Shown here: piece by piece, positions 1 to 64,000 of the stretch
How positions within the stretch are numbered: position 1 is the first letter of the stretch
How the letters are laid out: every line of letters starts with the position of its first letter
The notes under the pieces: model-generated
Seen by the model: only the letters and a program-made list of their open reading frames with translations
The model's database searches: none
What the model was told of the DNA's origin: nothing
Translations under genes and position numbers: made by a program
Source of the DNA: a virus
DNA length: 64,000 bases
Strand: one strand, 5' to 3'
Virus record (IMG/VR): IMGVR_UViG_3300035663_000004
Span: 23,524 to 87,523 of that record

Positions 1-147
1 GTAAAAACGTGAATCTCAACCGACTTCAGCCCTACCGTTACCCGCTTAACCAAAGACGATATGCGAATATAAGTCTTAACCAACGCCGCTATGTGTTCCG
101 CAAGTCGTTGCCGTTCCGGAGCGTGAACGCTCGCTCCGCTGTAAACC

Positions 148-330
148 TCAGCCCTTATCTTCATATTCTACTGCTTTTGCCATTTGCTGAATAATACTTT
201 TTACCGCCGAACGGCACGCCTCCATCCCCAAATAGTTGCGACCATACGCCAAAGGCATACCGTTCCCGGCATAAAATACCCAGGTATATAAACCTTTTTC
301 GGTCTTTTTTATTTTAAACTTAGAAACCAT
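148..330 (-). CDS. DUF1508 (YegP-like) small protein
   Basis: This 60-residue protein has a basic beta-strand pair (FKIKKTEKGLYTW), a turn (YAGNG) and a helix containing CRSAVKSI. That is the pattern of the small DUF1508/YegP domain, which occurs singly or in tandem; here there is one copy. The biochemical role of the family is not settled, so no function is assigned. The gene is read leftward from a TAATTTTG box ending 4 nt before its ATG, back to back with the winged-helix gene at 403. It is the first gene of the window, so its downstream neighbours are not visible. Confidence 0.7.
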   Translation of the reverse strand: MVSKFKIKKTEKGLYTWVFYAGNGMPLAYGRNYLGMEACRSAVKSIIQQMAKAVEYEDKG

Positions 331-334
331 GGCA

Positions 335-342
335 CAAAATTA
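335..342 (-). promoter_or_regulatory. Bacteroidota-type -7 box (TAATTTTG)
   Basis: On the minus strand TAATTTTG fits TAnnTTTG and is followed after only 4 nt by the ATG at 330, so the transcript would be almost leaderless. No clear TTTG -33 element is visible. Confidence 0.5.
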
Positions 343-386
343 TAAATAATTTTTATCGGGCGCTCGGTTTTTCCAAAAAATATTTT

Positions 387-394
387 TACCTTTG
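387..394 (+). promoter_or_regulatory. Bacteroidota-type -7 box (TACCTTTG)
   Basis: TACCTTTG ends 8 nt before the ATG at 403. It is divergent from the box at 335-342, with 44 bp between the two, so one binding protein could affect both. Confidence 0.55.
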
Positions 395-402
395 CCGGAA
401 CG

Positions 403-1140
403 ATGCACAAGCAATCAAAACTCACATACGGTAGAATCCTTGCGAAAATCGGCGCCGACCGGTCGCTTAGGAAGCCTATGCGTCTGCTGTTTTGGTGCAA
501 AGTCCACGGAATATCCCGCGTTCATTACAAGGACGATATTCCGTCGTTTTCAAAGTATCAAGTTCAAAAGTATCTTTCCGTCCTGCTCGAACACGGCTTT
601 GTCGGGTTTGACCGGAACGGATACTACTATATCCGGTCGCTTCGGTTTGTAGCGAAGCGGCTGGGAATCGTCGGGCCTATACTGGCTCGACCGGATAAAG
701 ACGTTGTCTTTAAGGACAATACTTGGGTTTCCTATCTTATGGGCCATGCCGTACTCTCGTATGTCGGCAACCTTAGAAGCGGCAAATCCAAAAAACGCGC
801 GAAGTGTCACACGGCCTCAAATTGTCATGAGCAGGGGAAGGATCTTCTCGACTTTTGTTCAAATTCTTATCAGGCAAATTCAAGTGCTGACTCTCAAGCG
901 GTTTCCCTCGCGGGTATTGCCAAAAAATTCAACATCACGATCTCAACTGCTTCACGTTGGCGCAGGAGGGGGCAGCGGGCAGGGTATGCTGTCTGTCGTC
1001 ACTTAAAGTTCATACGCGACTTGAAAGGTGAAACTTTCAATGGCGTTCGGAATTTTTGCGAAGACGGAAAAGTCTTTTTTGCGATCAAGGGTAAGCTGTA
1101 TCAGGAGCTTCCTGCAATACTTTTTGCGGATGATTTTTAA
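403..1140 (+). CDS. Putative DNA-binding protein with two HTH regions
   Basis: This 245-residue basic protein has a predicted winged-helix region at about residues 20-80 (an SKYQVQKYL helix, then LLEHGFVGFDRNGYYYI as the wing). A second, clearer helix-turn-helix lies at about 167-195 (SLAGIAKKFNITISTASRWRR, with the recognition helix rich in Arg). A regulator or replication-initiation role is possible, but no family was recognised. The start at 403 is chosen because a TACCTTTG promoter box lies 8 nt upstream. It precedes a small membrane protein and two cell-wall genes on the same strand and may control them. The DNA-binding call is inference from motif shape. Confidence 0.6.
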   Translation: MHKQSKLTYGRILAKIGADRSLRKPMRLLFWCKVHGISRVHYKDDIPSFSKYQVQKYLSVLLEHGFVGFDRNGYYYIRSLRFVAKRLGIVGPILARPDKDVVFKDNTWVSYLMGHAVLSYVGNLRSGKSKKRAKCHTASNCHEQGKDLLDFCSNSYQANSSADSQAVSLAGIAKKFNITISTASRWRRRGQRAGYAVCRHLKFIRDLKGETFNGVRNFCEDGKVFFAIKGKLYQELPAILFADDF

Positions 1141-1325
1141 AGAAAAAAAACGTGCAAACAATATTGTCATGAGCAGTTGTATGTATTGGTTGTATTTCTT
1201 TATATCCGTATCCGTATTTGTATATCCGTATTGGTATATGTATTGATTACGATTTGAGGATCGAAGCTAATGCGCGCACGCATACACGCACGCACGCGAA
1301 GGAACCCTCAAAAAAATGCACAAAA

Positions 1326-1451
1326 ATGCCAGCAACTTATTTTGCCATCGTGGCTATCCTTGTCTTATCGCTTTGGGTTTGCTTTGATTCCCTGCGGTCA
1401 ATCATGAATCGCGAAAGCGCCGAAGACAAAGACCCGTTCAAAAATTTGTAA
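1326..1451 (+). CDS. Small single-pass membrane protein (41 aa)
   Basis: The ATG at 1326 opens a 41-residue protein. Residues about 3-20 (TYFAIVAILVLSLWVCF) form one membrane helix, followed by a charged tail. It stops 1 nt before the DUF5675 gene, which suggests translational coupling. The upstream stretch 1141-1325 contains short TATATCCGTAT-like and CACGCA-like repeats but no longer gene. A holin or a membrane partner for the two following cell-wall genes is possible; nothing in the sequence proves it. Confidence 0.5.
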   Translation: MPATYFAIVAILVLSLWVCFDSLRSIMNRESAEDKDPFKNL

Positions 1452-1452
1452 A

Positions 1453-1980
1453 ATGCAAAAAGTTGAATTAAACCGCTTTTCATGGCGCTCAGACTGCACG
1501 CTGGGCGACCTCATCCTGCCGGGAACGCAAAAGTTGGTGACGCTGGAACTTCCGTGGCAAAAGAATCAGCGACGGATTTCCTGCATTCCGGCAGGCACAT
1601 ACATCGTTCACAAGCGATTCAAGGGTTTGATGCGATCGTTTGAGGCTATGGTCGCTTTCGCCAAAAGCGTTGGGGTGGAAAAAATCCCGGAATTTGCGCC
1701 TGGCAAAACTTTGATTTACAACTACGTCACCCGTCAATACTGGTGGGTGTTCTCTAATCAAAACTTTGGCGACCACTACCACGTCCAAAACGTTGCAGGC
1801 AGGAGCGGAATTTTATTTCATACCGGGAACTATACACACCAAATCAACGGTTGTATTTTGCCTGGTCGTCGGCATATGGACTTGAACGGGGACAAAATCC
1901 CGGACGTAACGCATTCCCGTTGGGCGCTGAACGTTATGCTTTCTCAACTTGGGGATCAGTTCGAGTTAAAAATTACTTAA
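1453..1980 (+). CDS. DUF5675 family protein, probable cell-wall-active phage protein
   Basis: The 175-residue product carries the marks of the DUF5675 family common in Bacteroidota phages: a TLGDL...TLELPW start, SCIPAGTY at about 44-51, VAGRSGILFHTGN at about 115-127, and a final GCILPGR segment with a conserved Cys. The family is often encoded next to lysis genes and is thought to act on or bind cell wall; its reaction is not established. Here it sits directly before a glucosaminidase gene, which supports a lysis or wall-remodelling role. It has no signal peptide, so it would need a holin or another route to reach the wall. Confidence 0.75.
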   Translation: MQKVELNRFSWRSDCTLGDLILPGTQKLVTLELPWQKNQRRISCIPAGTYIVHKRFKGLMRSFEAMVAFAKSVGVEKIPEFAPGKTLIYNYVTRQYWWVFSNQNFGDHYHVQNVAGRSGILFHTGNYTHQINGCILPGRRHMDLNGDKIPDVTHSRWALNVMLSQLGDQFELKIT

Positions 1981-2003
1981 AATATTAAAACTTTCACAAT
2001 ACT

Positions 2004-2834
2004 ATGAAATTTGCAGTCATTACAAAAGAGAAAACGTATGAGGTTTCACCTTTGCCCGAACTTCGCTCCCGCAGGCAGTACACGATCGTGGTTGCCCTAA
2101 TCATCCTGCTGGCTGGTCTTAACTACGTTTTGTGGGTTCCGACCCGAGTATCGGAAGTTATCCAGGTTGAGGTTCCGGTATCTCATATGTCTGTTGTTCC
2201 GGCGTCTGCTACTCCGGATCAGCAAATTCCTCCAAATAACCCTGCTATTTCGCACACAACCACGGCTGTATCGAAAGAACCCGCAAAAGAGCACCCATTG
2301 CAAGGGCGGAAAAAGAAAGCCAAACGTGGGGCAAATAAACGACAAATAGAAAAAGCGGATATATCTATTACCGGGGCAGTTGGTGTTGGAGATTTGGCTG
2401 CGGTTTCGCAATATCTAAAAAAATACGCGCCGCTGGCTGTTGCGGAGATGCGAAAACACGGCATTCCGGCTTCAATTACTTTGGCTCAGGCCATTGTTGA
2501 ATCCAATGTTGGTAAGTCAGCGCTGGCTTTTAGTAACAACAACCATTTCGGCATTAAGTGCCAGTCGCGGAATTGCAGGCGCGGCCATTGCACTAACCGA
2601 ACGGACGATCACCACAAAGACTTTTTCAGAAAATACCCGTCCGTTGCAGATTCCTACAAACATCACTCCGTGTTCCTAAAGCAACCGCGTTACCGAAATT
2701 GCTTTGCTCATAACAAAAACTACAAAGAGTGGGCGAAGGAACTTCAGCGATCAGGATACGCTACCGATAAAACGTATGCCGCTAAACTGGTGGCTACGAT
2801 TGAAAAGCACAACCTTGGCAGGTTCGACAAATAA
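2004..2834 (+). CDS. Membrane-anchored glucosaminidase (FlgJ-like), probable lysin
   Basis: This 276-residue protein has a cytoplasmic N-terminus, one membrane helix at about 27-46, a low-complexity Pro/Ser/Lys linker to about 125, and a C-terminal glucosaminidase domain at about 135-276. The domain shows LAQAIVESNVGKS with the likely catalytic Glu166, FGIKC, and the YATDKTYAAKL end motif typical of FlgJ/endo-beta-N-acetylglucosaminidases. It should cleave peptidoglycan glycan strands on the periplasmic side. It is the last gene of the first rightward unit, 4 nt before a strong bidirectional terminator. It could be the endolysin or an entry or maintenance hydrolase; three other wall-active candidates occur in the window. 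Confidence 0.85.
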   Translation: MKFAVITKEKTYEVSPLPELRSRRQYTIVVALIILLAGLNYVLWVPTRVSEVIQVEVPVSHMSVVPASATPDQQIPPNNPAISHTTTAVSKEPAKEHPLQGRKKKAKRGANKRQIEKADISITGAVGVGDLAAVSQYLKKYAPLAVAEMRKHGIPASITLAQAIVESNVGKSALAFSNNNHFGIKCQSRNCRRGHCTNRTDDHHKDFFRKYPSVADSYKHHSVFLKQPRYRNCFAHNKNYKEWAKELQRSGYATDKTYAAKLVATIEKHNLGRFDK

Positions 2835-2837
2835 AAA

Positions 2838-2877
2838 AACCCGATCATTTTCGTGACGTCACGAAAATGATCGGGTT
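2838..2877. terminator. Perfect 40-bp palindromic bidirectional terminator
   Basis: Two 20-base arms centred between 2857 and 2858 are exact reverse complements with no spacer. The hairpin is flanked by an A run on the left and TTATCGTTTTT on the right, so it can act for both the rightward lysin gene and the convergent leftward unit ending at 2900. Confidence 0.85.
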
Positions 2878-2899
2878 ATCGTTTTTGCTGGCGACTATC

Positions 2900-3181
2900 T
2901 TAGCGCAGCATTTCGGCTGCGTATTCAATCTCTTCGTCACTCAATCGAAGCGCAAGCAATTCAGCCTGCTGGTCAATATCAAGGCGTTGGTTGCTTTCGC
3001 CCCATTGCTCTCGGTATTCGATTTTCGTTGCGATCCGTCCCGCGATACCGCTGTTTGTGCGCCGGATACGCATTTCCTCCGGCCCCGCCTGCTTCGCCTC
3101 GATGATGAGTGCTTTTGCGACCTCAGCCGGGGTCAACAGGCTTTCCAAAAACGCGTTGTACTCCGCTATCCTCGCGCTCAT
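2900..3181 (-). CDS. Hypothetical protein (93 aa)
   Basis: This is a helix-rich acidic protein (SARIAEYNAFLESLLTPAE start, LSDEEIEYAAEML end) with no family recognised. It is the last gene of a leftward three-gene unit. The annotated start lies 59 bp inside the preceding gene, a large overlap; a later start is possible but would remove the conserved-looking AEYNAFLESL helix. Transcription ends at the 2838-2877 palindrome. Confidence 0.5.
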   Translation of the reverse strand: MSARIAEYNAFLESLLTPAEVAKALIIEAKQAGPEEMRIRRTNSGIAGRIATKIEYREQWGESNQRLDIDQQAELLALRLSDEEIEYAAEMLR

Positions 3182-3581
3182 CGCTGAAAAACGAATTGAC
3201 GCGAATGCACTCGGTGTACTCTGCGTATAGGCTACACATTGCTACACGAAAGCGGTTTTTGTCATCCGGATCAGCCTTATCAAGCAGGAGCGGGCAGTTG
3301 ACGCCGAATGCCTGCGGCCACAACCCTACCGATTCGTCGCCCATGTCAATGATGGCCAAAGAGTCAACCATCGTAACGTCGTAAAACCATGCCGTTCTTA
3401 CAGGCAAATACTCGGCATTTACAATGTAGTCGCAATGCCGCTTGTAAATCTCCATAACCTGCTGCTGGAACGGCTCCAGCATATCCGTATCGTGGTGCGC
3501 AAACGGACATTGCAGGTAGCAGTCAATCAAGTTTTCGTTGCTGACTACCGTAATCTTTAATGAGAAAACTGAACTGTGCAT
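3123..3581 (-). CDS. Hypothetical protein (152 aa)
   Basis: The product mixes beta and helical segments (KITVVSNENLIDCYLQCPF, then a helix with EPFQQQVMEIYKRHCDYI), with four Cys and no recognised motif. It lies in the middle of the leftward unit 3845-2900, 3 nt after the upstream gene, so it is probably cotranscribed. Its C-terminal 19 codons overlap the next gene. The function is unknown; the unit looks like early accessory genes by strand and promoter type. Confidence 0.5.
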   Translation of the reverse strand: MHSSVFSLKITVVSNENLIDCYLQCPFAHHDTDMLEPFQQQVMEIYKRHCDYIVNAEYLPVRTAWFYDVTMVDSLAIIDMGDESVGLWPQAFGVNCPLLLDKADPDDKNRFRVAMCSLYAEYTECIRVNSFFSDEREDSGVQRVFGKPVDPG

Positions 3582-3584
3582 TTG

Positions 3585-3845
3585 TTATCGCTTTTCAAAT
3601 TTGGTGGCCAACTCCACAAAGTATCCAACCTTTGCGCTCATTGCCCAATTAGCAATTTTTTCCAAACCGACGTGACCGTAATCCCGGTATGCCGACAATA
3701 TCTCATCATCGGTAAGTTCCGCATAGTGCGCCTCAGATTCAATAGCCTCCATAATGGCTTCGTGCATACGGTCTTCGGTGCATATCCATTCGCCTTTACA
3801 CCTTTCAATTTTTTTCCGTACTGCTGTAATTACTATTTTCTCCAT
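3585..3845 (-). CDS. Hypothetical protein (86 aa), first gene of a leftward unit
   Basis: The protein is mostly helical and acidic in its middle (HEAIMEAIESEAHYAELTDDEILSAYRDYG), with a basic start. No family was recognised. It follows a clear TATATTTG promoter box at 3883-3890 with a 37-nt AT-rich leader. An operator-like double GTTAAC site lies farther upstream, shared with the promoter of the other leftward accessory unit, so the two are probably coregulated. Confidence 0.55.
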   Translation of the reverse strand: MEKIVITAVRKKIERCKGEWICTEDRMHEAIMEAIESEAHYAELTDDEILSAYRDYGHVGLEKIANWAMSAKVGYFVELATKFEKR

Positions 3846-3882
3846 TTTTTTAAAAGTTTTTGTTAATAATTAAATTGCTCTG

Positions 3883-3890
3883 CAAATATA
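3883..3890 (-). promoter_or_regulatory. Promoter -7 box TATATTTG
   Basis: The minus strand reads TATATTTG, a full TAnnTTTG match, 37 nt before the ATG at 3845. It lies downstream of the terminator at 3934-3965, so it starts a new transcript. Confidence 0.7.
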
Positions 3891-3916
3891 CGATAACAAT
3901 TTTATTAGCGCAACCT

Positions 3917-3933
3917 GTTAACATTTCGTTAAC
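3917..3933. promoter_or_regulatory. Operator-like site GTTAAC-N5-GTTAAC
   Basis: Two GTTAAC hexamers separated by 5 bp lie 27 bp upstream of the TATATTTG box. A near-identical site, with flanking CCTG and AACAAA also kept, lies 37 bp upstream of the 9118-9125 box. The 10-bp difference keeps the site on the same face of the helix. Confidence 0.5.
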
Positions 3934-3965
3934 AAAAAGGGCGGACGATATTGCATCGCCCGCCC
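3934..3965 (-). terminator. Rho-independent terminator (leftward)
   Basis: GGGCGG (3939-3944) pairs with CCGCCC (3960-3965), and CGAT pairs with ATCG inside. On the minus strand the stem is followed by TTTTTG. It ends the unit 5102-3993. Confidence 0.75.
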
Positions 3966-3992
3966 AATAATCAACCTCATGAAAAAATTTAC

Positions 3993-4178
3993 CTACTTAC
4001 CTATTTCTGTAAGATGCTTGTTTAAGGCATCAAAGATCAGCTTGCTTCTTTCCTCTCCGCTTTTTGCGAGCCGCTCAATCATCGGAAGCGGCAAGGATAT
4101 GGATATGGAATAGCAGCGGTTTTCAGGATCAATCCGGGGTCGTCCCCGCTTTCCTTTTTTCTTTACTTTTTGTACCAT
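3993..4178 (-). CDS. Ribbon-helix-helix-like DNA-binding protein (61 aa)
   Basis: The protein starts with a strongly basic tail (VQKVKKKGKRGRPRIDPE). A short beta strand (RCYSISISLPLP) and two helices (MIERLAKSGEERSKLIFDALNKHL) follow. This strand-helix-helix order and the length are those of CopG/Arc-type repressors. It lies downstream of the SSB-like gene and just before a terminator, so it is probably cotranscribed with it. It is a candidate binder for the GTTAAC operators nearby; that link is inference from proximity only. Confidence 0.6.
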   Translation of the reverse strand: MVQKVKKKGKRGRPRIDPENRCYSISISLPLPMIERLAKSGEERSKLIFDALNKHLTEIGK

Positions 4179-4193
4179 AGCGTTGTTTTAAGT

Positions 4194-5102
4194 TTAGAAT
4201 GGCAGGTCGTCCGCTGCTACAATGGAGAACTCCCAGTTTTTTCCAATGGCGGCATTCAGCCCTGCGTTGTGTGAAATGTTGACAAGTATCTCTCTTGCCT
4301 CGAAGTTGTCGTGCGCGGAAATTGCCCCGTACTTTTTCTCGTACTGCTCATAGTAGTATTTGGCCTTGTTGCAGATTTCCTGCATTTTGGCCTCATCCTC
4401 CATGCCCGTTGCCTTTTTTCCAATTTCCTGCTCAATGATCTGCGCAAACGTTTTCGGCAGAACGCTGTTTGCCTGACTTGCCGGAACTGGTGCTGGTGCT
4501 TTCTTTTCAATCGCTGGCTCAATGCCGCTTTCGCCCGAACTGCCGGAAAAGATTTGCTTTTGTGCGTACTTGGCGACGGACTTCCAAAACTCGTTCACCT
4601 TTTTGAACGTTCCGTCCTCGTCAATGCCGGGAACGCCATCCAAACGTCCCGTTTCCGCATTGTAAGGATATGCCTTATTCAGCCAATTACCCGACTGGTC
4701 TTTGCAGGAGGCGCGCATAAGGCCATCCTTGTCGTAAAGAGCAATCTGAATGAACTTGTCCCAGTCCGCAGACTGGCCGGCCAAGGTGTTGAGAACAGAC
4801 GATGTTGCGGACGATTTCCAATGATCTGAAAAAGACACGTTCCACTTTTCTCCCGGCCGTACTTCGATGGTCAACGTGTATTCCGTGCGGGCCGGAATAC
4901 TGTACTGCTTGTTCTCCTCCTTTTCTTCAATGCCTATACCGCAAAGGTAGCCTTGAATGAACGATGCCTGCGTACCGTCGGGCAGCAGGAAATGACTCGG
5001 CGTTGTTGTCTTCGCCTTCGGATTGCTGGGGACTACCTTCACCCAGCGCGAATTTCCGGAACTATTTCCGGCAGGCTGAAAATCCCAATTTTTTTCTTGC
5101 AT
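4194..5102 (-). CDS. SSB-like protein with acidic DDLPF tail
   Basis: This 302-residue protein ends in AADDLPF, the acidic-aromatic tail that single-stranded DNA-binding proteins use to recruit replication and repair partners. The N-terminal half (to about 170) is beta-rich, as expected for an OB-fold or similar DNA-binding region (FLLPDGTQASFIQGY, YTLTIEVRPGEKWNVSFSDH). The rest is a Pro/Ala linker and a helical stretch. The Met at 5102 is preferred over one 17 codons upstream because the upstream stretch is AT-rich leader-like sequence. A true SSB gene exists at 42562 with the same DLPF ending, so this is a second, unrelated-looking SSB-tail protein. The DNA-binding role is inference. Confidence 0.6.
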   Translation of the reverse strand: MQEKNWDFQPAGNSSGNSRWVKVVPSNPKAKTTTPSHFLLPDGTQASFIQGYLCGIGIEEKEENKQYSIPARTEYTLTIEVRPGEKWNVSFSDHWKSSATSSVLNTLAGQSADWDKFIQIALYDKDGLMRASCKDQSGNWLNKAYPYNAETGRLDGVPGIDEDGTFKKVNEFWKSVAKYAQKQIFSGSSGESGIEPAIEKKAPAPVPASQANSVLPKTFAQIIEQEIGKKATGMEDEAKMQEICNKAKYYYEQYEKKYGAISAHDNFEAREILVNISHNAGLNAAIGKNWEFSIVAADDLPF

Positions 5103-5153
5103 AAAATTTGAAATTAGTTTGAAACAAAAATTTGACCTTTCTTTTTGAATCAC

Positions 5154-5480
5154 AAAGTTGACCTATTTTTTTTTACCTACCAACTTTTTTCGACAAAAAA
5201 TTTTCGCCCCTTTATATATATGCCGCCCTGCTACCCAAAAGGCAAAGGCAGGAGCGGCAAAAAAAAGTTTACGCCGAACGGAAAAAAGTTTACGCCGTAC
5301 AGAATCCGCGACTTTGGCCGAAAGCGGTCGGGCGCGACACAAAAAGTTTTAAGTTCTGGTTAAATTTGTTTTTTTTGTTTGGTCGCGGGGTTCGGTTTCA
5401 TCGCGCCGGATTGTTGGCCGGGGTTCGGGTTCGGGTCGTAGTGATCGCGCGGATCTTTCCGATCGGCTCAGGTGGGCAAA
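5154..5480. other. Intergenic region without a convincing gene
   Basis: About 330 bp AT- and G-rich sequence separates two leftward units. It contains two copies of AAAAAAGTTTACGCCG close together (about 5265-5298) and GGTTCGGGTTCGGGT near 5417. Short rightward reading frames here have unnatural composition. A CAACTTTG element near 5153-5160 (minus strand) could be the promoter of the SSB-like gene. Confidence 0.4.
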
Positions 5481-5511
5481 AAAATAACCCGACAAAATAG
5501 CCGGGTTATTT
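5475..5511 (-). terminator. Rho-independent terminator (leftward)
   Basis: AAATAACCCG (5482-5491) pairs with CGGGTTATTT (5502-5511). On the minus strand the stem runs into a T tract. It closes the long leftward accessory operon that starts at 9118. Confidence 0.8.
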
Positions 5512-5520
5512 TTCGGGTTC

Positions 5521-5697
5521 CTAAATTTTTTCCTGCTTGTAAATTTTCCAGGCTCGCCCGAAAATTTTCATCGGCGGCGCGTCGGGTTCTTTCTCTGCCC
5601 TAATTAGGGCGCTGCGTACTTCGCGCGCGTCTTGGTCGTTGGCTTGTTCGTCTTTCCATACGCGGCCGCAGTGCCTCAAAAATTCTTGGTATTTCAT
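5521..5697 (-). CDS. Hypothetical protein (58 aa)
   Basis: A small charged helical protein (YQEFLRHCGRVWKDEQANDQDAR start) with no family recognised. The ATG at 5697 is chosen because it follows the same hairpin-repeat leader that precedes two neighbouring genes; a longer frame upstream would read through that repeat. It is the last gene of the accessory operon and ends 10 bp before the terminator hairpin. Confidence 0.5.
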   Translation of the reverse strand: MKYQEFLRHCGRVWKDEQANDQDAREVRSALIRAEKEPDAPPMKIFGRAWKIYKQEKI

Positions 5698-5700
5698 GTT

Positions 5701-5745
5701 TATAAAAATTTGCCCGCTCTCGGTTATGAGGGCGCGCGGGTGAAA
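5701..5745 (-). repeat. Intercistronic hairpin repeat, copy 1
   Basis: On the minus strand it reads CACCCGCGCGCCCTCATAAC then CGAGAGCGGGCAAATTTTTATA. The GCCC...GGGC arms and the inner CTC/GAG form a hairpin between one stop codon and the next start. It differs from copies 2 and 3 mainly by one base in the stem. Confidence 0.8.
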
Positions 5746-5752
5746 AGATAAA

Positions 5753-6196
5753 CTAAATTTCTCCGTTGTCGGCAAAGCTGTAAAAATCGCCGTCGGGGGC
5801 TAAAATAATATGATCTAACAGAATAATATCTAACAATTTCCCCGCGTCGGCTATCGCCTTAGTTAGTTTCCGGTCTGCATCGCTGGGCCGGAGTTCTCCG
5901 CTCGGGTGGTTGTGCGCAATAATTAGCGCGCTGGCAAGACCTTTGCAGGCGGCCCCAAAAAGTATTTTTAAATCTACAACTGTGCCGGCTATACCTCCGG
6001 CGGATAATTCTACAAGGCCTAAAACTTGGTTCCTTCTGTTTAGCAGGAGCGCTTTAAACTCCTCCTGCATTTCGATTTTTTTCGGGTTCCAGCTTTCGCG
6101 TAAAATTTCGTGCGCTGAATGCGACCCGGTAATTTTCGGCCGGTCTTTGGCTTTTACTTTGGCGCTATAAAAAAGGCTTATTTCCGCAACTTCCAT
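5753..6196 (-). CDS. radC: RadC-like JAMM-domain protein
   Basis: This 147-residue protein is a RadC-type JAB/JAMM domain: Glu45/46 in MQEEFKALLL, the metal-binding HNHPSG at residues 95-100, and the following SDAD with Asp108. All expected zinc ligands are present, so it should have the metalloprotease-like fold. It lacks the N-terminal HhH region of chromosomal RadC and matches the short form often carried by mobile elements. The old DNA-repair assignment of RadC is not supported by later work, and its role in phages is unknown. It is flanked on both sides by copies of the hairpin repeat. Confidence 0.9.
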   Translation of the reverse strand: MEVAEISLFYSAKVKAKDRPKITGSHSAHEILRESWNPKKIEMQEEFKALLLNRRNQVLGLVELSAGGIAGTVVDLKILFGAACKGLASALIIAHNHPSGELRPSDADRKLTKAIADAGKLLDIILLDHIILAPDGDFYSFADNGEI

Positions 6197-6200
6197 TTTT

Positions 6201-6245
6201 TATAAAAATTTGCCCGCTCTCGGTTATGAGGGCGGGCGGGTGAAA
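6201..6245 (-). repeat. Intercistronic hairpin repeat, copy 2
   Basis: Nearly identical to the copies at 5701 and 6451. The minus-strand stem is GCCCGC/GCGGGC with inner CTC/GAG and loop ATAACC, followed by AAATTTTTATAAAAA and the ATG of the RadC-like gene. Confidence 0.85.
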
Positions 6246-6248
6246 TAA

Positions 6249-6446
6249 TTATTTTTCTGCTGGTTTAAAAAGCGCGTGCGCTGCAAATTTGTTACCGATA
6301 AAGTCTTCTATATTAAAAAAGGCAATTTTTCCGGATTTGTTGCGCTTATCGTATTGTTTTACCTTCCATCCTTTGCGGGTTCTCTGTAAAAGTTCTACTT
6401 TTATGTCCGCGTAAAAAACGTGCTGCCAAACTTGCCCTACTTCCAT
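6249..6446 (-). CDS. Hypothetical protein (65 aa)
   Basis: A small basic beta-rich protein (EVGQVWQHVFYADIKVELLQR, then GWKVKQYDKRNKSGKIAFF) resembling a compact SH3-like barrel, though no family was recognised. It lies between hairpin repeats 2 and 3 in the leftward accessory operon. Its ATG follows the third repeat by 4 nt. Confidence 0.55.
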   Translation of the reverse strand: MEVGQVWQHVFYADIKVELLQRTRKGWKVKQYDKRNKSGKIAFFNIEDFIGNKFAAHALFKPAEK

Positions 6447-6450
6447 GTTT

Positions 6451-6495
6451 TAAAATTTTGCCCGCTCTCGGTTATGAGGGCGGGCGGGTGAAAAA
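6451..6495 (-). repeat. Intercistronic hairpin repeat, copy 3
   Basis: Same core as copy 2, with AAAATTTTA instead of AAATTTTTATA downstream. It lies directly between the stop of the 6497-6811 gene and the start of the 6249-6446 gene. Confidence 0.85.
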
Positions 6496-6496
6496 A

Positions 6497-6811
6497 TTAT
6501 TGTTGTTCTGGCTTCGGTTTGTCTGCTTGCGCGTGTTCGGGGTATCGCCTCAAAAACCCCAACCAAAAAGCCGGATAAACTTCTGCGAATTCGGGCGGGT
6601 TTAGTATTGCGGCGCGCTCAGAAAATATATATTCTTTTTGTGCTGTGCTGTGTTCTCCGGTTGCCAAATCGAAAACTTGGTAAAAGCCGGGGCGCTCTAT
6701 TGCGACTACCGCCAAAATATAGTATTGAAATCTTGCTACCGCTGTTTGGCCGGGTTCGCAATATACTTCTAAATTGTCGGCTATGATGGCAAAAAACGGG
6801 GGCTTTTTCAC
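6497..6811 (-). CDS. Hypothetical protein (104 aa)
   Basis: An unrecognised soluble protein with an alternating hydrophobic beta pattern (FFAIIADNLEVYCEPGQTAV, FQYYILAVVAIERPGFYQVF) and a basic Gln/Lys-rich tail. Its ATG overlaps the stop of the upstream gene (6808-6811), so the two are translationally coupled. A copy of the hairpin repeat follows its stop codon. Confidence 0.55.
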   Translation of the reverse strand: MKKPPFFAIIADNLEVYCEPGQTAVARFQYYILAVVAIERPGFYQVFDLATGEHSTAQKEYIFSERAAILNPPEFAEVYPAFWLGFLRRYPEHAQADKPKPEQQ

Positions 6812-7179
6812 GGGTTGCGCTCTTTTTGGGTAAAATAAGAGTCTTCTTCCTCGTCGCCGAAATATCCGTTTTCCTGCAAATATTCGATGGCTTCAGCGTC
6901 CCAGTATTCGGGCGCGTTGTCTTGCAAAAATATTGCAGCGTCTGCGGCATCTTCGTTGTCGTCTCGAAATAGCGCCACTACTTCGTAATAACTGCCGAAA
7001 TCGTGCGGGAAAGATTGCCTTTTCAGGCGTATTTTTTCGCACTTTTCCGGGTGCTTCCTGCGCAGTTGGTCGGCATATGCAGCGCACTCAAGGCGCGCGC
7101 GCTCTGAATAGTCGGGGTCCCCTACTTGCGCGCATTGTTCCCCGTGGGGGGTCGGGCCCAGTTCTATGTAATCTATCAT
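6808..7179 (-). CDS. Conserved-looking phage accessory protein (123 aa)
   Basis: The protein begins YIELGPTPHGEQCAQVG and has a helical CAAYADQLRRKHP segment, a GSYYEVVALF strand and a highly acidic C-terminal half. It resembles small accessory proteins found in many phages whose role I cannot name; its acidic character would fit a DNA mimic or inhibitor, which is speculation. The leader AAATTTTTTCAAAA before the ATG is shared with two other genes of this operon (7732 and 8181). Confidence 0.55.
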   Translation of the reverse strand: MIDYIELGPTPHGEQCAQVGDPDYSERARLECAAYADQLRRKHPEKCEKIRLKRQSFPHDFGSYYEVVALFRDDNEDAADAAIFLQDNAPEYWDAEAIEYLQENGYFGDEEEDSYFTQKERNP

Positions 7180-7264
7180 TTTTGAAAAAATTTAGGTTAT
7201 CTAAAAATAATGGATGTCAAAACGGCGTAAAACAGCCATTTAAAAAGTTTTTTGGCGCGTTTTC

Positions 7265-7732
7265 TCATTCGGTTATCCTTTGAACCTTAAAAAAATTCCG
7301 GTGGTACATTAGGTACCTCGTTGCTTCTTCAAGGATGTTAACCGGCCCTTCGCTGCCGTCCTTCAAGTAACACCAACCAAAAAAAGTAGTATCTATTCCC
7401 ATTTGCCGGGCTGCGTCTGCCCAGCTTTGCGGTATCGCGGTATCTATTTCGGCGTCGGGGCGCAAAACGGCGTCTGCGACTTCCCGTTTATTTGCCCAGA
7501 TTGAAAAAAGCGCGCGCGAAATATAGGCGGCTGAATCATACGCGGGCGGCCGCATATCAAAAAGTTTTTTCTGCTGCCAAGGCAAAAAAAGCGCATCGGC
7601 GGCGGCGCGTAATTGTGCGCTGGGTTGAAGCTCTTCCTGCATTGTGAAGCCGTCAAACGTGAAAAAATTCCGTTTTTTTGCTCTATTCGAGTCAAAAAAA
7701 TACTTTTTTTCCTCAAAAAATAGACTTTCCAT
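7265..7732 (-). CDS. Hypothetical protein (155 aa)
   Basis: No family was recognised. From residue 31 on (MQEELQPSAQLRAAADALF) the protein is soluble and mixed helical, with WADAARQMGIDTTFFGWCYL and a C-terminal ATRYLMYHRNFFK. The first 30 residues are Lys/Phe-rich. The ATG at 7732 is kept because it carries the same AAATTTTTTCAA leader as neighbouring genes, but Met31 (at 7642) is a real alternative start. Confidence 0.5.
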   Translation of the reverse strand: MESLFFEEKKYFFDSNRAKKRNFFTFDGFTMQEELQPSAQLRAAADALFLPWQQKKLFDMRPPAYDSAAYISRALFSIWANKREVADAVLRPDAEIDTAIPQSWADAARQMGIDTTFFGWCYLKDGSEGPVNILEEATRYLMYHRNFFKVQRITE

Positions 7733-7743
7733 GTTGAAAAAAT

Positions 7744-8181
7744 TTAATTTTTAAATATAAAAAAATATTGTCCCTCGTATGGTTGCTCTCTTTCGTGTCC
7801 GTCATAACTGGCAAGCTGCGGCCCGCGGCCGTCGTATCTCAATACATCATCTATCCATCTGTCCAAATCAAAATATGGTAACAAGTCTTTCGATATTTCG
7901 TGCGCATAGCACTCGAAAAAAATATTTTCTACGCGGGCGCGGGCTGCTTCGTCTGCTTCCGCGTCTGTAAGGACCAAGTACTCGTATCTGCCTATTGTGT
8001 AGGTGTCGCCGTCTCGCGTCTCTTCAATGTCTTGCAATGTTTGGGCGTCTTCTTCCGATATTTCGCCGTTTTCGTCTGGCTCTGCAATGATTTCAAGGTG
8101 TAGCGCAAGCGCTACGACCTTTGCGGCGTATTCATATACTGAAACGCGCGTTTCGTTGTCGTGGTCGTGGTCGTTGTGCAT
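7744..8181 (-). CDS. Acidic accessory protein (145 aa)
   Basis: The N-terminus is His/Asp-rich (HNDHDHDNE), which might bind metal. A helical region, a GDTYTIGRYEYLVLTDAEAD strand-helix unit and a C-terminal FDLDRWIDDVLRYDGRG motif follow. The last motif is one I associate with unnamed accessory proteins of other phages. No enzymatic motif is visible. It is part of the leftward operon from 9077 with the AATTTTTTTTCAA leader. Confidence 0.55.
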   Translation of the reverse strand: MHNDHDHDNETRVSVYEYAAKVVALALHLEIIAEPDENGEISEEDAQTLQDIEETRDGDTYTIGRYEYLVLTDAEADEAARARVENIFFECYAHEISKDLLPYFDLDRWIDDVLRYDGRGPQLASYDGHEREQPYEGQYFFIFKN

Positions 8182-8212
8182 TTGAAAAAAAATTGTGAAG
8201 TGAAAAAATAAG

Positions 8213-8626
8213 TTATGGGTGTGCCTTAATGATTTTAAAATTTGCGGTCGGCATTAGCAGCGCTGCAGCCTCCTGCACCGTGTCGGGCTGGTCGTTGCCT
8301 TGGTTGTCGCGGTGAAACTTCTCTAACTGGTCGGCGCTGACTCCCTGCGCGCTTAGCGCTTCTGATAGCGCGGTAATTAGTGCGTCCTGCCTGCGGTCGT
8401 ATCCGTATCCGCCGGCGCGGGCGCCTCCTTCGCTCCATCGTTTAGGATAGTCGGCGGTTGGGTTGTAAATCCATACGCAACACGACGCGCGCGCGTCGGT
8501 TTCATAGAAACGGGCCGTTATGACCTCGCAAATTTGCGGGCCGTCTTCTGTATTGATGATGGTTAGTACTGAAATTTGCGCGCTGAAGTGTTTTGCGCGG
8601 CGGTTCGATATTATACTATGGTACAT
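8213..8626 (-). CDS. Accessory protein with GGARAGGYGYDR motif (137 aa)
   Basis: Beta-rich N-terminal half (AQISVLTIINTEDGPQICEV, ARFYETDARASCCVWIYN), then the Gly-rich motif GGARAGGYGYDRRQDAL followed by helices. A similar glycine-tyrosine motif recurs in small phage proteins, but I cannot name the family. It precedes the acidic protein at 7744 in the same operon, as such genes often travel together. Confidence 0.55.
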   Translation of the reverse strand: MYHSIISNRRAKHFSAQISVLTIINTEDGPQICEVITARFYETDARASCCVWIYNPTADYPKRWSEGGARAGGYGYDRRQDALITALSEALSAQGVSADQLEKFHRDNQGNDQPDTVQEAAALLMPTANFKIIKAHP

Positions 8627-8654
8627 GGTATTTGTTTTTAAAGTTTAAAAAAAA

Positions 8655-8855
8655 TTATATACCGTCTTCGCTTGCCATTATTCCGATAATAGCGCCAACA
8701 AGCGCAAACGCTGCATGGTAAAGCGTCCAAAGTACCCACAAAAGAATGTTTAACCTTTCGGGGCAGTAAGCGCTTCCGGCTGTTGCTGCGGCCAAAAATC
8801 CAGCGCCAACAAGCAAAGAAAAAACAATACTTAACACAATAATCAAATAACGCAT
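8655..8855 (-). CDS. Small two-helix membrane protein (66 aa)
   Basis: Residues about 3-27 and 38-60 are hydrophobic helices separated by SAYCPERLN, so the protein should be a helical hairpin in the inner membrane with a short acidic tail. It could be an early membrane-modifying or exclusion protein; its distance from any lysin gene argues against a classical holin. It lies between a small lipoprotein gene and soluble accessory genes. Confidence 0.6.
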   Translation of the reverse strand: MRYLIIVLSIVFSLLVGAGFLAAATAGSAYCPERLNILLWVLWTLYHAAFALVGAIIGIMASEDGI

Positions 8856-8948
8856 AATTTTAATATTTTAAATTGAAAAAATTTAGCCTGCCTCGTCAGG
8901 TGCGGGGGGCAAGTTCCGCACTACGCCGCGGGGTCGCGGCGTTTCGGC

Positions 8949-9077
8949 TTATCGGGCTATCCGAGTCCCGCAGCCTTCGCCGACTTTGCCGATGCCGTGG
9001 GAAGTTGCGCAGGATTGCAGGCAGATGGCACCGAAAATAAGCGCGAAAACAAAAGTAACAAAAGTAGATTTTTTCAT
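8949..9077 (-). CDS. Small lipoprotein (42 aa), first gene of accessory operon
   Basis: The ATG at 9077 opens a 42-residue protein: a KKS start, a hydrophobic stretch and a lipobox-like LQSC at about 20-23, then 19 mostly polar residues. This is the pattern of a tiny exported lipoprotein. It is the first reading frame downstream of the strong TATCTTTG promoter at 9118, 40 nt before the ATG. Small phage lipoproteins can block superinfection or serve in lysis; neither is shown here. Confidence 0.6.
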   Translation of the reverse strand: MKKSTFVTFVFALIFGAICLQSCATSHGIGKVGEGCGTRIAR

Positions 9078-9117
9078 GGCGTAAAAATAAATTTAACTGT
9101 TAAATAAAATGATAGCA

Positions 9118-9125
9118 CAAAGATA
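9118..9125 (-). promoter_or_regulatory. Promoter -7 box TATCTTTG
   Basis: On the minus strand TATCTTTG matches TAnnTTTG exactly, with CTTGACA about 20 bp upstream in the -33 position. It should drive the long leftward operon 9077-5521. Confidence 0.75.
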
Positions 9126-9161
9126 AGGGCGCTTTTTGCATCTGTCAAGTATTTTTTCCCT

Positions 9162-9178
9162 GTTAACATTTCATTAAC
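9162..9178. promoter_or_regulatory. Operator-like site GTTAAC-N5-ATTAAC
   Basis: Second copy of the site at 3917-3933, with one base changed in one half and the same flanking CCTG and AACAAA. It lies 37 bp upstream of the TATCTTTG box. Confidence 0.5.
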
Positions 9179-9179
9179 A

Positions 9180-9657
9180 AATAGGAATATAGTAATAATA
9201 GGAACGCGCGCGCGCGTATGTGTGTGCGGGCTGCGCTGTCCTTCTCCCTACCTTTGCCCCTACCTTTCTCCTTACCTGAATTACGGGCAGCGCGTGGAGT
9301 ATTGCGCGCGCTGGTCGCGTTCGCTGCGCCGGTGCCGTCCGTCTGTGCGCGCGTCTGCTGCTGCTGCTATCTTTTGGCCTACTCTTTTCCCTTGTTTCTT
9401 TTTGCGCGGTTATTTAATGCGCTGGGCTGCAATACATTACGCGCGTTTGTTGAATGTATGCGTATTAATGCAAGTTTGTTTTGCGCCTCCATTTAAGCGA
9501 TTCCGGCCGAGCTTGCGCACGAATCGCGCGCGCCGGATATATAGGAAACGCGCGCCCGGGGTGGTTTGCGATTTCGATTTCGGAACGCCGCCGACCGCCC
9601 CACCACCTATACATCAACCGGCAGCGTGTATCCTAATTAAAAAAAACAAGAAAAAAA
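9180..9657. other. Divergent intergenic region without a convincing gene
   Basis: About 480 bp between the leftward operon and the chaperonin operon. It holds an alternating GCGCGCGCGCG run followed by TATGTGTGTG (about 9202-9225), a CCTACCTTTGCCCCTACCTTT tandem element near 9247-9268, and mostly cytosine-rich or repetitive sequence. Open frames of up to 149 codons exist but their composition (Cys, Arg, Leu and Pro runs) is not protein-like. Confidence 0.45.
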
Positions 9658-9689
9658 TTTGCTATCAATAATAATCGCCTGTATCTTTG
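9658..9689 (+). promoter_or_regulatory. Full Bacteroidota promoter for the chaperonin operon
   Basis: TTTG at 9658-9661, a 20-bp spacer and TATCTTTG at 9682-9689 match the Bacteroidota primary-sigma consensus. The first ATG is 29 nt downstream at 9719. Confidence 0.8.
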
Positions 9690-9718
9690 CCACACATTTT
9701 TTAACTAAAAACAAAACT

Positions 9719-9829
9719 ATGCAGCAACAACAACGCTATCGAACTCCAATCCTGCCATGGATTCTACTGCTCACTTCCGCCTTGGCTTTGGCCTGTTTCT
9801 TTGTCGAGGCAAAATCGTTAACAATCTAA
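9719..9829 (+). CDS. Small membrane protein (36 aa)
   Basis: A 36-codon frame opens 29 nt after the promoter. It has a short QQQQRYRT start and one hydrophobic helix (ILPWILLLTSALALACFFV), then EAKS. It is a predicted single-pass membrane or signal-peptide-like peptide at the head of the chaperonin operon. The gene is judged real because it is in the right place and has a natural membrane-helix composition. Confidence 0.45.
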   Translation: MQQQQRYRTPILPWILLLTSALALACFFVEAKSLTI

Positions 9830-9842
9830 AAAACAATCGACA

Positions 9843-10217
9843 ATGTTTACAGAAAAAGACCTTGTTGCTTTTGGAAACTATGTTGTTTCCGACCAGTTCA
9901 TTTTTGACTCCGCCTTTGCGTTCGGCTTCGGCCTGTCCAACATGGACAACATCACGGACGAAGACTTGTCGCTATTCCATTCCAACCATGACCGCCTGCT
10001 GGAGGCTGAAGTTGTCGGGTCATACACCAAAACTCAAATGGTGTCTTTTGCCCGCTATATGCGCAGCGATGAACGCGCTCAGCGGATCATGGATTTGATT
10101 ACTGACCCGGAAACTTTTGAACTAAATGAGGACGAATTGATGAGCGGCTATCTGATTGCGATGCGACAGGTAAGTGATGCCGACATTGAAAACTGGAAAC
10201 TGTTGGCGTATGCTTAA
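9843..10217 (+). CDS. Hypothetical protein (124 aa) of the chaperonin operon
   Basis: A soluble acidic, mostly helical protein (FTEKDLVAFGNYVVSDQF; DEDLSLFHSNHDRLLEAEV; KTQMVSFARYMRSDERAQRIMDL). No family recognised. It overlaps the next gene by 8 bp, so translation of the operon is coupled. It could be a chaperonin-associated factor, but only position supports that. Confidence 0.55.
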   Translation: MFTEKDLVAFGNYVVSDQFIFDSAFAFGFGLSNMDNITDEDLSLFHSNHDRLLEAEVVGSYTKTQMVSFARYMRSDERAQRIMDLITDPETFELNEDELMSGYLIAMRQVSDADIENWKLLAYA

Positions 10218-10563
10218 TTGGAAGTTTTTGGCCTTTCAGGCGGTTGCGTGTTTTTTTTACCACGTTTCGCTGGAAATGTACGAATTTGACGCTCGGACGT
10301 TTGCCTGGATATTCATGTTGGTTTTCGATATGCTTTTATTTCCGCTCCCGCTGGTCGTTCTTTTGTCGTACATGGTTTTACAAGGTCAATCTATTTCGGG
10401 CTGGAGTCGTTTGGTTCACGCGCTTTATGCGGCCAACGTTTTGTCTGTACTATGGCGTTACCAATCTGAAGTATTAAACCCTTTGGTTGTATTTGCTATC
10501 ATTATTTTTTTAACAACTTATACAATTTTACTACGTTATGGGTTACTACCCTCAGTCAGATAA
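10210..10563 (+). CDS. Four-helix membrane protein (117 aa)
   Basis: The ATG at 10210 overlaps the stop of the previous gene. The product has about four hydrophobic segments (FLAFQAVACFFYHV; FAWIFMLVFDMLLFPLPLVVLL; LVHALYAANVLSVLW; PLVVFAIIIFLTTYTILL) and few charges, so it is a polytopic inner-membrane protein. Its end overlaps the GroEL-like gene by 26 bp. A membrane protein so closely coupled to a chaperonin is unusual; no family was recognised. Confidence 0.6.
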   Translation: MLNWKFLAFQAVACFFYHVSLEMYEFDARTFAWIFMLVFDMLLFPLPLVVLLSYMVLQGQSISGWSRLVHALYAANVLSVLWRYQSEVLNPLVVFAIIIFLTTYTILLRYGLLPSVR

Positions 10564-12130
10564 GACAAAGTTTTGTCAAGGCGTTGAAATGATGCTCCGT
10601 GTTGTTGGTTCAACGATGGGGCCGGGCGGGAATCCGGTTCTTGAATGCGCCGGGCTGGATGCTTCGTATCGTCGCCTCATCCGGGACGGCAAAGAAACGC
10701 TGAAACTGATTCAGCCGAACGACCCGGAAATGTATGAGCCTATTGCCCGAATGAAAGATGTCGCGGAGGCTGTCGTCCGGCGTGCTGGCGACGCCACAAG
10801 TACGGCTACGATCATTTTGGGCAGCGCTTTTCTTCATATCGAAAAGGCTATTAAGGATCACCCGGAACTGAACCGGAGCCGTATTGCCTTTCACGTTCGG
10901 CAGGCTTCAAAGATTGCTTTGGCTGAACTTGAAAAGCGCAAATTGCAGGTTACTACAAGTCAGGACTTGGAGAACGTTGCAACGATTTGCGCGGCCGGGG
11001 ATCGTGAAATCGGGTCTGTTATCGGTTCGATGATTGAAAAGATTGGTGCGGACGGGACTGTCAAGGTTGAATACCACGACAAACCGGGTGTTGAGGCGGT
11101 AATTGTTCCGGGCTACAAGTTCCAGGGCGGTGTGTACGGCATTGACCAATACAATGGTCGGCGCGGCCTCGAATTGGACAACCCTCGTGTTGTCGTTGTC
11201 GGCGACGAAACGGGTTTGGTGGATTACAAGATGGATGTTGCCCCTATTTTGGCGGAAGCGCAAAAGTTTGGCGACAACCGTCCGCTGGTGGTATTCGTGT
11301 TGTCTGCCGAAGGGTCTGCCCGCGCTACGTTGCTTCGTCCTTTTGTAAATGGTGCGGATGGCAACACGTTCCGTGCGCCTGTTTGGCTGGTTCGCATTGG
11401 TGCTGGCGGTGTAAATACCTGCGCGGACATTAGTGCTGTTACCGGGGCAACCTTGTTTGGCAAGTTGAACGGCAAAATGATTTCCAAGATCAAGGATTCG
11501 GACTTTGGCGAAGCGGCTTCGATTGTTGCTACTACGGAATCCGTAACGATTGTTTCTTCGGACGATCAAAAGGCGTCTGTAAAGGATTATGTGAAGCGGT
11601 TGGAGGCTTCGATTGCCGAACATCCGGAGCTGGAGGAAAAAACGCGCGAACGCATTGCTGCGGTAACGGGGGGTGTTGGATTGATTCGCGTTCCGGCTTC
11701 TACGCAATCTTCCGGCTTCTACTATCAGGAGGTTGTTGACGACGCTTGGCGGGCTACGCGGGCGGCTATCAACGGCGGTGTTTTGCCTGGCGGCGGGGCT
11801 GCGTTATCAGGTGTTGCTGAAAATCTATTCTCGATTCATGCAACGGCTTGGTCGGAGGAGGCATTGGTGTACGATGCCATTGGTCATGCCTTTTACGGTG
11901 TATTGAAGACGGTGTGTAACAATGCCGGATTTGAAGTTGACTGGGGTAATATTGAATTTGGTTATGGTAAGACTTACGACATTGTTTCCGGTGAAATGAA
12001 TGTAAGCTCGCTTGAGTGCGGGGTAATTGATTCTGCTCCTGCGATTATGGCTGCTGTTGAATTGGCTTTGGCTGAACTTGCTTTGTGGGTCAATTCGGAG
12101 TATTTGTTGGTTCAAAAATTTGAGCAATGA
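10538..12130 (+). CDS. groEL: Phage-encoded GroEL-like chaperonin
   Basis: This 530-residue protein aligns with group I chaperonins along its length. The TMGPGG loop (26-31) matches TLGPKG, and the ATPase aspartates are kept: Asp50 in IRDGKET, Asp85 in AGDATSTAT, where GroEL has GDGTTTAT, and Asp402 in VVDDAWRATRAA. GVLPGGGAAL (414-423) matches the nucleotide-binding VAGGGVAL. Intermediate and apical regions are divergent, and the C-terminal GGM repeat tail is missing. It should form an ATP-driven folding ring; phage GroELs are known to help fold virion proteins. The gene is followed by groES with a 4-bp ATGA overlap. Likely clients are the capsid and the very large fibres encoded downstream, by inference. 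Confidence 0.95.
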   Translation: MGYYPQSDKTKFCQGVEMMLRVVGSTMGPGGNPVLECAGLDASYRRLIRDGKETLKLIQPNDPEMYEPIARMKDVAEAVVRRAGDATSTATIILGSAFLHIEKAIKDHPELNRSRIAFHVRQASKIALAELEKRKLQVTTSQDLENVATICAAGDREIGSVIGSMIEKIGADGTVKVEYHDKPGVEAVIVPGYKFQGGVYGIDQYNGRRGLELDNPRVVVVGDETGLVDYKMDVAPILAEAQKFGDNRPLVVFVLSAEGSARATLLRPFVNGADGNTFRAPVWLVRIGAGGVNTCADISAVTGATLFGKLNGKMISKIKDSDFGEAASIVATTESVTIVSSDDQKASVKDYVKRLEASIAEHPELEEKTRERIAAVTGGVGLIRVPASTQSSGFYYQEVVDDAWRATRAAINGGVLPGGGAALSGVAENLFSIHATAWSEEALVYDAIGHAFYGVLKTVCNNAGFEVDWGNIEFGYGKTYDIVSGEMNVSSLECGVIDSAPAIMAAVELALAELALWVNSEYLLVQKFEQ

Positions 12131-12441
12131 TAATAGTAACTGAAAAGGAGTTCAAGGCCATGCAGCCCGGACTAAACCGGGTATTGGTTATTCCGGACGT
12201 TGACGATCACGTTGACGCCGCTACGGGCATTCAGATTGCGCGTGACGAAAGCGAGCGCGAACAGGGTGTTATTGTGGCTTCTTCTGATGACGCCGTAAAG
12301 GCCGGGTATAAGGTAGGCGACCATATTGTGTATGCCAAGACAAGCATGGAGGTTTTTGAGTGCGAGGTTAATTTTGGTGACAGGGTTAATACGCTTCGGC
12401 TTCGTGTTGTTGACTGGCACGATATTGCTTTAAAATATTAG
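12127..12441 (+). CDS. groES: Phage GroES-like co-chaperonin
   Basis: A 104-residue protein with the GroES order: LNRVLVIPDV at 16-25 (cf. LHDRVIVKR), a mobile-loop segment with TGIQIARDES at 33-42 (cf. GGIVL), EQGVIVAS, then YKVGDHIVYAKT (cf. VKVGDIVIFND) and a final VVDWHDIALKY (cf. ESDILAIV). The mobile-loop motif hydrophobic-Gly-Ile-x-Ile that docks on GroEL is retained. Its ATG overlaps the groEL stop, so the ring and lid are translated in a coupled way. Confidence 0.85.
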   Translation: MIIVTEKEFKAMQPGLNRVLVIPDVDDHVDAATGIQIARDESEREQGVIVASSDDAVKAGYKVGDHIVYAKTSMEVFECEVNFGDRVNTLRLRVVDWHDIALKY

Positions 12442-12445
12442 GCTT

Positions 12446-12739
12446 ATGACAAGATTGCAGCAAATTGGTGTTTTATTGATTGCCCTGCATATCGTGTTTA
12501 GTTTCACGGGTGTGTATCGGGCTGTTTCTGCTCCGAGTTACGATGTGTATGTTTACACGGGTAATCAGGGGTATTTGTTCAAGGACGTCCGGGTTGGTTT
12601 TTCCAACTTATGCGTTGTTCCGGACAGTTCCGGTGTTTTGGTTTTGTATTCCGGTGTTGCCGGGAAGGAAATATCTGTGTCGGGTGTAAAGAGTTGTGAT
12701 ATTGTTGCTGTACGAAAACCGCTTTTGTTCCCATGGTAG
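12446..12739 (+). CDS. Exported or membrane-anchored small protein (97 aa)
   Basis: The N-terminus (TRLQQIGVLLIALHIVFSFTG) is a signal peptide or anchor; the rest is a beta-rich domain (YDVYVYTGNQGYLFKDVRVGF, GVLVLYSGVAGKEISV). It starts 4 nt after groES and overlaps the following gene by 7 bp. No family recognised. Its position inside the chaperonin operon is notable because the protein should act outside the cytoplasm. Confidence 0.55.
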   Translation: MTRLQQIGVLLIALHIVFSFTGVYRAVSAPSYDVYVYTGNQGYLFKDVRVGFSNLCVVPDSSGVLVLYSGVAGKEISVSGVKSCDIVAVRKPLLFPW

Positions 12740-13434
12740 GAGATTTGTCTTTATATGTTGAAGTCGCTCCGGTTGGGGACGTTTCTTTTGACAAGGACAC
12801 GGGGGTGTTGGTCAATGATTTTGTGGATGTCCATATTCTGCGTTCCCTGCTTGTCCGTGTTGTTTCCATACCGGGGCGGCTTCCGTATTATCGCCATGAG
12901 GTAGAGGCTGTTGGTTCGATGTACAAAAAGAGCAAGTCTCGGTTTGTGTCGGAATGGTCTCAACGGATGACGCACCGTAGTTGCGAGTACGATGTTCCTG
13001 TTGAGGTGTCTGTTGGGGACTTGGTTTTAATGCAGCACTTACCGAATTTGGAGCAGCCGGAAGGTGTGCGGTATGTTAGGTACGATCAGCTGGTTGCCCG
13101 GCTTATGAAGTTATCCGGGGGGTTGTATCCTTTGAATGGCCACCTGTTGTTGCGAATGCCGGAAGACGAAAAGGGGTATATTGATCCTAAGTATAAGTGG
13201 CGAAATTCTTTGACGCGCGGTGAAGTGATTGCGCAAGGGTGTGCGGTAAGGGGGTACAAGCGTTGGCCTGGGTTTCGGGACAAAGTTTCTGAAAACTGGG
13301 TTGGCAGGACGGTTTATTTCCGGCCTTACAGCGCGGTTAGGATTGAGAATGATACGCACCGGACGATGGATTATTCTTCTCCGTGGCCATATTATCGAAT
13401 TAGCAAGCCGCAAATCTTATCATGGACGGACTAA
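12733..13434 (+). CDS. Putative tandem GroES-like protein (233 aa)
   Basis: The C-terminal half repeats the GroES strand order: YPLNGHLLLRMPEDE (132-146), TRGEVIAQG (161-169), WVGRTVYFRPYSAVRIEN (189-206), YYRISKPQIL (220-229). The N-terminal half has the same spacing in weaker form: LLVRVVSIPG (39-48), YRHEVEAVG (53-61), VEVSVGDLVLMQHL (90-103), YVRYDQLVARL (114-124). Two fused GroES folds would resemble plastid Cpn20 in architecture. With groEL and groES next door, a second lid or adaptor is a reasonable hypothesis. The relation was judged by eye and is not certain. Confidence 0.5.
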   Translation: MVGDLSLYVEVAPVGDVSFDKDTGVLVNDFVDVHILRSLLVRVVSIPGRLPYYRHEVEAVGSMYKKSKSRFVSEWSQRMTHRSCEYDVPVEVSVGDLVLMQHLPNLEQPEGVRYVRYDQLVARLMKLSGGLYPLNGHLLLRMPEDEKGYIDPKYKWRNSLTRGEVIAQGCAVRGYKRWPGFRDKVSENWVGRTVYFRPYSAVRIENDTHRTMDYSSPWPYYRISKPQILSWTD

Positions 13435-14063
13435 CGGGTGTACTGCAATTTGACACGACAAAGATGCGGATTGATCCGCAGGCAAGCGGGATGCTTTGGG
13501 AACGGTATCCGGAACTTGCTATGCGGAAAAACCTTTGCAGTATTGATACGTTTACATTTAGTCAGTTAGATGAGGAGCCTGTTTCTTTGCAGGATTTGAA
13601 TAAAACGATTATCTTTGTGGCGTATTTCTGCGATCCGGGCAGTCCGTTTTTTTCGGAGGTTGTTTTGGATCACCGCATGAAGGTTTGTTTGGATGCGGCT
13701 GGAATTACGGGTAGGTTGAGGACGCTGGTTTTGTCGCGGCATTGGTGGGTTTCGAGGGTTATGACAGAATATTTGAAATTAGTGCATAGCCATGAGTTTG
13801 AGTTGTGGTTGAGTTTGTCAATGGACTATGCGGAAAAAATGGCATATTTGCGGCTACCGCTTACATCTTTTGTTGACAATATGGAAAGCGCAATGAATGC
13901 CCGCGATAAGGTACAGAAAAGCGCTCCGGCGCTGAAGGATGAAATCAAAAAGTTAGAGACAAAGTTGTTCCCGAATGCCTATGTAGTGGATGCGGCTGTG
14001 GAAACAATAACAGCGGACGGTATAGGGGGTTGGGCGGAATACTTTGCGATGGATAAAGAATGA
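13422..14063 (+). CDS. Hypothetical protein (213 aa) at end of chaperonin operon
   Basis: A soluble protein with a YFCDPGSPFFSE segment, Trp-rich LSRHWWVSRVMTEYLKLVHSHEFELW, and a C-terminal coiled-coil-prone helix (MNARDKVQKSAPALKDEIKK). It overlaps the tandem GroES-like gene by 13 bp. No family recognised. It may be a virion or chaperonin-associated protein; position is the only evidence. Confidence 0.5.
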   Translation: MDGLTGVLQFDTTKMRIDPQASGMLWERYPELAMRKNLCSIDTFTFSQLDEEPVSLQDLNKTIIFVAYFCDPGSPFFSEVVLDHRMKVCLDAAGITGRLRTLVLSRHWWVSRVMTEYLKLVHSHEFELWLSLSMDYAEKMAYLRLPLTSFVDNMESAMNARDKVQKSAPALKDEIKKLETKLFPNAYVVDAAVETITADGIGGWAEYFAMDKE

Positions 14064-14089
14064 ATTTTTTAAAAATAAAATCAAGTAGT

Positions 14090-14533
14090 ATGAAATTCAA
14101 AGCACTTCTTTTCTTTTTTGCCTTTTTTTGTGCGGCTTTTGTCTCCGCGCAATCAAACGCATCAAAAGTCGTTCCGTGGGTTCAAAACGGCGACTCTCTT
14201 TCCGAAAACACGACTCTGGCCTATGAGCTTGCCATTGGCGGAACAATTGATAAAACAAAACTGTGGAACTACTCAGTTATTGTTTTTGCCGATTCGATTT
14301 CCGGCGCCAACGCCGGGACGGTTCAACTTCAAATTTCCAACGATCCCGCCGGAACGGCCTCGCCTATTTGGTCTAATTATGGCACGGCTGGAACTATTGA
14401 CGGAACCGCAGATCAGTTTTTTAACTACGAAGGGACGCTCTATGCTCGCCGCCTCCGTGTTTTAATTACCTCTCCTGCCGGAACCCGAAAAACTGCTATT
14501 CGCCTGCGTGGGCTTTTCCGACAAGTTGAATAA
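14090..14533 (+). CDS. Exported structural-type protein with Sec signal peptide (147 aa)
   Basis: The first 22 residues (KFKALLFFFAFFCAAFVSAQ) form a textbook signal peptide with a cleavage site after VSA. The mature part is a beta-rich, Thr/Gly/Ser-rich domain (WNYSVIVFADSISGANAGTV, QFFNYEGTLYARRLRVLIT) like fibre or surface proteins. An upstream in-frame ATG at 14060 overlaps the previous stop but would put ten residues before the signal peptide, so 14090 is preferred. It is the first of a run of signal-peptide-bearing fibre genes. Confidence 0.6.
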   Translation: MKFKALLFFFAFFCAAFVSAQSNASKVVPWVQNGDSLSENTTLAYELAIGGTIDKTKLWNYSVIVFADSISGANAGTVQLQISNDPAGTASPIWSNYGTAGTIDGTADQFFNYEGTLYARRLRVLITSPAGTRKTAIRLRGLFRQVE

Positions 14534-14557
14534 AGAAGTTCTGCTGCATACGTTACC

Positions 14558-14588
14558 GGGCGCACGAAACGGAAGTTATCGTGCGCCC
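14558..14588. other. Intercistronic GC hairpin without T tract
   Basis: GGGCGCACG (14558-14566) pairs with CGTGCGCCC (14580-14588). No T run follows on either side, so it is more likely an mRNA processing or stability element than a simple terminator. Confidence 0.55.
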
Positions 14589-14598
14589 ACCTTTAAGA

Positions 14599-15846
14599 AT
14601 GAAAAAGTTATCTTTATTCATATTATTCTTAGGCTTTTTCTTCCGGTTGTTTAGTCAAGGGACTGTTTTGACAACGGAGGGCGGGAAGCCTGTTATGTTA
14701 AACCTCGACGAAATGCGCACGGTGCGCCCTGTTACGTCGGGGTCTTTGATTTTATACGGATCGGCATTGCGCGCTATTTACGTTTCTGAAACGCCTGCGC
14801 AAATTGCAGGATCGGGGTGCGGTCAAATAGCGCTTGTAAATACGACCGACGTTGGCAGGAATACGATTGTTGGCATTGGCGTTCGCCATATTGACGCGAT
14901 TCGGAAAACATCCGACGGCAAAGCGAGTATTGCAATGAATGCGACCAATATTCCGGCTATGAAAAGCGTGGAGGATTTTGAAGCGATTGTCTTGCGGATT
15001 GCGGTGTGTTCTACCGGCCCTGGAGGCAACGGGTCTTCTGCGGGCGGAGATCGGGACAGTATTGAAGCGATGGTTTATGTTCCGACTACCGGGCGGCTTT
15101 CACTTATAAATGAATCCGGGGATAGCATTAGCGTAGTTATAAACAATCAAACGCTGTCTGTAACAGGAGATAGTTTAAGTATTAGTTTTGGCAATAAAGT
15201 AAAACTGCCGTCAAAAAGCCTTTTGGATTTGGCATCTGAATTGCCATATTATGTTAGCGATTCCGCGGCGCTGGCTGCTGGTCTTGCTCCAGGCGCGCCC
15301 TATTTGTTGGAGTGCAATAATGACTACAATTTACCTTCCGGGCTTTTCAAGGTTGTAAAAATTTGTGGGTATGACTGTTTTATTGTTTTACGTTTTTATA
15401 CAAACGATGAGGAGGCTGCGTCTTCCGGGGTTCCTGTTGGCAGGGAATATGTTTTGGATGATGACAACGCTTTGGGGGTTCTTTACGGCTTCATTAAAGT
15501 TCTTACAAATGATACGCTAAGCACGGGCGGATTGATTTGCAATGACACGCTGCCTGTTTATGCGTCTGACGCTTTGGCTATATCCGGCGGCCTGGCTGTT
15601 GGAGATCAATATGAAACTTCTGACGAAAATACCTATGGCGCTCCTGCTGGAATTGGTCGTATGGTTTCGTCTTCAAATACTTTGTCCGGCACAACTCAGG
15701 TTTGCTGTGACGAAAATGACAATTTGCCTTTTTTCAGTAACGATTCGGCTGCTATTTCCGCCGGATTGTTGGCCGGAGAAAAGTATTATCTTTTAAAATC
15801 GAATACATACGGATGGCCGTATGGAACAAAAAAGACTGTTCAATGA
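14599..15846 (+). CDS. Exported repeat protein with four SDxAAxxGGL-type repeats
   Basis: A signal peptide (KKLSLFILFLGFFFRLFSQG) opens a 415-residue protein. The C-terminal half holds four repeats of about 40 residues: LPYYVSDSAALAAGLAPGAPY, the degenerate NDEEAASSGVPVGREYVL, LPVYASDALAISGGLAVGDQY and LPFFSNDSAAISAGLLAGEKY, each ending in a Gly-rich turn and a hydrophobic strand. This unnamed motif recurs in phage structural proteins. One copy is present in the gene at 62924, which likewise precedes a fibre gene. The stop overlaps the next ATG (ATGA), so it is coupled to the giant fibre and may be its base, cap or chaperone. Confidence 0.65.
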   Translation: MKKLSLFILFLGFFFRLFSQGTVLTTEGGKPVMLNLDEMRTVRPVTSGSLILYGSALRAIYVSETPAQIAGSGCGQIALVNTTDVGRNTIVGIGVRHIDAIRKTSDGKASIAMNATNIPAMKSVEDFEAIVLRIAVCSTGPGGNGSSAGGDRDSIEAMVYVPTTGRLSLINESGDSISVVINNQTLSVTGDSLSISFGNKVKLPSKSLLDLASELPYYVSDSAALAAGLAPGAPYLLECNNDYNLPSGLFKVVKICGYDCFIVLRFYTNDEEAASSGVPVGREYVLDDDNALGVLYGFIKVLTNDTLSTGGLICNDTLPVYASDALAISGGLAVGDQYETSDENTYGAPAGIGRMVSSSNTLSGTTQVCCDENDNLPFFSNDSAAISAGLLAGEKYYLLKSNTYGWPYGTKKTVQ

Positions 15847-18800
15847 ATCAAAAGTTTTTCCTTTCCGCCTTGTTTGTTTTTTCCTGCGGCATTGCGGGCG
15901 CGCAGGGTATCGTAAAGGGTTCCGGCATCATTTACAGCGATTCGATTCCTACGCATAGTGTAGATACGCTAAAAGAAGCGGAAATTGCTTTGGATGTCCG
16001 CACCGGGAATTACTATCAATGGAGCCGCGATTCGGTCAAGTGGGTGTTCTCCGGATTTAGGGTTGAGATCAAGCCCGGCGCCTGTTCTGCCCCAACGTAC
16101 ATTCCGGGGCGCAATCAGTCTTATTTCGTTTCCGACACTTGCGGAACATTTTATTTTTACAACGACACGCTTTGGAGGCAGGTTAAGGGGACGATTGCAG
16201 ACGGAGATAAAGGAGATATAACGGTATCCGGAAACGGACTAAACTGGAATATTGACGCCGGAACGATTGGCGCTACCGAACTTGCGTCCACGTCTGTTGC
16301 TCCGGGAACGTACTCAAATGCTACGGTTACCGTTGACGCCGACGGTCGTATAACAAATGCCGTAAACGGGCCTACCGGCGCGCGCGGCATATATGATGGA
16401 TCGGGAACTACCGGAGATTCTACGGTTGTTGCAAGTATCAAAAAGGAAATTCAGTTTAGGTCTGATTCTACGGATGCTTCATTTTTGGTGGACTTTACGC
16501 CGAATGATCTGTATGGAACCAACGCGGCTGTTCGCCCGGACTCTTTGAACTTCCTGTTTTTTAATTTAACGGGTTCATCGCGTCTTGTTATTAAGTCGGA
16601 CGGCATTTCCGCTATTACAAATACGGCAAACCCGTCTTTGCGGCTTACCGGGAACCCTGCGATATACAGCGCGGACTACTCTCCGTTTACGGATCGTGAA
16701 TTGCCGGACTACGCGGCGGTAAAAAAAATCGTTGTAGATTCTGTACAGGTTATAACTGTAACAAACGACACGGCGTACTTGAGTCGGTCTGGAGGAATTA
16801 TTCCATTGAAAAAATACGCTCAGGTTATTGATACGTTTTCAAGGCTTAATGATACGCTTTTTATATCTTTGAGCAATGACAACGCCCCTGCTGTTAGTGC
16901 CATTATTGACGGTAGCTCAACAAATGAAATTCAGGACTTATCGTTATCCGGTCAAACGCTTTCTTTGAGCAATGACCCAACAACGGTGACGCTTCCGGTT
17001 ATTGGAGTATCCGGCGGAACAGGAATTACAACAAGTTCGTCGGGCGGCACGGTAACGGTGACAAACGCCGCGCCGGATCAAACCGTCTCAATTAGCGGAT
17101 CGGGTATTACAACCGTTACGGGAACTTATCCGGTCTTTACCGTCACCAGCACGGAAAACGACGGATCAACTTCAAATGAAGGTAGCCTTACAGTAGGAGC
17201 CGGAATAGCAACTACAAGCGTAATATCCTCAAATACAAGCGGAAGCACAAACGTCACCATTGAAGCCGGGTCTAATATAACGTTAAGTGAATCAGGAAAT
17301 ACAATTACGATTGCATCTACGGCTGCCGGGGTAACGGATGGAGATAAAGACGATATTACGGTTTCCGGCTCCGGCGCAAACTGGAATATTCGAAATGACT
17401 CGGTAACAAGCCCTAAAATATTGGACGGAACTATTGCGCTGGCAGACATGGGCGCTAACAGCGTGGACTCAACAAAGGTGGGCGACAAAACGCTTAGTCT
17501 TAGTGATCTCAACGGGGCATGGGGGGTACAAAATGGATTCGTGTTGAAATGGAATGGGTCTAACTGGCGACCCGGGGCGGATAATACCGGGGCGGACGGG
17601 AACGGCATTTATGGCGGCGACGGAGATATACCAACCGGCACCGACGCGACATTGCCGCTCAATAGTTTTTTTAGGTTTGAATGGCCAAGCGGAAATACAG
17701 CCTTTATAATGGATGATTTTGGCGACACGGTTTATTTGGCCGACCCTTCGCTGGCTTCTTCTGTTTTGGTTTCCGCTTCAAAGGTCGGCCTTCGCTCAAC
17801 AGGGAATATCGAACTTTGGGGTGGCACGGGCGGCGCTAAACTTCGGATGTTAGAACCGACGGGATCGGGAACTAACTATACTGAAATTCAGGTCGGCGCA
17901 CAGTCAACGGACATAACTTATACTTTGCCAACAACAACCGGATCGAATGGTCAATACCTGCAATTTACGACTGGCGGCCAGTTGCAATGGTCAACGGTGG
18001 CGGCCGGGGTAACGGATGGAGATAAAGACGATATTACGGTTTCCGGCTCCGGCGCAAACTGGAACATACGCAACGATTCAGTAACAAGCCCAAAGATATT
18101 AGACGGGACGATTGCGCTGGTGGACATGGGCGCAAATAGTGTTGACTCAACAAAAATAGGCGACAAAACTGTAAGCCTTAGCGATCTTAATGGTGCGTGG
18201 GGCGCAAATGCAGGATCGGTGCTAAAATGGGACGGGAACAACTGGAGGCCGGGAACAGACAATAATACCGACGCGCAAACGCTATCTATTAATAGTACAA
18301 CGGTAGGCAGTAGCGAGCGGTTTGCTGTTTCGATTTCCAGCGGGAATACGGTTAATTTTGACGTACCACAAGGGACGGTTACCTCGGTTGGTATCACTCA
18401 ACCCGCTGCCGGAATAACAGTAACTAATAGCCCTGTAACAACAAGCGGAAATATAAGCCTTGCGCTTGCAAATGACCTTGGCGCGGTTGAAGGGCTTACC
18501 ACGAACGGTATTGCGGTGCGGACTGGTGACAACACATGGACAACAAGAAGTATAGCGGGCGCGGCGGACCCTTCATCCACCGCATTACCTACTATAAACG
18601 ATTTTAATGGCGTCAATGGTAACCCCACAATATCAATAAGCACATCAACAAGCACCACAAAACTAACGGCGCTTGTTGCTACAACCGCTAACATTACATT
18701 AAGCGGGACGCAAACGATTGATGGTGTTGCGCTAAGTGCAGACAACAGGGTGCTGGTTAAAAACCAAAATACAGCGAGCCAAAATGGCTTATATGTAGTT

Positions 18801-21800
18801 AGGACAACAGCGTGGGTCAGAGCAACAGACCTTGATGCAAATACCGAATTAAACAATGGAGTTTTGGTTTACATTAGTCGCGGGACAGCAAATGGAGGCA
18901 AATACTTTAGGCTCGCAACGTCAACAGAACCGCCATTAACCATAACCACAAGCGCTTTAAGCTTTAGCGAAACCCTTGGCGCTGGCGTGACGGACGGCGA
19001 CAAGGATGATATAACGGTATCAAATTCAGGCGCAAACTGGAATATTAGAAACGATAGTGTTACGACTCCAAAAATCCTAAACGGAACAATCCTGTTTGAA
19101 GACATTGGCCAAAACAGCGCATCGCCCGGACAGGTTATCAAGTGGAACGGGACAGCTTGGGCGGCGGCGGCCGACAATACAGGCGGATCGGGTTCGACTG
19201 ATTTAAGCTGGACGGGCGCTTCTTCGCCTTATACGCTTAATAGTTCTTCTGGCACGGATGTGGATTTCGCGCAAGGCGGCGGCATAACGCTTTCAACAAG
19301 CGGGGCAACCTTGACTATTGCGGCTACGGATCAGTCCACGACAAACGAATTACAGACACTTTCTACGGCTACAAATACGGTAACGCTAAGCAATAGCGGC
19401 GGCAGTTTTACGATTGCAGGCGGCGGCATAAACGCTGCTTCAACATCGGGTTCTACTATTACAATAACCGGAACAGAGGTGGATGGCTCAACGACAAATG
19501 AGATACAAGACCTTTCGCTTTCAGGCCAAACGCTTTCTTTGAGCAGCGACGCTACAACGGTGACGCTTCCGGTTATCGCGGTATCGGCTGGAACTGGAAT
19601 ATCCACAAGTTCTTCCGGCGGCACGGTGACGGTGACTAATTCGGCGCCCGACCAAACAGTAGGAATAACCGGAACCGGAATAACAGTAGTTTCTAATTAC
19701 CCAAACTTTACTCTTACGGCGGCCGATCAGTCAGCCTCAAACGAAGTGCTAACAATTTCCGATGGCACAAACACCGAGGCTCTGGGCGGTCAAACATTAA
19801 CAGTTGCAGGCGGTGGTATCAATACGGCATCCTATAATGCTACAACCAATACGCTTACGATTAGCGGCACCGAGAATGACGGATCAACCTCAAACGAAGG
19901 TATTTTAGGTGTAGGCGCTGGATCGGGAACAACCGCTACAATTACAACAAACACAACAACCGGGAATGCTGTAACTATCGCGGGCGGTGGTATTGTGGCT
20001 ATTACAAAAACAACAGGTACGAACGGCGGCACTATTACTATTACCGGCACCGAGGCGGATGGCTCAACTACGAATGAATTGCAAACGCTTTCCACGGCAA
20101 CAAATACCGTTACACTCAGTAACAGCGGCGGAAGTTTTACAATCTCTGGCGCTGGCATTAATACGGCATCTACTTCCGGCTCAACTATAACTATAACAGG
20201 AACCGAGAACGACGGCTCAACTACAAATGAACTTCAGACGTTAAGTACGGCGACAAACACCGTTACGCTTTCTAATTCAGGCGGCAGCTTCACAATAGCA
20301 GGTGGTGGTATCAATACAGTATCCACAAGCGGGTCAACTATTACTGTTACTGGAACTGAAAACGACGGCTCAACCACAAACGAACTGCAAACAATCGCCA
20401 ACACATCCGACGCAACCAGTCATACGGTGACGCTGTCTAATTCGGGCGGGTCGGTGCAGTTGATTCAAGGCGCTGGTATTGATCTTACAACAGGCGGGAA
20501 CAGCGGCGCGGGAACGGTTACGATTGCGGCCACAAATAGCGGCACGGTTACATCGGTAGGCATCACCGCACCGGCCGCCGGCATAACCGTAAGCAATAGC
20601 CCTATCACGTCGAGCGGGAATATTACACTTGCGCTTGCGGATGATTTAGCGGCGGTAGAGGGATTAACGAGTATAGGTGTTGCTGTTAGAACCAATAATG
20701 TGCCGCCAACATGGACAACAAGGTCTTTAACGGTAGCTAATCCTATTTCTATACAAAACGCTACGGGCGCAAGCGATAATCCGTTTATATATTTAAACAA
20801 TGGAGATTACGGCGATATAAGCATTGCAAACTCTAATTTGCCCCTCGGGCTTCGTGGCGATGTTTGGACGATTGATGCCAACGTAGTAGATTCAACAAAC
20901 GTCGGCAACAATACGTTGAGCGTTGACGATATTAACGGCGGGTGGGGCGTTCAAACCGGGTCTGTATTGAAATGGAACGGGACAAACTGGCGTCCGGGAA
21001 CAGACGAAACAGGCGGCGGCGGCGGCGGCGTGACCGACGGCGACAAAGGCGACATAACGGTATCCGCTTCCGGCGCTACGTGGACGATTGATAACACCGT
21101 TGTGAATTACGCAAAAATCCAAAACATATCCAACACAAACCGCATTTTAGGCCGGGCAACGGCCGGGGCTGGATCAGTCGAAGAGATAACAGTTGGTGGC
21201 GATTTGACCCAAAGCGGGTCAAATTTTACGGTTGCTAACGACGCCATCACTTTTGCGAAAATGCAGAACAGCGCAGCCGCCGGGCTTTCGGTAGTTGGGC
21301 GAAGCGCAAACAGCGCCGGGGATTTCGCCGAAATAAACGCGGGCACAGACGGCTTTGTGTTGCGCAGGTCGGGTACTACTTTGGGCTTTGGGACGGTGGC
21401 GACGGCGGGGATTGCGGACGCGGCGGTGACTTACGCAAAAATCCAAAACGTAGCAGGTAACAGCGTGTTGGCTCGTACTGCCAGCGGATCGGGCACCCTT
21501 AGCGAGGTGGCGCTTTCGGCTTCTAATTTGTTAGGTCGCGGTAGTACGGGTAATGTGAGCGCGATTACGTTGGGTAGTAATTTGTCTATGTCGGGCACAG
21601 CCCTTAACACGACCGGGCATCCAACAATCACGGGAACGCCAACGACAAACGCGATACCGAAATGGACATCAAGTTCGGCGCTGGGTTCGACGATTGTCCA
21701 AGAGTCAATTTCTGGCGCGGACACGATCATTCAGATCGTTGGCCGGGACGCTTTGCGGTTGCCGCTGGGGACTACGGCGGAGCGGCCGGGAACGCCTACT

Positions 21801-22700
21801 ATTGGTATGACGCGCTATAATACTACTAATGGGGCGTTTGAGTATTATGACGCGGACGCGTGGGAAACGCCGCTGATTTCGGCTACGGGTACGGGACTTG
21901 GTACGGCGGGAAATGTGTTTTTTGCGGATGCGAATGGGCGGGCAAGCGGATCAACAAACCTTTTTTGGGACGCGACTAATAGCAGGCTGGGTGTTGGGAC
22001 AAGTTCGCCGCAAAGTCAGTTTCACTTTGTAACGAACGTTTCAGGCGACCCATCAAACTTCGTTGTAGAGCGATACACAGCAAACGCAAACATTATCCAG
22101 CGCCGCGCGAACGGAACTATTGCGTCGCCAACAGCCTGCCTTAATGGAGATGTATTGGGCGCAAACGCTTTTCGTGGCCATAACGGGACGGCGTTCGCAT
22201 CCCTTTCATCTGTAGTCATGCTTGCTGTTGCTACGGAAAACTGGACAACCTCTGCAAATGGCGCGAGGTTTACAATTAACACGATTCCTAACGGGGCAAC
22301 TTCAGGAAGTGCACGATTTACAATTAACCACAACGGCAACGTAAATATTGGTAGCGGCACAAGTCCTGAAAACAGGTTGCAAATTGAAGGCACCCTCGGT
22401 CGCAACGCGCCCGTATCAACTGACGCCACAGCATACGTCATGACAAATGACGTATCTACCACGTGGCTAATTTGTGACGAAACAGCAACAACAACGATCA
22501 CCCTTCCGGCGGCATCAAGTTGGAGCGGCCGCGAACTCACAATCAAAAATATCACCGCTTTTGCGGTGAACTCAAACGCGTCTAACGTTTTGCCTATTGG
22601 CAGCAATACGGCGGGAACGGCGATACTTTCAGCAACGGCTGGATCGTGGGCGCTGCTGGTATCAAATGGCACGAACTGGGTTATAATGCAACGCGGATAA
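15843..22700 (+). CDS. Giant exported-type repeat fibre (2285 aa)
   Basis: The ATG at 15843 overlaps the previous stop and opens a signal peptide (NQKFFLSALFVFSCGIAGAQG). Almost all the rest is repetitive beta-structure. DGDKxDITVSxSGxxWNI modules occur at about residues 122, 500, 725, 1045 and 1735. Long arrays of NELQTLSTATNTVTLSNSGG and TITITGTENDGSTTNE follow, then YTNATVTVDADGRI-type phage-fibre motifs. The last 300 residues are non-repetitive, with a GTTAERPGTPTIGMTRYNTT strand unit and LGVGTSSPQ, as in the ends of phage tail fibres. It is probably the long tail fibre or host-binding protein. The signal peptide is odd for a virion protein. Part of its modules is shared at DNA level with the fibre at 63136. 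Confidence 0.75.
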   Translation: MNQKFFLSALFVFSCGIAGAQGIVKGSGIIYSDSIPTHSVDTLKEAEIALDVRTGNYYQWSRDSVKWVFSGFRVEIKPGACSAPTYIPGRNQSYFVSDTCGTFYFYNDTLWRQVKGTIADGDKGDITVSGNGLNWNIDAGTIGATELASTSVAPGTYSNATVTVDADGRITNAVNGPTGARGIYDGSGTTGDSTVVASIKKEIQFRSDSTDASFLVDFTPNDLYGTNAAVRPDSLNFLFFNLTGSSRLVIKSDGISAITNTANPSLRLTGNPAIYSADYSPFTDRELPDYAAVKKIVVDSVQVITVTNDTAYLSRSGGIIPLKKYAQVIDTFSRLNDTLFISLSNDNAPAVSAIIDGSSTNEIQDLSLSGQTLSLSNDPTTVTLPVIGVSGGTGITTSSSGGTVTVTNAAPDQTVSISGSGITTVTGTYPVFTVTSTENDGSTSNEGSLTVGAGIATTSVISSNTSGSTNVTIEAGSNITLSESGNTITIASTAAGVTDGDKDDITVSGSGANWNIRNDSVTSPKILDGTIALADMGANSVDSTKVGDKTLSLSDLNGAWGVQNGFVLKWNGSNWRPGADNTGADGNGIYGGDGDIPTGTDATLPLNSFFRFEWPSGNTAFIMDDFGDTVYLADPSLASSVLVSASKVGLRSTGNIELWGGTGGAKLRMLEPTGSGTNYTEIQVGAQSTDITYTLPTTTGSNGQYLQFTTGGQLQWSTVAAGVTDGDKDDITVSGSGANWNIRNDSVTSPKILDGTIALVDMGANSVDSTKIGDKTVSLSDLNGAWGANAGSVLKWDGNNWRPGTDNNTDAQTLSINSTTVGSSERFAVSISSGNTVNFDVPQGTVTSVGITQPAAGITVTNSPVTTSGNISLALANDLGAVEGLTTNGIAVRTGDNTWTTRSIAGAADPSSTALPTINDFNGVNGNPTISISTSTSTTKLTALVATTANITLSGTQTIDGVALSADNRVLVKNQNTASQNGLYVVRTTAWVRATDLDANTELNNGVLVYISRGTANGGKYFRLATSTEPPLTITTSALSFSETLGAGVTDGDKDDITVSNSGANWNIRNDSVTTPKILNGTILFEDIGQNSASPGQVIKWNGTAWAAAADNTGGSGSTDLSWTGASSPYTLNSSSGTDVDFAQGGGITLSTSGATLTIAATDQSTTNELQTLSTATNTVTLSNSGGSFTIAGGGINAASTSGSTITITGTEVDGSTTNEIQDLSLSGQTLSLSSDATTVTLPVIAVSAGTGISTSSSGGTVTVTNSAPDQTVGITGTGITVVSNYPNFTLTAADQSASNEVLTISDGTNTEALGGQTLTVAGGGINTASYNATTNTLTISGTENDGSTSNEGILGVGAGSGTTATITTNTTTGNAVTIAGGGIVAITKTTGTNGGTITITGTEADGSTTNELQTLSTATNTVTLSNSGGSFTISGAGINTASTSGSTITITGTENDGSTTNELQTLSTATNTVTLSNSGGSFTIAGGGINTVSTSGSTITVTGTENDGSTTNELQTIANTSDATSHTVTLSNSGGSVQLIQGAGIDLTTGGNSGAGTVTIAATNSGTVTSVGITAPAAGITVSNSPITSSGNITLALADDLAAVEGLTSIGVAVRTNNVPPTWTTRSLTVANPISIQNATGASDNPFIYLNNGDYGDISIANSNLPLGLRGDVWTIDANVVDSTNVGNNTLSVDDINGGWGVQTGSVLKWNGTNWRPGTDETGGGGGGVTDGDKGDITVSASGATWTIDNTVVNYAKIQNISNTNRILGRATAGAGSVEEITVGGDLTQSGSNFTVANDAITFAKMQNSAAAGLSVVGRSANSAGDFAEINAGTDGFVLRRSGTTLGFGTVATAGIADAAVTYAKIQNVAGNSVLARTASGSGTLSEVALSASNLLGRGSTGNVSAITLGSNLSMSGTALNTTGHPTITGTPTTNAIPKWTSSSALGSTIVQESISGADTIIQIVGRDALRLPLGTTAERPGTPTIGMTRYNTTNGAFEYYDADAWETPLISATGTGLGTAGNVFFADANGRASGSTNLFWDATNSRLGVGTSSPQSQFHFVTNVSGDPSNFVVERYTANANIIQRRANGTIASPTACLNGDVLGANAFRGHNGTAFASLSSVVMLAVATENWTTSANGARFTINTIPNGATSGSARFTINHNGNVNIGSGTSPENRLQIEGTLGRNAPVSTDATAYVMTNDVSTTWLICDETATTTITLPAASSWSGRELTIKNITAFAVNSNASNVLPIGSNTAGTAILSATAGSWALLVSNGTNWVIMQRG
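17325..18253 (+). repeat. Tandem DGDKDDITVS module pair inside the giant fibre gene
   Basis: The stretch beginning GCCGGGGTAACGGATGGAG at 17325 recurs at 18003, offset 678 bp (226 codons). Both copies encode the same roughly 95-residue unit from VTDGDKDDITVSGSG to LKWNG/DGN.NWRPG. The first 60 bp are identical and later parts differ mostly at third positions. Confidence 0.75.
21030..21537 (+). repeat. 508-bp direct repeat shared with 63493-64000 (copy 1)
   Basis: From GTGACCGACGGCGAC to TTGTTAGGTC the sequence aligns without gaps to 63493-64000. I counted 11 differences, about 98% identity, and 10 are silent. The alignment is cut only by the window end, so the repeat may be longer. Confidence 0.9.
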
Positions 22701-22715
22701 AACAAACATTAAAAT

Positions 22716-23348
22716 ATGAAACACATCCTTTTCCTTCTCCTTTTCCCGGCTGCCTTGTTGGCGCAAGATCAACCGGACACAACCGCCGTCACCTATGAAA
22801 ACCGGGGCGGCATCTTTTACACCGTCACGAAAACAACGTTTCAATCCGGGCGGATCGTGACCGAAGAAACGCCGCTTGGCGCGGACACAGCAGGCGTGGT
22901 AAACGCCATTATCGGGCCGGTATTCACAGCCACAACCGACGCCGCAAACAAGGCTATACAGGTGGCACGGCTTAACCGGGTGCGGCAACAGGTGGTGGCG
23001 GCCAACGCGGCGCTCAACGGGCTTGTTGGACAGGATTATTTTAGCGTGGTACAGAACGCCGTTGGCCAGGAATTTTTGCCGGATTCATTACAAAGTATCC
23101 CGGCTACTATGCGCGTTGACGGCGGCTCTCCCATCACCGCATCAATCCGGCGAAACGCCGCCGGGCGCTTGGTATTTAGGCAGGGAACGCAGAACTTTAC
23201 GCTGGATATCGTTAGCCGTAATTGGATACGCTTGCGGCGCTATCAGGGTACGGAAACGCTGGCGACAGACGCCGTGATTGTTGATCTGTTCAAAGAAACT
23301 GAAGGGCGCTGGATTTCTCTTGATCTTAAATATAATCTGCGAAAATAA
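22716..23348 (+). CDS. Exported fibre-associated protein (210 aa)
   Basis: A signal peptide (KHILFLLLFPAALLAQDQ) precedes a domain with a helical middle (TDAANKAIQVARLNRVRQQV) and a beta-rich C-terminus (RLVFRQGTQNFTLDIVSRNW). It lies 15 nt after the giant fibre and ends 1 bp into the next fibre-like gene, so it should be cotranslated. No family recognised. It could be a fibre tip, chaperone or periplasmic assembly factor. Confidence 0.55.
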   Translation: MKHILFLLLFPAALLAQDQPDTTAVTYENRGGIFYTVTKTTFQSGRIVTEETPLGADTAGVVNAIIGPVFTATTDAANKAIQVARLNRVRQQVVAANAALNGLVGQDYFSVVQNAVGQEFLPDSLQSIPATMRVDGGSPITASIRRNAAGRLVFRQGTQNFTLDIVSRNWIRLRRYQGTETLATDAVIVDLFKETEGRWISLDLKYNLRK

Positions 23349-24466
23349 TGGCGAACAAAAAAATTTCCGAACTTGAACCCGGCCAACAGGTAGTTGCGGA
23401 CACGCAGTTACCCGGTTCACTGGGCGCGCAGACGTTCAAGTACACGGCTGACCAACTGGCTGCCTACGTTCAATCTAAGGACACGGCGGGCGATATTGAC
23501 GGGCCGCTGACCGGTGCCGAAGTAGTCGGCATTCGCGGGCGCTCGGTATCTGCGACGGAGCCAACGAACGGGCAGATATTGCAATGGAACGGTACGGCAT
23601 GGATCCCGGTCGCTGCGCCTGCCGCTGCGTTCACGCCGGTGGTATACGAATATAGCAACCCCGTTACCAACGAACTGCTTACAATCCCGACCGGCGCAAC
23701 GCTCATAGATATTATTTGCATCGGCGCTGGCGCTGGCGGCGGTTCCGGGCGCCGGGGCGCTGCGGGGACGGTTCGCTGTGGCGGAGGCGGTGGCGGTTCC
23801 GGTACTTTTTCTACCATCACGGTACGCGCGGGCGATATTGACGGGCCGCTAAAAGTTACGGTCGGCGCTGGAGGGAGCGGTGGTACAGCCCGTACAGTGG
23901 ACAGTACAGACGGCGCGAACGGTAGCCCTGGCACGTCTTCGCAGGTTACGTCGAACACGAACGCGATATTGTGTTTTGCGCTCCGAGGCGGAGCGGGAAT
24001 AGGGGGTACCACATCAAGTGGCCCTGGCGGTGCTGCTGGTACGTCTGGCGACTTTCAAGGCAGCGCCGGCAATTCGGCGTCAACAAGCGGCGGAGCGGGG
24101 CAGGACGCAGGCGCTGCTTCGTCGAGAGGCCCGTCGGGTGGCGGCGCTGGTGGCGGTATTACATCCGGCAACGCCGCATCGGACGGTAGCAGCGGGCAGT
24201 CGGTGGTTCACGGGCAAATCTTGGTCGTGAACCGGGGCACGGTCGCAAACCCAAACGCGTCCGGGGGGTATTCGCCGTTACAGGGGCAAACAACTGGCGG
24301 CGGCGGCGGCGGCGGTGGAGCGTCCAGCCTAACCGGCGCTGGAGGACTTGGCGGTAACGGCGTACGCGGCGGCGGTGGCGGTGGTGGTGGTGCGAGTGTG
24401 AACGGAAACAACTCCGGCGCGGGCGGCAACGGCGGCAATGGTTACGTGCGTATAATCTTTTTGTAA
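23348..24466 (+). CDS. Glycine-rich tail fibre tip or adhesin (372 aa)
   Basis: The N-terminal 90 residues look like a fibre attachment segment (KKISELEPGQQ, YTADQLAAYVQSKDTAGDIDGPL, QILQWNGTAWIPV). A short beta domain follows and then about 230 residues dominated by Gly with runs such as GGGGGGGGG. They end in GGNGGNGYVRIIFL, a typical end of glycine-rich phage adhesins. In such proteins Gly-rich stretches form polyglycine-II sandwiches whose loops bind receptors (as in gp38-type adhesins); that comparison is inference. Unlike its neighbours it has no signal peptide. Confidence 0.7.
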   Translation: MANKKISELEPGQQVVADTQLPGSLGAQTFKYTADQLAAYVQSKDTAGDIDGPLTGAEVVGIRGRSVSATEPTNGQILQWNGTAWIPVAAPAAAFTPVVYEYSNPVTNELLTIPTGATLIDIICIGAGAGGGSGRRGAAGTVRCGGGGGGSGTFSTITVRAGDIDGPLKVTVGAGGSGGTARTVDSTDGANGSPGTSSQVTSNTNAILCFALRGGAGIGGTTSSGPGGAAGTSGDFQGSAGNSASTSGGAGQDAGAASSRGPSGGGAGGGITSGNAASDGSSGQSVVHGQILVVNRGTVANPNASGGYSPLQGQTTGGGGGGGGASSLTGAGGLGGNGVRGGGGGGGGASVNGNNSGAGGNGGNGYVRIIFL

Positions 24467-24467
24467 T

Positions 24468-24590
24468 ATGAACATGAAAAAAATTATCCGGGCATTTTGG
24501 GCGGCGGTGTTCTGTGCAGTAATACTGCCCACCGTCGCGCTGGCAGCCGTCACGATGAAAGCAGCGTCCGGCATGGACGCAGACGTATAA
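24468..24590 (+). CDS. Small signal-peptide-bearing protein (40 aa)
   Basis: ATG at 24468, 1 nt after the adhesin stop, opens KKIIRAFWAAVFCAVILP then TVALAAVTMKAASG. This is one hydrophobic segment with a possible cleavage site after ALA. Its stop overlaps the next ATG by one base (TAATG). Function unknown. Confidence 0.45.
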   Translation: MNMKKIIRAFWAAVFCAVILPTVALAAVTMKAASGMDADV

Positions 24591-24796
24591 TGGACGTAAC
24601 ATCCGAACTTGCAGACATTATCGGGCCGCGCCGGGCGGGCGAAGCAATAGAAGCGCTATGCATTATTGCGGAAAACCTGCGCGGAGATCACCCGCACGCA
24701 CGCATGGTGCTGGTGTTCGACGGCGTCAGCGCGCCACAATGGGGTAAGGCGATTGACCGGACGCGCATTGAAGATGAGGAGGCGAAACCGGGCTAA
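24590..24796 (+). CDS. Hypothetical protein (68 aa)
   Basis: A soluble helical protein beginning DVTSELADIIGPRRAGEAIEA and ending EDEEAKPG. It starts in the TAATG junction with the preceding gene, so the two are coupled. No family recognised. Confidence 0.45.
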   Translation: MDVTSELADIIGPRRAGEAIEALCIIAENLRGDHPHARMVLVFDGVSAPQWGKAIDRTRIEDEEAKPG

Positions 24797-24841
24797 TCGT
24801 GCCAGACCCGGCTAATTGCGGCGAATCCGCCCTAATTAAGT

Positions 24842-24876
24842 TTTGCCGGGAAATTGAAAAAAATACCGTAACTTCG
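24842..24876 (+). promoter_or_regulatory. Candidate promoter for the tail operon
   Basis: TTTG at 24842-24845 and TAACTTCG at 24869-24876 (one base off TAnnTTTG) are 23 bp apart. They lie upstream of the small membrane gene at 24920 and the tail sheath. Confidence 0.4.
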
Positions 24877-24919
24877 CAGCGCGAAACACACAAACCAACG
24901 CTAACGAAAAAACAATAAT

Positions 24920-25123
24920 ATGTTAACTGAAATTATCAAAAAAAACTGGCTTACTACCGCAATCGGCGTGCTGCTGATCGGCGGCGCAATCGGTGACGCT
25001 GCCGTGTGCATCGTGAACGGCGGCGGGCTATTCGAGTGCGTGCAGGCGGCGTGGGTAGAAATCCTGGCTGCCGTCGGGTTCATTTCCGCTAAGGACGCCG
25101 CGCCGGAAATTCCGGGGAAATAA
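24920..25123 (+). CDS. Small membrane protein (67 aa), possible holin
   Basis: Residues about 10-32 and 38-57 (LTTAIGVLLIGGAIGDAAVCI; FECVQAAWVEILAAVGFI) are hydrophobic, followed by a charged tail (SAKDAAPEIPGK). Two membrane helices with a charged C-terminus fit a class II holin, and the short Gly-rich first helix is holin-like. It lies alone before the tail sheath gene rather than next to a lysin, so the call is tentative. Confidence 0.5.
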   Translation: MLTEIIKKNWLTTAIGVLLIGGAIGDAAVCIVNGGGLFECVQAAWVEILAAVGFISAKDAAPEIPGK

Positions 25124-25156
25124 CCCCCAAACTTGTAACAATCAAAACAAATATAC

Positions 25157-26581
25157 ATGCCCGCATCATATCTTCATGGGGTAGAAACCATTGAAATCCA
25201 AAAAGGCGCGCGCCCGGTGCAAGTCGTGAAATCGGCCGTTATCGGTCTGGTCGGCATCGCTCCGAAAGGCACGCCCAATTCGCTTACCCTGGTGCTGAAT
25301 GCGCAGGAAGCCGCGACGAAGTTCGGCAGCGAACTGCCGGGGTTTTCAATTCCGCAGGCCCTGTCCGCAATCTATGCACAGGGTGCGGGAACGGTTCTGG
25401 TAGTGAACGTTTTCGATCCGGCGACCATGACGACCGCCGTAACAAACGAAACGAAAACAATTACGAACGGCAAGGCGAAAACCACGAATGCCCCAACAAA
25501 CACGGTGGTCGTGACGAACAACGCAGGCACAACGACCTACGTCGCTGGCACGGACTACTCGATTGACGACTTCGGAAACCTGACGGTACTGAACTTCACC
25601 TCCATTGCCGAGAGTAGCGCAATTAAGTTCGCCTATTCGCACCTGAACGCATCCGCGATCACGCCGTCAGTAATTATCGGCAGCGTGAACGGTTCCGGCG
25701 TTCGCACCGGGTTCAAGTCCCTTGCGCTGGCTTACTCGACGTTCGGATACACCCCGAAGGTGCTTATTGCGCCGAACTACTCGCAGGAATCCACCGGAGC
25801 CGTTGCTGCTGAAATGATTGCCCAGGCCGAAGCGCTGAAGGCGGTCGCAATTATTGACACGCCGAACAACACGACGGTGGCAACGGCACTCACAGGCCGC
25901 GGGCCGTCGGGTACGCTGGCAGGCTGGAAAACCAGCAGCAAGCGCGCCGTATTGGCATACCCTAACGTGAAGGTGTACGACGCCGCTACTGACGCCGTGC
26001 AGGTTCGCCCGTATTCCGGGTACCTCGCTGGTGTTATCGCCGCAACCGACCTGAATGAGGGTTACCATATTAGCCCGTCGAATCACGAAATTCAGGGCGT
26101 AGTCGGGCCGGAGCGTACGATCACGGCTGCAATTAACGACGCATCCACGGAGGCCAACGCGCTGAACGAAGTCGGCATCGTGACGCAGTTCAACTCGTTT
26201 GGCACCGGCCTGCGCGTCTGGGGCAACCGCTCCGCATCGTGGCCTACCAACACAGCGCCGGATAACTTCATCCCGGTTCGCCGGACGGCTGATATCCTGC
26301 ACGAATCCGTAGAATACGCGATGCTGCCGTTCATTGATAAGCCGCTGAATCAGGCTACCATTGACGCGATCCGCGAATCCGTGAACGCGTTCATCCGTAC
26401 GCTGATTCAGCGGGGCGCGCTGATTGACGGGAAATGTATCTACAACAAGGACAAGAACCCGGCAACCGAACTGGCACTGGGACACGTCACGTTCGATATC
26501 GAGTTCCTGCCGCCGACGCCCGCCGAACGGATCACGTTCGAGAGCTTCATTGATATTAACCTTTTCCGCTCACTCGCATAA
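25157..26581 (+). CDS. Contractile tail sheath protein (P2 FI-like)
   Basis: A 474-residue protein starting ASYLHGVETIEIQKGARPVQ. An early strand AVIGLVGIAPKG and a C-terminal domain with VWGNRSASWP, VRRTADILHESVEYAMLPF and GHVTFDIEFLPPTPAERITF are diagnostic of P2/Mu-type sheath subunits. It polymerises around the tail tube and contracts on infection. It is followed 13 nt later by the tube gene, the usual order. Confidence 0.92.
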   Translation: MPASYLHGVETIEIQKGARPVQVVKSAVIGLVGIAPKGTPNSLTLVLNAQEAATKFGSELPGFSIPQALSAIYAQGAGTVLVVNVFDPATMTTAVTNETKTITNGKAKTTNAPTNTVVVTNNAGTTTYVAGTDYSIDDFGNLTVLNFTSIAESSAIKFAYSHLNASAITPSVIIGSVNGSGVRTGFKSLALAYSTFGYTPKVLIAPNYSQESTGAVAAEMIAQAEALKAVAIIDTPNNTTVATALTGRGPSGTLAGWKTSSKRAVLAYPNVKVYDAATDAVQVRPYSGYLAGVIAATDLNEGYHISPSNHEIQGVVGPERTITAAINDASTEANALNEVGIVTQFNSFGTGLRVWGNRSASWPTNTAPDNFIPVRRTADILHESVEYAMLPFIDKPLNQATIDAIRESVNAFIRTLIQRGALIDGKCIYNKDKNPATELALGHVTFDIEFLPPTPAERITFESFIDINLFRSLA

Positions 26582-26594
26582 TTAACAGAAAAAA

Positions 26595-27113
26595 ATGAGT
26601 ATTCAAGTTAACCGCCTTACCAACGCTAACGTGTACGTTGACGGCGCAAACATGATCGGGCGGGCGGAAGAGGTTACCCTGCCGAGTATCACGCACAAGA
26701 TGGTCGAGCACAAGGCGCTCGGTATGATCGGGCTGACTGAATTTTTCGCCGGGATCGACAAGATGGAGGCGAAAATTAAGTGGAACTCGTTCTACCCTGA
26801 CGCGATGAAAAAGGCCGCCAACCCGGTAACGTCTGTGAAGTTGCAGGTACGATCCAGCCTGGAGGTGTACACCGCCGAAGGCCGAATTGAGCAGCAGCCG
26901 GTCGTGTGTTTCCTGACATGCCAATACAAGGGGTTCCCTATGGGCAATTTCAAGCAGCACGACAACGTCGAACTGGAAAGCAACCTTTCCGTGTATTACT
27001 GCCGTCTGGAAATCAATGGCGAAGAAATCACGGAAATTGACGTGCTGGCCAATATCTACAAGGTGGCGGGCGAGGACATTCTCGCGCAATACCGCAACAA
27101 CCTCGGAATCTAA
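26595..27113 (+). CDS. Major tail tube protein (P2 FII-like)
   Basis: A 172-residue protein with the P2 FII pattern: INRLTNANVYVDGANMIGR-like start, VTLPSITHKMVEHKALGMIG, a central FYPDAMKKAAN segment and the beta strands KLQVRSSLEVYTAEGRIEQ. It should form the inner tube of the contractile tail. A GC hairpin follows the gene, as seen after other abundant structural genes here. Confidence 0.92.
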   Translation: MSIQVNRLTNANVYVDGANMIGRAEEVTLPSITHKMVEHKALGMIGLTEFFAGIDKMEAKIKWNSFYPDAMKKAANPVTSVKLQVRSSLEVYTAEGRIEQQPVVCFLTCQYKGFPMGNFKQHDNVELESNLSVYYCRLEINGEEITEIDVLANIYKVAGEDILAQYRNNLGI

Positions 27114-27150
27114 TTGGAGGCCGGGGCGGCGACGAGGAAAAAAAGCCGAA

Positions 27151-27181
27151 AAGCCCGGCGCGTGCATAACGTGCCGGGCTT
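27151..27181. other. Hairpin after the tail tube gene
   Basis: AAGCCCGGC (27151-27159) pairs with GCCGGGCTT (27173-27181), with CGT/ACG inside. There is no T tract on the plus strand. It may stabilise the tube mRNA 3' end or lower read-through to the tail chaperone genes. Confidence 0.55.
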
Positions 27182-27215
27182 AACTACGGATATTACACAT
27201 ACCAACACACACACT

Positions 27216-27467
27216 ATGACAGAAATCACACTACCGTCCGGGGCGACGGCAACGATCGAGCCGGGGAAAGGTCGGCACGTTCGACAGGCGCAGAAAATGA
27301 GTGAGGGCGACAATTCCATGTATCTGAACTGCATGATGGCGCAACTTGTAACGGTGAACGGTGCGCGCCTGGTTCCTGAGGACTTCGACGAAATGCCGGC
27401 CGGTGACTACTTTGAGTTGCTGGCGAAATTTTCGGAGCAAAATTTTTCGTCAGCCCAAAGCAAATGA
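27216..27467 (+). CDS. Tail assembly chaperone (P2 E / Mu gp41-like)
   Basis: The ATG at 27216 follows a CA-rich leader. The 83-residue protein (TEITLPSGATATIEPGKGRH start, MYLNCMMAQLVTVNGARLV, then DFDEMPAGDYFELLAKFSEQ) matches the E/gp41/gp14 family of tail assembly chaperones. It sits between tube and tape measure, as expected. Near its end lies an A AAT TTT heptamer from which a -1 frameshift would fuse it to the next frame, as in P2 E/E'. Confidence 0.85.
   Translation: MTEITLPSGATATIEPGKGRHVRQAQKMSEGDNSMYLNCMMAQLVTVNGARLVPEDFDEMPAGDYFELLAKFSEQNFSSAQSK
27440..27446 (+). other. Programmed -1 frameshift site (A AAT TTT)
   Basis: In the frame of the 27216 gene the bases read CAA AAT TTT TCG, giving an X XXY YYZ heptamer. 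A one-base slip back continues as TTC GTC AGC CCA AAG CAA ATG without a stop into the 27464 frame. The fusion would have 124 residues: 77 before the slip and 47 after. Confidence 0.65.
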
Positions 27468-27589
27468 TGTTTCTCGCGCATTTTTCCGGCTGGTCGTACA
27501 GCGATATAATGGAAATGCCGAGCGATGAGTTGTTTTTTTGGGCTGTCGAAGCCGAAAAATTGCACCGCGAAATCAATAGAACAGAATAA
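27464..27589 (+). CDS. GpE'-like extension of the tail chaperone (41 aa)
   Basis: The frame HFSGWSYSDIMEMPSDELFF followed by WAVEAEKLHREIN matches the small GpE family: a Trp, the DIM.M...EL..W pattern, and a charged helix. It lies in the -1 frame relative to the upstream chaperone gene, and its ATG overlaps that gene's stop (ATGATG). It is probably made mainly as the C-terminal part of a frameshift fusion that connects the chaperone to the tape measure, as in P2 and lambda. Confidence 0.75.
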   Translation: MMFLAHFSGWSYSDIMEMPSDELFFWAVEAEKLHREINRTE

Positions 27590-27609
27590 TACCACACACA
27601 CCCGCACCA

Positions 27610-29646
27610 ATGCAAAGGGTACTTGAAGTTGCCGTAATACTTTCCGCCGTTGACCGTATGACCCGCGTGGTTAATACGGCTACCGCGAACGTTGTGGCGA
27701 AACTTCAGCACGTGGAAACGCGTGCGCAGCGAATATCGAAGCAGTCGTTCGCGATGGGGCGGGATATGGGCGCAATGGGCATTGCTGCCGGGGCCGCGCT
27801 GGCTGTTCCGATCAAGAAGGCCGCCGAGTTCGAGACGGGTATGGCGAATATACGCAAGGTCGTGGAGGGGTTATCCGACCCGAAAGCGCTCGCTTCATTC
27901 GGCGCGGAAATCCGAAACCTTGCGCGCGAAATACCAATACCAATAGACCAACTTCAGGAACTTGTTGCGGCGGGCGGTCGCATGGGAATACCGCGTGACC
28001 AACTGATAGCGTACACGCGTGAAGTCTCGAAAATGGCGACGGCATTCGACGCCGCACCGGGGGAGATCGGCGAACAGATGGGAAAGTTAGCGACGGTGTA
28101 TAATATTCCGATACCGCAGATCGGGAAATTAGGCGATGCGATTAATTACCTGGACGACAACGCAATCGCGAAGGGTACGGATATTATAGACGTTATGCGG
28201 CGCGTCGGCGGTACGGCGCAACAGGTGGGCCTGGGCGCTAATAACGTCGCAGCGCTGGCGTCCACGTTCCTGACGCTGGGTTCGTCGGCGGAGGTATCTG
28301 CGACGGCATCCAACGCGCTGATCCGCGAACTTGCAATAGCGGAGCAGCAGCCGAAGCGTTTCCAAACCGGGCTTCGCGCGCTGGGTATATCCGCGTCCGA
28401 ATTGCAGAAAAATATGTCTATTGACCCGCAAAATACTATTTTGGGGGTACTCGACAAATTGAACGCGCTGCCGCAGGAGCAGCGCATCGGGGTTACTACC
28501 CAATTATTCGGCAAGGAATACGGCGATGACGTCGCGCGGTTGTCGTCTGGCATCGGCGAATACCGTCGGCAACTCGGACTATTGAACGACCCGAAATTAG
28601 GCGGTTCTATGCAGCGCGAATTTGCCCTGCGACAACAGACGGCCAACGCTCAAATGCAGATATTCCGCAACAACGTGCAGAGCGTATCCATTGCGTTTGG
28701 TTCGGCGTTGTTACCGCACCTTAACAAGGTTATGCAGGCGCTTACGCCGATTATTATTAAGTTCGGCGCGTGGATTGACCGGAATCAAAAACTTGCGGGC
28801 GGTATTGGCATGGCTATTGCGGCGTTCGCGGCATTCAGCCTGGCAACGTCCGGCGTTATGTACATTGTCGGCGGCGTTGCGAAAGCGATAGAGTTCGGTT
28901 CTATGGTTATGGGGCCGCTGACGAAGGGGCTGGGGTTCGTAGTTAAGGCGTTCAATATATTACGACTTGCTGTTCTGGCTAACCCGGTTATCGCAATCAT
29001 AACCGGTATCGCCGTGGCGGCATTCATAATCTATAAGAACTGGGACAAGATCGGGCCGTGGCTGGCGAAGTTGTGGGAGAACGTGAAAAAAATATTTTGG
29101 AAATTCTGGGAATGGTTGAAAAACTTTTTTCTGAACTATCACCCGTACGGGCTGATTATCAAGCACTGGGGGAAAATAATGGAGATCGGAAAAATGTTCT
29201 ACAACGCCGGGGTGAACATAATTAAGTCACTGTGGAACGGTATCAAGTCGCTGGCTATGAAGCCGGTTGAAGCGATCCGGGACGTGGTGACGAAAATGCG
29301 CGACTACCTGCCGTTTTCGCCCGCGAAGGTGGGGCCGTTCCGCGACCTGCACAAGGTGCGAATCGTGGAAACAATCGCGCAGGCAATCGTACCGCGTCCG
29401 CTTACAATGGCGATGGGTACGGTCGCCCGCGCTGCCGCCGACGTGCTGAATCCGGTCGGGCCGTCACTTGCGCCCGCTGCATCCGGCGGCGGTGTTACGA
29501 TTAATTTCCAGCCGAACATTACGTGGACGGGCGGTGTGACAGAACAATCGAAAACAGACCTGCTGGCAATATTCCGGCAATACGAGGGCGAACTGGTTAA
29601 GATGGTGGAATTGGCGATGGAAAAGAAAAACAGAACGCGATATTAA
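27610..29646 (+). CDS. Tail tape measure protein
   Basis: A 678-residue protein with the TP901-type tape-measure core: FETGMANIRKVVEG at about 78-91, AREIPIPIDQLQELVAAGGRMGI, and the long helical region after it. Two hydrophobic stretches at about 395-480 (AGGIGMAIAAFAAFSLATSG; LAVLANPVIAIITGIAVAAF) fit the membrane segments used in DNA injection. The length times about 1.5 angstroms per residue suggests a tail near 100 nm, a rough rule only. Its leader is CA-rich. Confidence 0.9.
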   Translation: MQRVLEVAVILSAVDRMTRVVNTATANVVAKLQHVETRAQRISKQSFAMGRDMGAMGIAAGAALAVPIKKAAEFETGMANIRKVVEGLSDPKALASFGAEIRNLAREIPIPIDQLQELVAAGGRMGIPRDQLIAYTREVSKMATAFDAAPGEIGEQMGKLATVYNIPIPQIGKLGDAINYLDDNAIAKGTDIIDVMRRVGGTAQQVGLGANNVAALASTFLTLGSSAEVSATASNALIRELAIAEQQPKRFQTGLRALGISASELQKNMSIDPQNTILGVLDKLNALPQEQRIGVTTQLFGKEYGDDVARLSSGIGEYRRQLGLLNDPKLGGSMQREFALRQQTANAQMQIFRNNVQSVSIAFGSALLPHLNKVMQALTPIIIKFGAWIDRNQKLAGGIGMAIAAFAAFSLATSGVMYIVGGVAKAIEFGSMVMGPLTKGLGFVVKAFNILRLAVLANPVIAIITGIAVAAFIIYKNWDKIGPWLAKLWENVKKIFWKFWEWLKNFFLNYHPYGLIIKHWGKIMEIGKMFYNAGVNIIKSLWNGIKSLAMKPVEAIRDVVTKMRDYLPFSPAKVGPFRDLHKVRIVETIAQAIVPRPLTMAMGTVARAAADVLNPVGPSLAPAASGGGVTINFQPNITWTGGVTEQSKTDLLAIFRQYEGELVKMVELAMEKKNRTRY

Positions 29647-29647
29647 T

Positions 29648-29932
29648 ATGTTATACCCGGATATTGACCACGCTAACACAAAGTTCCAGGCGCTCGACAC
29701 GCTGCCTGCAATGGTGCAACAGGTACTAATCGCTGAACGCCGCGTATTCATGACGGAGATGTACCGCGATGGTGTGCGGTTTTCCGGTACGCTGATCGCG
29801 AGGCCAAAAGACTGGAACGACGCGCGCCGCATTGCATACGAGCGCGGGCTGGGCGAAACGGTGGAAGGGTGCATTGAGGATATTATTCGGGGTGTTTGCC
29901 CGCAAAAAAAACTTACACTAAGTGTAAATTAA
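29648..29932 (+). CDS. Hypothetical tail-region protein (94 aa)
   Basis: The protein (LYPDIDHANTKFQALDTLPA start) is helical with a C-terminal CIEDIIRGVCPQKK. It starts 1 nt after the tape measure stop and lies 6 nt before the GpU-like gene, so it is part of the tail operon. No family recognised. Confidence 0.5.
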   Translation: MLYPDIDHANTKFQALDTLPAMVQQVLIAERRVFMTEMYRDGVRFSGTLIARPKDWNDARRIAYERGLGETVEGCIEDIIRGVCPQKKLTLSVN

Positions 29933-29938
29933 AAAGAA

Positions 29939-30796
29939 ATGTACCAACTCGGCGATATACAATTTGAGGGGCTGCGGGGCTTGGACTCGCTGAGCAAGAC
30001 GCGTGAAGCCGTCTATGCAGAACTTCCGCTAATGTCCGGGAAACCGCGACTTCAGCGCACGGGTACGGCATTGCAGACCGTTTCGGTATCTGTATCATTG
30101 CACGCCGCATTCACTGATCCAGCTGCAGATATTGCAGCGCTGGACGCGTATCGCGAAGCAGGCGAAGTGCTGCCGCTGATCACCGGCGAGGGCGAGGTGG
30201 TCGGGGACTTCGTGATAATTTCCATTGAAGAAACCGTCACGCAGACGACGCCGACCGGCCGCACAATCAGCGCGCAGGTGACTATGTCGCTGAAAGAATA
30301 CAACGACCCGAACAAGTCGGTAACGCTGGCACAGGCGGCACAGTCTGCAGCGTTCGCCGTCGGGGCCGACAAGGTCGTGCCTGTTCGCCTGGTACGCCCT
30401 CCGGTTACGGAAATGTCCGTCACTTCGCAGCAGGTGGAGGCCGGTAACGCCGCATCGCGTGACAGTATCGCGACCCTGCGAAAAGCGCCGTTGAACACGC
30501 CGCAGCAGGCGTCCCTGCTGGTGCGCGCAAAAAAGGTTCTGGAGGCTGCCGAAGCCGCATACAAGTCGGCGAAAGACGCTGTATCTGCATCCGCTAATCT
30601 GGCTGCGAAAGCGCCGCAATTATCCGCACAACTTGACGGCGTCTTGGCAGTGGTCACTACGCTGGCTGCGCAGATCGCATCGGGTAACGTCGCCAACGCG
30701 CTGACGGCTGCCGATGCACTCGAAGCCGCACTGCCTGGACTGGCTGACGCCGTTCGCCCGCTGAATGCAATACTAATGACCCGGCAACCGCAATAG
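29939..30796 (+). CDS. GpU-like tail terminator/completion protein
   Basis: The N-terminal 120 residues (YQLGDIQFEGLRGLDSLSKT; AYREAGEVLPLITGEGEVVG; DFVIISIEETVTQTTPTGRT) match the P2 GpU family, which completes the contractile tail. The remaining 165 residues are Ala-rich and helical (SLLVRAKKVLEAAEAAYKSA), an extension longer than P2 GpU. It is followed by the X- and D-like genes in the P2 order U-X-D. Confidence 0.85.
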   Translation: MYQLGDIQFEGLRGLDSLSKTREAVYAELPLMSGKPRLQRTGTALQTVSVSVSLHAAFTDPAADIAALDAYREAGEVLPLITGEGEVVGDFVIISIEETVTQTTPTGRTISAQVTMSLKEYNDPNKSVTLAQAAQSAAFAVGADKVVPVRLVRPPVTEMSVTSQQVEAGNAASRDSIATLRKAPLNTPQQASLLVRAKKVLEAAEAAYKSAKDAVSASANLAAKAPQLSAQLDGVLAVVTTLAAQIASGNVANALTAADALEAALPGLADAVRPLNAILMTRQPQ

Positions 30797-30798
30797 AT

Positions 30799-31020
30799 AT
30801 GCCTTACACCGAATACATCACGAACGAGGGCGACCGCCTGGATATGATAGCGTACAAGGCGTACGGCGACCCGTTCGCCTGGGCTGACGTATTGCAGGCT
30901 AATTCGGCGCTGCCTATTCAGGCTGAATATCCGGCTGGCATCCGCGTGATGGTTCCGATATTGGAGCAGGCCGCTGCAACGCAGCCCGCTGCTAACCTGT
31001 TACCGCCTTGGAAGCGTTGA
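30799..31020 (+). CDS. Tail protein X-like (LysM-type) baseplate hub protein
   Basis: A 73-residue protein with the P2 gpX/LysM pattern: YITNEGDRLDMIAYKAYGDP, then WADVLQANSAL and PAGIRVMVPI. These small domains sit in the baseplate hub or tail tip of P2-like phages. It is spaced 2 nt from the U-like gene and 4 nt from the D-like gene. Confidence 0.88.
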   Translation: MPYTEYITNEGDRLDMIAYKAYGDPFAWADVLQANSALPIQAEYPAGIRVMVPILEQAAATQPAANLLPPWKR

Positions 31021-31024
31021 AAGT

Positions 31025-32005
31025 ATGAAAGTACGGGAAATAGCCTATAAGATAACCTACAATAATAAGGACGTAACGGCCGACCTGACGCCGTACGTTA
31101 CGGGGGTGACGTACACAGATAAGACGGAAGGCGAATCAGACACGATCGAAATACAACTTGAAGATACGGACGGGCTATGGCGCGGGGCATGGTATCCGAC
31201 GAAGGGCGATACATTGCAGGTGGAGGCCGGATATACCGACCTGCTGCTGCCGTGCGGCGTTTTTCAGATAGACGAAATAGAAATAAGCGGGCCGCCGGAC
31301 GTGGTATCAATCCGGGGCATGGCAACGGGCACGCAGCCCGCAATCCGCACGCGCAACAATTCGGCGCACGAAAACAAGACACTGCGGGAAATTGCCAATA
31401 CCATTGGAGGCGCTCACGGGCTGACTGTGCAGGGTGAAATCGAAGAAATCCGAATCAATCGCGCAACACAATATCGGGAAACCGACCTTGCGTTCCTTAA
31501 GCGCATATCGTGGAAGTACGGGCATGTTTTCAGCGTTCGCGGGGACTTGCTGGTGTTCCAGACAATCTATGGACTGGAAGGCGCTGACGCGGTGTCTGAA
31601 GTTGACCGCACCGACCTGATACGGTACAGCCTGACGGATAAGACCGCCGAAACGTATAAGGCTGCGGAGGTGAAGTACCACGATCCGGTACAGAAAAAAG
31701 TTATCCGCCACACGGAGACGGCGACGGCTGCCGATACGTCCGGCGATACCCTGGTACTGCAATGCAAGGCGGAAACGCCAACGCAGGCGCAGGCGCAGGC
31801 AAGGGCGGCGCTACACAGGGCGAACACGCGGCGGCAATCCGGCAGCCTGTCCCTGCCTGGTGATCCGCTGCTGGTGGCTGGCAGCAATTTCACGCTCACG
31901 GGGCTGGGCGTATTATCCGGCATGTATCATATCGAAGAAAGCAGGCACTCGCTATCACGCGCAAGCGGATATACGACCGACCTGACGGTGAAAAAGGTCG
32001 GCTGA
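31025..32005 (+). CDS. Baseplate hub protein (P2 gpD-like)
   Basis: This 326-residue protein matches the late control D/hub family: VTGVTYTDKTEGESDTIEIQ, the DGLWRGAWYPTKGDTLQVEA element, DEIEISGPPDVVSIRGMA, and a C-terminal LSLPGDPLLVAGSNFTLTGL with a final transferable beta domain. It forms the hub at the base of the tube. Its stop codon lies inside a terminator hairpin that closes this tail sub-operon. Confidence 0.9.
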   Translation: MKVREIAYKITYNNKDVTADLTPYVTGVTYTDKTEGESDTIEIQLEDTDGLWRGAWYPTKGDTLQVEAGYTDLLLPCGVFQIDEIEISGPPDVVSIRGMATGTQPAIRTRNNSAHENKTLREIANTIGGAHGLTVQGEIEEIRINRATQYRETDLAFLKRISWKYGHVFSVRGDLLVFQTIYGLEGADAVSEVDRTDLIRYSLTDKTAETYKAAEVKYHDPVQKKVIRHTETATAADTSGDTLVLQCKAETPTQAQAQARAALHRANTRRQSGSLSLPGDPLLVAGSNFTLTGLGVLSGMYHIEESRHSLSRASGYTTDLTVKKVG

Positions 32006-32037
32006 CCATTTTGGCATCGAAAAATGGTCGTATTTTT
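32004..32037 (+). terminator. Rho-independent terminator after the FI-D tail block
   Basis: GACCATTTT (32004-32012) pairs with AAAATGGTC (32021-32029), followed by GTATTTTTA. The hairpin begins inside the D-like stop codon. Confidence 0.75.
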
Positions 32038-32076
32038 AACGTTCATTGTACATTTTTGACGTTCGTTATATTTTTT

Positions 32077-32178
32077 GAAAAAAAGTTACAAAAAAACTTG
32101 CGCGTATTTGCATAACGCAGTATCTTTGTATCATCAAACAAACAAAATATTTTTTACTCACTAATTTTTTGAGACATG
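32077..32178 (+). repeat. Promoter-leader module, copy 1 (similar to 41432-41534)
   Basis: From GAAAAAAAGTT through TATCTTTGTA and the A-rich leader to TTTTTTGAGACATG the region matches 41432-41534 in order and spacing. Long identical blocks include AACTTGCGC, ATTTGCATAACG, TATCTTTGTA and ATTTTTTACTC. Confidence 0.8.
32097..32128 (+). promoter_or_regulatory. Promoter (CTTG-N20-TATCTTTG)
   Basis: CTTG at 32097-32100, a 20-bp spacer and TATCTTTG at 32121-32128. It lies between two terminators, so it makes a separate transcript for the 32176 gene and the RNA after it. Confidence 0.75.
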
Positions 32179-32436
32179 AAAAAGGTTTTTATTTCACTGT
32201 ACGGTACTGTTTCTTTCACCCCCAATGCTACAACAGTTGCCACTGCGTTAATGCACTGCAACAAGCCGCGTAAGTACGCAGAGGCGGCAGAAATCGCAAC
32301 TATGAACGCGAAAAGCGTTTCTGATATTGAAAAAATGGATTTTGATTGGATGAATCGCTGTATTCAATCTGTTGCGGGCGGAAACGTGTTTTGGTATTTT
32401 TCCAACGTGAAGCCGATAGCACTCTCTCACTCTTAA
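32176..32436 (+). CDS. Hypothetical moron-type protein (86 aa)
   Basis: The protein (KKVFISLYGTVSFTPNATTV start) has a beta-rich N-terminus and helices such as RKYAEAAEIATMNAKSV. No family recognised. It has its own promoter and is enclosed by terminators at 32004 and 32585, the arrangement of a moron: a gene inserted into a late operon and expressed on its own, often to benefit the host or exclude other phages. Confidence 0.55.
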   Translation: MKKVFISLYGTVSFTPNATTVATALMHCNKPRKYAEAAEIATMNAKSVSDIEKMDFDWMNRCIQSVAGGNVFWYFSNVKPIALSHS

Positions 32437-32441
32437 TTTTC

Positions 32442-32531
32442 GCCCGGATTGGCAGCCGGACTTGGAGGAAGCGGCAACCTTAATCGGTTCTGAAGGCGGT
32501 TTTTACACGCGGTTCGAATCCGCATCCGGGC
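32442..32531 (+). ncRNA. tRNA-like RNA (degenerate class II tRNA)
   Basis: GCCCGGA (32442-32448) pairs fully with TCCGGGC (32525-32531) as a 7-bp acceptor stem. A T-arm with 4-bp stem GCGG/CCGC and the canonical loop TTCGAAT (32509-32523) lies at the correct position. The 90-nt length fits Leu/Ser-type tRNAs. The D-arm is abnormal and the best anticodon-arm fold (loop CTTAATC, anticodon TAA, Leu-like) has two mismatches; a 4-bp stem AACC/GGTT with a 6-nt loop is the alternative. It is cotranscribed with the 32176 gene and followed by a terminator. It may be a decayed tRNA, a tRNA mimic or a tRNA fragment left by recombination. Confidence 0.5.
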
Positions 32532-32584
32532 ACACGAGGACTTATCATGGGATCTCGGCAAACGAGCCGGGGAAATTGGTTCTG

Positions 32585-32616
32585 GGACGCGCTGACTGCT
32601 GGCGCGTCCTTTTTTT
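32585..32616 (+). terminator. Rho-independent terminator after the tRNA-like RNA
   Basis: GGACGCGC (32585-32592) pairs with GCGCGTCC (32602-32609), followed by TTTTTTT. Confidence 0.9.
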
Positions 32617-32636
32617 GTCACCAACACACACACAAT

Positions 32637-32864
32637 ATGATCGAACTAACGCATCACGTCGGACAAATTTTCCTGCACCGTTCCGGCGCTCAGTACCGCA
32701 TTACGGCGGCGTACGGCGGACACGGTTCAATACCGGAAATCTATCACCTAACCATGCACAAACCGACCTCCGCAATTTTGCGGGCTGACCAATGGAAAAT
32801 ATGCGTAACTTTGCCTGAGCTGCAGGGCGAATTTCAACACCTTGCGCACTTGGATATTGCTTAA
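32637..32864 (+). CDS. Hypothetical protein (75 aa)
   Basis: The ATG at 32637 follows the leader ACCAACACACACACAAT. The product (IELTHHVGQIFLHRSGAQYR; HKPTSAILRADQWKICVTLP) is beta-rich, with no family recognised. It overlaps the baseplate V-like gene by 23 bp. A TAACTTTG promoter box for that gene lies within it. Confidence 0.5.
   Translation: MIELTHHVGQIFLHRSGAQYRITAAYGGHGSIPEIYHLTMHKPTSAILRADQWKICVTLPELQGEFQHLAHLDIA
32806..32813 (+). promoter_or_regulatory. Promoter -7 box TAACTTTG inside the 32637 gene
   Basis: TAACTTTG fits TAnnTTTG and lies 28 nt before the TTG start proposed for the V-like gene, so it may start the V-W-J-I-H-G block. No well-placed TTTG -33 element is seen. Confidence 0.45.
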
Positions 32865-33378
32865 GTACGGAAACATCTGTGACATTGACGCGGCCAACGG
32901 ACTGGCACGCGTTCAATTCGATGACGACGGCGTCACGTCGGGCTGGCTGCCCGTCGTGACGCTTGGCGCGTCCGGCAATTCGTATTCGCACGCGTTCGAC
33001 GTGAACGAGCATGTAGCGTGCCTGATGGATGAGGACGCGGAGAACGGCGTTATTCTGGGCGCTATCTACTCGCAGGCGCAGCAACCAGACGGCGGCAACA
33101 AGGACAAGGTGCGGGTGAAATTCACGGACGGCGCAAGCGTCCAGTACGACCGCGCGGCGTCGAAATTGTCTGTCAAGGTCGGCACGACAGAACTGGATAT
33201 TACTGAGGACGGGTTCGTGGTGAAGCGGGGCAGCGAAACGCTGAAGGCAATTATATCCGACCTGATAGACGCGATACTGGCGGAAACACACCCGACCGGG
33301 GTAGGGCCGTCGGGAACGCCGATCAATGCGGCGCAATACACGGCAATCAAGAACAGGCTTCCTAATCTGTTCGATTAA
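32842..33378 (+). CDS. Baseplate spike protein V-like
   Basis: A 178-residue protein with the gpV order: an OB-fold (IDAANGLARVQFDDDGVTSG, WLPVVTLGASGNSYSHAFDV, EHVACLMDEDAENGVILGAI) followed by a beta-helix-like stretch (DKVRVKFTDGASVQYDRAAS) and a C-terminal helix. It forms the membrane-piercing spike. The best start is a TTG at 32842; an in-frame TTG at 32857 is an alternative. Confidence 0.88.
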   Translation: MRTWILLKYGNICDIDAANGLARVQFDDDGVTSGWLPVVTLGASGNSYSHAFDVNEHVACLMDEDAENGVILGAIYSQAQQPDGGNKDKVRVKFTDGASVQYDRAASKLSVKVGTTELDITEDGFVVKRGSETLKAIISDLIDAILAETHPTGVGPSGTPINAAQYTAIKNRLPNLFD

Positions 33379-33429
33379 CGCCGGAAGCAGCCCTCGGAAC
33401 GCCGCCGAAAATATCTGCGAAAAAAAACG

Positions 33430-33437
33430 TATCTTTG
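33430..33437 (+). promoter_or_regulatory. Promoter box TATCTTTG, 5 nt before ATG
   Basis: TATCTTTG is followed by CGCCC and the ATG at 33443, a spacing that implies a leaderless or near-leaderless mRNA. Confidence 0.65.
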
Positions 33438-33442
33438 CGCCC

Positions 33443-33688
33443 ATGCCACTATCGAAGACAGAACTGAAAAACACCATCAAAACCGCGCTGGCGGCGAACA
33501 TCACGAATACCACGTCGTTCGACGGGGCGATTGACGCGCTGGCGGCCGCAATCGCCAACGCGGTGGCGAAGGCTGTGGACGACTACGTCACGACGGCAAC
33601 CGTCACCAATATCCCCGTGCTGGTATCGCCTGCTGGCGCCGTCACCGGCACAATTTCAACCACCATTGCGGGCATGATAACGCCATGA
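33443..33688 (+). CDS. Small baseplate-region protein (81 aa)
   Basis: The protein is Ala/Thr-rich: a helical first half (KTELKNTIKTALAANITN; AIDALAAAIANAVAKAVDDY) and a beta C-terminus (VTNIPVLVSPAGAVTGTIST). It lies between the V- and W-like genes, where spike-associated small proteins occur, and overlaps the W-like gene by 4 bp (ATGA). Its own promoter box at 33430 sets the start. Confidence 0.6.
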   Translation: MPLSKTELKNTIKTALAANITNTTSFDGAIDALAAAIANAVAKAVDDYVTTATVTNIPVLVSPAGAVTGTISTTIAGMITP

Positions 33689-34188
33689 ATATATCGGATA
33701 TCAAATCGGCAGACTGGGCGCTGGCTACTTCGGGACTTCGCGAGGTGGTGGAGGGGATTGACGATATTAACCAATGTATTGCAATTATCCTTAGTACGAA
33801 AAAGGGCAGCGACCCGTTCCGTCCAACGTTCGGTTCTGATATCTGGGACTGGATAGACCGACCTATTGCGGCGGCGCTGCCGAACATGAAGCGCGCAATA
33901 TTCGACGCCGTCGGGCTGTGGGAGCCGCGCGTCACGGTGACGTCGGTATCACACGAATTTCAGAACGAGGCCGCGGTGAGCGCTCCGGTTCAATCCGGTA
34001 TCCGGTTCCGGGTATTCTGGAAATTGAAGGAAACGCAGACGACCGGGCAGGCGCTTGTGACGCTGGGACTGTACGACGCCGTCGCGAAGGCAGCGCAGCA
34101 GGTGACGCCGGTGCTGACTGATTATCTGCTCACAACCGAATCCGGCGACGCGCTGACGACGGAAACAGGAGACAATATCGTAATATGA
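33685..34188 (+). CDS. Baseplate wedge protein (P2 W / T4 gp25-like)
   Basis: A 167-residue protein with the gp25-like signature at about 28-55: INQCIAIILSTKKGSDPFRP then TFGSDIWDWID, followed by EPRVTVTSV. It is a lysozyme-like-fold wedge component that starts sheath assembly. The C-terminal 60 residues (LLTTESGDALTTETGD) are an extension with a short direct repeat. It overlaps the J-like gene by 4 bp. Confidence 0.9.
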   Translation: MNISDIKSADWALATSGLREVVEGIDDINQCIAIILSTKKGSDPFRPTFGSDIWDWIDRPIAAALPNMKRAIFDAVGLWEPRVTVTSVSHEFQNEAAVSAPVQSGIRFRVFWKLKETQTTGQALVTLGLYDAVAKAAQQVTPVLTDYLLTTESGDALTTETGDNIVI

Positions 34189-35288
34189 CGCAACCGCAAT
34201 TTTTATCTCTGGACGGCGAGCAGATCGTATCTGAACTAATACAGATATACGAGGGTATCACCGGGCGCGTGCTGCAACCGGCGCAACCTGAGCGCCTGCT
34301 CATCAACGCGTTTGCATACCGCGAACTGATCCTGCGCCAACAAATCCAGAACGCCGCGCTGCAAACGCTGGTGTCGTTCGCGTCCGCGCCCGCGCTGGAC
34401 TACCTGGGCGAACTGGTAGGGGTACAACGCCTGTCCGCATCGGCAGCGTCCTGCACGCTCCGCTTCACGCTGATATCCGGTCACGGCGGGGTAGTTATCC
34501 CTGCCGGTACGCGGGTGGCAAGTCAGGACGGAAAAGTAATTTTCCGGACGGCCGAAAATGCCGACGTGAACGCAGGTGTCAATACATCGGACGTGTTGGC
34601 ATTCGCTGACAATATCGGCGCAATCGGCAACGGGTACGCCGCCGCGGAAATAATCGAGATACTCGACCCGCAGCCGTTCATTGTATCGGCGTCTAACCTG
34701 TCCGTCACTTCGGGCGGCGCGGACGCTGAAACTGATGATGAACTGCGGGCGCGCATCAAGTTAGCGCCGGAACAATTCACGACGGCGGGCAGCGTTGGTG
34801 CCTATCAATTCCATGCGAAATCCGCAAGTCCGGCAATTCTGGACGTGGCGGTAACGTCGCCTTCGCCGGGACTGGTGAACGTCTACCCGCTGGCTGAAGG
34901 CGGGCTGCCGACTTCGAGCGCAATACTGAATCTGGTCGCCGCTGCCTGCAATGCGGAGCGCGTTCGCCCGCTGACGGATACCGTCGCTGTGCTGACGCCG
35001 ACCGCCGTGACGTATGATGTGGAGGTGGAAATCGAGTGCTACAACACGGCCAATACGACAGTGATACAGGAGCAGATCGAGGCGGCGCTACAGGCGTATT
35101 GCGACGGACGTACCCGGCAGATCGGCAAGGACATTACACGCTCGCAGATTATCGGGCTGTGCATGGTGGATGGCGTGTACGACGTGACGGTGGTGGAGCC
35201 TGCTGCCGACGTGGTAATTTCCGCAACGCAGGTACCGGTGCTCGATAACCCTATTTCCGTCACGATAACCGGACTTGTGAATGGCTAA
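34185..35288 (+). CDS. Baseplate wedge protein J-like
   Basis: A 367-residue baseplate J family protein: ALDYLGELVGVQRLSASAAS, an Ig-like region with GGVVIPAGTRVASQDGKVIF, the SGGADAETDDELRARIKLAP element, and the C-terminal YCDGRTRQIGKDITRSQIIG then MVDGVYDVTVVEPA. It connects the wedge to the hub. It overlaps both neighbours by a few bases. Confidence 0.92.
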   Translation: MTQPQFLSLDGEQIVSELIQIYEGITGRVLQPAQPERLLINAFAYRELILRQQIQNAALQTLVSFASAPALDYLGELVGVQRLSASAASCTLRFTLISGHGGVVIPAGTRVASQDGKVIFRTAENADVNAGVNTSDVLAFADNIGAIGNGYAAAEIIEILDPQPFIVSASNLSVTSGGADAETDDELRARIKLAPEQFTTAGSVGAYQFHAKSASPAILDVAVTSPSPGLVNVYPLAEGGLPTSSAILNLVAAACNAERVRPLTDTVAVLTPTAVTYDVEVEIECYNTANTTVIQEQIEAALQAYCDGRTRQIGKDITRSQIIGLCMVDGVYDVTVVEPAADVVISATQVPVLDNPISVTITGLVNG

Positions 35289-36000
35289 TACAGTCGCAAC
35301 CGGCATATCATTCGCGCCGCATCTGACAGCGTTCGACGAGGCGGCACGGCAACGACTGGAAGGCATTGACCTGACGCCGCTGCTGATGTACGTCGTGGAT
35401 ACTACGCACGTCGAAGCGCTGCCATATCTGGCTGAACAGTTCGACGTGCTGGGGCTGGAGGGCTGGGCCTTGGCCAACACGGAGGCAGACAGGCGGGCGC
35501 TGATTAAGCAGGCGATTGAACTGCACCGGCACAAGGGTACGGTATGGGCGATCCGCAATGCCGTGCGCGCCGTTGGGTTCGGTGAGTGCAATATTACGGA
35601 GGGCGTCGGCGTGGACTACAACGGCGAGTATCTGTATTCCGGTACGATTGACTATGAGGGCGGCAACTGGGCGACTTTTCGCGTAATTGTCGAAATACCG
35701 AACACGCGACCCGTTACGCTGGCAGAGTTTTCCAGGCTGCGGGCAATTATCGAAGCGTATAAGAATATCCGCAGTCACCTGGTGGACGTATCGCTGCGGG
35801 TGAACCTGGTGACCGAACACACCCTGCCGGAAGATACATTAGACTTTTGGGCTGGTGATGCGCAGACGGACACGCTTACAAGCGGGGCGAATTACGACGG
35901 CGCAAGCGGATACGCCGGGGCGTACAATTACGATCAATCTAATGATCCGGGAACAATCACAATTGAGATCGGCGGGTTCGCAGTGACTGAAAATTTCTAA
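35281..36000 (+). CDS. Tail protein I-like baseplate protein
   Basis: A 239-residue protein with the P2 gpI pattern: LPYLAEQFDVLGLEGWALA then ADRRALIKQAIELHRHKGTV and WAIRNAVRAVGF. A strand region (FRVIVEIPNTRPVTLAEFSR) and a Tyr/Gly-rich C-terminus (ANYDGASGYAGAYNYDQSND) follow. It completes the wedge that carries fibres. Confidence 0.88.
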   Translation: MANTVATGISFAPHLTAFDEAARQRLEGIDLTPLLMYVVDTTHVEALPYLAEQFDVLGLEGWALANTEADRRALIKQAIELHRHKGTVWAIRNAVRAVGFGECNITEGVGVDYNGEYLYSGTIDYEGGNWATFRVIVEIPNTRPVTLAEFSRLRAIIEAYKNIRSHLVDVSLRVNLVTEHTLPEDTLDFWAGDAQTDTLTSGANYDGASGYAGAYNYDQSNDPGTITIEIGGFAVTENF

Positions 36001-36018
36001 TCGAAAAAATATAAAAAA

Positions 36019-36462
36019 ATGGATATACGAAACGACACTATCGCACCTAAAGGCGTATTCGAGATGCGGGTGTACAATGCCGACGGCTGCCTGATTGACC
36101 AATACGAGGACTGGAATCTGATCGTGAACGGCGGGCGGTCTGCCATTGCATCACTGATCGGGGCGGCGACGTCCACGAAGGACGTCACGCAAATTGCATT
36201 CGGCACCAACGGCGCATCGCCGGTACTGACGGACGCCGCAATCACGACGCAGTTCAAGAAAGCCGTCGGGGCTGTGACCTATCCGGCAACTGGACAGGTG
36301 CGCTTCGCCTGGTCGCTGGAATTGGCGGAAAACAACGGCGTTACGATCCGGGAGTACGGGCTGCTATGTCAGGACGACACGCTGTTCGCCCGCAAGGTGC
36401 GCGCTGATATCGCGAAAACATCGGACGTCCGCCTGGAGGGCACATGGACAATTATTTTCTAA
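36019..36462 (+). CDS. Fibre/baseplate-linked protein (147 aa)
   Basis: A beta-rich protein: FEMRVYNADGCLIDQYEDWN, ASLIGAATSTKDVTQIAFGT, VRFAWSLELAENNGVTIREYG then LLCQDDTLFARKVRADIAKT. This order is familiar from small proteins placed between gpI and the fibre gene in Mu/P2-like phages, where it may adapt the fibre. No enzymatic function expected. Confidence 0.6.
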   Translation: MDIRNDTIAPKGVFEMRVYNADGCLIDQYEDWNLIVNGGRSAIASLIGAATSTKDVTQIAFGTNGASPVLTDAAITTQFKKAVGAVTYPATGQVRFAWSLELAENNGVTIREYGLLCQDDTLFARKVRADIAKTSDVRLEGTWTIIF

Positions 36463-36478
36463 CTGAAAAATCGAAAAA

Positions 36479-37351
36479 ATGGCAAATCTGACTGAATCAC
36501 CGGTGTACGAAGCCGGTATATATCAATTAGAAACGACCGACCCGGTATTGGGCGGTTCTTCCGGCATTGCTAACCTTCAGGGCAAGCAACTCGCCAACCG
36601 GACGGCGTGGCTGAAGCAAAAAATTGACAACTTAGGCTTCGGTACAACAGGCGTACCTGTGTACGCTGGCAATCTAAACAGCCTGCTGGATACCGGCTGG
36701 TGGTACGCCACGACGGCAACAACCAACAAGCCGACGGGCGCAAGCGAGGGGTTCGTCCAGGTGGTCGAATACGTCACGCTTGGGTACTCTTATCAAGTGT
36801 ATCACTCGATCACCGTTGACCGAATCTGGACGCGCCGGATTACGGACGGGCCAACGTTCGGGGCGTGGTCGGAAATCGGGCGCGCTGCCGACCTGGCTAC
36901 GCTGAACGATCAACTGATCGGGAGCGTGGCGGCGTTCGCAATGAATACGCCGCCGACGGGCTGGTTCAAGTGCAATGGCGCTGCGGTATCACGCTCGCTG
37001 TACGCCGGGCTGTTCGCGAAGATCGGCACGACGTTCGGCGTCGGAAACGGAAGCACGACGTTCAATCTGCCAGACTTGCGCGGTGAGTTCGTACGGGGCT
37101 GGGACGACGGGCGCGGACTTGACGTTGGGCGCGTGTTTGGTTCGGCACAGGGCTACGCGACCGAAGCGCACACGCACTTTCTTCGTATGCAGACGCTCGG
37201 AGGAATTAACAACAACGGGAGCAGTCCGTATGCAACGACCGTAGCGAATAGCAACGATAGCACAACCACGATGACGCAGGCGCAGGTCGGCGGCGAAGGG
37301 GAAACGAGACCGCGAAACATTGCCCTGCTATACGCAATCAAATGGCAATAA
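36479..37351 (+). CDS. Tail fibre protein with tail-collar domain (H-like)
   Basis: A 290-residue fibre. The N-terminal part has the ANLQGKQLANRTAWLKQKID element used to attach to the baseplate. The middle resembles phage fibre repeats (LLDTGWWYATTATTNKPTGA). The C-terminus is a tail-collar domain: GSVAAFAMNTPPTGWFKCNG then LYAGLFAKIGTTFGVGNGST and FNLPDLRGEFVRGWDDGRG, ending RPRNIALLYAIKW. It should bind a host surface receptor and is short compared with P2 H. Confidence 0.85.
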   Translation: MANLTESPVYEAGIYQLETTDPVLGGSSGIANLQGKQLANRTAWLKQKIDNLGFGTTGVPVYAGNLNSLLDTGWWYATTATTNKPTGASEGFVQVVEYVTLGYSYQVYHSITVDRIWTRRITDGPTFGAWSEIGRAADLATLNDQLIGSVAAFAMNTPPTGWFKCNGAAVSRSLYAGLFAKIGTTFGVGNGSTTFNLPDLRGEFVRGWDDGRGLDVGRVFGSAQGYATEAHTHFLRMQTLGGINNNGSSPYATTVANSNDSTTTMTQAQVGGEGETRPRNIALLYAIKWQ

Positions 37352-37366
37352 ACAATCATTGATAAT

Positions 37367-37795
37367 ATGAACACACAACACACACACGAACCCGTGCCCG
37401 TCTATTGTTACGACGACACGGGCAGGTACACGTCATGGGAATACGCCGACCCGAATCCGCTGGAGCCGGGCAAATACCTATTGCCGGTAAACGCTACGCT
37501 GACGCCGCCGCCTGACTGGAGCAAGGGCGAAGTAGCGCGCTGGGACGGCGAACGCTGGGCGGTGGAGCCTGACGATACAGAGGTTCAGCGCCATGCAGCG
37601 TTTCAGCGATCAAGGCGCAACTACCTGTTGGCCGCATCGGACTGGACGCAATTACCTGACGCGCCACTGACGGCTGATGAGGCGCAGCGATGGCGCGAAT
37701 ACCGACACGCGCTGCGTACAATTACGACAGACCCGGCATGGCCTTACGTTGCGTTTCCTGATCCGCCGGAAAAGGAGCCAATAATACAGGCTTAG
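37367..37795 (+). CDS. Tail fibre assembly chaperone (G-like)
   Basis: A 142-residue protein. Its C-terminal half (RRNYLLAASDWTQLPDAPLT then ADEAQRWREYRHALRTIT) is the conserved motif of phage fibre assembly chaperones. It lies directly after the fibre gene, as G follows H in P2. Its stop codon overlaps that of the convergent small gene at 37792. Confidence 0.85.
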   Translation: MNTQHTHEPVPVYCYDDTGRYTSWEYADPNPLEPGKYLLPVNATLTPPPDWSKGEVARWDGERWAVEPDDTEVQRHAAFQRSRRNYLLAASDWTQLPDAPLTADEAQRWREYRHALRTITTDPAWPYVAFPDPPEKEPIIQA

Positions 37796-37929
37796 AAAGG
37801 TTCGCCGTCGCATAGCGCTAACAATGCCTGTGCGCGCTGGTATGCCTTGAGTCCGGTCGCTGGCTTGGGCTTAGGCGTGCGTGTTTTGGGGCGTTTGGGG
37901 CGGACGGGGGAAAATGGATCGAGTTTCAT
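37792..37929 (-). CDS. Small basic proline-rich protein (45 aa)
   Basis: A leftward frame encodes KLDPFSPVRPKRPKTRTPKP then ATGLKAYQRAQALLALCDGE. The composition is extreme (Pro, Lys, Arg) in the first half but helical in the second, which looks like a real peptide. It lies after the RecT terminator and shares its stop with the opposite gene. No promoter is obvious, so its expression is uncertain. Confidence 0.35.
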   Translation of the reverse strand: MKLDPFSPVRPKRPKTRTPKPKPATGLKAYQRAQALLALCDGEPF

Positions 37930-37934
37930 AATTC

Positions 37935-37971
37935 AGAAAAAATGCCCCGGCAAACACAAGTTCGCCGGGGC
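37935..37971 (-). terminator. Rho-independent terminator of the recombination operon
   Basis: GCCCCGGC (37944-37951) pairs with GCCGGGGC (37964-37971); on the minus strand a TTTTTT run follows. It lies just after the RecT-like gene. Confidence 0.85.
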
Positions 37972-37977
37972 GTGTTA

Positions 37978-38781
37978 CTATATAAGGTGTTCGTCTACCT
38001 GTTCGGTAGGTTCGTCCGTGTATTCAATATATTCGGCGTCTGTGGCTTCGGTGGCAGGCTTAGCAGCGTTCGCCGTTGTGATTGCGGCGTTAATATCCGC
38101 TGCTGCCTGACGTGACGCCGGGGCTGGCTTCGCCGGGGCTGGTGCTGCGTGCTGGGCGCTAATTGCGGCGTTCAACTGATCAACGACCGGTATAGGCGAA
38201 GAAGGCACGCGCGGCGGCGTAACGTCGTGATATTCGATGTCGTGTACTTCGTCAGCGGTGAGTAGTCCCATCGCTACCTCCGGGGCGTACAGGCGCGAAA
38301 AGAACGCGGCGGCACGGTAACGCAGCATCAAGTCCGGCATTGACTGCCACTTACTGCCTGTCTTGCTGAACCATCCCTCTTTTTTTGCCATCCCAATTGA
38401 AACGGGCGGCCCCTCCAAAATTTCGCCGCTGGCCAAGTCCTTAGCGACGGCGAAACATTGCCGCGCATCACCGTCGCCGGATAACTGAAAGCGGAGCGGG
38501 GAAAACTTGCCTGACGTATTGATACAGGCGATTAGGTACGTCGCTGACCACGACGGCCGGCCGTGTATGATATGCAGGTTCTGCATCACCATCAGCGGTG
38601 ACGTGCCGATGCGGTTCGCCATTTCCAGCGCCACGAGGCAGTTCGCGATGTTGCCTTGGTAGTCCTTTGGCACCATCGTGGTGGTGGACAGCATTTTCGC
38701 CACGCGCTGCCCCTGCTCGAAAGCATCGCCGCTGGCATATACGCTGACGTTTTGCGGCTGGATTGAAAGTTCTTTTTTCAT
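37978..38781 (-). CDS. recT: RecT-like single-strand annealing protein
   Basis: The first 180 residues carry the RecT-type core: NCLVALEMANRIGTSPLMVM then NLHIIHGRPSWSATYLIACI, and PDLMLRYRAAAFFSRLYAPE before a GLLTADEV segment. The C-terminal 80 residues are Ala/Pro-rich and acidic, a likely flexible tail. It should anneal complementary single strands during phage recombination. It follows the RecE-like nuclease gene in one leftward operon, the classical RecE/RecT pairing. Confidence 0.85.
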   Translation of the reverse strand: MKKELSIQPQNVSVYASGDAFEQGQRVAKMLSTTTMVPKDYQGNIANCLVALEMANRIGTSPLMVMQNLHIIHGRPSWSATYLIACINTSGKFSPLRFQLSGDGDARQCFAVAKDLASGEILEGPPVSIGMAKKEGWFSKTGSKWQSMPDLMLRYRAAAFFSRLYAPEVAMGLLTADEVHDIEYHDVTPPRVPSSPIPVVDQLNAAISAQHAAPAPAKPAPASRQAAADINAAITTANAAKPATEATDAEYIEYTDEPTEQVDEHLI

Positions 38782-38808
38782 AATATTGAAAATGTTTTTG
38801 TTGTAAAA

Positions 38809-39663
38809 TCAAAGTTGCTTAAATATATACTCTGGGAGCGCCAACCGCTCTAACTGGTCGGAATACCCCGGCCAAACGCCCGCCTGCAGGCAGTCAAGGT
38901 AGGTGCGAAGGTCGCGCATATATGCCTTGTGACCGAGTTCCAGGGTTCGCTCATCCGCGTAGTAACACGCAACGGCGAAGGGGTATTCCTTTTCCACTAC
39001 GACAAATCCGAAAATCTGCGGAAAATTTCCAGTCGCGTGGTAGAAGCCCTCGGAATAGAAGGCTGCCTGCACATGATAGCGCCACGAAAGCGCGGAGCGG
39101 CCGAACGAATCCGGGCTGGCGTCTGTGGTGGTTTTCAAGTCAATCAGGATATGACCGCTGCCTAACTTCCCGATCCAGTCCGGGCGGCACTTGCACTTCG
39201 CCCCCGTTTCAGGTTCCGTGAATTTCAACGTCTTTTCTGCAACGCCGTCTCTCAACAAGACACTGGCGGCAGGGTGCGCATGTACGGCGTCGCGCATGCG
39301 ACATGCCTTATCGTAATCGTCCGATTCGACAACCGTGCGGCCGTTGAGGCCGTGATTGAACGCCGCCCACCATTCGAGCGCAAATTGCGTTTCTTCGCTT
39401 GGTTTTTTCGCGTTAATCTGCGCAGCCGTCGGACGGCGCGGCGCATCCGGCGGCAGGATAGCGTATTGGCTATCCAGCAGGTGGGGCTGGAGCAGCACGT
39501 CGTTCGTGATCGAGCCGACCACGAAGTGTTTTTTCGGCATTTCGGCCGGTCGGTCGGGGTTAATGTATTTCGCCCAATAATGATACGGGCTTCTGGCAAT
39601 CAAGTCAAGACCGGACTTGCTGATCCGGCTGACGTCGGCGTGGTAATCGTCGCGTGTGAGCAT
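38809..39663 (-). CDS. RecE-like PD-(D/E)XK exonuclease
   Basis: A 284-residue protein. The start LTRDDYHADVSRISKSGLDL followed by PYHYWAKY is characteristic of phage RecE-type nucleases. The catalytic motif is visible as KCRPDWIG followed by ILIDLKTT (PD...DxK), with RYHVQAAFYSEGFY after it. It should resect double-stranded ends 5' to 3' for the RecT-like annealing protein. The ATG at 39663 is preferred over one 21 codons upstream because that stretch lies in the promoter-leader region. Confidence 0.85.
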   Translation of the reverse strand: MLTRDDYHADVSRISKSGLDLIARSPYHYWAKYINPDRPAEMPKKHFVVGSITNDVLLQPHLLDSQYAILPPDAPRRPTAAQINAKKPSEETQFALEWWAAFNHGLNGRTVVESDDYDKACRMRDAVHAHPAASVLLRDGVAEKTLKFTEPETGAKCKCRPDWIGKLGSGHILIDLKTTTDASPDSFGRSALSWRYHVQAAFYSEGFYHATGNFPQIFGFVVVEKEYPFAVACYYADERTLELGHKAYMRDLRTYLDCLQAGVWPGYSDQLERLALPEYIFKQL

Positions 39664-39715
39664 AATAATAAGGTGTGTGTTAATGGCAATATGCCGGTGA
39701 AAAAAAAATCTTGGG

Positions 39716-39723
39716 CAAAGATA
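39716..39723 (-). promoter_or_regulatory. Leftward -7 box TATCTTTG of the recombination operon
   Basis: Minus-strand TATCTTTG lies 52 nt before the RecE-like ATG. It is back to back with the rightward box at 39745, with only 21 bp between the two boxes. Confidence 0.7.
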
Positions 39724-39744
39724 CAACGTTTGCGCGAATTTGCG

Positions 39745-39752
39745 TAACTTTG
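39745..39752 (+). promoter_or_regulatory. Rightward -7 box TAACTTTG of the XRE-like gene
   Basis: TAACTTTG lies 30 nt before the ATG at 39783. Its -33 position coincides with the leftward -7 box, so RNA polymerase cannot occupy both promoters together. Confidence 0.65.
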
Positions 39753-39782
39753 CACCGGATTTTTTTCAAACAAAAATAAAAT

Positions 39783-39977
39783 ATGGACATTATCGAGAAT
39801 CTGAAGGCGCGGTGCAAGGCCGCCGGAACTAACCTCACGCAGTTGTGTATGGACGCGGGCGTTGACCGAAGCGTTGTCGAGCGCTGGAAAAAGGGTACGA
39901 AAACGCTCACGCTGCTGGCACAACTGGAGGCGGCTCTGCAAAAGCGGGAAAAGGAGGTGCGCGATGGTAACGCTTAG
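39783..39977 (+). CDS. XRE-like HTH regulator (64 aa)
   Basis: A Cro-sized protein that is almost only a helix-turn-helix: IIENLKARCKAAGTNLTQLC then MDAGVDRSVVERWKKGT, with a final helix LLAQLEAALQKREKE. The TQLCMDAGVDRSVVERWK segment has the XRE order. It is transcribed divergently from the RecE/RecT-like operon through overlapping promoters and overlaps the helicase gene by 14 bp. It is a likely regulator of that promoter pair, by position. Confidence 0.75.
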   Translation: MDIIENLKARCKAAGTNLTQLCMDAGVDRSVVERWKKGTKTLTLLAQLEAALQKREKEVRDGNA

Positions 39978-41433
39978 ACCGTACCAACAAACGGCCGTTG
40001 AGCGAATTCGGCAGGCGTATTTACAGGGCGCGCGTTCGCCGCTGCTGGTACTACCCACCGGTGGGGGGAAGACGGTCGTATTTTCGCACATCGCCGCCAC
40101 GTCCAGCGCGCGCGGCAAGCGCATACTGATCCTGGTACATCGCATCGAACTACTCAGGCAGACCGCGAAGGCGCTGCAACGCGCCGGAATCCAGCCGGGG
40201 CTAATTAATCCAGCTTACACTCCGAACTATCGCGCACCGGTGCAGGTAGCGATGGTGCAGACCATGGCGAAGCGAACGCATTATTTTCGGAAAATGCCGT
40301 TCGACCTTATTATTACCGACGAGTGTCACCACGTTGTAAGCAAGACGTACCGGGATATTCTGGCAGAATTTCCGAACGCATATCAATTAGGCGTGACGGC
40401 TACGCCTGTTCGCGGCGACGGGATGGGGCTTGGCGTGACGGCTGGCGGCGTGTACGATACGCTGATTATGGGGCCAACCGTCTCCGAACTCATTGCAGGC
40501 GGCTACCTGGTTAAGCCCGCAATCTATGTGCCGAAAGACAGGGTTGACCTTTCCGGGGTTCGTTCGCGAATGGGGGACTTCGATAAGCACGAACTCGAAA
40601 CGCGCATGGACAAGCCACAGATCACGGGCAACGCCGTCGAACATTACCGCCGCACGTTGAACGGACTGCCTGCCGTTGCCTTTTGCGTTTCGGTGAAACA
40701 CGCGCAGCACGTCGCTGCGGAGTTCCAGGCCGCCGGATATAAGTCGTACGCCGTTGACGGTTCGATGGAAGACGCACAGCGCGCCGCGATATTGAACGGA
40801 CTGGCGACCGGCAGCGTCCAGGTTGTGACGTCATGCGATATTATTAGCGAGGGTACGGATATTCCGGCTATCGCTGGCGCAATCCTGCTCCGCCCTACCC
40901 AGTCAACCGGGCTGTACCTGCAACAGGTCGGGCGGGCGCTGCGCACAATGGAAGGGAAGGAGCGCGCCGTAATATTAGATCACGTCGGCAACGTGCTGAC
41001 CCACGGGCTTCCTGACGAAGATCGGGCATGGAGCCTGGACGGCGAGGAACGGAAAAAGAAAAAGAAAAAGGACGGCGAAGAACCGAACGTGCGCGTGACC
41101 ATGTGCAAGGGCTGTTACGCTGTATTCGAGCCGCATGTGCCTGCGTGTCCTTATTGCGGGCTGGAGGTGCAGGGGAAAGGCCGGCAGGTGAAGCAGGCCG
41201 ACGGCGAACTGCGGGAACTTACCGCCGAAGATCGGCTGCAACTTCGCCGCAATCAGAGCCGGGAGGTAGGGCGCGCGCGAACGCTGGCAGACTTGGAGCG
41301 CATCGAAAAGGAACGCGGATATAAGCGCGGGTGGGCGCGTTATGTTTTTGAATCTCGGCAGAAAAGGGCTGATTTTGCCGACGCGGTTTTCGGGCAGGAC
41401 TGGAACTGGCCGACACTTGGAAAAAAAAGTTGA
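39964..41433 (+). CDS. SF2 DNA helicase with C-terminal zinc ribbon
   Basis: A 489-residue superfamily 2 helicase: Q-motif-like LRPYQQTAVERI, Walker A PTGGGKT (31-37), DEAH-type box DECH (119-122) and GVTATPVRGDG. Helicase C domain motifs are CDIISEGTDIPAI and QQVGRALRTMEGK (about 319-331). A four-cysteine zinc ribbon follows at about 381-400 (CKGCYAVF, CPYC). It resembles the UvrB/RecG-like restart helicases carried by phages and should unwind or remodel DNA in replication. The ATG at 39964 overlaps the regulator gene. Confidence 0.9.
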   Translation: MVTLRPYQQTAVERIRQAYLQGARSPLLVLPTGGGKTVVFSHIAATSSARGKRILILVHRIELLRQTAKALQRAGIQPGLINPAYTPNYRAPVQVAMVQTMAKRTHYFRKMPFDLIITDECHHVVSKTYRDILAEFPNAYQLGVTATPVRGDGMGLGVTAGGVYDTLIMGPTVSELIAGGYLVKPAIYVPKDRVDLSGVRSRMGDFDKHELETRMDKPQITGNAVEHYRRTLNGLPAVAFCVSVKHAQHVAAEFQAAGYKSYAVDGSMEDAQRAAILNGLATGSVQVVTSCDIISEGTDIPAIAGAILLRPTQSTGLYLQQVGRALRTMEGKERAVILDHVGNVLTHGLPDEDRAWSLDGEERKKKKKKDGEEPNVRVTMCKGCYAVFEPHVPACPYCGLEVQGKGRQVKQADGELRELTAEDRLQLRRNQSREVGRARTLADLERIEKERGYKRGWARYVFESRQKRADFADAVFGQDWNWPTLGKKS

Positions 41434-41534
41434 AAAAAAGTTTGCAAAAAACTTGCGCAGATTTGCATAACGTCCGTATCTTTGTACGGTAATTGAAACA
41501 ACACATTTTTTACTCTTTAAATTTTTGAGTTATG
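41432..41534 (+). repeat. Promoter-leader module, copy 2 (similar to 32077-32178)
   Basis: The order GAAAAAAAGTT, AACTTGCGC, ATTTGCATAACG, TATCTTTGTA, ATTTTTTACTC, ATTTTTGAG then ATG is the same as at 32077-32178, 9.3 kb away. Confidence 0.8.
41452..41484 (+). promoter_or_regulatory. Promoter (CTTG-N21-TATCTTTG)
   Basis: CTTG at 41452-41455 and TATCTTTG at 41477-41484, 47 nt before the ATG at 41532. Second member of the paired promoter modules. Confidence 0.75.
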
Positions 41535-42224
41535 GCACACGAATTTACCTCTCAATCAGGCCGGGTTTTCACGGCAGAGAAACGCGGCGAAAAATATATC
41601 ATTAACGGTTGCGCCGTGGCAGAAAAGAATTTCTGCTGGTTCGGAGTTAACGGACTGGAAGCAGAAAAGTTGTGCGCCAACATTGGCGCGCCTAAAAACA
41701 CCAGCGTAAAAATCGTTCTGGATCGCGCAGAATTTTCGCGGCTTATGGCTGCGTTTTCTGCCGAACAAGAAGAGTTCTTGTCCAGTCTCCCGACCCAATA
41801 CAGAGTAGAAGATGTATTCGTGAATGCCGATGGGGACATGGTTCCAATTGGAAAGAAAATAACCGAATACAAGGTTGATGAGTCTGGTAACGAGTACGTA
41901 ATTATCGTGCGCGAGTTCAAAAACTTAGTTATGAAGCTCTACGGAACTCCTTATCAACGATATTACGGCAACATGTACAACGGGCCCGACCTTACGTCCC
42001 AAAGGATTCAATTCCCCACATTAGGGGTAGAATTTGGATTCGACCATATTAACTATAATCCGGCAAGCTGGGTCGACAATGACCAGTTTGCCGATGATTA
42101 CCCGGACTTGTCAGGTGAATTTCTAGCTCTGTACCGCAGAGAGAGGTACATAATTCGGTTTCAAAACGGCCGGCCAACGCACTGGCGCACAAATCACGTT
42201 GTCACTTCTTGGCATGCGCGCTAA
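41532..42224 (+). CDS. Hypothetical protein (230 aa) under the paired promoter
   Basis: The protein (AHEFTSQSGRVFTAEKRGEK start) has a beta-rich first third and an acidic middle (EYKVDESGNEYVIIVREFKN). Its C-terminus is rich in aromatic residues (GTPYQRYYGNMYNGPD; FGFDHINYNPASWVDN). No family recognised. It has its own promoter-leader of the same type as the 32176 moron, so the two are probably expressed together. Confidence 0.55.
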   Translation: MAHEFTSQSGRVFTAEKRGEKYIINGCAVAEKNFCWFGVNGLEAEKLCANIGAPKNTSVKIVLDRAEFSRLMAAFSAEQEEFLSSLPTQYRVEDVFVNADGDMVPIGKKITEYKVDESGNEYVIIVREFKNLVMKLYGTPYQRYYGNMYNGPDLTSQRIQFPTLGVEFGFDHINYNPASWVDNDQFADDYPDLSGEFLALYRRERYIIRFQNGRPTHWRTNHVVTSWHAR

Positions 42225-42227
42225 ATT

Positions 42228-42254
42228 CACACACACACACACACACACACACAC
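42228..42254 (+). repeat. (CA)n run, 27 nt, directly before an ATG
   Basis: An uninterrupted alternating CA tract ends one base before the ATG at 42256 and takes the place of a ribosome binding site. Shorter CA-rich leaders precede several other genes. Confidence 0.9.
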
Positions 42255-42255
42255 C

Positions 42256-42513
42256 ATGACACAGCAACAACTCGATGCCGCCGTTCAACTTTCAAACCGA
42301 ATTTCCGAGATCAAACGCCTGCTGCTGGCGTTCGACAAGGGGTTCACGCTGGACGGGACTGGCACTATCGTGCTGCACTCAAACGGCACTTTTTTGGATT
42401 CGTTTGATTTAAAAAATGGCATGCCGAAATTTGCGGAGCAATTTCTGGCCGATTACCGTCGCCACCTGGCCGCGCAACTGAAAGCGGCTGAAATGGAATT
42501 TGAGAACATTTAA
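42256..42513 (+). CDS. Hypothetical protein (85 aa)
   Basis: A helical protein (TQQQLDAAVQLSNRISEIKR; EQFLADYRRHLAAQLKAAEM) with a central beta hairpin (GTIVLHSNGTFLDSFDL). The start is fixed at 42256 because the upstream frame only encodes the CA repeat. It lies upstream of the SSB gene. No family recognised. Confidence 0.55.
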   Translation: MTQQQLDAAVQLSNRISEIKRLLLAFDKGFTLDGTGTIVLHSNGTFLDSFDLKNGMPKFAEQFLADYRRHLAAQLKAAEMEFENI

Positions 42514-42561
42514 CATTTTTTTTCTCACGCCCGCTCCGGCTGGGCAAAATTTTTTTTCGAA

Positions 42562-43005
42562 ATGATAAACCAACTTACACTTATCGGCCGCATTGGCGGG
42601 GATCCCGAAATCCGAACGCTTGAGGGCGGCACAACTATTGCCCGCTTTTCCGTGGCCACGTCTGAGTCCTATAAGGACAAGGCCGGGCAATGGCAGGAAA
42701 CTACCGAGTGGCACAACATCGTCGTATGGCGTGAGCTCGCCGAACGCTGCGCCGGGCTGAAAAAAGGCGTACTTGTGTGCATTGTGGGCAAAATAACGTA
42801 TCGCAAATACGAAAAAGACGGCCAACAGCGCACGATTACGGAAGTAGTCGCGTCAACTGTTCGCCGCCTGGAAAAGCAAGACAAACAGGACGGACTGCCG
42901 GAAAATATACCGGTTCCGCCGCCGCCGGGCGCAAGAGCGCCGGAATCGAAACCGCAAACTTTTATCGCGCCGACCGTTGACGACGGAGGCGACTTACCTT
43001 TCTAA
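42562..43005 (+). CDS. ssb: Single-stranded DNA-binding protein
   Basis: A 147-residue SSB: OB-fold start INQLTLIGRIGGDPEIRTLE, ARFSVATSESY, TEWHNIVVWRELAERCAGLK with the conserved Trp pair, VGKITYRKYEKDGQQRTITE, then a Pro-rich linker and the acidic tail DDGGDLPF. It coats single strands and recruits replication proteins by its tail. It is 2 nt upstream of the lysozyme-like gene. Confidence 0.95.
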   Translation: MINQLTLIGRIGGDPEIRTLEGGTTIARFSVATSESYKDKAGQWQETTEWHNIVVWRELAERCAGLKKGVLVCIVGKITYRKYEKDGQQRTITEVVASTVRRLEKQDKQDGLPENIPVPPPPGARAPESKPQTFIAPTVDDGGDLPF

Positions 43006-43007
43006 TT

Positions 43008-43805
43008 ATGAATAAGGAAGTCAAAGGCTGGCTGCTGGTAGCGCTGATTGGAATCGGAATCTGGGTGTACGGTGTTCGCAAATCCACCCGGCCGGGCAAA
43101 CCGCTGGAGGAGGAAAAGATGCACCTGTACCATGCGTATAGCCTATACCCTGACGAAGACCCGGAAGAGGCAGAAGCGCCTGTTATGCAGGTCGAGGCGT
43201 CCGCGTTACCGGTTGAACACGTGCGCGCGCCAAAGCGCAAGGCGAACTTGTGGTACAACGACGACGGCAGCGTAAATTACTTTCGGTGTATTATCATCGA
43301 GAGTAAACGCCGCGAGGCGTTGGGGCGTCCCGGCGCTGAACTTCGCCGGTATAAGGACGGGGGCGAGTGGGCGATCGGGTACGGAAATCACGTCCGGTAT
43401 CTTTCCGAATATTGGAAACGCACCTGCAAACGGCAGGGCTGGAAAGTGACCGAGGCGCAGGCACGGAAAATGATGTACCAGACATTTCACTCATTATGCG
43501 AGCAGATCAAACGCGACCTGCCGAACACCAACCGCCGCCAACAACTGGCGGTAGCTTCGCTGGCGTTCAACTGGGGGTACGGCAACTTGAAGCGCTCCGC
43601 GCTGTGGCGACACTTGAAAGCGGGCCGCACGGGCGACACCGTTACGGCGGCATGGATGCGAACGCAGGTAGCAACGAACAACCACCGAGCAAGCAGAGTA
43701 ATGGAGGCGGCGATGTGGAACGGTATTGACGAAGTGGTTTTGCGGGGCGGCAAATCGGCGCTGAGCGCGCTGCAAAAACGCGGAGATTTTCAACACTATC
43801 AATAG
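43008..43805 (+). CDS. Membrane-anchored lysozyme-like (GH24) protein
   Basis: This 265-residue protein has an N-terminal membrane helix (WLLVALIGIGIWVYGV, about 7-22), an acidic linker, and a phage-lysozyme-like domain from about 95. The domain shows RRYKDGGEWAIGYGNHVRYL (cf. KDTEGYYTIGIGH of T4 lysozyme), then TEAQARKMMYQTFHS and QQLAVASLAFNWGYGNLKRS. The catalytic Glu probably lies in CIIIESKRREAL at about 92-100. It should hydrolyse peptidoglycan after export by its signal anchor. It is not next to the main lysis cassette at 50464. Confidence 0.7.
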   Translation: MNKEVKGWLLVALIGIGIWVYGVRKSTRPGKPLEEEKMHLYHAYSLYPDEDPEEAEAPVMQVEASALPVEHVRAPKRKANLWYNDDGSVNYFRCIIIESKRREALGRPGAELRRYKDGGEWAIGYGNHVRYLSEYWKRTCKRQGWKVTEAQARKMMYQTFHSLCEQIKRDLPNTNRRQQLAVASLAFNWGYGNLKRSALWRHLKAGRTGDTVTAAWMRTQVATNNHRASRVMEAAMWNGIDEVVLRGGKSALSALQKRGDFQHYQ

Positions 43806-43811
43806 AATACC

Positions 43812-43907
43812 ATGACAAACAACAACTTTGAGCGCCTTATGAAGGCCTTTTTCCTACTTTCACTTTTCATCACCCTGGCGGCATTTTTTGCCGACCGACA
43901 AAACTAA
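43812..43907 (+). CDS. Tiny membrane protein (31 aa)
   Basis: A 31-codon frame: TNNNFERLMKAFFLLSLFIT then LAAFFADRQN, one membrane helix with a short polar start. It lies 6 nt after the lysozyme-like gene, so a holin or pinholin-like role is possible; no family recognised. Confidence 0.45.
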   Translation: MTNNNFERLMKAFFLLSLFITLAAFFADRQN

Positions 43908-43913
43908 TTTTTC

Positions 43914-44156
43914 ATGGAAAAAATGAACTGGATTACAGACCGCACGCCGTATGAACACGGGTTCTACGCGATTACGGTAGAGCGCCGGGACAAAACCCGC
44001 TTTTTCGGGTACGGATTTTTCGACCCGATTGAAGGCTGGCTGACGGCTAACCGGAAATTTCACCTGGACTTCGATATCATTGCCTGGGCAGTTCCGCCGG
44101 AACCGTATGACGGCCCCATTGTAGAAATTCAAAAACACCTGACCCATGGGCGCTGA
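43914..44156 (+). CDS. DUF551-like small protein (80 aa)
   Basis: The protein NWITDRTPYEHGFYAITVER, later FHLDFDIIAWAVPPEPYDG, has the start WIxxRTP and the end VxAWxPxPEP of the small DUF551-type proteins found in phages. Their function is unknown. The gene overlaps the next one by 11 bp. Confidence 0.6.
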   Translation: MEKMNWITDRTPYEHGFYAITVERRDKTRFFGYGFFDPIEGWLTANRKFHLDFDIIAWAVPPEPYDGPIVEIQKHLTHGR

Positions 44157-44352
44157 AAATTTCGGCGTGCTGAAGGCCGCTACCCGAAAATTTGCCGCCA
44201 ACGTCCGCGAAATGCGGGAATGGCAGCGCAAATATTTTGCCGCTCCGAGGGATAGCGCAGAAAAGGCAACCGCGCTGGCAATGGCGAAGAAAAGCGAGCG
44301 AATTGTGGACGAAACGCTGGCAAAAATTGACCAGGTACTTGAAAAGTTATGA
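44146..44352 (+). CDS. Hypothetical coiled-coil protein (68 aa)
   Basis: Almost entirely helical and charged (NVREMREWQRKYFAAPRDSA; MAKKSERIVDETLAKIDQVL). No family recognised. Its stop overlaps the next ATG (ATGA). Confidence 0.45.
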   Translation: MGAENFGVLKAATRKFAANVREMREWQRKYFAAPRDSAEKATALAMAKKSERIVDETLAKIDQVLEKL

Positions 44353-44483
44353 AACAGAGCACAAAAAACGCCTACTTTTGGGCCGCAGTGTACATGTGGG
44401 CCTGCGTCGCGGTCGTGACCGGCAAGATTATCTGCTGGCTGTTCGACGTGCTGACGTTTGCCTGGGATACTTTCACGCTATGA
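44349..44483 (+). CDS. Small membrane protein (44 aa)
   Basis: The frame KQSTKNAYFWAAVYMWACVA then VVTGKIICWLFDVLTFAWDT has one or two aromatic-rich membrane helices. It is coupled by ATGA overlaps to the genes on both sides. A holin or periplasm-facing anchor is possible; not demonstrated. Confidence 0.45.
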   Translation: MKQSTKNAYFWAAVYMWACVAVVTGKIICWLFDVLTFAWDTFTL

Positions 44484-44557
44484 AAAAAGCCGAAACCGTT
44501 ACAGACGTAAACTATTATTTGATCATTATTATTTCACTTATTTTGCTACTTTTATGA
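44480..44557 (+). CDS. Tiny membrane peptide (25 aa)
   Basis: KKAETVTDVNYYLIIIISLI then LLLL: a short charged start and a pure hydrophobic helix at the C-terminus. Both ends overlap neighbours as ATGA. It may be a real tail-anchored peptide or a leader that couples translation of the following exported protein. Confidence 0.35.
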   Translation: MKKAETVTDVNYYLIIIISLILLLL

Positions 44558-44955
44558 AACATACAATTTTTATATTTATTTTCTCCCTCATTTTCAACTT
44601 TTCTGCCCGCGCCCAATATCTGGACATCAGTACGCCGGGCATGGCCACGATCCAGTACGATCACGCGCAGGGTATCGCGTCGTTCGTTTTTCCGATGGAA
44701 GAAATACCGATCGAATGGCCCGCCGAGGTCACGGAGTGCATCGTGCTGCCGGATTATTCGGAGCAGGTTTGTATTGTCTCGGAGAAGTATATTGACGGCG
44801 TGCCGCTGATGTGGGTGTACGCAATCCGGGGCTACGCTGAAATTCATATACCGTCGCTCGGAGCCGTGTACACGACCGGGAATCGCTCGGACGTATTGTT
44901 AGCGCCGAAGCCTAATTGTTACCTGCATTTGATTGAGGCGCACCTAGTTGATTAA
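44554..44955 (+). CDS. Exported protein (133 aa)
   Basis: A signal peptide (KHTIFIFIFSLIFNFSARAQ) precedes a beta-rich soluble domain (YLDISTPGMATIQYDHAQGI; ITE-type strands; AEIHIPSLGAVYTTGNRSDV). The mature part should lie in the periplasm or outside. It ends 8 nt before a 12-bp-stem hairpin. No family recognised; a superinfection-exclusion or envelope role is possible by analogy only. Confidence 0.5.
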   Translation: MKHTIFIFIFSLIFNFSARAQYLDISTPGMATIQYDHAQGIASFVFPMEEIPIEWPAEVTECIVLPDYSEQVCIVSEKYIDGVPLMWVYAIRGYAEIHIPSLGAVYTTGNRSDVLLAPKPNCYLHLIEAHLVD

Positions 44956-44962
44956 CCAACGA

Positions 44963-44990
44963 GCGCCGGGGCGTTGCTACGCCCCGGCGC
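44963..44990. other. Strong GC hairpin (12-bp stem) without T tract
   Basis: GCGCCGGGGCGT (44963-44974) pairs perfectly with ACGCCCCGGCGC (44979-44990), loop TGCT. It is followed by AAAAATAAAA on the plus strand, so it is not a standard terminator. It lies 12 nt before the metallophosphoesterase ATG. Confidence 0.65.
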
Positions 44991-45002
44991 AAAAATAAAA
45001 TT

Positions 45003-45851
45003 ATGGAAATCAAGAAAATTAAAACGTACACGATCGAAGCGCGGATACCTTACACCCGTTCGCCGGACTGGAATTTTCGCGCGCTACTGCTGTCCGATAT
45101 ACACGTGGACAACCCGAAGTGCGACCGCGACCTGCTGACGCGGCACCTGGAGCAGGCCCGCAAGATAGGAGCGCCGATAATGGTGTTCGGTGACCTGTTC
45201 TGTGCGATGCAGGGAAAGTACGACAAGCGCGCCAACAAATCCGCGCTGCGACCGGAACACCAGGTGAACAACTATCTGGATGCGCTCATAGACACGACGG
45301 CTGATTTTTTCGAGGCCTACAAAGACCTAATATGTTTCATCACGCCTGGCAACCATGAAACCGCAATATTGGGGCGACACGAAACCGACCTGACGGCACG
45401 GCTGGCAGAAAAACTGGGCTGCGAACGCGGGACGTATTCCGGCTGGGTGCTGTGGCGATTTGAGGCGGAAACGGCGTCGCAAACAGGCGGAGGCGTGCGC
45501 ACGATACCAATGTCGTACCACCACGGATACGGCGGCGGCGGGCCGGTGACGAAGGATGTGATTCAGACCAGCCGAAAGGCGGTGTATCTGCCGGACGCGA
45601 AGATCGTGGTAAGCGGTCACACCCACGACAGGTGGATTTTTCCAATATCACGCATACGGCTGAAAGAAAACGGGGAGCAGGTCGCAGACGAACAACTGCA
45701 CGTGAAGTTAGGCAGTTACAAAGACGAATACAATCCCGGCGAAGGCTGGGCAGTTGAAAAGGGTATGCCGCCGAAACCGTTAGGCGGTGTATGGCTTATT
45801 TTTCACTATCACGCACAAGATATTCACTATTCGGCGGAGTTCTGCCGATAA
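45003..45851 (+). CDS. Calcineurin-like metallophosphoesterase
   Basis: A 282-residue protein with the metal-binding motifs in order: SDIHVD (31-36), FGDLF (62-66, Asp64), TPGNHET (114-120), the MSYHHGYGG His pair, and VVSGHTHDRW at about 200. These are the SbcD/Mre11-type phosphoesterase motifs, but there is no SbcC partner nearby. The substrate is unknown; phage DNA processing or nucleotide hydrolysis are both possible. Confidence 0.9.
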   Translation: MEIKKIKTYTIEARIPYTRSPDWNFRALLLSDIHVDNPKCDRDLLTRHLEQARKIGAPIMVFGDLFCAMQGKYDKRANKSALRPEHQVNNYLDALIDTTADFFEAYKDLICFITPGNHETAILGRHETDLTARLAEKLGCERGTYSGWVLWRFEAETASQTGGGVRTIPMSYHHGYGGGGPVTKDVIQTSRKAVYLPDAKIVVSGHTHDRWIFPISRIRLKENGEQVADEQLHVKLGSYKDEYNPGEGWAVEKGMPPKPLGGVWLIFHYHAQDIHYSAEFCR

Positions 45852-45949
45852 CACACAATACACACACACAATACAATAAAATAACTTCTTTGTGAACCGG
45901 GATCCGCGTGATGCACGAATTAAGATTTACAAAAAAAAGGATTGAAATC

Positions 45950-46756
45950 ATGGAACAGGAACAAATCAATTACAACGTTAAAATGGATATGCCTTATATG
46001 ATTTCCATGTCAGGCGGTCGCACTTCTGGGATGATGGCGAAAATAATTTGCGACAATATTCCTGAAGATCAAAGGATAGTTTGCTTTGCAAATACCGGCA
46101 AAGAGCATGAAGAAACGCTTTTTTTTGTGCAAAACATTGAAAATAACTTTGGAATTAAAGTGCATTGGCTGGAATACGACGACACGCCCGAAGGCTTCAG
46201 AGTTGTTGATTATGAAACAGCAAGCCGAAACGGCGAACCTTACGCCAAACTTGTAAAAAGGAAAAAATATCTTCCGAATGCCGTTACCCGATACTGTACA
46301 ACAGAGTTAAAAATTAGGCCTATAAAAAAATTTATGCAATCTCTTGGATTTTCCGAGTGGTATAATGCCATTGGCATTCGATACGATGAGCCGAGAAGAT
46401 ACAACCGGCTTGCAAACGCTTTCTCAAAAGAGCCTTATGAATCTATTGCCCCGCTTTATGACATGCGCATAACAAAGCCGATGGTTTTAAATTTTTGGGC
46501 CAAGCAGTCTTTTGACTTGAATATTCCGAATTATTTAGGGAATTGCGATATGTGTTTTTTAAAAAGTCGGGCTAAATTGAAAGAAATAATTAAAAAGGAG
46601 CCGAATCGGGTAAGATGGTGGGTTGAGCAAGAAAATGCGACTGGTGCAACGTTTAGGAACGGCTTGTCTTATGAGCGGCTTGTATATATGGTTAAAACGG
46701 CACCAGAGCTATTTAATTCAGATTTAGAAATTGAATGTTTTTGCACAACAGATTAA
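45950..46756 (+). CDS. PAPS-reductase-like PP-loop protein
   Basis: A 268-residue protein with the PP-loop SGGRTSG (21-27), the CFANTGKEHEETL strand-helix unit, and AVTRYCTTELKIRPIKKFM. It also has a CDMCFLKSR motif at about 203 and a final ECFCTTD, suggesting a metal or Fe-S site. This is the phosphoadenosine-phosphosulfate reductase-like family found in phages; known relatives act in sulfur transfer or DNA/base modification. It is clearly more A+T-rich than its neighbours, suggesting recent acquisition. The upstream Met codons at 45908/45911 are less likely starts. Confidence 0.8.
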   Translation: MEQEQINYNVKMDMPYMISMSGGRTSGMMAKIICDNIPEDQRIVCFANTGKEHEETLFFVQNIENNFGIKVHWLEYDDTPEGFRVVDYETASRNGEPYAKLVKRKKYLPNAVTRYCTTELKIRPIKKFMQSLGFSEWYNAIGIRYDEPRRYNRLANAFSKEPYESIAPLYDMRITKPMVLNFWAKQSFDLNIPNYLGNCDMCFLKSRAKLKEIIKKEPNRVRWWVEQENATGATFRNGLSYERLVYMVKTAPELFNSDLEIECFCTTD

Positions 46757-46770
46757 AAACACATAAACAC

Positions 46771-47304
46771 ATGATACTCGGAATAACCGGCAAAGCCGGA
46801 CACGGAAAAAATACGGTCGCCAATATTTTGCGCGAAATTTGCCCGCAGATGGACTGGCAGATCGTGGCGTACGCCGATAAGTTGAAAAAGGTATACGAAA
46901 TAATCACGGGCGAACAAGTCCAGGACACGCCCGAATGGAAGGCGAAAATTGTGGAGCCGTGGGGCATTACCAGACGGCAGATGTTTCAACGAATCGGCAC
47001 GGAAGCCCTGCGCAATAACTTACACCAGGACGTTTGGGTGCGGGCGCTGTTCGCCGGACTGGATCCGGAGCGCAATTACATTATTACAGACGTCAGGTTC
47101 CCGAACGAAGCGAGCGCAATCCGAGCGGGCGGAGGTAAGGTTATCCGCGTGGTTCGGCACGGGTACGACAACGGCACGCCGAATCACGCAAGCGAGACGG
47201 CGCTGGACGATTGGTACTTCGATACGATACACAACGGCCCGCACTCGCTGAACTTTGTGCGCGAACAGGTCGAATTATTGGCGTTACATAATGATTGGTT
47301 ATGA
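46771..47304 (+). CDS. Deoxynucleoside monophosphate kinase
   Basis: A 177-residue P-loop kinase: ILGITGKAGHGKNTVA with Walker A 7-15, then ADKLKKVYEIITG, RQMFQRIGTEALRNN and ITDVRFPNEASAIRA. The TDVRFPNE signature and the length are those of phage dNMP kinases such as T4 gp1. It supplies dNDPs for phage DNA synthesis. Its stop overlaps the next ATG. Confidence 0.85.
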   Translation: MILGITGKAGHGKNTVANILREICPQMDWQIVAYADKLKKVYEIITGEQVQDTPEWKAKIVEPWGITRRQMFQRIGTEALRNNLHQDVWVRALFAGLDPERNYIITDVRFPNEASAIRAGGGKVIRVVRHGYDNGTPNHASETALDDWYFDTIHNGPHSLNFVREQVELLALHNDWL

Positions 47305-47687
47305 CCGAAACCAACACTCTACGCGCAATCCTGCTCGCAGCGGCAAAACGCCTGCCCCACGTCCGCCTGTTCCGAAACAACGTCGGTATGGGGTGGGCCG
47401 GGAGGCTAATACATAGAACGGAGGCCGGAACCGTCGCACTTCATGGAGCAAGGCCGTTGCACGCCGGGCTGTGCGAGGGCAGTAGCGACCTGATCGGCTG
47501 GACTACGTTGGAGATCACGCCGGACATGGTCGGGCGCAAGGTCGCTGTTTTCACAGCCGTCGAAGTGAAAGTGCCGGGGAAAAAACCGACGGCCGAACAA
47601 ATTAACTTCATTACGCAGGTACGGACGGCGGGCGGTATTGCGGAGGTGCTGACGGATGCGGAGCAGGTAGGCGTGTTACATTTTTAA
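47301..47687 (+). CDS. VRR-NUC domain nuclease
   Basis: This 128-residue protein is a minimal VRR-NUC domain: LRAILLAAAKRLPHVRLFRN, GSSDLIGW with Asp63, FTAVEVKVPGKKPTAEQINF with Glu88, Lys90 and Gln100. The PD-(D/E)XK residues are all present. Phage members act as structure-specific or end-processing nucleases. It lies between the dNMP kinase and primase genes, a replication context. Confidence 0.85.
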   Translation: MTETNTLRAILLAAAKRLPHVRLFRNNVGMGWAGRLIHRTEAGTVALHGARPLHAGLCEGSSDLIGWTTLEITPDMVGRKVAVFTAVEVKVPGKKPTAEQINFITQVRTAGGIAEVLTDAEQVGVLHF

Positions 47688-47714
47688 CTTTTAACGCATA
47701 TTTAATATTTTAAT

Positions 47715-50351
47715 ATGAGTTTTGAAATTTCACAACTGAAGGCCCGCACAGACATTGTCGAGGTAGTCGGGCGGCGCGTGTCACTTGCGAAACGCGGACA
47801 GGAATGGGTAGGAATCTGCCCGTTCCATAATGACACGAAGGCGTCCCTGCAGGTAAATGAAAAAAAACAGGTGTTCGCCTGTTTTGCCTGCGGAAAATCC
47901 GGGGACGTGTTGGATTTTCTGACTGAAATGGGCGCGACATTTCCTGAAGCGGTCGCGGAACTATCCGGCGAAGCGCTAAACACGCACACGCCCGAAAAGG
48001 TGCATATTGACCGGAAAAAACCCGTGCAATGGCAGCGGGCTACGCCGGTTCCGACGCCGGGGCAGATCGTGCATTACCGATACGGCGCGCCGTCGCGGGT
48101 ATGGGAGTACCGCACCGCCGACGGACAACTGGACGGGCTGATCTGCCGTTTCGATACGCCGGAAGGCAAGCAGATTGTGCCGTACACGTTCCGCACAGAC
48201 GGCACGCGCCGTGAATGGCGATGGCAGGGGTTCGACGTTCCGAGACCGCTGTACCAACTTGACCGCATCGCCGGAAATCCGGCAGCAACGGTGCTGATCG
48301 TGGAGGGCGAAAAGGCTGCCGACGCCGCACAGTCCCTGCTGCCGCACGTCGTTGCAACCTGCTGGCAGGGGGGCGCGCGGGCGGTGCATAACACGGATTG
48401 GGGGCCGCTGGCCGGGCGAAAAGTCGTGATATGGCCTGACAATGATGCGCCCGGCGTAATGGCAATGCTTGACGTCTGGGCTGCAATCCGCGAAAAATGC
48501 CCGGCGGTGAAGTGGATTACGAACGCGCCGGAATTGCCGGAAAAATGGGATATCGCAGACGCCGAATGGACGGCCGACCAGGCACTTGCGTACGTTCGCG
48601 CGCATATCGGGAACGTACCGAACGCTGGGAGCGCAGCGCCTGGTATGAGCACACAGGGCGGAGATGACGCGCCGCCAATGCCGGAGCCGCCTGAATTGGA
48701 ATACAACCCACCGCCTGATGACTTCGGTGCTGATGCGGAAGATATGCGCGAAGACCCGTTCCGGGTGCTTGGGTTTTTCAAGCAGGACGAACAGACGGTA
48801 TATGCGTTTTTTTCGGAACTGCAACACCAGGTTCATGTTCTGAAGCCTTCGAGCCTGACCGCGCCCAATCTGCTGCTGCTCGCGCCGCTGGATTATTGGC
48901 AGACGTATTTTCCGAAATCAAAATCGAAATCTTCGTTCGACGTTGAAACGGCAATGAATTGGCTGATGCGGCAGGGCGATCAGGCGGGGGTATATTCGCC
49001 GACGAACACGCGCGGACGCGGGGCATGGATGGATAGCGGACGCGTGGTAATACACCACGGCGACGGGCTGGTGGTGGACGGGCGGCGGCACAGGTTAGGC
49101 GGGATAGATACCCGGTATATGTACGAGGCAAGCACGCCGCTATCTTTTCCGACGGAAAACCCGCTGACTAATAAGGAGGCTAACAGGCTGATGGAGGTAA
49201 TGGGGCTGGTGAACTGGGAGCGCCCCGTGAATGCGCACCTGCTTGCCGGCTGGTGTGTAATAGCGCCAATATGCGGCGCGCTGAAATGGAGGCCGCATGT
49301 ATGGATCACCGGCGCGGCAGGCACGGGGAAATCGTGGGTGTTCAACCAGATCGTACGGCGCTTGCTCGGGCGCAACGTGCTGGCTGTGCAGTCGGAAACA
49401 TCGGAGGCTGGTATCCGGCAGACGATTAAGAACGACGCGCTGCCAATCGTGTTCGATGAAGCGGAGGGCGAAGATAAGCGCTCGCGGGAACGCATGGAGG
49501 CGGTATTGTCCCTGATGCGGGCTTCGAGCGCCGAGGACGGCGGGGTGATGTTGAAGGGTTCGGCCGGAGGGCGCGCGCAGATGTACCGGATTAGATCGTG
49601 CTTCGCATTCGCTTCAATCGGCGTGCAGATCACGCAGGCGTCCGATCGGGGCCGCGTGTCTATATTGGCGCTTAACAAGCCGTCGGACGCCGTACGCGCT
49701 GAACGCTGGGAAAAACTGAAGGTATTACACCGTGAGATTATTACGCCTGAGTTCGTGAAGCGCCTGCAGGCCCGCACCGTTTCGATTATGCCCGTAATAC
49801 TTCACAACGCCGATACGTTCGCCGACGCCGTCGCGTATGAACTGGGGGAACAACGCGCTGGCGACCAATTAGGCGCACTGCTGGCTGGCGCTTACAGCCT
49901 GTTTTCGTCTAATGAAATCCAGTTCGATGCGGCGGTGGAATGGGTGAAGGGGCAGAACTGGGAAGAAGAGCGTGGTTCCGACCTTTCACGGGATGAAACC
50001 GTGCTGCTGGCACGCCTGACGGATCAGATCGTACGGGTGGACGGGCCGAATCTGGAGCGAACGGTGGGCGAACTGGTGCTTATCGCAAGTAACGAGGTAT
50101 TCGATGACGTAATATCGAGCAAGGTAGCACACGATCGCCTGCTGCGCATGGGCTTCAAGGTAGACGGAGATTTTTTCTTCGTATCGCAATCGCATCACGC
50201 CGTGCTGAAGGCGCTCGAAAACAGCCCCTGGGTGAAGTCCGTCGGGCGAACGTTGCTGCGAATTGACGGAGCCGTGCAGATCACTTCTGCCCGCTTCGGG
50301 CCGGGGCACCAATCGCGCGCGGTTCGCGTGCCGATCGAACGGCTGAAATAA
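47715..50351 (+). CDS. Primase-helicase fusion (CHC2, TOPRIM, DUF927-like ATPase)
   Basis: This 878-residue protein starts with a CHC2 zinc finger (Cys35, His38, Cys56, Cys59 in GICPFHND and VFACFACGKSGD). A TOPRIM-like region follows (VLIVEGEKAADAA, about 192-204; VIWPDNDAPG). The C-terminal half has a DUF927-type helicase: LLAGWCVIAPICGALKWRPH, Walker A GAAGTGKS (about 531-538), the Walker B-like PIVFDEAEGEDKRS, and FASIGVQITQASDRGRVS. It should unwind the fork and make primers. It is the largest replication gene of the phage and ends before a terminator. Confidence 0.88.
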   Translation: MSFEISQLKARTDIVEVVGRRVSLAKRGQEWVGICPFHNDTKASLQVNEKKQVFACFACGKSGDVLDFLTEMGATFPEAVAELSGEALNTHTPEKVHIDRKKPVQWQRATPVPTPGQIVHYRYGAPSRVWEYRTADGQLDGLICRFDTPEGKQIVPYTFRTDGTRREWRWQGFDVPRPLYQLDRIAGNPAATVLIVEGEKAADAAQSLLPHVVATCWQGGARAVHNTDWGPLAGRKVVIWPDNDAPGVMAMLDVWAAIREKCPAVKWITNAPELPEKWDIADAEWTADQALAYVRAHIGNVPNAGSAAPGMSTQGGDDAPPMPEPPELEYNPPPDDFGADAEDMREDPFRVLGFFKQDEQTVYAFFSELQHQVHVLKPSSLTAPNLLLLAPLDYWQTYFPKSKSKSSFDVETAMNWLMRQGDQAGVYSPTNTRGRGAWMDSGRVVIHHGDGLVVDGRRHRLGGIDTRYMYEASTPLSFPTENPLTNKEANRLMEVMGLVNWERPVNAHLLAGWCVIAPICGALKWRPHVWITGAAGTGKSWVFNQIVRRLLGRNVLAVQSETSEAGIRQTIKNDALPIVFDEAEGEDKRSRERMEAVLSLMRASSAEDGGVMLKGSAGGRAQMYRIRSCFAFASIGVQITQASDRGRVSILALNKPSDAVRAERWEKLKVLHREIITPEFVKRLQARTVSIMPVILHNADTFADAVAYELGEQRAGDQLGALLAGAYSLFSSNEIQFDAAVEWVKGQNWEEERGSDLSRDETVLLARLTDQIVRVDGPNLERTVGELVLIASNEVFDDVISSKVAHDRLLRMGFKVDGDFFFVSQSHHAVLKALENSPWVKSVGRTLLRIDGAVQITSARFGPGHQSRAVRVPIERLK

Positions 50352-50404
50352 TCCGGCGTTATCCGGCTGAAAAAAGTATTTTTGCAGCCGATAATGTTGT
50401 GTGG

Positions 50405-50436
50405 CCCTGCGTTCGCTTTGAGCGCGGGGTTTTTTT
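50405..50436 (+). terminator. Rho-independent terminator after the primase gene
   Basis: CCCTGCG (50405-50411) pairs with CGCGGGG (50423-50429, one G-T pair), followed by TTTTTTT. A second TAnnTTTG-like box (TATTTTTG, 50377-50384) lies just upstream but would give only a very short RNA. Confidence 0.8.
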
Positions 50437-50438
50437 CG

Positions 50439-50446
50439 TATATTTG
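50439..50446 (+). promoter_or_regulatory. Promoter -7 box TATATTTG of the lysis cassette
   Basis: TATATTTG starts 2 nt after the terminator T run and 17 nt before the ATG at 50464, with TTTG at 50417-50420 (18-bp spacer) inside the hairpin. Terminator and promoter are fused, so the lysis cassette is read separately. Confidence 0.65.
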
Positions 50447-50463
50447 CAGCGAAAAACAATTGA

Positions 50464-50670
50464 ATGCAAACGGACGCCGAAAAGCCGCTGAAACTGAACG
50501 CGCGCGAATTGATATACATATTTTCTCTAATTATTGCCCTGCTGGGGCAATGGTTCTCGCACAAGGCGGCGCTGAACGAGGCCGTACTGAACCTGAAAGC
50601 CGAACAGTCGCTGCTGAAACTGGAACTATCGGTACTGAAGGCGCAGATTGAAAAAATGGATAGGAGATAA
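50464..50670 (+). CDS. Membrane protein with coiled-coil tail (68 aa), possible holin
   Basis: Residues about 15-32 (LIYIFSLIIALLGQWFSH) form one membrane helix. The rest is a 35-residue heptad-like coiled coil (ALNEAVLNLKAEQSLLKLEL then SVLKAQIEKMDRR). One helix plus a soluble coil fits a small holin or an i-spanin-like protein. It is the first gene of the cassette with the spanin candidate and a hydrolase-like protein, and has its own promoter. Confidence 0.55.
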   Translation: MQTDAEKPLKLNARELIYIFSLIIALLGQWFSHKAALNEAVLNLKAEQSLLKLELSVLKAQIEKMDRR

Positions 50671-50702
50671 AAAAACGGAGCCAAAATCCGTATGAAATAC
50701 AG

Positions 50703-51239
50703 ATGAAAGAATACTACTTACTGGCAATATCCGGCTTATTCGCCCTGCCTGGCTGTGTGTTGCAATCGAAAATCGCGGAGGACATGCAGGCGCATCAAAC
50801 GGCAATAGACAGTATAATTGCCGAATATGAGCGAAACAACGGCGTTGTGCTGTTACGGGAGTTCAATTACGCCGAACTGGCAGCCGTTGAACTGCCGCCG
50901 GATACCGCCGTCGTGGAAATGCTGGCCGAGGCCGTCGCCCAGTCCGAACAGGTGGTGCATACGGATACGCACACAATCACGCTCACGCCGATCACGCAGG
51001 CCGACGGCACGCGCCGAATTAAGGTGCAGGCCGTCACGAAGCCACGCAAGGTGCAGGCGGTACAGGCAACACGAACGGACGGGAAGCGCGCAGGGGCAGG
51101 CACAGGAGCGAAGTCGGGCGCAAGAGCGGGCGAATATAACAACGAGACAGGAAGCACAGCCCTGATCGAAAATTTGTATCTTATTCTGACAATTATAATG
51201 ACCATGGGGTTCATTGCATACCTGAAAAAAAGAAAATAA
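50703..51239 (+). CDS. Candidate unimolecular spanin (lipoprotein with C-terminal TM)
   Basis: The N-terminus (KEYYLLAISGLFALPGC) is a lipoprotein signal with lipobox LPGC and the acylated Cys18. The middle is Ala/Thr/Lys-rich and extended. The C-terminus (NLYLILTIIMTMGFIAYLKK) is one membrane helix with a positive end. An outer-membrane lipid anchor and an inner-membrane helix in one chain is the u-spanin design (phage T1 gp11), which fuses the two membranes in lysis. Position between a possible holin and a wall-active candidate agrees. Confidence 0.65.
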   Translation: MKEYYLLAISGLFALPGCVLQSKIAEDMQAHQTAIDSIIAEYERNNGVVLLREFNYAELAAVELPPDTAVVEMLAEAVAQSEQVVHTDTHTITLTPITQADGTRRIKVQAVTKPRKVQAVQATRTDGKRAGAGTGAKSGARAGEYNNETGSTALIENLYLILTIIMTMGFIAYLKKRK

Positions 51240-51242
51240 CGC

Positions 51243-52031
51243 ATGGGGAAAACGCATAAGTTGTTCAATCGGGAGGCTGAAAAGGCCGGAGCCGGGAACG
51301 CGCAGGCGACACAGCCGACGGCTGACGCGGTGAAAACACAGGCAACGCAGCCGACCGCCAACGCGCTGAAATTGCAGGCAACGCAGCCGACGCTGGCAAC
51401 GCGCATTGTACAATACATGACGGCGAAGGGCTACGCCCTGGCACGCAAGGCCGGGGAAGTGAACATCGTGTACATCGAAGGCGCAGACTCCGACGGAACG
51501 CCGAACGCAGACCGCATAGACGGCTGGAATGACCGCCGGATTGTTATCATGTTCGAGATGGACGGGAATCACCCGGTGATCGTACACAATGCCGAGGCAA
51601 CCACGGAGCCGGGACTGGCAGCCACGAACAGCGAAGGCGCACGCCGTCGCGGAGGCGTGGCGCGTATTCAATTCGGGCAGTTCGCCGTCTGGCAGATGGG
51701 GTTCCACCGACAGGCAACGCAGGGGCCTAATCACCCGGCGCTGGTGCAACGTCGCCCGCTTCGAGTGCATCGTGACGCTAACCGCGACGGCAAGCGCACA
51801 GGCGATGCGCTGGACTGGGCGGAGGGTATTAACCAGCACAGCACGCGGGTAGGCATAAGGCCGGAGCGCGTTGGCTGGTGGTCGGAAGGCTGTCTTGTTG
51901 GGCGGTCGTGGATATTGCACGAACAGTTTATTCAACTTTGCCGGCGCGACCCGCGTTATATTGCCGATCCGAATTTCTTTTTTCCGACAACGATCATTGC
52001 AGGTGACGACTTCGCCCGCAAAACGAAATAA
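51243..52031 (+). CDS. Putative cell-wall hydrolase with N-terminal ATQPT repeats
   Basis: The first 50 residues contain three QATQPTxxxx repeats, a likely flexible linker. The domain that follows (YIEGADSDGTPNADRIDGWN; IVIMFEMDGNHPVIVHNAEA; RIQFGQFAVWQMGFH; LRVHRDANRDGKRTGD; a GINQH element; WSEGCLVGRSWILHEQF) belongs to a family I know from phages and cyanobacteria. It has His and a late Cys (GCLVG) in the arrangement of Cys-based wall enzymes. No signal peptide is visible. It is the third gene of the lysis cassette and may be the endolysin. The reaction is not established. Confidence 0.5.
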   Translation: MGKTHKLFNREAEKAGAGNAQATQPTADAVKTQATQPTANALKLQATQPTLATRIVQYMTAKGYALARKAGEVNIVYIEGADSDGTPNADRIDGWNDRRIVIMFEMDGNHPVIVHNAEATTEPGLAATNSEGARRRGGVARIQFGQFAVWQMGFHRQATQGPNHPALVQRRPLRVHRDANRDGKRTGDALDWAEGINQHSTRVGIRPERVGWWSEGCLVGRSWILHEQFIQLCRRDPRYIADPNFFFPTTIIAGDDFARKTK

Positions 52032-52070
52032 GCAGAGCAGTAGAATTAGGTATAAGTTGTTTCATGACTT

Positions 52071-52104
52071 AGCGCCCCGTCGTAAGATAGGGCGCTATTT
52101 TTTT
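52071..52104 (+). terminator. Rho-independent terminator of the lysis cassette
   Basis: AGCGCCC (52071-52077) pairs with GGGCGCT (52090-52096), followed by ATTTTTTT. Confidence 0.85.
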
Positions 52105-52129
52105 GCCCTTGGGCATCCAGCCCCATCCA

Positions 52130-52503
52130 TGTAAACAAAATCCTGTTTACACTTGGCTTTTGTTTGCAAAAAAATTCACACAGTTACGCTTAGAGTATCA
52201 ACAAGTTACATATTTTGTCAACAATGTAAACAGAAAAAGGAATATATACCCCTATATACATAGATATACACCTATACCTATTGTTAAAAATTAAAAAAAC
52301 TTTCCATGGGGATATATTTATTTATTTATTTGTTTACAAATAAATATATAATATAAAAGAGGTCTGATAATCAAAGAGTTACGGCGAAAAAAGTGTAAAC
52401 GAAGGTCTGTTTACACCTGTTTACACATGTTTATAAATAATTGATTAACAATCATTTAGGTGTAAACAAGTCTTGTTTACACTTCAAAAAAAGGCCGTTT
52501 ACA
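52130..52503. repeat. Array of ten TGTAAAC/GTTTACA sites: candidate origin or operator
   Basis: TGTAAAC occurs at 52130, 52225, 52394 and 52461, and its reverse complement GTTTACA at 52145, 52332, 52409, 52419, 52475 and 52497. Three pairs are inverted with starts 14-15 bp apart, and 52460-52482 is a perfect 23-bp palindrome with 11-bp arms. Between them (about 52235-52390) lies very A+T-rich DNA with TTTATTTATTTATT and TATATA runs and no gene. Iterons plus an AT-rich unwinding stretch suggest a replication origin; a cooperative operator for the 52540 promoter or a packaging signal are alternatives. Confidence 0.65.
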
Positions 52504-52526
52504 AGGGTTTTTTGGGGCGAAAAACG

Positions 52527-52534
52527 TATCTTTG
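52527..52534 (+). promoter_or_regulatory. Promoter box TATCTTTG, 5 nt before ATG
   Basis: TATCTTTG, then TCGCC, then the ATG at 52540. It lies 24 nt after the last GTTTACA site of the array. Confidence 0.65.
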
Positions 52535-52539
52535 TCGCC

Positions 52540-53133
52540 ATGATTGAAATCAATGTAAGAAAAGCCATTGCAGACGCCCGACGGGAGTTTTCTGACCTGA
52601 ACGATAAGAGTATTGCCGTCGGTATTGCCCGCGCTATTAACCGAACGCTGGAGCAGTCGAAAACTGCCGCACGGCGTGAAATCCAAACGGTGTATAAGAT
52701 TCGGGCAAGAGACGTGAACCGGGCTATGATTATACGCCGCGCTGTTGCCCGTCAGATCGCGCAGCACGGCATGTTATTAGCGCAAGGTGTGAAACTACCG
52801 CTTATCGGGTTTGGGGCAAGGCAGGGAAAACGCGGGGTATCAGTGAACGTAATGGGAACCCGCAAGTTAGTGCGTTCGGCATTCATTACCAATATGCCCA
52901 GCGGAGGCCGGGGTGTATATGCACGGGGCGTGTACAATGGTAACGAATTTCAGTACCGAAATAAGCGCCTGCGAAAAAATGGAAACGACCTCCCGATCAC
53001 GCAACTTACCAGCGTGTCAGTGCCGAAGGCTATGTCGCACAATACCGTCCTGAAACACCTTGCTGATACGATTAACCAGAAGTTCCCGCAACGCCTCACG
53101 CACGAACTAATGCGCATACGGACGGGGGGGTAG
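52540..53133 (+). CDS. Minor tail protein Z-like
   Basis: A 197-residue basic protein with the prophage minor tail protein Z pattern: VRKAIADARREFSDL, VGIARAINRTLEQSKTAARR, KIRARDVNRAMIIRRA, and the late GRRGVY-like GGRGVYARGVYNGNEFQYRN. It probably helps join tail and head. The start at 52540 is set by the promoter box; an upstream frame would read into the repeat array. It is the first gene of the packaging/head region. Confidence 0.75.
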   Translation: MIEINVRKAIADARREFSDLNDKSIAVGIARAINRTLEQSKTAARREIQTVYKIRARDVNRAMIIRRAVARQIAQHGMLLAQGVKLPLIGFGARQGKRGVSVNVMGTRKLVRSAFITNMPSGGRGVYARGVYNGNEFQYRNKRLRKNGNDLPITQLTSVSVPKAMSHNTVLKHLADTINQKFPQRLTHELMRIRTGG

Positions 53134-53359
53134 TGTGTAGGTGTCGGGGGTAGTGTCTATACGGGTGTGCCGGGACAGTATGATGGGCGTGGCATAGGGT
53201 ACGGGGCGGAATTGGGGGTACGGGTTTAGGTTCTCCGCAGGTAGGACGTTCTGCGCGGCCCCGACGCCCGAAATTTCGCCAGCGAGCCGCTGTCCGTTTC
53301 TTACGCGACCAGCCGCCTCCGAGCAACCCCTACGGGCGGCTGGCCGGCCCAAAAAAATA
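53134..53359. other. Intergenic G-rich region with a 9-bp-stem hairpin
   Basis: About 225 bp with no gene: repetitive G/T-rich sequence (GGTGTCGGGGGTAGTGTC and variants) followed by a hairpin in which CCAGCCGCC (53309-53317) pairs with GGCGGCTGG (53335-53343). No T tract follows. It may be a structured leader or a site near the packaging start; cos or pac cannot be recognised. Confidence 0.4.
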
Positions 53360-53392
53360 TTTGCGTACTTCCCAAAACCTTGCGTACCTTTG
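53360..53392 (+). promoter_or_regulatory. Full promoter (TTTG-N21-TACCTTTG), 5 nt before ATG
   Basis: TTTG at 53360-53363, 21-bp spacer, TACCTTTG at 53385-53392, then CTGCG and the ATG at 53398. Confidence 0.75.
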
Positions 53393-53397
53393 CTGCG

Positions 53398-53961
53398 ATG
53401 AAAATGGAAGTCACATACATTCACCCTGACCGCTTACGCCCGTACGAAGGTAACGCCCGTACGCACACGCCGGAACAGGTAGCGCAAATCGCTGCTTCGA
53501 TTAAGGAGTTTGGGTTTACGAACCCGATTATCTGCGACGGCGGTAATACCGTTATTGCCGGGCATGGTCGCCTGTTGGCCGCCGAACGTCTGGGACTTGA
53601 CGCCGTCCCCGTCATACGGCTTACGCACCTGTCCGAACGCCAACGTCGGGCGCTGACGCTGGCAGACAACCGCATCGGGCTATCTTCCGGCTGGGACTTT
53701 GAGCGCCTGGCTGTTGAAATCGAGGCGCTGGCAGACGCCGACTTCGATATTGACCTGCTGGGGTTCGATGAGCAGGAAATTTCCGCGTTGCTAAAAAGCG
53801 ATGCAGGGATATTGCCCGAGGGGTGGGCTGGGGACGCCGGGGTAGGAAATGAGCCGAATCAATTAGAAAAAACGTATATCGAAAATACAAATACGGATAT
53901 TCAAAAAAAATCCGGCAAAAAATGCAAGTGCCCAAACTGTAACTTCTGCTTCGATGCGTGA
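53398..53961 (+). CDS. ParB-like nuclease-domain protein with C-terminal Cys motif
   Basis: The first 110 residues are a ParB N-terminal domain: IHPDRLRPYEGNARTHTPEQ, IAASIKEFGFTNPIICDGGN, VIAGHGRLLAAERLGLDAVP (the GHGR box) and RRALTLADNRI. It lacks the DNA methyltransferase usually fused to such domains in phages. Its end has CKCPNCNFCFDA, a small Cys cluster that could bind zinc. ParB folds hydrolyse CTP or act as nucleases; which applies is unknown. It is immediately upstream of the terminase genes, overlapping the small subunit by 8 bp. Confidence 0.8.
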   Translation: MKMEVTYIHPDRLRPYEGNARTHTPEQVAQIAASIKEFGFTNPIICDGGNTVIAGHGRLLAAERLGLDAVPVIRLTHLSERQRRALTLADNRIGLSSGWDFERLAVEIEALADADFDIDLLGFDEQEISALLKSDAGILPEGWAGDAGVGNEPNQLEKTYIENTNTDIQKKSGKKCKCPNCNFCFDA

Positions 53962-54502
53962 CACTAACACCATATCCCTCCGCGAGTTCGCCCGCCGCCT
54001 GTCCGTAACCGAGGGCGCTGTGCGCAAGGCGATTAAGGACGGCAAGATCGTGAAGGGCGTGCAGTACGACGAAAAAAACCGACCGGCTATTCTGCTGGTC
54101 GTCGCTGCCAAGGAATGGGGGCGCAATTTCAATCCGGCCTATCCACGAAACGAGGTGTTCTACGGGAAACTTGAGGCGGCGTCAGAGGGTGGAACGCCCG
54201 CGCCGGAATCGCAGGGGCGCAGCCTTGTAGAGATTAAGAAAATGCACGCCGAGATTAAGTTGCAACTTGAGGCGATTGAACTGCGAAAAGCAAAAAATGA
54301 ACTGGTAGATAAGAAAAAAGTCTATGCGCAACTTTTTGCAATGGGGCAGGAAGTGCGCGCGGCATTCCAGGCAATACCCGACCGCGTGACGGATACCGTA
54401 CTTGCGGCGCGTGACCGTGCTGAGGCGCACAAGGTAATATCCGACGCTATTGCGGATACGCTCACGCAGTTGTCGGATATTACGAAGCGCGATATTAACT
54501 AA
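53954..54502 (+). CDS. Terminase small subunit (Nu1-like)
   Basis: A 182-residue protein with an N-terminal winged HTH (ISLREFARRLSVTEGAVRKA then IKDGKIVKG). A central long helix follows (EIKKMHAEIKLQLEAIELRK) and then a helical C-terminus (YAQLFAMGQEVRAAFQAIPD), all as in Nu1-type small terminases. It should recognise the packaging site. It is 25 nt upstream of the large subunit gene. Confidence 0.85.
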   Translation: MRDTNTISLREFARRLSVTEGAVRKAIKDGKIVKGVQYDEKNRPAILLVVAAKEWGRNFNPAYPRNEVFYGKLEAASEGGTPAPESQGRSLVEIKKMHAEIKLQLEAIELRKAKNELVDKKKVYAQLFAMGQEVRAAFQAIPDRVTDTVLAARDRAEAHKVISDAIADTLTQLSDITKRDIN

Positions 54503-54527
54503 CGCAACACGCAACACACAACACCGC

Positions 54528-56372
54528 ATGGCATACGAACTGATTACGGGCTTCCTTTCCGGGCTGCGACCTGAACCGTCGCTAACCGTCTCGGAGTGGG
54601 CCGACCGTCACCGGCTCCTGTCGTCCACTGCATCGAGCGAGCCGGGACTGTGGCGAACGGCGCGCACCCCGTATCTGCGTGAAATACTCGACCGCCTGTC
54701 TGCCAATGACCCGACGCAGAAGATTATAGTAATGAAAGGCGCGCAATTAGGGTTCACCGAGGCGGGCTGCAACTGGATAGGGTACGTCATTGACGCCGCG
54801 CCGGGGCCGATGCTGGCAGTTATGCCGACGGACGAAACCGTGAAGCGAAATAGCAAGATGCGTATCGCGCCGATGATTGAAGCGACGCCGCGCCTGCGCG
54901 ACAAGATCGCACCGGTGCGCAGCCGTGACGGGGACAACAACACAACGCAGAAATCTTTTCCGGGTGGCGTGCTGGTATTATCCGGCGCTAATTCGGCGGT
55001 GGGCCTGCGCTCTATGCCGGTGCGGTACCTTTTTCTTGACGAAGTGGACGCCTACCCGGATGACCTGGACGGCGAGGGATCCCCGATTGACCTTGCGCTC
55101 GCTCGCACCCGCACCTTTGCGCGTCGAAAAATCTACATTGTTTCGACGCCGGTAACGGCGGGCGCGTCCGTCGTGGAACGCGAATTTTTCGGAACCGATC
55201 AGCGGTACTATCACGTTCCATGTCCGCATTGCGGCGCCCTGCAAAAATTAGTCTGGGAGCAGGTGCGCTGGGAAACCGGGCAGCCGGAAACAGCGAAGTA
55301 CGAATGCGCGCATTGTGCTGAACTGATCGAAGAGCGTTATAAGCCGCTGATGCTGGAATCCGGGCATTGGACGCCTGAAGCGCCGGATAACGAGACCGCT
55401 CGCGTGGCAGGGTATCATATCAATTCGCTATATTCGCCGTACGGCTGGTATTCATGGACGGACGCCGTGCGCGACTGGGAGGAGGCGCAGAAAGACGTGA
55501 ACAAGTTGAAGGCATTCACGAACACCGTGCTGGGGCTGCCGTGGGAGGAACAGGGCGAAGTGCCCGCATGGGAACTACTGTACAACCGCCGGGAAACATA
55601 CCCGATCAACCGCCCGCCGAAATCCGTTATCGTGCTGACGTGCGGCGTGGACGTGCAGAAAGATCGAATCGAACTTGAAGTAGTAGGCTGGGGAAAATCT
55701 AAAAGGTCGTGGTCGGTGGACTACCGCGTGCTGGTGGGCAATACCTCCGATCACGCCGTCTGGCAAGAACTCGCGAAAGTGGTAGGCGAAACATGGGAGC
55801 GCGAAGATGGCGTGTCGCTCTCCCTTGCGCGCATGTGCGTGGATAGCGGGTACAATACTACGCAGGTGTATGACTTTTGCAGGCGCTTCGACCCGACCCG
55901 CGTGGTGCCGATCAAGGGACAGGAAAAACAGCCGGTGATGGTAACGACCCCGCGCGCCGTTGACCGCACACGCGACGGGAAACCGGCCGGGGCGCTGGGG
56001 CTATACAACGTCGGCGTTTCGATCATCAAATCCGAACTGTACGGCTGGCTGAAACTGCACAAGGACGAAGCGGGCAACGCGCCTGCCGGATATTGCCACT
56101 TCCCGGAATACGGGCCGAACTTTTTTAAGGGCCTGACGGCGGAAAAATTGCAGAAAAAAATGATTCGCGGGTTCGCTCAATGGGAATGGGTGAAACACTT
56201 CGACCGCAATGAACCACTGGACTGCCGGGTGTACGCCCGCGCTGCCGCATCGCTGGTCGGTATTGACCGCTGGGAGGATCAGCACTTCGACGCGTTCCAG
56301 GCGAAATATACCGGCCGAACGCCGCAGCCGCGTGCTGAGGAAACGCCGAAAAGAAAATCTAATTTCTGGTAG
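54528..56372 (+). CDS. Terminase large subunit (GpA-like)
   Basis: This 614-residue GpA family terminase has VSEWADRHRLLSSTASSEPG at the start, Walker A MKGAQLGFTE (69-78) and Walker B YLFLDEVD (167-174). A zinc-binding CPHC...CAHC pair lies at about 229-262, and the nuclease part has CGVDVQKDRIELEVVGWG, VCVDSGYNTTQVYDF-like strand and later PAGYCHFPEYG. It powers DNA packaging and cuts the concatemer. The ATG at 54528 is preceded by a CA-rich leader. Confidence 0.93.
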   Translation: MAYELITGFLSGLRPEPSLTVSEWADRHRLLSSTASSEPGLWRTARTPYLREILDRLSANDPTQKIIVMKGAQLGFTEAGCNWIGYVIDAAPGPMLAVMPTDETVKRNSKMRIAPMIEATPRLRDKIAPVRSRDGDNNTTQKSFPGGVLVLSGANSAVGLRSMPVRYLFLDEVDAYPDDLDGEGSPIDLALARTRTFARRKIYIVSTPVTAGASVVEREFFGTDQRYYHVPCPHCGALQKLVWEQVRWETGQPETAKYECAHCAELIEERYKPLMLESGHWTPEAPDNETARVAGYHINSLYSPYGWYSWTDAVRDWEEAQKDVNKLKAFTNTVLGLPWEEQGEVPAWELLYNRRETYPINRPPKSVIVLTCGVDVQKDRIELEVVGWGKSKRSWSVDYRVLVGNTSDHAVWQELAKVVGETWEREDGVSLSLARMCVDSGYNTTQVYDFCRRFDPTRVVPIKGQEKQPVMVTTPRAVDRTRDGKPAGALGLYNVGVSIIKSELYGWLKLHKDEAGNAPAGYCHFPEYGPNFFKGLTAEKLQKKMIRGFAQWEWVKHFDRNEPLDCRVYARAAASLVGIDRWEDQHFDAFQAKYTGRTPQPRAEETPKRKSNFW

Positions 56373-56382
56373 AGAAAAATTG

Positions 56383-56390
56383 TATCTTTG
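56383..56390 (+). promoter_or_regulatory. Promoter box TATCTTTG, 5 nt before ATG
   Basis: TATCTTTG, then CGGGC, then the ATG at 56396: the same near-leaderless spacing as at 33430, 52527 and 53385. Confidence 0.65.
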
Positions 56391-56395
56391 CGGGC

Positions 56396-56608
56396 ATGTA
56401 CACACTCGAGCAATACACGACGCTGAAGGCCGCAATCGCGCAGGGGGCGCTGATGGTGCAGTACGCTGATAAGCGGGTGCAATACCGGAGCCTGTCCGAG
56501 ATGCTGGAAATACTGAAACTAATGGAGCAGGAACTGGGCATCGGCAGCGGGGCGGCAACGTTCCAGGGGACGCGCCGGGTGGCACAATACGATAAGGGGT
56601 TCCAGTAG
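56396..56608 (+). CDS. gpW-like head-tail joining protein (70 aa)
   Basis: YTLEQYTTLKAAIAQGALMV then YADKRVQYRSLSEMLEILKL and MEQELG fit the gpW family: two helices around a short hairpin with the VxYRSLxEM motif. It binds the portal to complete heads. It lies between terminase and portal genes as in lambda. Confidence 0.85.
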   Translation: MYTLEQYTTLKAAIAQGALMVQYADKRVQYRSLSEMLEILKLMEQELGIGSGAATFQGTRRVAQYDKGFQ

Positions 56609-56631
56609 CCTGCACACACATACAGAAAAAC

Positions 56632-58149
56632 ATGAATATAGTTGACCGTGTAGTTTCCTTTTTCAGCCCTGAAGCAGGCGCAAGACGCGCCCGCGCGCGG
56701 GCAGTTGAGGCTATACTGACGGAGCGAAAATACGACGGCGCTGGCAAGGGACGCCGCAATCCGAGACAGAACCCGTCCACGTCCGCGAACACCGAAATAT
56801 CGGCGGCGGCGCGTGACCTGCGGAATAATCACCGCGACATGGTTCGTAACAATCCGTACGCGAAAAAGGCTGTATCGGTAATTTCCGCCAACGTGGTGGG
56901 TACGGGTATTAAGCCGTCTATACAGGCGTCCGGCAGCCGAGCCCTGCGCAACGCAAAACTGGCATGGCGCGCCTGGGCGGATACGACCGCCTGCGATTAT
57001 GAAGGCCGCAAGACGTTCGCGGGCATACAGCGCCTGGTAATGCAGTCCGTAGCAGAATCCGGCGAGGTGCTCATCCGTGCGCGCCGTTCTTCCGCAGCGC
57101 GTCCCGTGCCGCTTCGCCTTCAGGTTCTGGAGGCAGATTTTCTCGACACGGCGAAAGACGGAATCAGCACGCCGGACGGCGGGTATATTATGCAGGGCAT
57201 CGAGTTCGATGCGAACGGCGAGCGCGCTGCTTATTGGCTATTCGATTATCATCCCGGCGAGAATCGGCTGTACCGCTCTATGACTTCCGCGCGCATTCCG
57301 GCTAACGAAATCGCGCATATTTTCTATGAGGAGCGACCAGGCCAAATCCGGGGCGTGCCGTTCGGCGTTTCTGGCATGACCCGGCTGCGAGACTTCGATG
57401 AGTACGAGGACGCGCAGCTGATACGTCAGAAAATTGCGGCGTGTTTCGCTGCTTTTGTCACTGATTCAAAAGACCCGCTTCCGGGTGAGGCGAACGGAAA
57501 TTCATACCCGATTGAACGTGTGGAGCCGGGTATGATTGAATATCTTCCGCCGGGAAAACAGGTTACGTTCGGAAATCCGCCGCCCGCCGACGGGTACAAC
57601 GACTATTCGCGCCGGGTATTGCAGGGCATCGCTGCCGGGTACGGCGTGACTTACGAAGCGCTGACGGGCGACCTGTCCAACGTGAATTTTTCTTCCGGCC
57701 GCATGGGCTGGATTGAAATGGGGCGAATTATTGCCGACTGGCAGGAACTGATGCTGGTGCCGCAACTATGCGACCGGGTGTTTTCATGGTGGGCCGAAGC
57801 CGGATCAATCGCCGGGGTACTTGCTCCTAACCTGACGGTATCCTGGACGCCGCCCGCGCGAATGATGATTGATCCAGTTAAGGAAACGAAGGGACTATCC
57901 GAGCAGGTGCGCAACGGGTTCGTGTCCTGGCAGGAGGCGGTTCGGCAGATGGGGTACGACCCGGATATGACGGCCGACGAGCTGAAACAGGATTACGATC
58001 GCTTCGACGCTGCCGGGTTCCTGCTTACCTGCGACCCGCGCTACGACCCTAACCGCGGCGGCAATATGCCTGACCAAGAGCCGGACGACGACGACACGCC
58101 GGACGACCCGGACGACAACGGCGACAACGGCCCGAACGGCCAAACTTAA
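56632..58149 (+). CDS. Portal protein (lambda B-like)
   Basis: A 505-residue lambda-type portal: AARDLRNNHRDMVRNNPYAK, VISANVVGTGIKPSI, AWRAWADTTACDYEGRKTFA, HIFYEERPGQIRGVPFGVSG and GVTYEALTGDLSNVNFSSGR. A very acidic end (DDDTPDDPDDNGDNGPNG) follows. It forms the dodecameric DNA channel. The acidic tail is unusual and may contact scaffold or terminase. Confidence 0.93.
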   Translation: MNIVDRVVSFFSPEAGARRARARAVEAILTERKYDGAGKGRRNPRQNPSTSANTEISAAARDLRNNHRDMVRNNPYAKKAVSVISANVVGTGIKPSIQASGSRALRNAKLAWRAWADTTACDYEGRKTFAGIQRLVMQSVAESGEVLIRARRSSAARPVPLRLQVLEADFLDTAKDGISTPDGGYIMQGIEFDANGERAAYWLFDYHPGENRLYRSMTSARIPANEIAHIFYEERPGQIRGVPFGVSGMTRLRDFDEYEDAQLIRQKIAACFAAFVTDSKDPLPGEANGNSYPIERVEPGMIEYLPPGKQVTFGNPPPADGYNDYSRRVLQGIAAGYGVTYEALTGDLSNVNFSSGRMGWIEMGRIIADWQELMLVPQLCDRVFSWWAEAGSIAGVLAPNLTVSWTPPARMMIDPVKETKGLSEQVRNGFVSWQEAVRQMGYDPDMTADELKQDYDRFDAAGFLLTCDPRYDPNRGGNMPDQEPDDDDTPDDPDDNGDNGPNGQT

Positions 58150-58154
58150 AAAAA

Positions 58155-58185
58155 TTGCAAATCCAAAAAAATCGCTGTAATATTG
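58155..58185 (+). promoter_or_regulatory. Promoter for the capsid gene (TTG-N20-TAATATTG)
   Basis: TTG at 58155-58157 and TAATATTG at 58178-58185 with a 20-bp spacer, 12 nt before the ATG at 58198. One base off the TAnnTTTG consensus. Confidence 0.55.
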
Positions 58186-58197
58186 CGGCGTTAAACT

Positions 58198-60159
58198 ATG
58201 GAAAAAAACACGATCAAAGACAACCTTAGCGTTCGCGCAATGTTTGCGCCGGACACGCTGAACGAATCCGACCGTACCGTTGAGGTAGTGTTTGGTTCGG
58301 ACGCGCCGGTGCGGATTAATACATGGGACGGGCCTATGCTTGAATCCCTATCCTTTGAGCGCAGCGCGGTGAACCTGGAGCGCCTGAACAACGGCGCGCC
58401 GCTGCTGGACAATCACGACCGGTTCAGCAGCGTTACCAACGTGCTGGGCGTGGTTGAGCGCGCATGGACGGACGGCGCAAAGGGCTACGCAAAAGTCCGC
58501 TTTTCAAAGTCAGAAAAAGGCACGCGGGCAATGGAGGAGGTAAAAGACGGTATTCTGCGCAATATCAGCGTGGGGTACCGCGTGAACAAATACGAGCGCA
58601 CGCTCCCTGCAAATCCCGGCGAACTCGGAACTGTCCGCGCCGTTGACTGGGAGCCGTTTGAGATAAGCCTTGTACAAGTCCCTGCCGACCGCAACGCGAT
58701 GGTGCGTTCGGAGGCAGACCAAACCGAAACAATTACAATCACTAACGACAAACCTAACATGGACGTCAACACCCACACGCCGGACAACCCGGCAACCCCG
58801 ACGCCGGTGGATACCGAAAAGGTACGAAGCGAAGCCATTACGGCTGAGCGCCAACGCGTGACGGGCATTCAAGACGCCGTTCGCGCGGCCAAACTGCCGG
58901 GCGAGTTCGCGCAAACGCTGATCGCTAACGGCACGGATATTGACCGCGCCCGCGCGCTGATTATTGACGAATGGGCGAAGCAGGCCGCGCAGATTGAAAC
59001 GCGCAGCCAAAACCCGAACGCATCCGCAACCGTCGGAAAAGACAATGAGGCTGAAGGCCGCGCCGAGGCTATTGCTGACGCGCTGTTCCTGCGCGCAGAG
59101 CCGACGCTGGCTGAAAAGGAACTGAAAAACACGCCTGACCGCCGCCGTGCCGCTGAGCAATATCGCGGTGTCACGCTGGTTGACCTTGCTCGCGAATCCG
59201 TCGAGCGCACAGGAACTTCCACCCGCGGCATGGACAAGATGGAGATCGTGAAGCGCTCTATCACCTCCAGCACATCGGACTTTCCCGTGCTGCTGGAAGG
59301 CACCAACCGCCGCGTCCTGCTGGCCGCCTACGCAAACATGGCTGACACTTGGCGGCGTTTCTGCTCCGTCGGTTCCGTTGGCGACTTCCGCGAATACAAG
59401 CGCCTGCGCATGGGTTCATTTTCCAATCTGGAAACCCTCAACGAGAACGGAACGTACAAGACGAAGGCGATTCCTGACGGCGAGTTCGAGCGCATCGTGG
59501 CTGGCACGAAGGGCAACACGATCAATGTAACGCGAAAAATGATCGTGAACGACGACCTTTCCGCATTCACCCGCCTTGCTGCCATGCTGGGACGCGCTGC
59601 CGCCCGCACGATTGAAAGCGACGTTTTCGCCCTGTTCGGACTGAACAGCGGTAACGGTCCGACCATGGCTGACGGTCAGCCGCTGTTCCATGCAACGCAC
59701 TCGAATATCGCTGCCACGAACGCGAAGCCGACCGTGGACGCATTCGACGCCGCCCGCGTGCAACTCGCAACGCAAAAAGACCCGGCCGGTAACGACTTTC
59801 TCGATCTCCGCCCGGCGCTGTGGCTTGGCCCCGTGTCGCTTGGCGGGCAGGCGCGCGTCACAAACGAAAACCAATATAACCCCGACGTGACCAACAAGTT
59901 CCAAGTAGCCAACAACGTGCGCGGCCTGGTGTCGGACGTTGTGGATACCCCGCGCCTTTCCGGCACTGCTTGGTATCTGCTGGCCGACCCGATGGAAGAG
60001 CCGGTGTTCGAGGTTGTGTTTCTGGACGGCGTGCAGACCCCGTACTTGGAGCAGGACGAGCCGTTCGACGTGGACGGCATCCGCTGGAAAATCCGCCTGG
60101 ACTACGGTGTCGGCGCAATTGGCTGGCGCGGCGTTGTGAAGAACAACGGCACGGCATAG
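58198..60159 (+). CDS. Fused prohead protease and major capsid protein (653 aa)
   Basis: Residues 1-175 are a prohead protease: RTVEVVFGSDAPVRI, LLDNHDRF with His73, ILRNISVGYRV with Ser124 and WEPFEISLVQVPADR. Residues about 200-300 are a helical scaffold-like linker. Residues about 350-653 are a capsid domain: TNRRVLLAAYANMADTWRRF, FSNLETLNENGTYKTKAIPD, NVTRKMIVNDDLSAFTRLAA, GPTMADGQPLFHATHSNIA and LADPMEEPVFEVVFLDGVQT. One chain thus provides protease, scaffold and shell, which must be cut after assembly. This fused form is known in some phages. Confidence 0.9.
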   Translation: MEKNTIKDNLSVRAMFAPDTLNESDRTVEVVFGSDAPVRINTWDGPMLESLSFERSAVNLERLNNGAPLLDNHDRFSSVTNVLGVVERAWTDGAKGYAKVRFSKSEKGTRAMEEVKDGILRNISVGYRVNKYERTLPANPGELGTVRAVDWEPFEISLVQVPADRNAMVRSEADQTETITITNDKPNMDVNTHTPDNPATPTPVDTEKVRSEAITAERQRVTGIQDAVRAAKLPGEFAQTLIANGTDIDRARALIIDEWAKQAAQIETRSQNPNASATVGKDNEAEGRAEAIADALFLRAEPTLAEKELKNTPDRRRAAEQYRGVTLVDLARESVERTGTSTRGMDKMEIVKRSITSSTSDFPVLLEGTNRRVLLAAYANMADTWRRFCSVGSVGDFREYKRLRMGSFSNLETLNENGTYKTKAIPDGEFERIVAGTKGNTINVTRKMIVNDDLSAFTRLAAMLGRAAARTIESDVFALFGLNSGNGPTMADGQPLFHATHSNIAATNAKPTVDAFDAARVQLATQKDPAGNDFLDLRPALWLGPVSLGGQARVTNENQYNPDVTNKFQVANNVRGLVSDVVDTPRLSGTAWYLLADPMEEPVFEVVFLDGVQTPYLEQDEPFDVDGIRWKIRLDYGVGAIGWRGVVKNNGTA

Positions 60160-60180
60160 GCCTGACGAAAAATGACAACT

Positions 60181-60203
60181 GGGGGAGGCGCAATGCCTCC
60201 CCC
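60181..60203. other. Hairpin after the major capsid gene
   Basis: GGGGGAGGC (60181-60189) pairs perfectly with GCCTCCCCC (60195-60203), loop GCAAT. No T tract; a TAACTTCG box (60204-60211) follows at once, as in the promoter candidate at 24869. Confidence 0.6.
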
Positions 60204-60235
60204 TAACTTCGCATCAAAAAAAATAAAATCATACA

Positions 60236-60607
60236 ATGGCACAAAACCATATTACCGACGGCAGCCGGATTGAGGTGACCCTCGGAAACGAAACAACCCT
60301 TGGAGCTGGCAAGGGCCGCTTGGTCGGTTCAATGTTCGGCGTTATTCTGAGCCTGACCCGCAACGGGCAGACCGTGTTCGCCAACCAGGCATCCGCATCC
60401 GGCGACGTGGCAGTGATTGCTCTCTCCGGCGTTTTCACGCTGCCGAAAACAAACCCGCTCGTTATCAACCTGGGCGCAAAACTGTATTGGGACGACACCA
60501 ACAAAGTCGTGACCACGACGGTAGGTTCCAACGTTTTCGTGGGCTACGCCTGGACGGCTGCCGCTTCGACGGACGCGACGGTGCAGGTAAAGCTGCAAAC
60601 GGCCTAA
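60236..60607 (+). CDS. DUF2190-like capsid decoration protein
   Basis: A 123-residue beta-rich protein with the order of DUF2190 proteins: RIEVTLGNETTLGAGKGRLV, ALSGVFTLPKTNPLVINLGA then KLYWDDTNK and VFVGYAWTAAASTDATVQVK. Such proteins, encoded after the capsid gene, decorate or cement the shell. Confidence 0.75.
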   Translation: MAQNHITDGSRIEVTLGNETTLGAGKGRLVGSMFGVILSLTRNGQTVFANQASASGDVAVIALSGVFTLPKTNPLVINLGAKLYWDDTNKVVTTTVGSNVFVGYAWTAAASTDATVQVKLQTA

Positions 60608-60610
60608 TCC

Positions 60611-60964
60611 ATGCCGTCCAACTTCGATACCATGCAGGCAGGCGTATTCGAGCAGGCGAAAAACCTGTTCGGATACGCCGCTGCGTGGACGTCGGTGGAT
60701 GGCACGGCCAACTGGACGGGAAAGGTATTGTTCAATAATCCGACGGCGAATTATTCACCAGGTGGAACTTTTCAGTACGATCCCTACCGGTACGAAATGG
60801 AGTACAAGGACGGCGACTTTCCGGGATTGATCGAACGCGTGGAGGCGCGCATGGCACCGGAAACCGTCACGATTGACGGAAAAGAATATCACGTCCGGGC
60901 GGTAAGCGCGGACTTCGACGGCAAGACGTACCGGGCTACATTGCAGCCGGTGGAGGATATATAG
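60611..60964 (+). CDS. Head-tail joining protein (lambda FII-like)
   Basis: A 117-residue protein starting with FDTMQAGVFEQAKNLFGYAA, followed by a beta-barrel (WTGKVLFNNPTANY; YRYEMEYKDGDFPGLIERVE; VTIDGKEYHVRAVSADFDGK). It fits the FII/gp7-like neck proteins that finish the head for tail attachment. It follows the decoration gene by 3 nt. Confidence 0.75.
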   Translation: MPSNFDTMQAGVFEQAKNLFGYAAAWTSVDGTANWTGKVLFNNPTANYSPGGTFQYDPYRYEMEYKDGDFPGLIERVEARMAPETVTIDGKEYHVRAVSADFDGKTYRATLQPVEDI

Positions 60965-61001
60965 GCGGGCTATCAAATAGCCGCCACATAAACACAACGC
61001 A

Positions 61002-61859
61002 ATGAACTACGCGAAACTTGAAGATGCAATAGTTGCCCGCTTGGAGCCGCTGAAGGCGCTGGGGTTCGAGGTGGTCGCGCTGCCTGACCGGGACGGTGAC
61101 TATGACCGGCCGTTCAAGTTCGGGCGGGTGACTGTGGCTTACAAGTCGAGCCTGTTCAATGAAGACGGCTTCAACGGCAAGCCGATGATATTTTCCACGA
61201 ACGAGATCGTGCAGCGTGAAACCGCTGAACTGGAAGTCGTAATACAGGCCCGCACGTTGCGAGGCGATAAGGGCGTGCATTGGTTGAGCCGTGCCGTCAC
61301 GAAGCAGATTATAGGCTGGGAGCCTGACAGCTGGGGCCGCTTGTATGGCCGCGAATACCGGTACGTCGAACATGCCGACGGGATATGGACGTACGCACTT
61401 ACACTATTCACCGCCGGACTGATGGTTCAGCACAACGACGCTGAAAACCTGCCGGTATTATCGCAGATCACCGTACTGATGGGAGCCGATCCGGCCAACG
61501 TGATAACCGTTGCGAGTGAACTGGCAGCGGGTGAAACCGACCCGGACGGCGGCGTGTATGTATTCCAGACTGGCACGAATTACAGTCTGAAGTACGAATT
61601 TTTCACTCCGACGGGAATGCCGGTTAACCTTACCGGATATACTTTTCGCTGGGGGTTGAAGCAATTCGTCACCGACCCTGATCCGCTAATCTTGAAAACC
61701 CCGACGGCGACGGATAACATCGTGTACGCTACCGTCGGAGCGCTCGAAAATACAATGATTCCGGGGACGTACAAGGCTATTCTGGAAGTCGTGAACCCGT
61801 CGCTGATCGTGGAGCAGGAGATCGTGAACACAATCGTAATAGAGCCGCAATATATCTAA
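61002..61859 (+). CDS. Gp37-like tail terminator with C-terminal beta domain
   Basis: Residues 1-150 match the gp37/DUF1834-type neck or tail-terminator proteins of Mu-like phages (YAKLEDAIVARLEPLKALGF; GRVTVAYKSSLFNEDGFNGK; ETAELEVVIQARTLRGDKGV; YGREYRYVEHADGIWTYALT). Residues about 195-285 are an Ig/BppU-like beta sandwich (YSLKYEFFTPTGMPVNLTGY then TFRWGLKQF), perhaps a fibre or host-surface contact. The fused extension is unusual for this family. Confidence 0.7.
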   Translation: MNYAKLEDAIVARLEPLKALGFEVVALPDRDGDYDRPFKFGRVTVAYKSSLFNEDGFNGKPMIFSTNEIVQRETAELEVVIQARTLRGDKGVHWLSRAVTKQIIGWEPDSWGRLYGREYRYVEHADGIWTYALTLFTAGLMVQHNDAENLPVLSQITVLMGADPANVITVASELAAGETDPDGGVYVFQTGTNYSLKYEFFTPTGMPVNLTGYTFRWGLKQFVTDPDPLILKTPTATDNIVYATVGALENTMIPGTYKAILEVVNPSLIVEQEIVNTIVIEPQYI

Positions 61860-61860
61860 T

Positions 61861-62403
61861 ATGTCCACTGAAAAGAAAGTCCGCGTAATTGTTACACCCG
61901 CACTGCCTGGTGCGCCTGGCGCGTCCGGTCGGGAGGTGGAACTACGCACGACTTCGACGCATATCCAATGGCGGTACGTCGGTTCGCTAACGTGGACGGA
62001 CTTAATACTATTAACTGAATTGCAGGGGCCGCAAGGTGAGCCGGGGCCGCCGGGCGGTGCTGTGGTGTTCTATCCGGCTGCGCAAAACCTTAGCGCCGGA
62101 CGGCTGGTTATCCTGGATTCCGGCGCGGTGCGATATTTCCAACCCGGCACGCCGTCGCACGCAGGCCGCGCGCTGGGCGTGACAAAGACCTCCGCAGCAA
62201 CCGGGCAATCCGTGCAGGTGCAGGTCGCGGGCGTGCTGTCCGACGCCGCATTCGCATTCACGCCTGACGCGCCGGTGTACAGCCGTACGGACGGCGAACT
62301 ATTTTCGACGCCGGGCGCATCCGGTTCGGTTCAATACGTCGGTACGGCGCTGAGCGCCAATTCAATCAATATTAATATAGATTCATCACTAATTCGATTA
62401 TAA
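61861..62403 (+). CDS. Fibre-locus protein with short collagen-like motif (180 aa)
   Basis: An N-terminal beta domain (KVRVIVTPALPGAPGASGRE) and LQGPQGEPGPPGGAVVFYPA, a short Gly-x-Pro collagen-like stretch, precede a DUF2190-like beta domain (QNLSAGRLVILDSGAVRYFQ, GRALGVTKTSAATGQSVQVQ). It begins the second fibre locus and is probably a structural or fibre-base component. Confidence 0.55.
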   Translation: MSTEKKVRVIVTPALPGAPGASGREVELRTTSTHIQWRYVGSLTWTDLILLTELQGPQGEPGPPGGAVVFYPAAQNLSAGRLVILDSGAVRYFQPGTPSHAGRALGVTKTSAATGQSVQVQVAGVLSDAAFAFTPDAPVYSRTDGELFSTPGASGSVQYVGTALSANSININIDSSLIRL

Positions 62404-62406
62404 CAA

Positions 62407-62910
62407 ATGGCAAAATTTCTTAAAATCGGTACAACCGGCCTAGCAACTGAAGAGGCCGCAATTAACGTAAGCGCCGGCGCTGGCGATGCAAACAAGATTA
62501 TTGAAACCAACGGTTCGGGTAAACTGGACGCTACCTTCCTGCCAGCCGGTGTTGGCAATGATTCAAAATCCATGACCACGGGCGAAGCGCTGAGCGCCGG
62601 AAATCTGGTGTATATCAGCGGTACGGGCACGGTGCTGAAGGCAGACGCTAACGCCGTCGCAAAAGCCGCCGTAGGGTACGTCACCGCGTCCGCCGCAAGC
62701 GGTGCATCGGTGAGTGTATTTTTCGAGGGCACGATCACGGGGCTTACCAGTTTGACGCCGGGCGCGACGTACTTCCTGTCTGACACGGCAACTGGCGCTG
62801 TCTCGCTCACAATCCCGACCGCTGCCGGGGATATTGTCCAGGTGGTGGGCTACGCCGTATCTGCAACCGAACTCACATTCGAGCCGCAAGCGCCAATTGT
62901 GCGCGCGTAA
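62407..62910 (+). CDS. Fibre-locus structural protein (167 aa)
   Basis: KFLKIGTTGLATEEAAINVS opens an attachment-like segment; GNDSKSMTTGEALSAGNLVY then ISGTGTVLKADANAVAKAAV and SVFFEGTITGLTSLTPGATY are beta strands typical of small fibre or decoration domains. It shares its KxLKxGxTGxxTE start with the next gene (VKPLKVGSTGYVTEFQ), so the two are related modules. Confidence 0.55.
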   Translation: MAKFLKIGTTGLATEEAAINVSAGAGDANKIIETNGSGKLDATFLPAGVGNDSKSMTTGEALSAGNLVYISGTGTVLKADANAVAKAAVGYVTASAASGASVSVFFEGTITGLTSLTPGATYFLSDTATGAVSLTIPTAAGDIVQVVGYAVSATELTFEPQAPIVRA

Positions 62911-62923
62911 AAAAAAATAAAAA

Positions 62924-63139
62924 ATGCCTAACGTTAAACCGCTAAAGGTAGGCAGTACGGGTTATGTAACGGAGTTTCAAACGAACGACACAATAGACCC
63001 CGCACTGGTGCTAAAGGCGCTGCCGTCATACGTTGACGATGCGGCTGCAATAACAGGCGGGTTGTCCGTTGGCGACTTCTATGTAGTTGCGGCGGGCAAC
63101 GACGCAATACCGGCCGGAATTGTAAAAAAAATACTATGA
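62924..63139 (+). CDS. Small protein with one SDxAAxxGGL repeat (71 aa)
   Basis: An N-terminal PLKVGSTGYVTEFQTNDTID segment is followed by LPSYVDDAAAITGGLSVGDF, a single copy of the repeat present four times in the 14599 gene. The stop overlaps the ATG of the following fibre (ATGA), exactly as at 15843. It is probably a fibre base or connector. Confidence 0.6.
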   Translation: MPNVKPLKVGSTGYVTEFQTNDTIDPALVLKALPSYVDDAAAITGGLSVGDFYVVAAGNDAIPAGIVKKIL

Positions 63140-64000
63140 TAAACAAATATTTATTTTCTTTATTTATTTTCATTTTTCCGGCTGCCGCATTTTCGCAGAT
63201 CGTGAAGACGGCCGCTATACCTTACACAACCGGGACGCCAACGCACACGCCGTCGGCGTCCGGTTCTGCCTGGGCGATTGATAATTCAACCCTTGACTTG
63301 TGGGTGTATTATGGCAGCGCGTGGAACCTTGCCGGGGAGCGCATACAAACCATATCCGGGTGCGCCGCACCTGCCTACACGCCGGGCACGGGGCAATCGC
63401 TGTTTGTTGTGAACGGCTGTGATTCGCTGTATTATTACCGTTCGGGCGCGTGGGTGCGGATTAACGCTGGCGGCGGTGGCGGTGGCGGCGGCGTGACCGA
63501 CGGCGACAAGGGCGACATAACGGTATCCGCTTCCGGCGCTACGTGGACGATCGATAACACCGTTGTGAATTACGCAAAAATCCAAAACGTATCCAACACA
63601 AACCGCATTTTAGGCCGGGCAACGGCCGGGGCTGGATCGGTAGAAGAGATAACAGTAGGTGGCGATTTGACCCAAAGCGGGTCAAATTTTACGGTTGCTA
63701 ACGACGCCATAACTTTCGCGAAAATGCAGAACAGTGCAGCCGCCGGGCTTTCGGTAGTTGGGCGAAGCGCAAACAGCGCCGGGGATTTCGCCGAAATAAA
63801 CGCGGGTACAGACGGCTTTGTGTTGCGCAGGTCGGGTACTACTTTGGGCTTTGGGACGGTGGCGACGGCGGGTATTGCGGACGCGGCGGTGACTTACGCA
63901 AAAATCCAAAACGTAGCAGGTAACAGCGTGTTGGCTCGTACTGCCAGCGGATCGGGCACCCTTAGCGAGGTGGCGCTTTCGGCTTCTAATTTGTTAGGTC
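63136..64000 (+). CDS. Second exported-type fibre, truncated by window end
   Basis: The ATG at 63136 opens a signal peptide (INKYLFSLFIFIFPAAAFSQ) and a frame that stays open to 64000, so the gene is incomplete here. The first 115 mature residues (LWVYYGSAWNLAGERIQTIS; GCAAPAYTPGTGQSLFVVNG then CDSLYYYRSGAWVRI) are a diverged relative of the start of the 15843 fibre. A glycine linker and the shared DGDKGDITVSASGATWTIDN module follow. From 63493 on, the DNA is about 98% identical to the 15843 gene. It is probably an alternative or second tail fibre. Confidence 0.75.
   Translation, partial: MINKYLFSLFIFIFPAAAFSQIVKTAAIPYTTGTPTHTPSASGSAWAIDNSTLDLWVYYGSAWNLAGERIQTISGCAAPAYTPGTGQSLFVVNGCDSLYYYRSGAWVRINAGGGGGGGGVTDGDKGDITVSASGATWTIDNTVVNYAKIQNVSNTNRILGRATAGAGSVEEITVGGDLTQSGSNFTVANDAITFAKMQNSAAAGLSVVGRSANSAGDFAEINAGTDGFVLRRSGTTLGFGTVATAGIADAAVTYAKIQNVAGNSVLARTASGSGTLSEVALSASNLLG
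63493..64000 (+). repeat. 508-bp direct repeat shared with 21030-21537 (copy 2)
   Basis: Ungapped match with constant offset 42463 to copy 1; ends only because the window ends. Confidence 0.9.

Follow-up and report, generated by a model that had tools for sequence, protein, structure and literature searches.

A divergent phage GroEL encoded in one operon with a single-domain and a probable double-domain GroES-like protein

Phage chaperonins appear in the available extracts of the literature either as lid-free rings, as in EL, OBP and AR9, or as lids alone, as in T4 gp31. The original prediction proposed such a set in a 64,000-nucleotide stretch of IMG/VR virus record IMGVR_UViG_3300035663_000004 (the window): an operon for GroEL, GroES and a 233-aa possible tandem-GroES protein, with two membrane or exported proteins in it and giant fibres downstream. 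Our analysis bears out the operon, the GroEL, the GroES-like protein and the hydrophobic proteins, makes the tandem GroES probable and does not uphold the giant fibre as stated. The explanation that we favour, with slightly more confidence than doubt, is a phage-owned chaperonin of group I type in which a divergent ring is closed by single and double lids. The ring would be built from the GroEL-type protein, and its lids from the single-domain GroES-like protein and from a protein in which two GroES-like domains are fused.

The chaperonin cluster consists of densely packed plus-strand genes, from 9843-10217 through 13422-14063 and beyond in the ORF list, and the operon is real (Table 1). The 129-aa and 97-aa products both contain hydrophobic stretches, in keeping with the two membrane or exported proteins that had been proposed; the stretch in the 97-aa protein may be an anchor or a signal. 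The 124-aa protein matches no Pfam family at E values up to 1, and PHROGs give it nothing better than 0.17; the 213-aa protein, of unknown function, matches nothing in Pfam or NCBIfam (best PHROG match, 0.023). Exact-peptide scans of viral contigs found a single relative, contig G001, and a scan of genomes found none (0 of 27 stretches); tblastn searches of phages with the 233-aa or 104-aa protein gave no useful match. From groEL onward the operon is retained in G001 under purifying selection, including a 100% identical copy of the 213-aa protein (dN/dS 0.017); G001 starts within groEL, so the two genes upstream of groEL lie outside its coverage. The gene for the 233-aa protein is real, as a 97% identical copy lies at the same place in L001 with a dN/dS of 0.057. 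The value for the 97-aa protein gene is 0.31.

Table 1. Features of the chaperonin operon and of the two phages joined in the window
Feature	Position	Strand	Basis or remark
124-aa protein, first in packed cluster	9843..10217	+	ORF
129-aa membrane protein	10174..10563	+	GTG start; two hydrophobic stretches; overlaps genes on both sides
GroEL-type chaperonin, 530 aa, divergent	10538..12130	+	PF00118, phrog_5725, PDB chaperonins
GroES-like single-domain co-chaperonin, 104 aa	12127..12441	+	Overlaps groEL stop; PF00166 below cut-off, Cpn10 HMM
97-aa protein	12446..12739	+	N-terminal hydrophobic stretch, residues 9-27 (hydropathy)
233-aa probable tandem Cpn10 protein	12733..13434	+	Half-wise Cpn10 tests, guided model
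N-terminal Cpn10-like half, residues 1-130	12733..13122	+	Cpn10 HMM, hhalign
C-terminal Cpn10-like half, about residues 131-233	13123..13431	+	Cpn10 HMM, hhalign
213-aa protein	13422..14063	+	Strongly conserved along with operon
Two proteins, 157 and 421 aa	14060..15846	+	N-terminal hydrophobic stretches; retained with operon in G001
Phage A part of fibre gene	15813..21011	+	Matches G001 in patches, as far as 21091
Join zone, phage A/phage B	21012..21493	.	Inside fibre gene; like window end from about 21012
Phage B, contractile tail, Mu-like head	21493..64000	+	100% identical to G004

The window joins two phages. The chaperonin operon belongs to phage A, and the contractile-tail and head genes belong to phage B, which spans about 42.5 kb, with sheath, tape measure, terminase, portal and head genes and a G+C content of 55.4%, against 47.6% in positions 1-21000. 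We rejected the reading of the whole 87.5-kb record as one phage on the grounds of the matches to G001 and G004, the join zone and the difference in G+C, though a phage that arose by natural recombination of exactly these pieces is conceivable. The virion setting first proposed was therefore partly wrong, since the contractile-tail and head genes downstream are another phage's, and the ORF behind the giant fibre (15813-22700) spans the join, although G001 does have a fibre gene (2060 aa) after its operon.

At the level of sequence, the GroEL-type gene, the GroES-like gene, their linkage and their conservation are clear. The ring protein matches PF00118 (E 2.7e-21; 76.3 bits, above the curated cut-off of 34.3), phrog_5725 (9.5e-56) and PDB chaperonins (from 2.8e-38), and is 26% identical to E. 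coli GroEL. It keeps every one of the ATP-site residues, which we take to be D52, D87, D398 and GGG414-416 (positions confirmed on the E. coli sequence), among them the ATPase aspartates noted in the original prediction, with G88 replaced by A and T90 by S. At the hydrophobic positions that presumably form the apical lid- and substrate-binding face (Y199, Y203, F204, L234, L237, L259, V263 and V264) it has, in the same order, V, D, Q, A, L, R, L and V, so that two of eight are identical and three polar in a region where the alignment is uncertain at 26% identity. With D, Q and R in place of Y203, F204 and L259, canonical lid binding by this ring looks doubtful. Because the lid-binding face seems to have drifted, the phage ring would be expected to depend on its own lids and not on the host's.

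The 104-aa product scores 19.7 bits against PF00166 (E 0.00091), below the curated cut-off of 21.1, and is for that reason named GroES-like. Its similarity to Cpn10 is nonetheless beyond chance: the Cpn10 HMM gives 29.5 bits, a score reached by none of 1000 shuffles, and hhalign gives 95.9%, reached by 0/150 shuffles and 0/150 fragments; phrog_3188 matches at 0.0011. A groEL that adjoins a GroES-like gene recalls the bacterial groESL operon, from which the phage A operon differs in its groEL-groES order, its strong divergence, its lack of a GGM tail and its additional tandem and membrane proteins.

The 233-aa product is probably a tandem Cpn10 protein with two GroES-like halves. Searches with the protein and its halves brought nothing significant from Pfam, PHROGs or PDB sequences, nor did NCBIfam, where of the two halves the C half was scanned; its sole match there is GroES, a hint at E 0.15. 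Tested half by half against the full Cpn10 profile, both parts outscore nearly all shuffled and unrelated sequences. The N half reaches 4.6 bits with the Cpn10 HMM (1/1000 shuffles as high) and 23.0 with hhalign; the C half, taken in these tests as residues 125-233, reaches 4.4 bits (2/1000 shuffles) and 22.4 across 71 columns; neither hhalign score was equalled by any of 150 shuffles or 150 fragments. Control fragments were 110-aa pieces of ORFs of at least 150 aa in six frames of the fetched phage loci, some of which are not genes. With a profile of phage Cpn10 alone, the N half failed to reach significance: its score was attained by 141/1000 shuffles with the HMM, by 143/2050 fragments in a further comparison, and by 18/150 shuffles and 8/150 fragments with hhalign.

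Structure modelling points the same way, with the double-GroES fold graded as probable. An unguided AF2 model failed and was uninformative (pLDDT 35), and a model guided by an alignment of 34 tandem rows, hand-chosen from 36 that were ready (L108 and L117 were omitted), reached a pLDDT of 58.2 and a pTM of 0.60. In a Foldseek search of the PDB its sole match with E < 0.001 is chain Q of 7ekq (205 aa, 6.8e-4; TM 0.46 by length of the guided model), followed by GroES chains from 7.4e-3. A separate structural comparison aligns it to 7ekq_R, named Cpn20, with a Z of 9.9 (162 aligned residues, spread over 1-233). In the comparison with viral models, the second-best match is a 200-aa phage cpn10 (2.2e-5). 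Single GroES chains match the C half only (Z about 5), and the N half by itself retrieves oxidoreductases (Z about 3). The double co-chaperonins of 7ekq are thus the best match of a model that, having been built with tandem rows, lends support to a double Cpn10 fold but does not prove it. Could the GroES likeness instead be a chance feature of an unrelated beta-rich phage protein, strengthened by the guided model? We think this quite improbable: it would account for the missing family match, the failed unguided model and the mostly non-significant kinship tests described below, but not for the scores of both halves against the full Cpn10 profile, the C half's one NCBIfam match or the mean global score given below. 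The tandem-GroES interpretation of the original prediction accordingly stands as probable, on the half-wise scores and a model guided by an alignment of the presumed family, while no family search identifies the protein.

Tandem GroES proteins are not confined to this operon. PHROG 13932, 'co-chaperonin GroES' in phages of Flavobacteriia, was found here to be tandem: in proteins of about 200 aa (Cellulophaga phi38:1 gp089 and phi46:3 gp092, Elemovirus and Maribacter phage Panino among the members), hhalign values for the N half are 84% (phage Cpn10) and 67% (full Cpn10 set), and for the C half 95% and 97%. Of the 17 records examined that carry a tandem GroES, 12 also have a GroEL and a single GroES, so the combination, which had been put forward as one not known, is not peculiar to phage A. 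Related viruses often have all three chaperonin parts, but dispersed along the genome: groEL lies at least about 5 kb from the tandem gene in the records surveyed, and the tandem gene, instead of joining the operon, precedes the large terminase gene in 79/79 loci with room to test in the PHROG 13932 family. The unusual feature of phage A is that a single operon holds all three genes and that its GroEL has diverged so far. A search with the terminase of G001 finds phages carrying PHROG 13932; the complete genome of phi46:3 has the tandem gene near the terminase and no GroEL, W05 has the tandem gene, and Tenacibaculum phage Gundel_1, found via terminase, has neither tandem GroES nor GroEL, these two being what was scored in phi46:3 and Gundel_1. 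A narrow exact-word literature search, covering titles and the openings of abstracts, turned up no account of a phage tandem GroES, and we do not claim its absence from print.

The 233-aa protein resembles PHROG 13932 in its length, probably in its two GroES-like halves, and in the company of a GroEL and a single GroES, but differs in an insert of about 36-40 residues in its N half (near residues 55-92 in the alignment to tandem proteins), in its place in a chaperonin operon and not beside a terminase, and in matching none of the family models (PHROGs scan, 82-sequence model and five-row model A3). As kinship tests were largely not significant, we did not file it as a member. Its global profile score against the tandem family was reached by 27/300 shuffles and 15/149 unrelated ORFs; in local pairwise comparison the best score was reached by 164/400 shuffles, and the mean by 27/400 shuffles and 12/114 controls. 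Global pairwise comparison gave a best score reached by 13/400 shuffles and a mean reached by 0/400 shuffles and 0/114 control ORFs, the top control scoring 105.1 against 105.2. By hhalign, the N half resembles the tandem N half (1/150 shuffles, 0/150 fragments); the other pairings are not significant (N half with tandem C half, 19/150 shuffles and 20/150 fragments; C half with tandem C half, 27/150 and 28/150; C half with tandem N half, 71/150 and 44/150). Of 13 stretches found with an N-half motif, one is the known relative and two others, the near-identical L265 and L271, belong to tandem GroES proteins, where the motif falls at the corresponding position, although their pairwise scores to the 233-aa protein are not significant; the remaining ten fall in short frames or within a single long unrelated ORF. 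Profile A3 matched designed repeat proteins in the PDB, which was taken as chance. With the 233-aa protein included, as in profile A5, GroES chains and 7ekq chains are found (best E 0.0037), through the second half of the profile.

The terminase neighbourhood suggests another role, in which the 233-aa protein keeps the GroES fold but acts as a cofactor of head or packaging assembly, for example for the large terminase, and not as a ring lid. The invariant gene order and the distance of groEL in the related phages favour this role, as does phi46:3, whose tandem GroES near the terminase, in a genome without GroEL, shows that such a protein can occur with no phage ring to serve. In phage A, however, the gene sits about 0.3 kb past groES within the chaperonin operon, the G001 terminase is several genes further on, and neighbourhood by itself shows no function; we therefore consider a terminase cofactor unlikely.

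Other phage systems bear on the favoured ring-and-lid explanation. T4 gp31 and RB49 CocO are, like the phage A proteins, phage-encoded GroES-like lids, and gp31 aligns to the modelled C half with a Z of 5.1. To our knowledge, T4 has no GroEL of its own. Unlike the 233-aa protein, gp31 and CocO have a single domain and are presented in the extract of PMC9598537 as GroES orthologues that substitute for host GroES. The same extract describes known jumbo-phage chaperonins as lid-free, which speaks against the favoured explanation: EL gp146, OBP gp246 and AR9 gp228 are divergent phage-encoded GroELs, as in phage A, but appear there without a co-chaperonin, whereas the phage A operon encodes one or two; for phage EL, the extracts leave room for a distant GroES homologue.

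The lids might also act on host machines, re-tuning host GroEL as gp31 does or capping a protease as chloroplast lids cap ClpP. Gp31 replaces GroES in role (extracts of PMC6318259 and PMC9598537), a CPN11/CPN20/CPN23 set sits on the Chlamydomonas Clp core (extract of PMC8889267), 7ekq has a ClpP title, and phi46:3 has a tandem GroES with no GroEL of its own. Yet a groEL in the operon lessens the need to re-tune the host's, and our scans, which were not aimed at Clp, named no Clp gene; this is the role for the lids that we find hardest to credit.

We infer instead that both lids bind the phage ring, may mix in one lid and would close it over late phage proteins such as fibre, terminase, portal or capsid. 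Chloroplasts offer a parallel: Cpn20/Cpn21, as in 7ekq, has two head-to-tail Cpn10 domains and a single-domain Cpn10 partner, and single and double co-chaperonins form hetero-oligomers of seven domains (extracts of PMC5780408 and PMC4242682). These are plant and algal proteins, only 14-17% identical to the 233-aa protein in structural alignments, and the resemblance is not taken as common descent. It is a tentative idea, which we would not expect to hold, that phages of Bacteroidota independently reached a chloroplast-like ring with an asymmetric lid mixed from single and double GroES proteins. If true, one single and three double proteins, for instance, would supply seven domains, an arrangement fitted to large proteins of the virion or the packaging machinery, with the whole set gathered in one operon in phage A. 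The operon and the wider group of phages with all three genes would provide a compact, expressible system for learning how single and double lids share a ring and why phages need it, and the neighbourhood of tandem GroES and large terminase suggests concrete candidates for client proteins.

The chaperonin genes in the window form a real, divergent phage operon that encodes a GroES-like lid and, probably, a double lid as well. ORF calling recovered the predicted genes as a tightly spaced plus-strand run. The ring protein is certainly a GroEL by its family matches (Pfam PF00118, E = 2.7e-21; PHROGs phrog_5725, E = 9.5e-56; numerous PDB chaperonins). Pairwise alignment gives 26% identity to E. 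coli GroEL, with the predicted ATPase aspartates (D52, D87 and D398), D495 and GGG414-416 retained and the GGM tail missing. In the apical domain, where the alignment is uncertain, Y199, Y203, F204, L234, L259 and V263 become V, D, Q, A, R and L; such an altered lid face would fit co-evolution with the phage's own lids. The single GroES also holds up: though slightly below the Pfam Cpn10 cut-off (19.7 versus 21.1 bits), the 104-aa protein is GroES-like as judged by a Cpn10 profile of fetched proteins, its score being matched by 0 of 1000 shuffles.

Genes of the chaperonin operon and its downstream neighbours in the window
Product	Coordinates	Strand	Basis
124 aa	9843-10217	+	ORF
129 aa	10174-10563	+	ORF
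GroEL	10538-12130	+	ORF, family matches
104-aa protein, GroES-like	12127-12441	+	ORF, Cpn10 profile
97 aa	12446-12739	+	ORF
233-aa protein	12733-13434	+	ORF
213 aa	13422-14063	+	ORF
157 aa		+	ORF
421 aa		+	ORF
Fibre ORF, 2295 aa	15813-22700	+	ORF

The 233-aa protein, the candidate double GroES, has no significant match in Pfam, PHROGs, NCBIfam or PDB sequences. Its gene is sound, because a 97% identical copy occupies the same position in a locus of the related viral contig G001 and dN/dS is 0.057 overall (0.069 for residues 1-125, 0.045 for residues 126-233). The adjoining 213-aa protein is identical in the window and G001, belongs to no named family and has the lowest dN/dS among the genes compared (0.017). 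Scored against a Cpn10 profile built from 18 phage and 80 bacterial proteins (98 fetched in all), the N half of the 233-aa protein (residues 1-130) reached 4.6 bits, equalled by 1 of 1000 shuffles and 8 of 2050 phage-ORF fragments, and the C half (residues 125-233) 4.4 bits, equalled by 2 and 10, respectively; the fragment controls are 2132 minus 82 matching tandem or Cpn10 models, with one GroES-like fragment retained. In hhalign, none of 150 shuffles and none of 150 fragments equalled the score of either half (23.0 for the N half, 22.4 across 71 columns for the C half). With a phage-only Cpn10 profile the C half stood out (0 of 1000 shuffles) and the N half was not significant (141 of 1000).

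An AF2 model from two near-identical rows was unusable (pLDDT 35). A second alignment, with 34 proteins added from the tandem family (PHROG 13932, two-halved co-chaperonins of Flavobacteriia phages), gave pLDDT 58.2 and pTM 0.60; of the 233 residues, 79 scored 70-90 and 90 fell below 50. The top Foldseek PDB match to this guided model was a 205-residue 7ekq chain (E = 6.8e-4), a double co-chaperonin, with GroES chains next, and a 200-aa phage cpn10 ranked second in the viral structure library. VIA-align matched 7ekq_R (Cpn20) over the whole protein (Z 9.9, 162 residues, 4.6 Å), and single GroES chains only from residue ~127 onward at Z 4 to 6; the tool cautions that below 8 a common arrangement may be all that is shared. 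Because its added rows were picked on suspected kinship, the guided model supports a tandem-Cpn10 fold, short of proof; the protein is a probable double lid.

The virus record (87523 bases, the window being 23524-87523) joins two phages. From 21493 to its end, the window is 100% identical to the 45-kb contig G004, which represents phage B, with genes for sheath, tape measure, terminase, portal and a Mu-like head-protease protein. Because the opposite end of G004 carries the same stretch again, at 97.8%, the phage B genome appears to be circular and ~42.5 kb long. The last 45 bases of the window (63956-64000) exactly repeat 21493-21537, as at a circular genome's closing point, and two phage B stretches of ~100 bases seen through G004 (32075-32173 and 41430-41529) are 81% alike. 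Window 10601-16928 shares 91.5% identity with G001, and matches in the fibre continue patchily to ~21091. Nine of 57 window ORFs tested match G001: groEL through the fibre ORF, plus an ORF at 23348 whose 48% match lies within G001's own 2060-aa fibre. Past that fibre G001 continues with genes for a 144-aa product, a terminase (phrog_6681, 1.4e-49) and proteins that have virion matches; these are matched by 0 of the 57. The G001 terminase retrieved 100 phage records: Flavobacterium accounts for 68, Cellulophaga for 15, Tenacibaculum for 2 and Maribacter for 1, and the other 14 are uncultured or unnamed, among them some weak crAss-like matches. G+C is 47.6% in window 1-21000 versus 55.4% past the join. 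These contig matches, terminase relatives and G+C step therefore assign the operon to phage A, which is distantly related to Bacteroidota phages that carry tandem GroES; its join to phage B is most simply a mis-assembly. The join lies at 21012-21493, inside the fibre gene, where the sequence from ~21012 resembles the end of the window (63475-64000). As the fibre ORF spans the join, its full-length 2295-aa product probably does not exist as a protein; in G001 a separate 2060-aa fibre gene follows the operon. Reading by eye found no Shine-Dalgarno-like sequence ahead of the operon genes, which, we infer, fits a Bacteroidota host. Upstream of the window, phage A has a 2999-aa ORF (L144:10986-19985) with a PF18838 large-polyvalent-protein domain (2.3e-14), a virion-protein match (phrog_22602, 6.6e-36) and a weak metallopeptidase match.

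The combination of GroEL, single GroES and tandem GroES, originally thought not to be known, is already present in other Bacteroidota phages. A Cpn10 search of 14 records (12 phages found via their GroEL, the full virus record and G001) returned single-domain proteins and, in the Cellulophaga phages phi38:1 and Calle_2, a longer match. The phi38:1 protein, gp089 (194 aa, annotated co-chaperonin GroES), adjoins the terminase; relatives occur in 77 phage-collection records, of which 68 are Flavobacterium, 7 Cellulophaga, 1 Maribacter and 1 unnamed, and in at least 574 stretches of viral contigs (574 of the 600 pattern-matched stretches listed). Its PHROGs family, 13932, has 200 positions and is labelled co-chaperonin GroES. 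Uncalibrated hhalign values against phage Cpn10 and the full set (84% and 67% for the N half, 95% and 97% for the C half) support two Cpn10-like halves. Our GroEL/Cpn10 survey covered 18 records, two being the window's own and G001; the remaining 16 all carry the tandem gene, 12 with GroEL, 13 with single-domain Cpn10 and 12 with all three. With phi46:3, checked for tandem gene and GroEL, all three occur in 12 of 17 records, some of which are closely related (two Elemovirus, two Callevirus) and several of which are fragments. In those 12, reported positions place the tandem gene at least ~5 kb from groEL. A limited literature search met no discussion of this combination in Bacteroidota phages.

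According to PMC9598537, phage lambda relies on host GroEL-GroES for its capsid proteins and T4 supplies its own lid. In chloroplasts, Cpn10 combines with double Cpn20-type proteins into seven-domain hetero-oligomers, and Arabidopsis Cpn10(1) is functional only together with Cpn20 (PMC5780408, PMC4242682). For an operon with one ring protein, one single lid and one probable double lid, the simplest account by this analogy would be a phage ring closed by the single, double or a mixed lid, which would fold late proteins. The chief rival, an assembly or packaging role for tandem GroES, draws on the gene's place in relatives: a large terminase lies downstream on the same strand in 79 of 79 viral-contig loci with at least 600 bases downstream (of 82 fetched; all were selected for resemblance to a single protein and are not independent). 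The terminase is estimated to start -203 to 915 bases from the end of the tandem gene, and one small gene intervenes in MW202828 and phi46:3. The complete genome of Cellulophaga phage phi46:3 also favours the rival, as it has tandem GroES (KC821622.1:41804-42394) and no GroEL by PF00118; in this phage the tandem protein may work with the host ring or have another role. Gundel_1, found via the G001 terminase, lacks both tandem GroES and GroEL. A further unannotated GroES-like protein is a 159-aa crAss-like phage protein near the GroEL of the uncultured phage cr108_1 (L041:1408-1887): its Cpn10 match is weak (E = 0.004), and a piece of it scores 12 and 16 bits against the two Cpn10 profiles.
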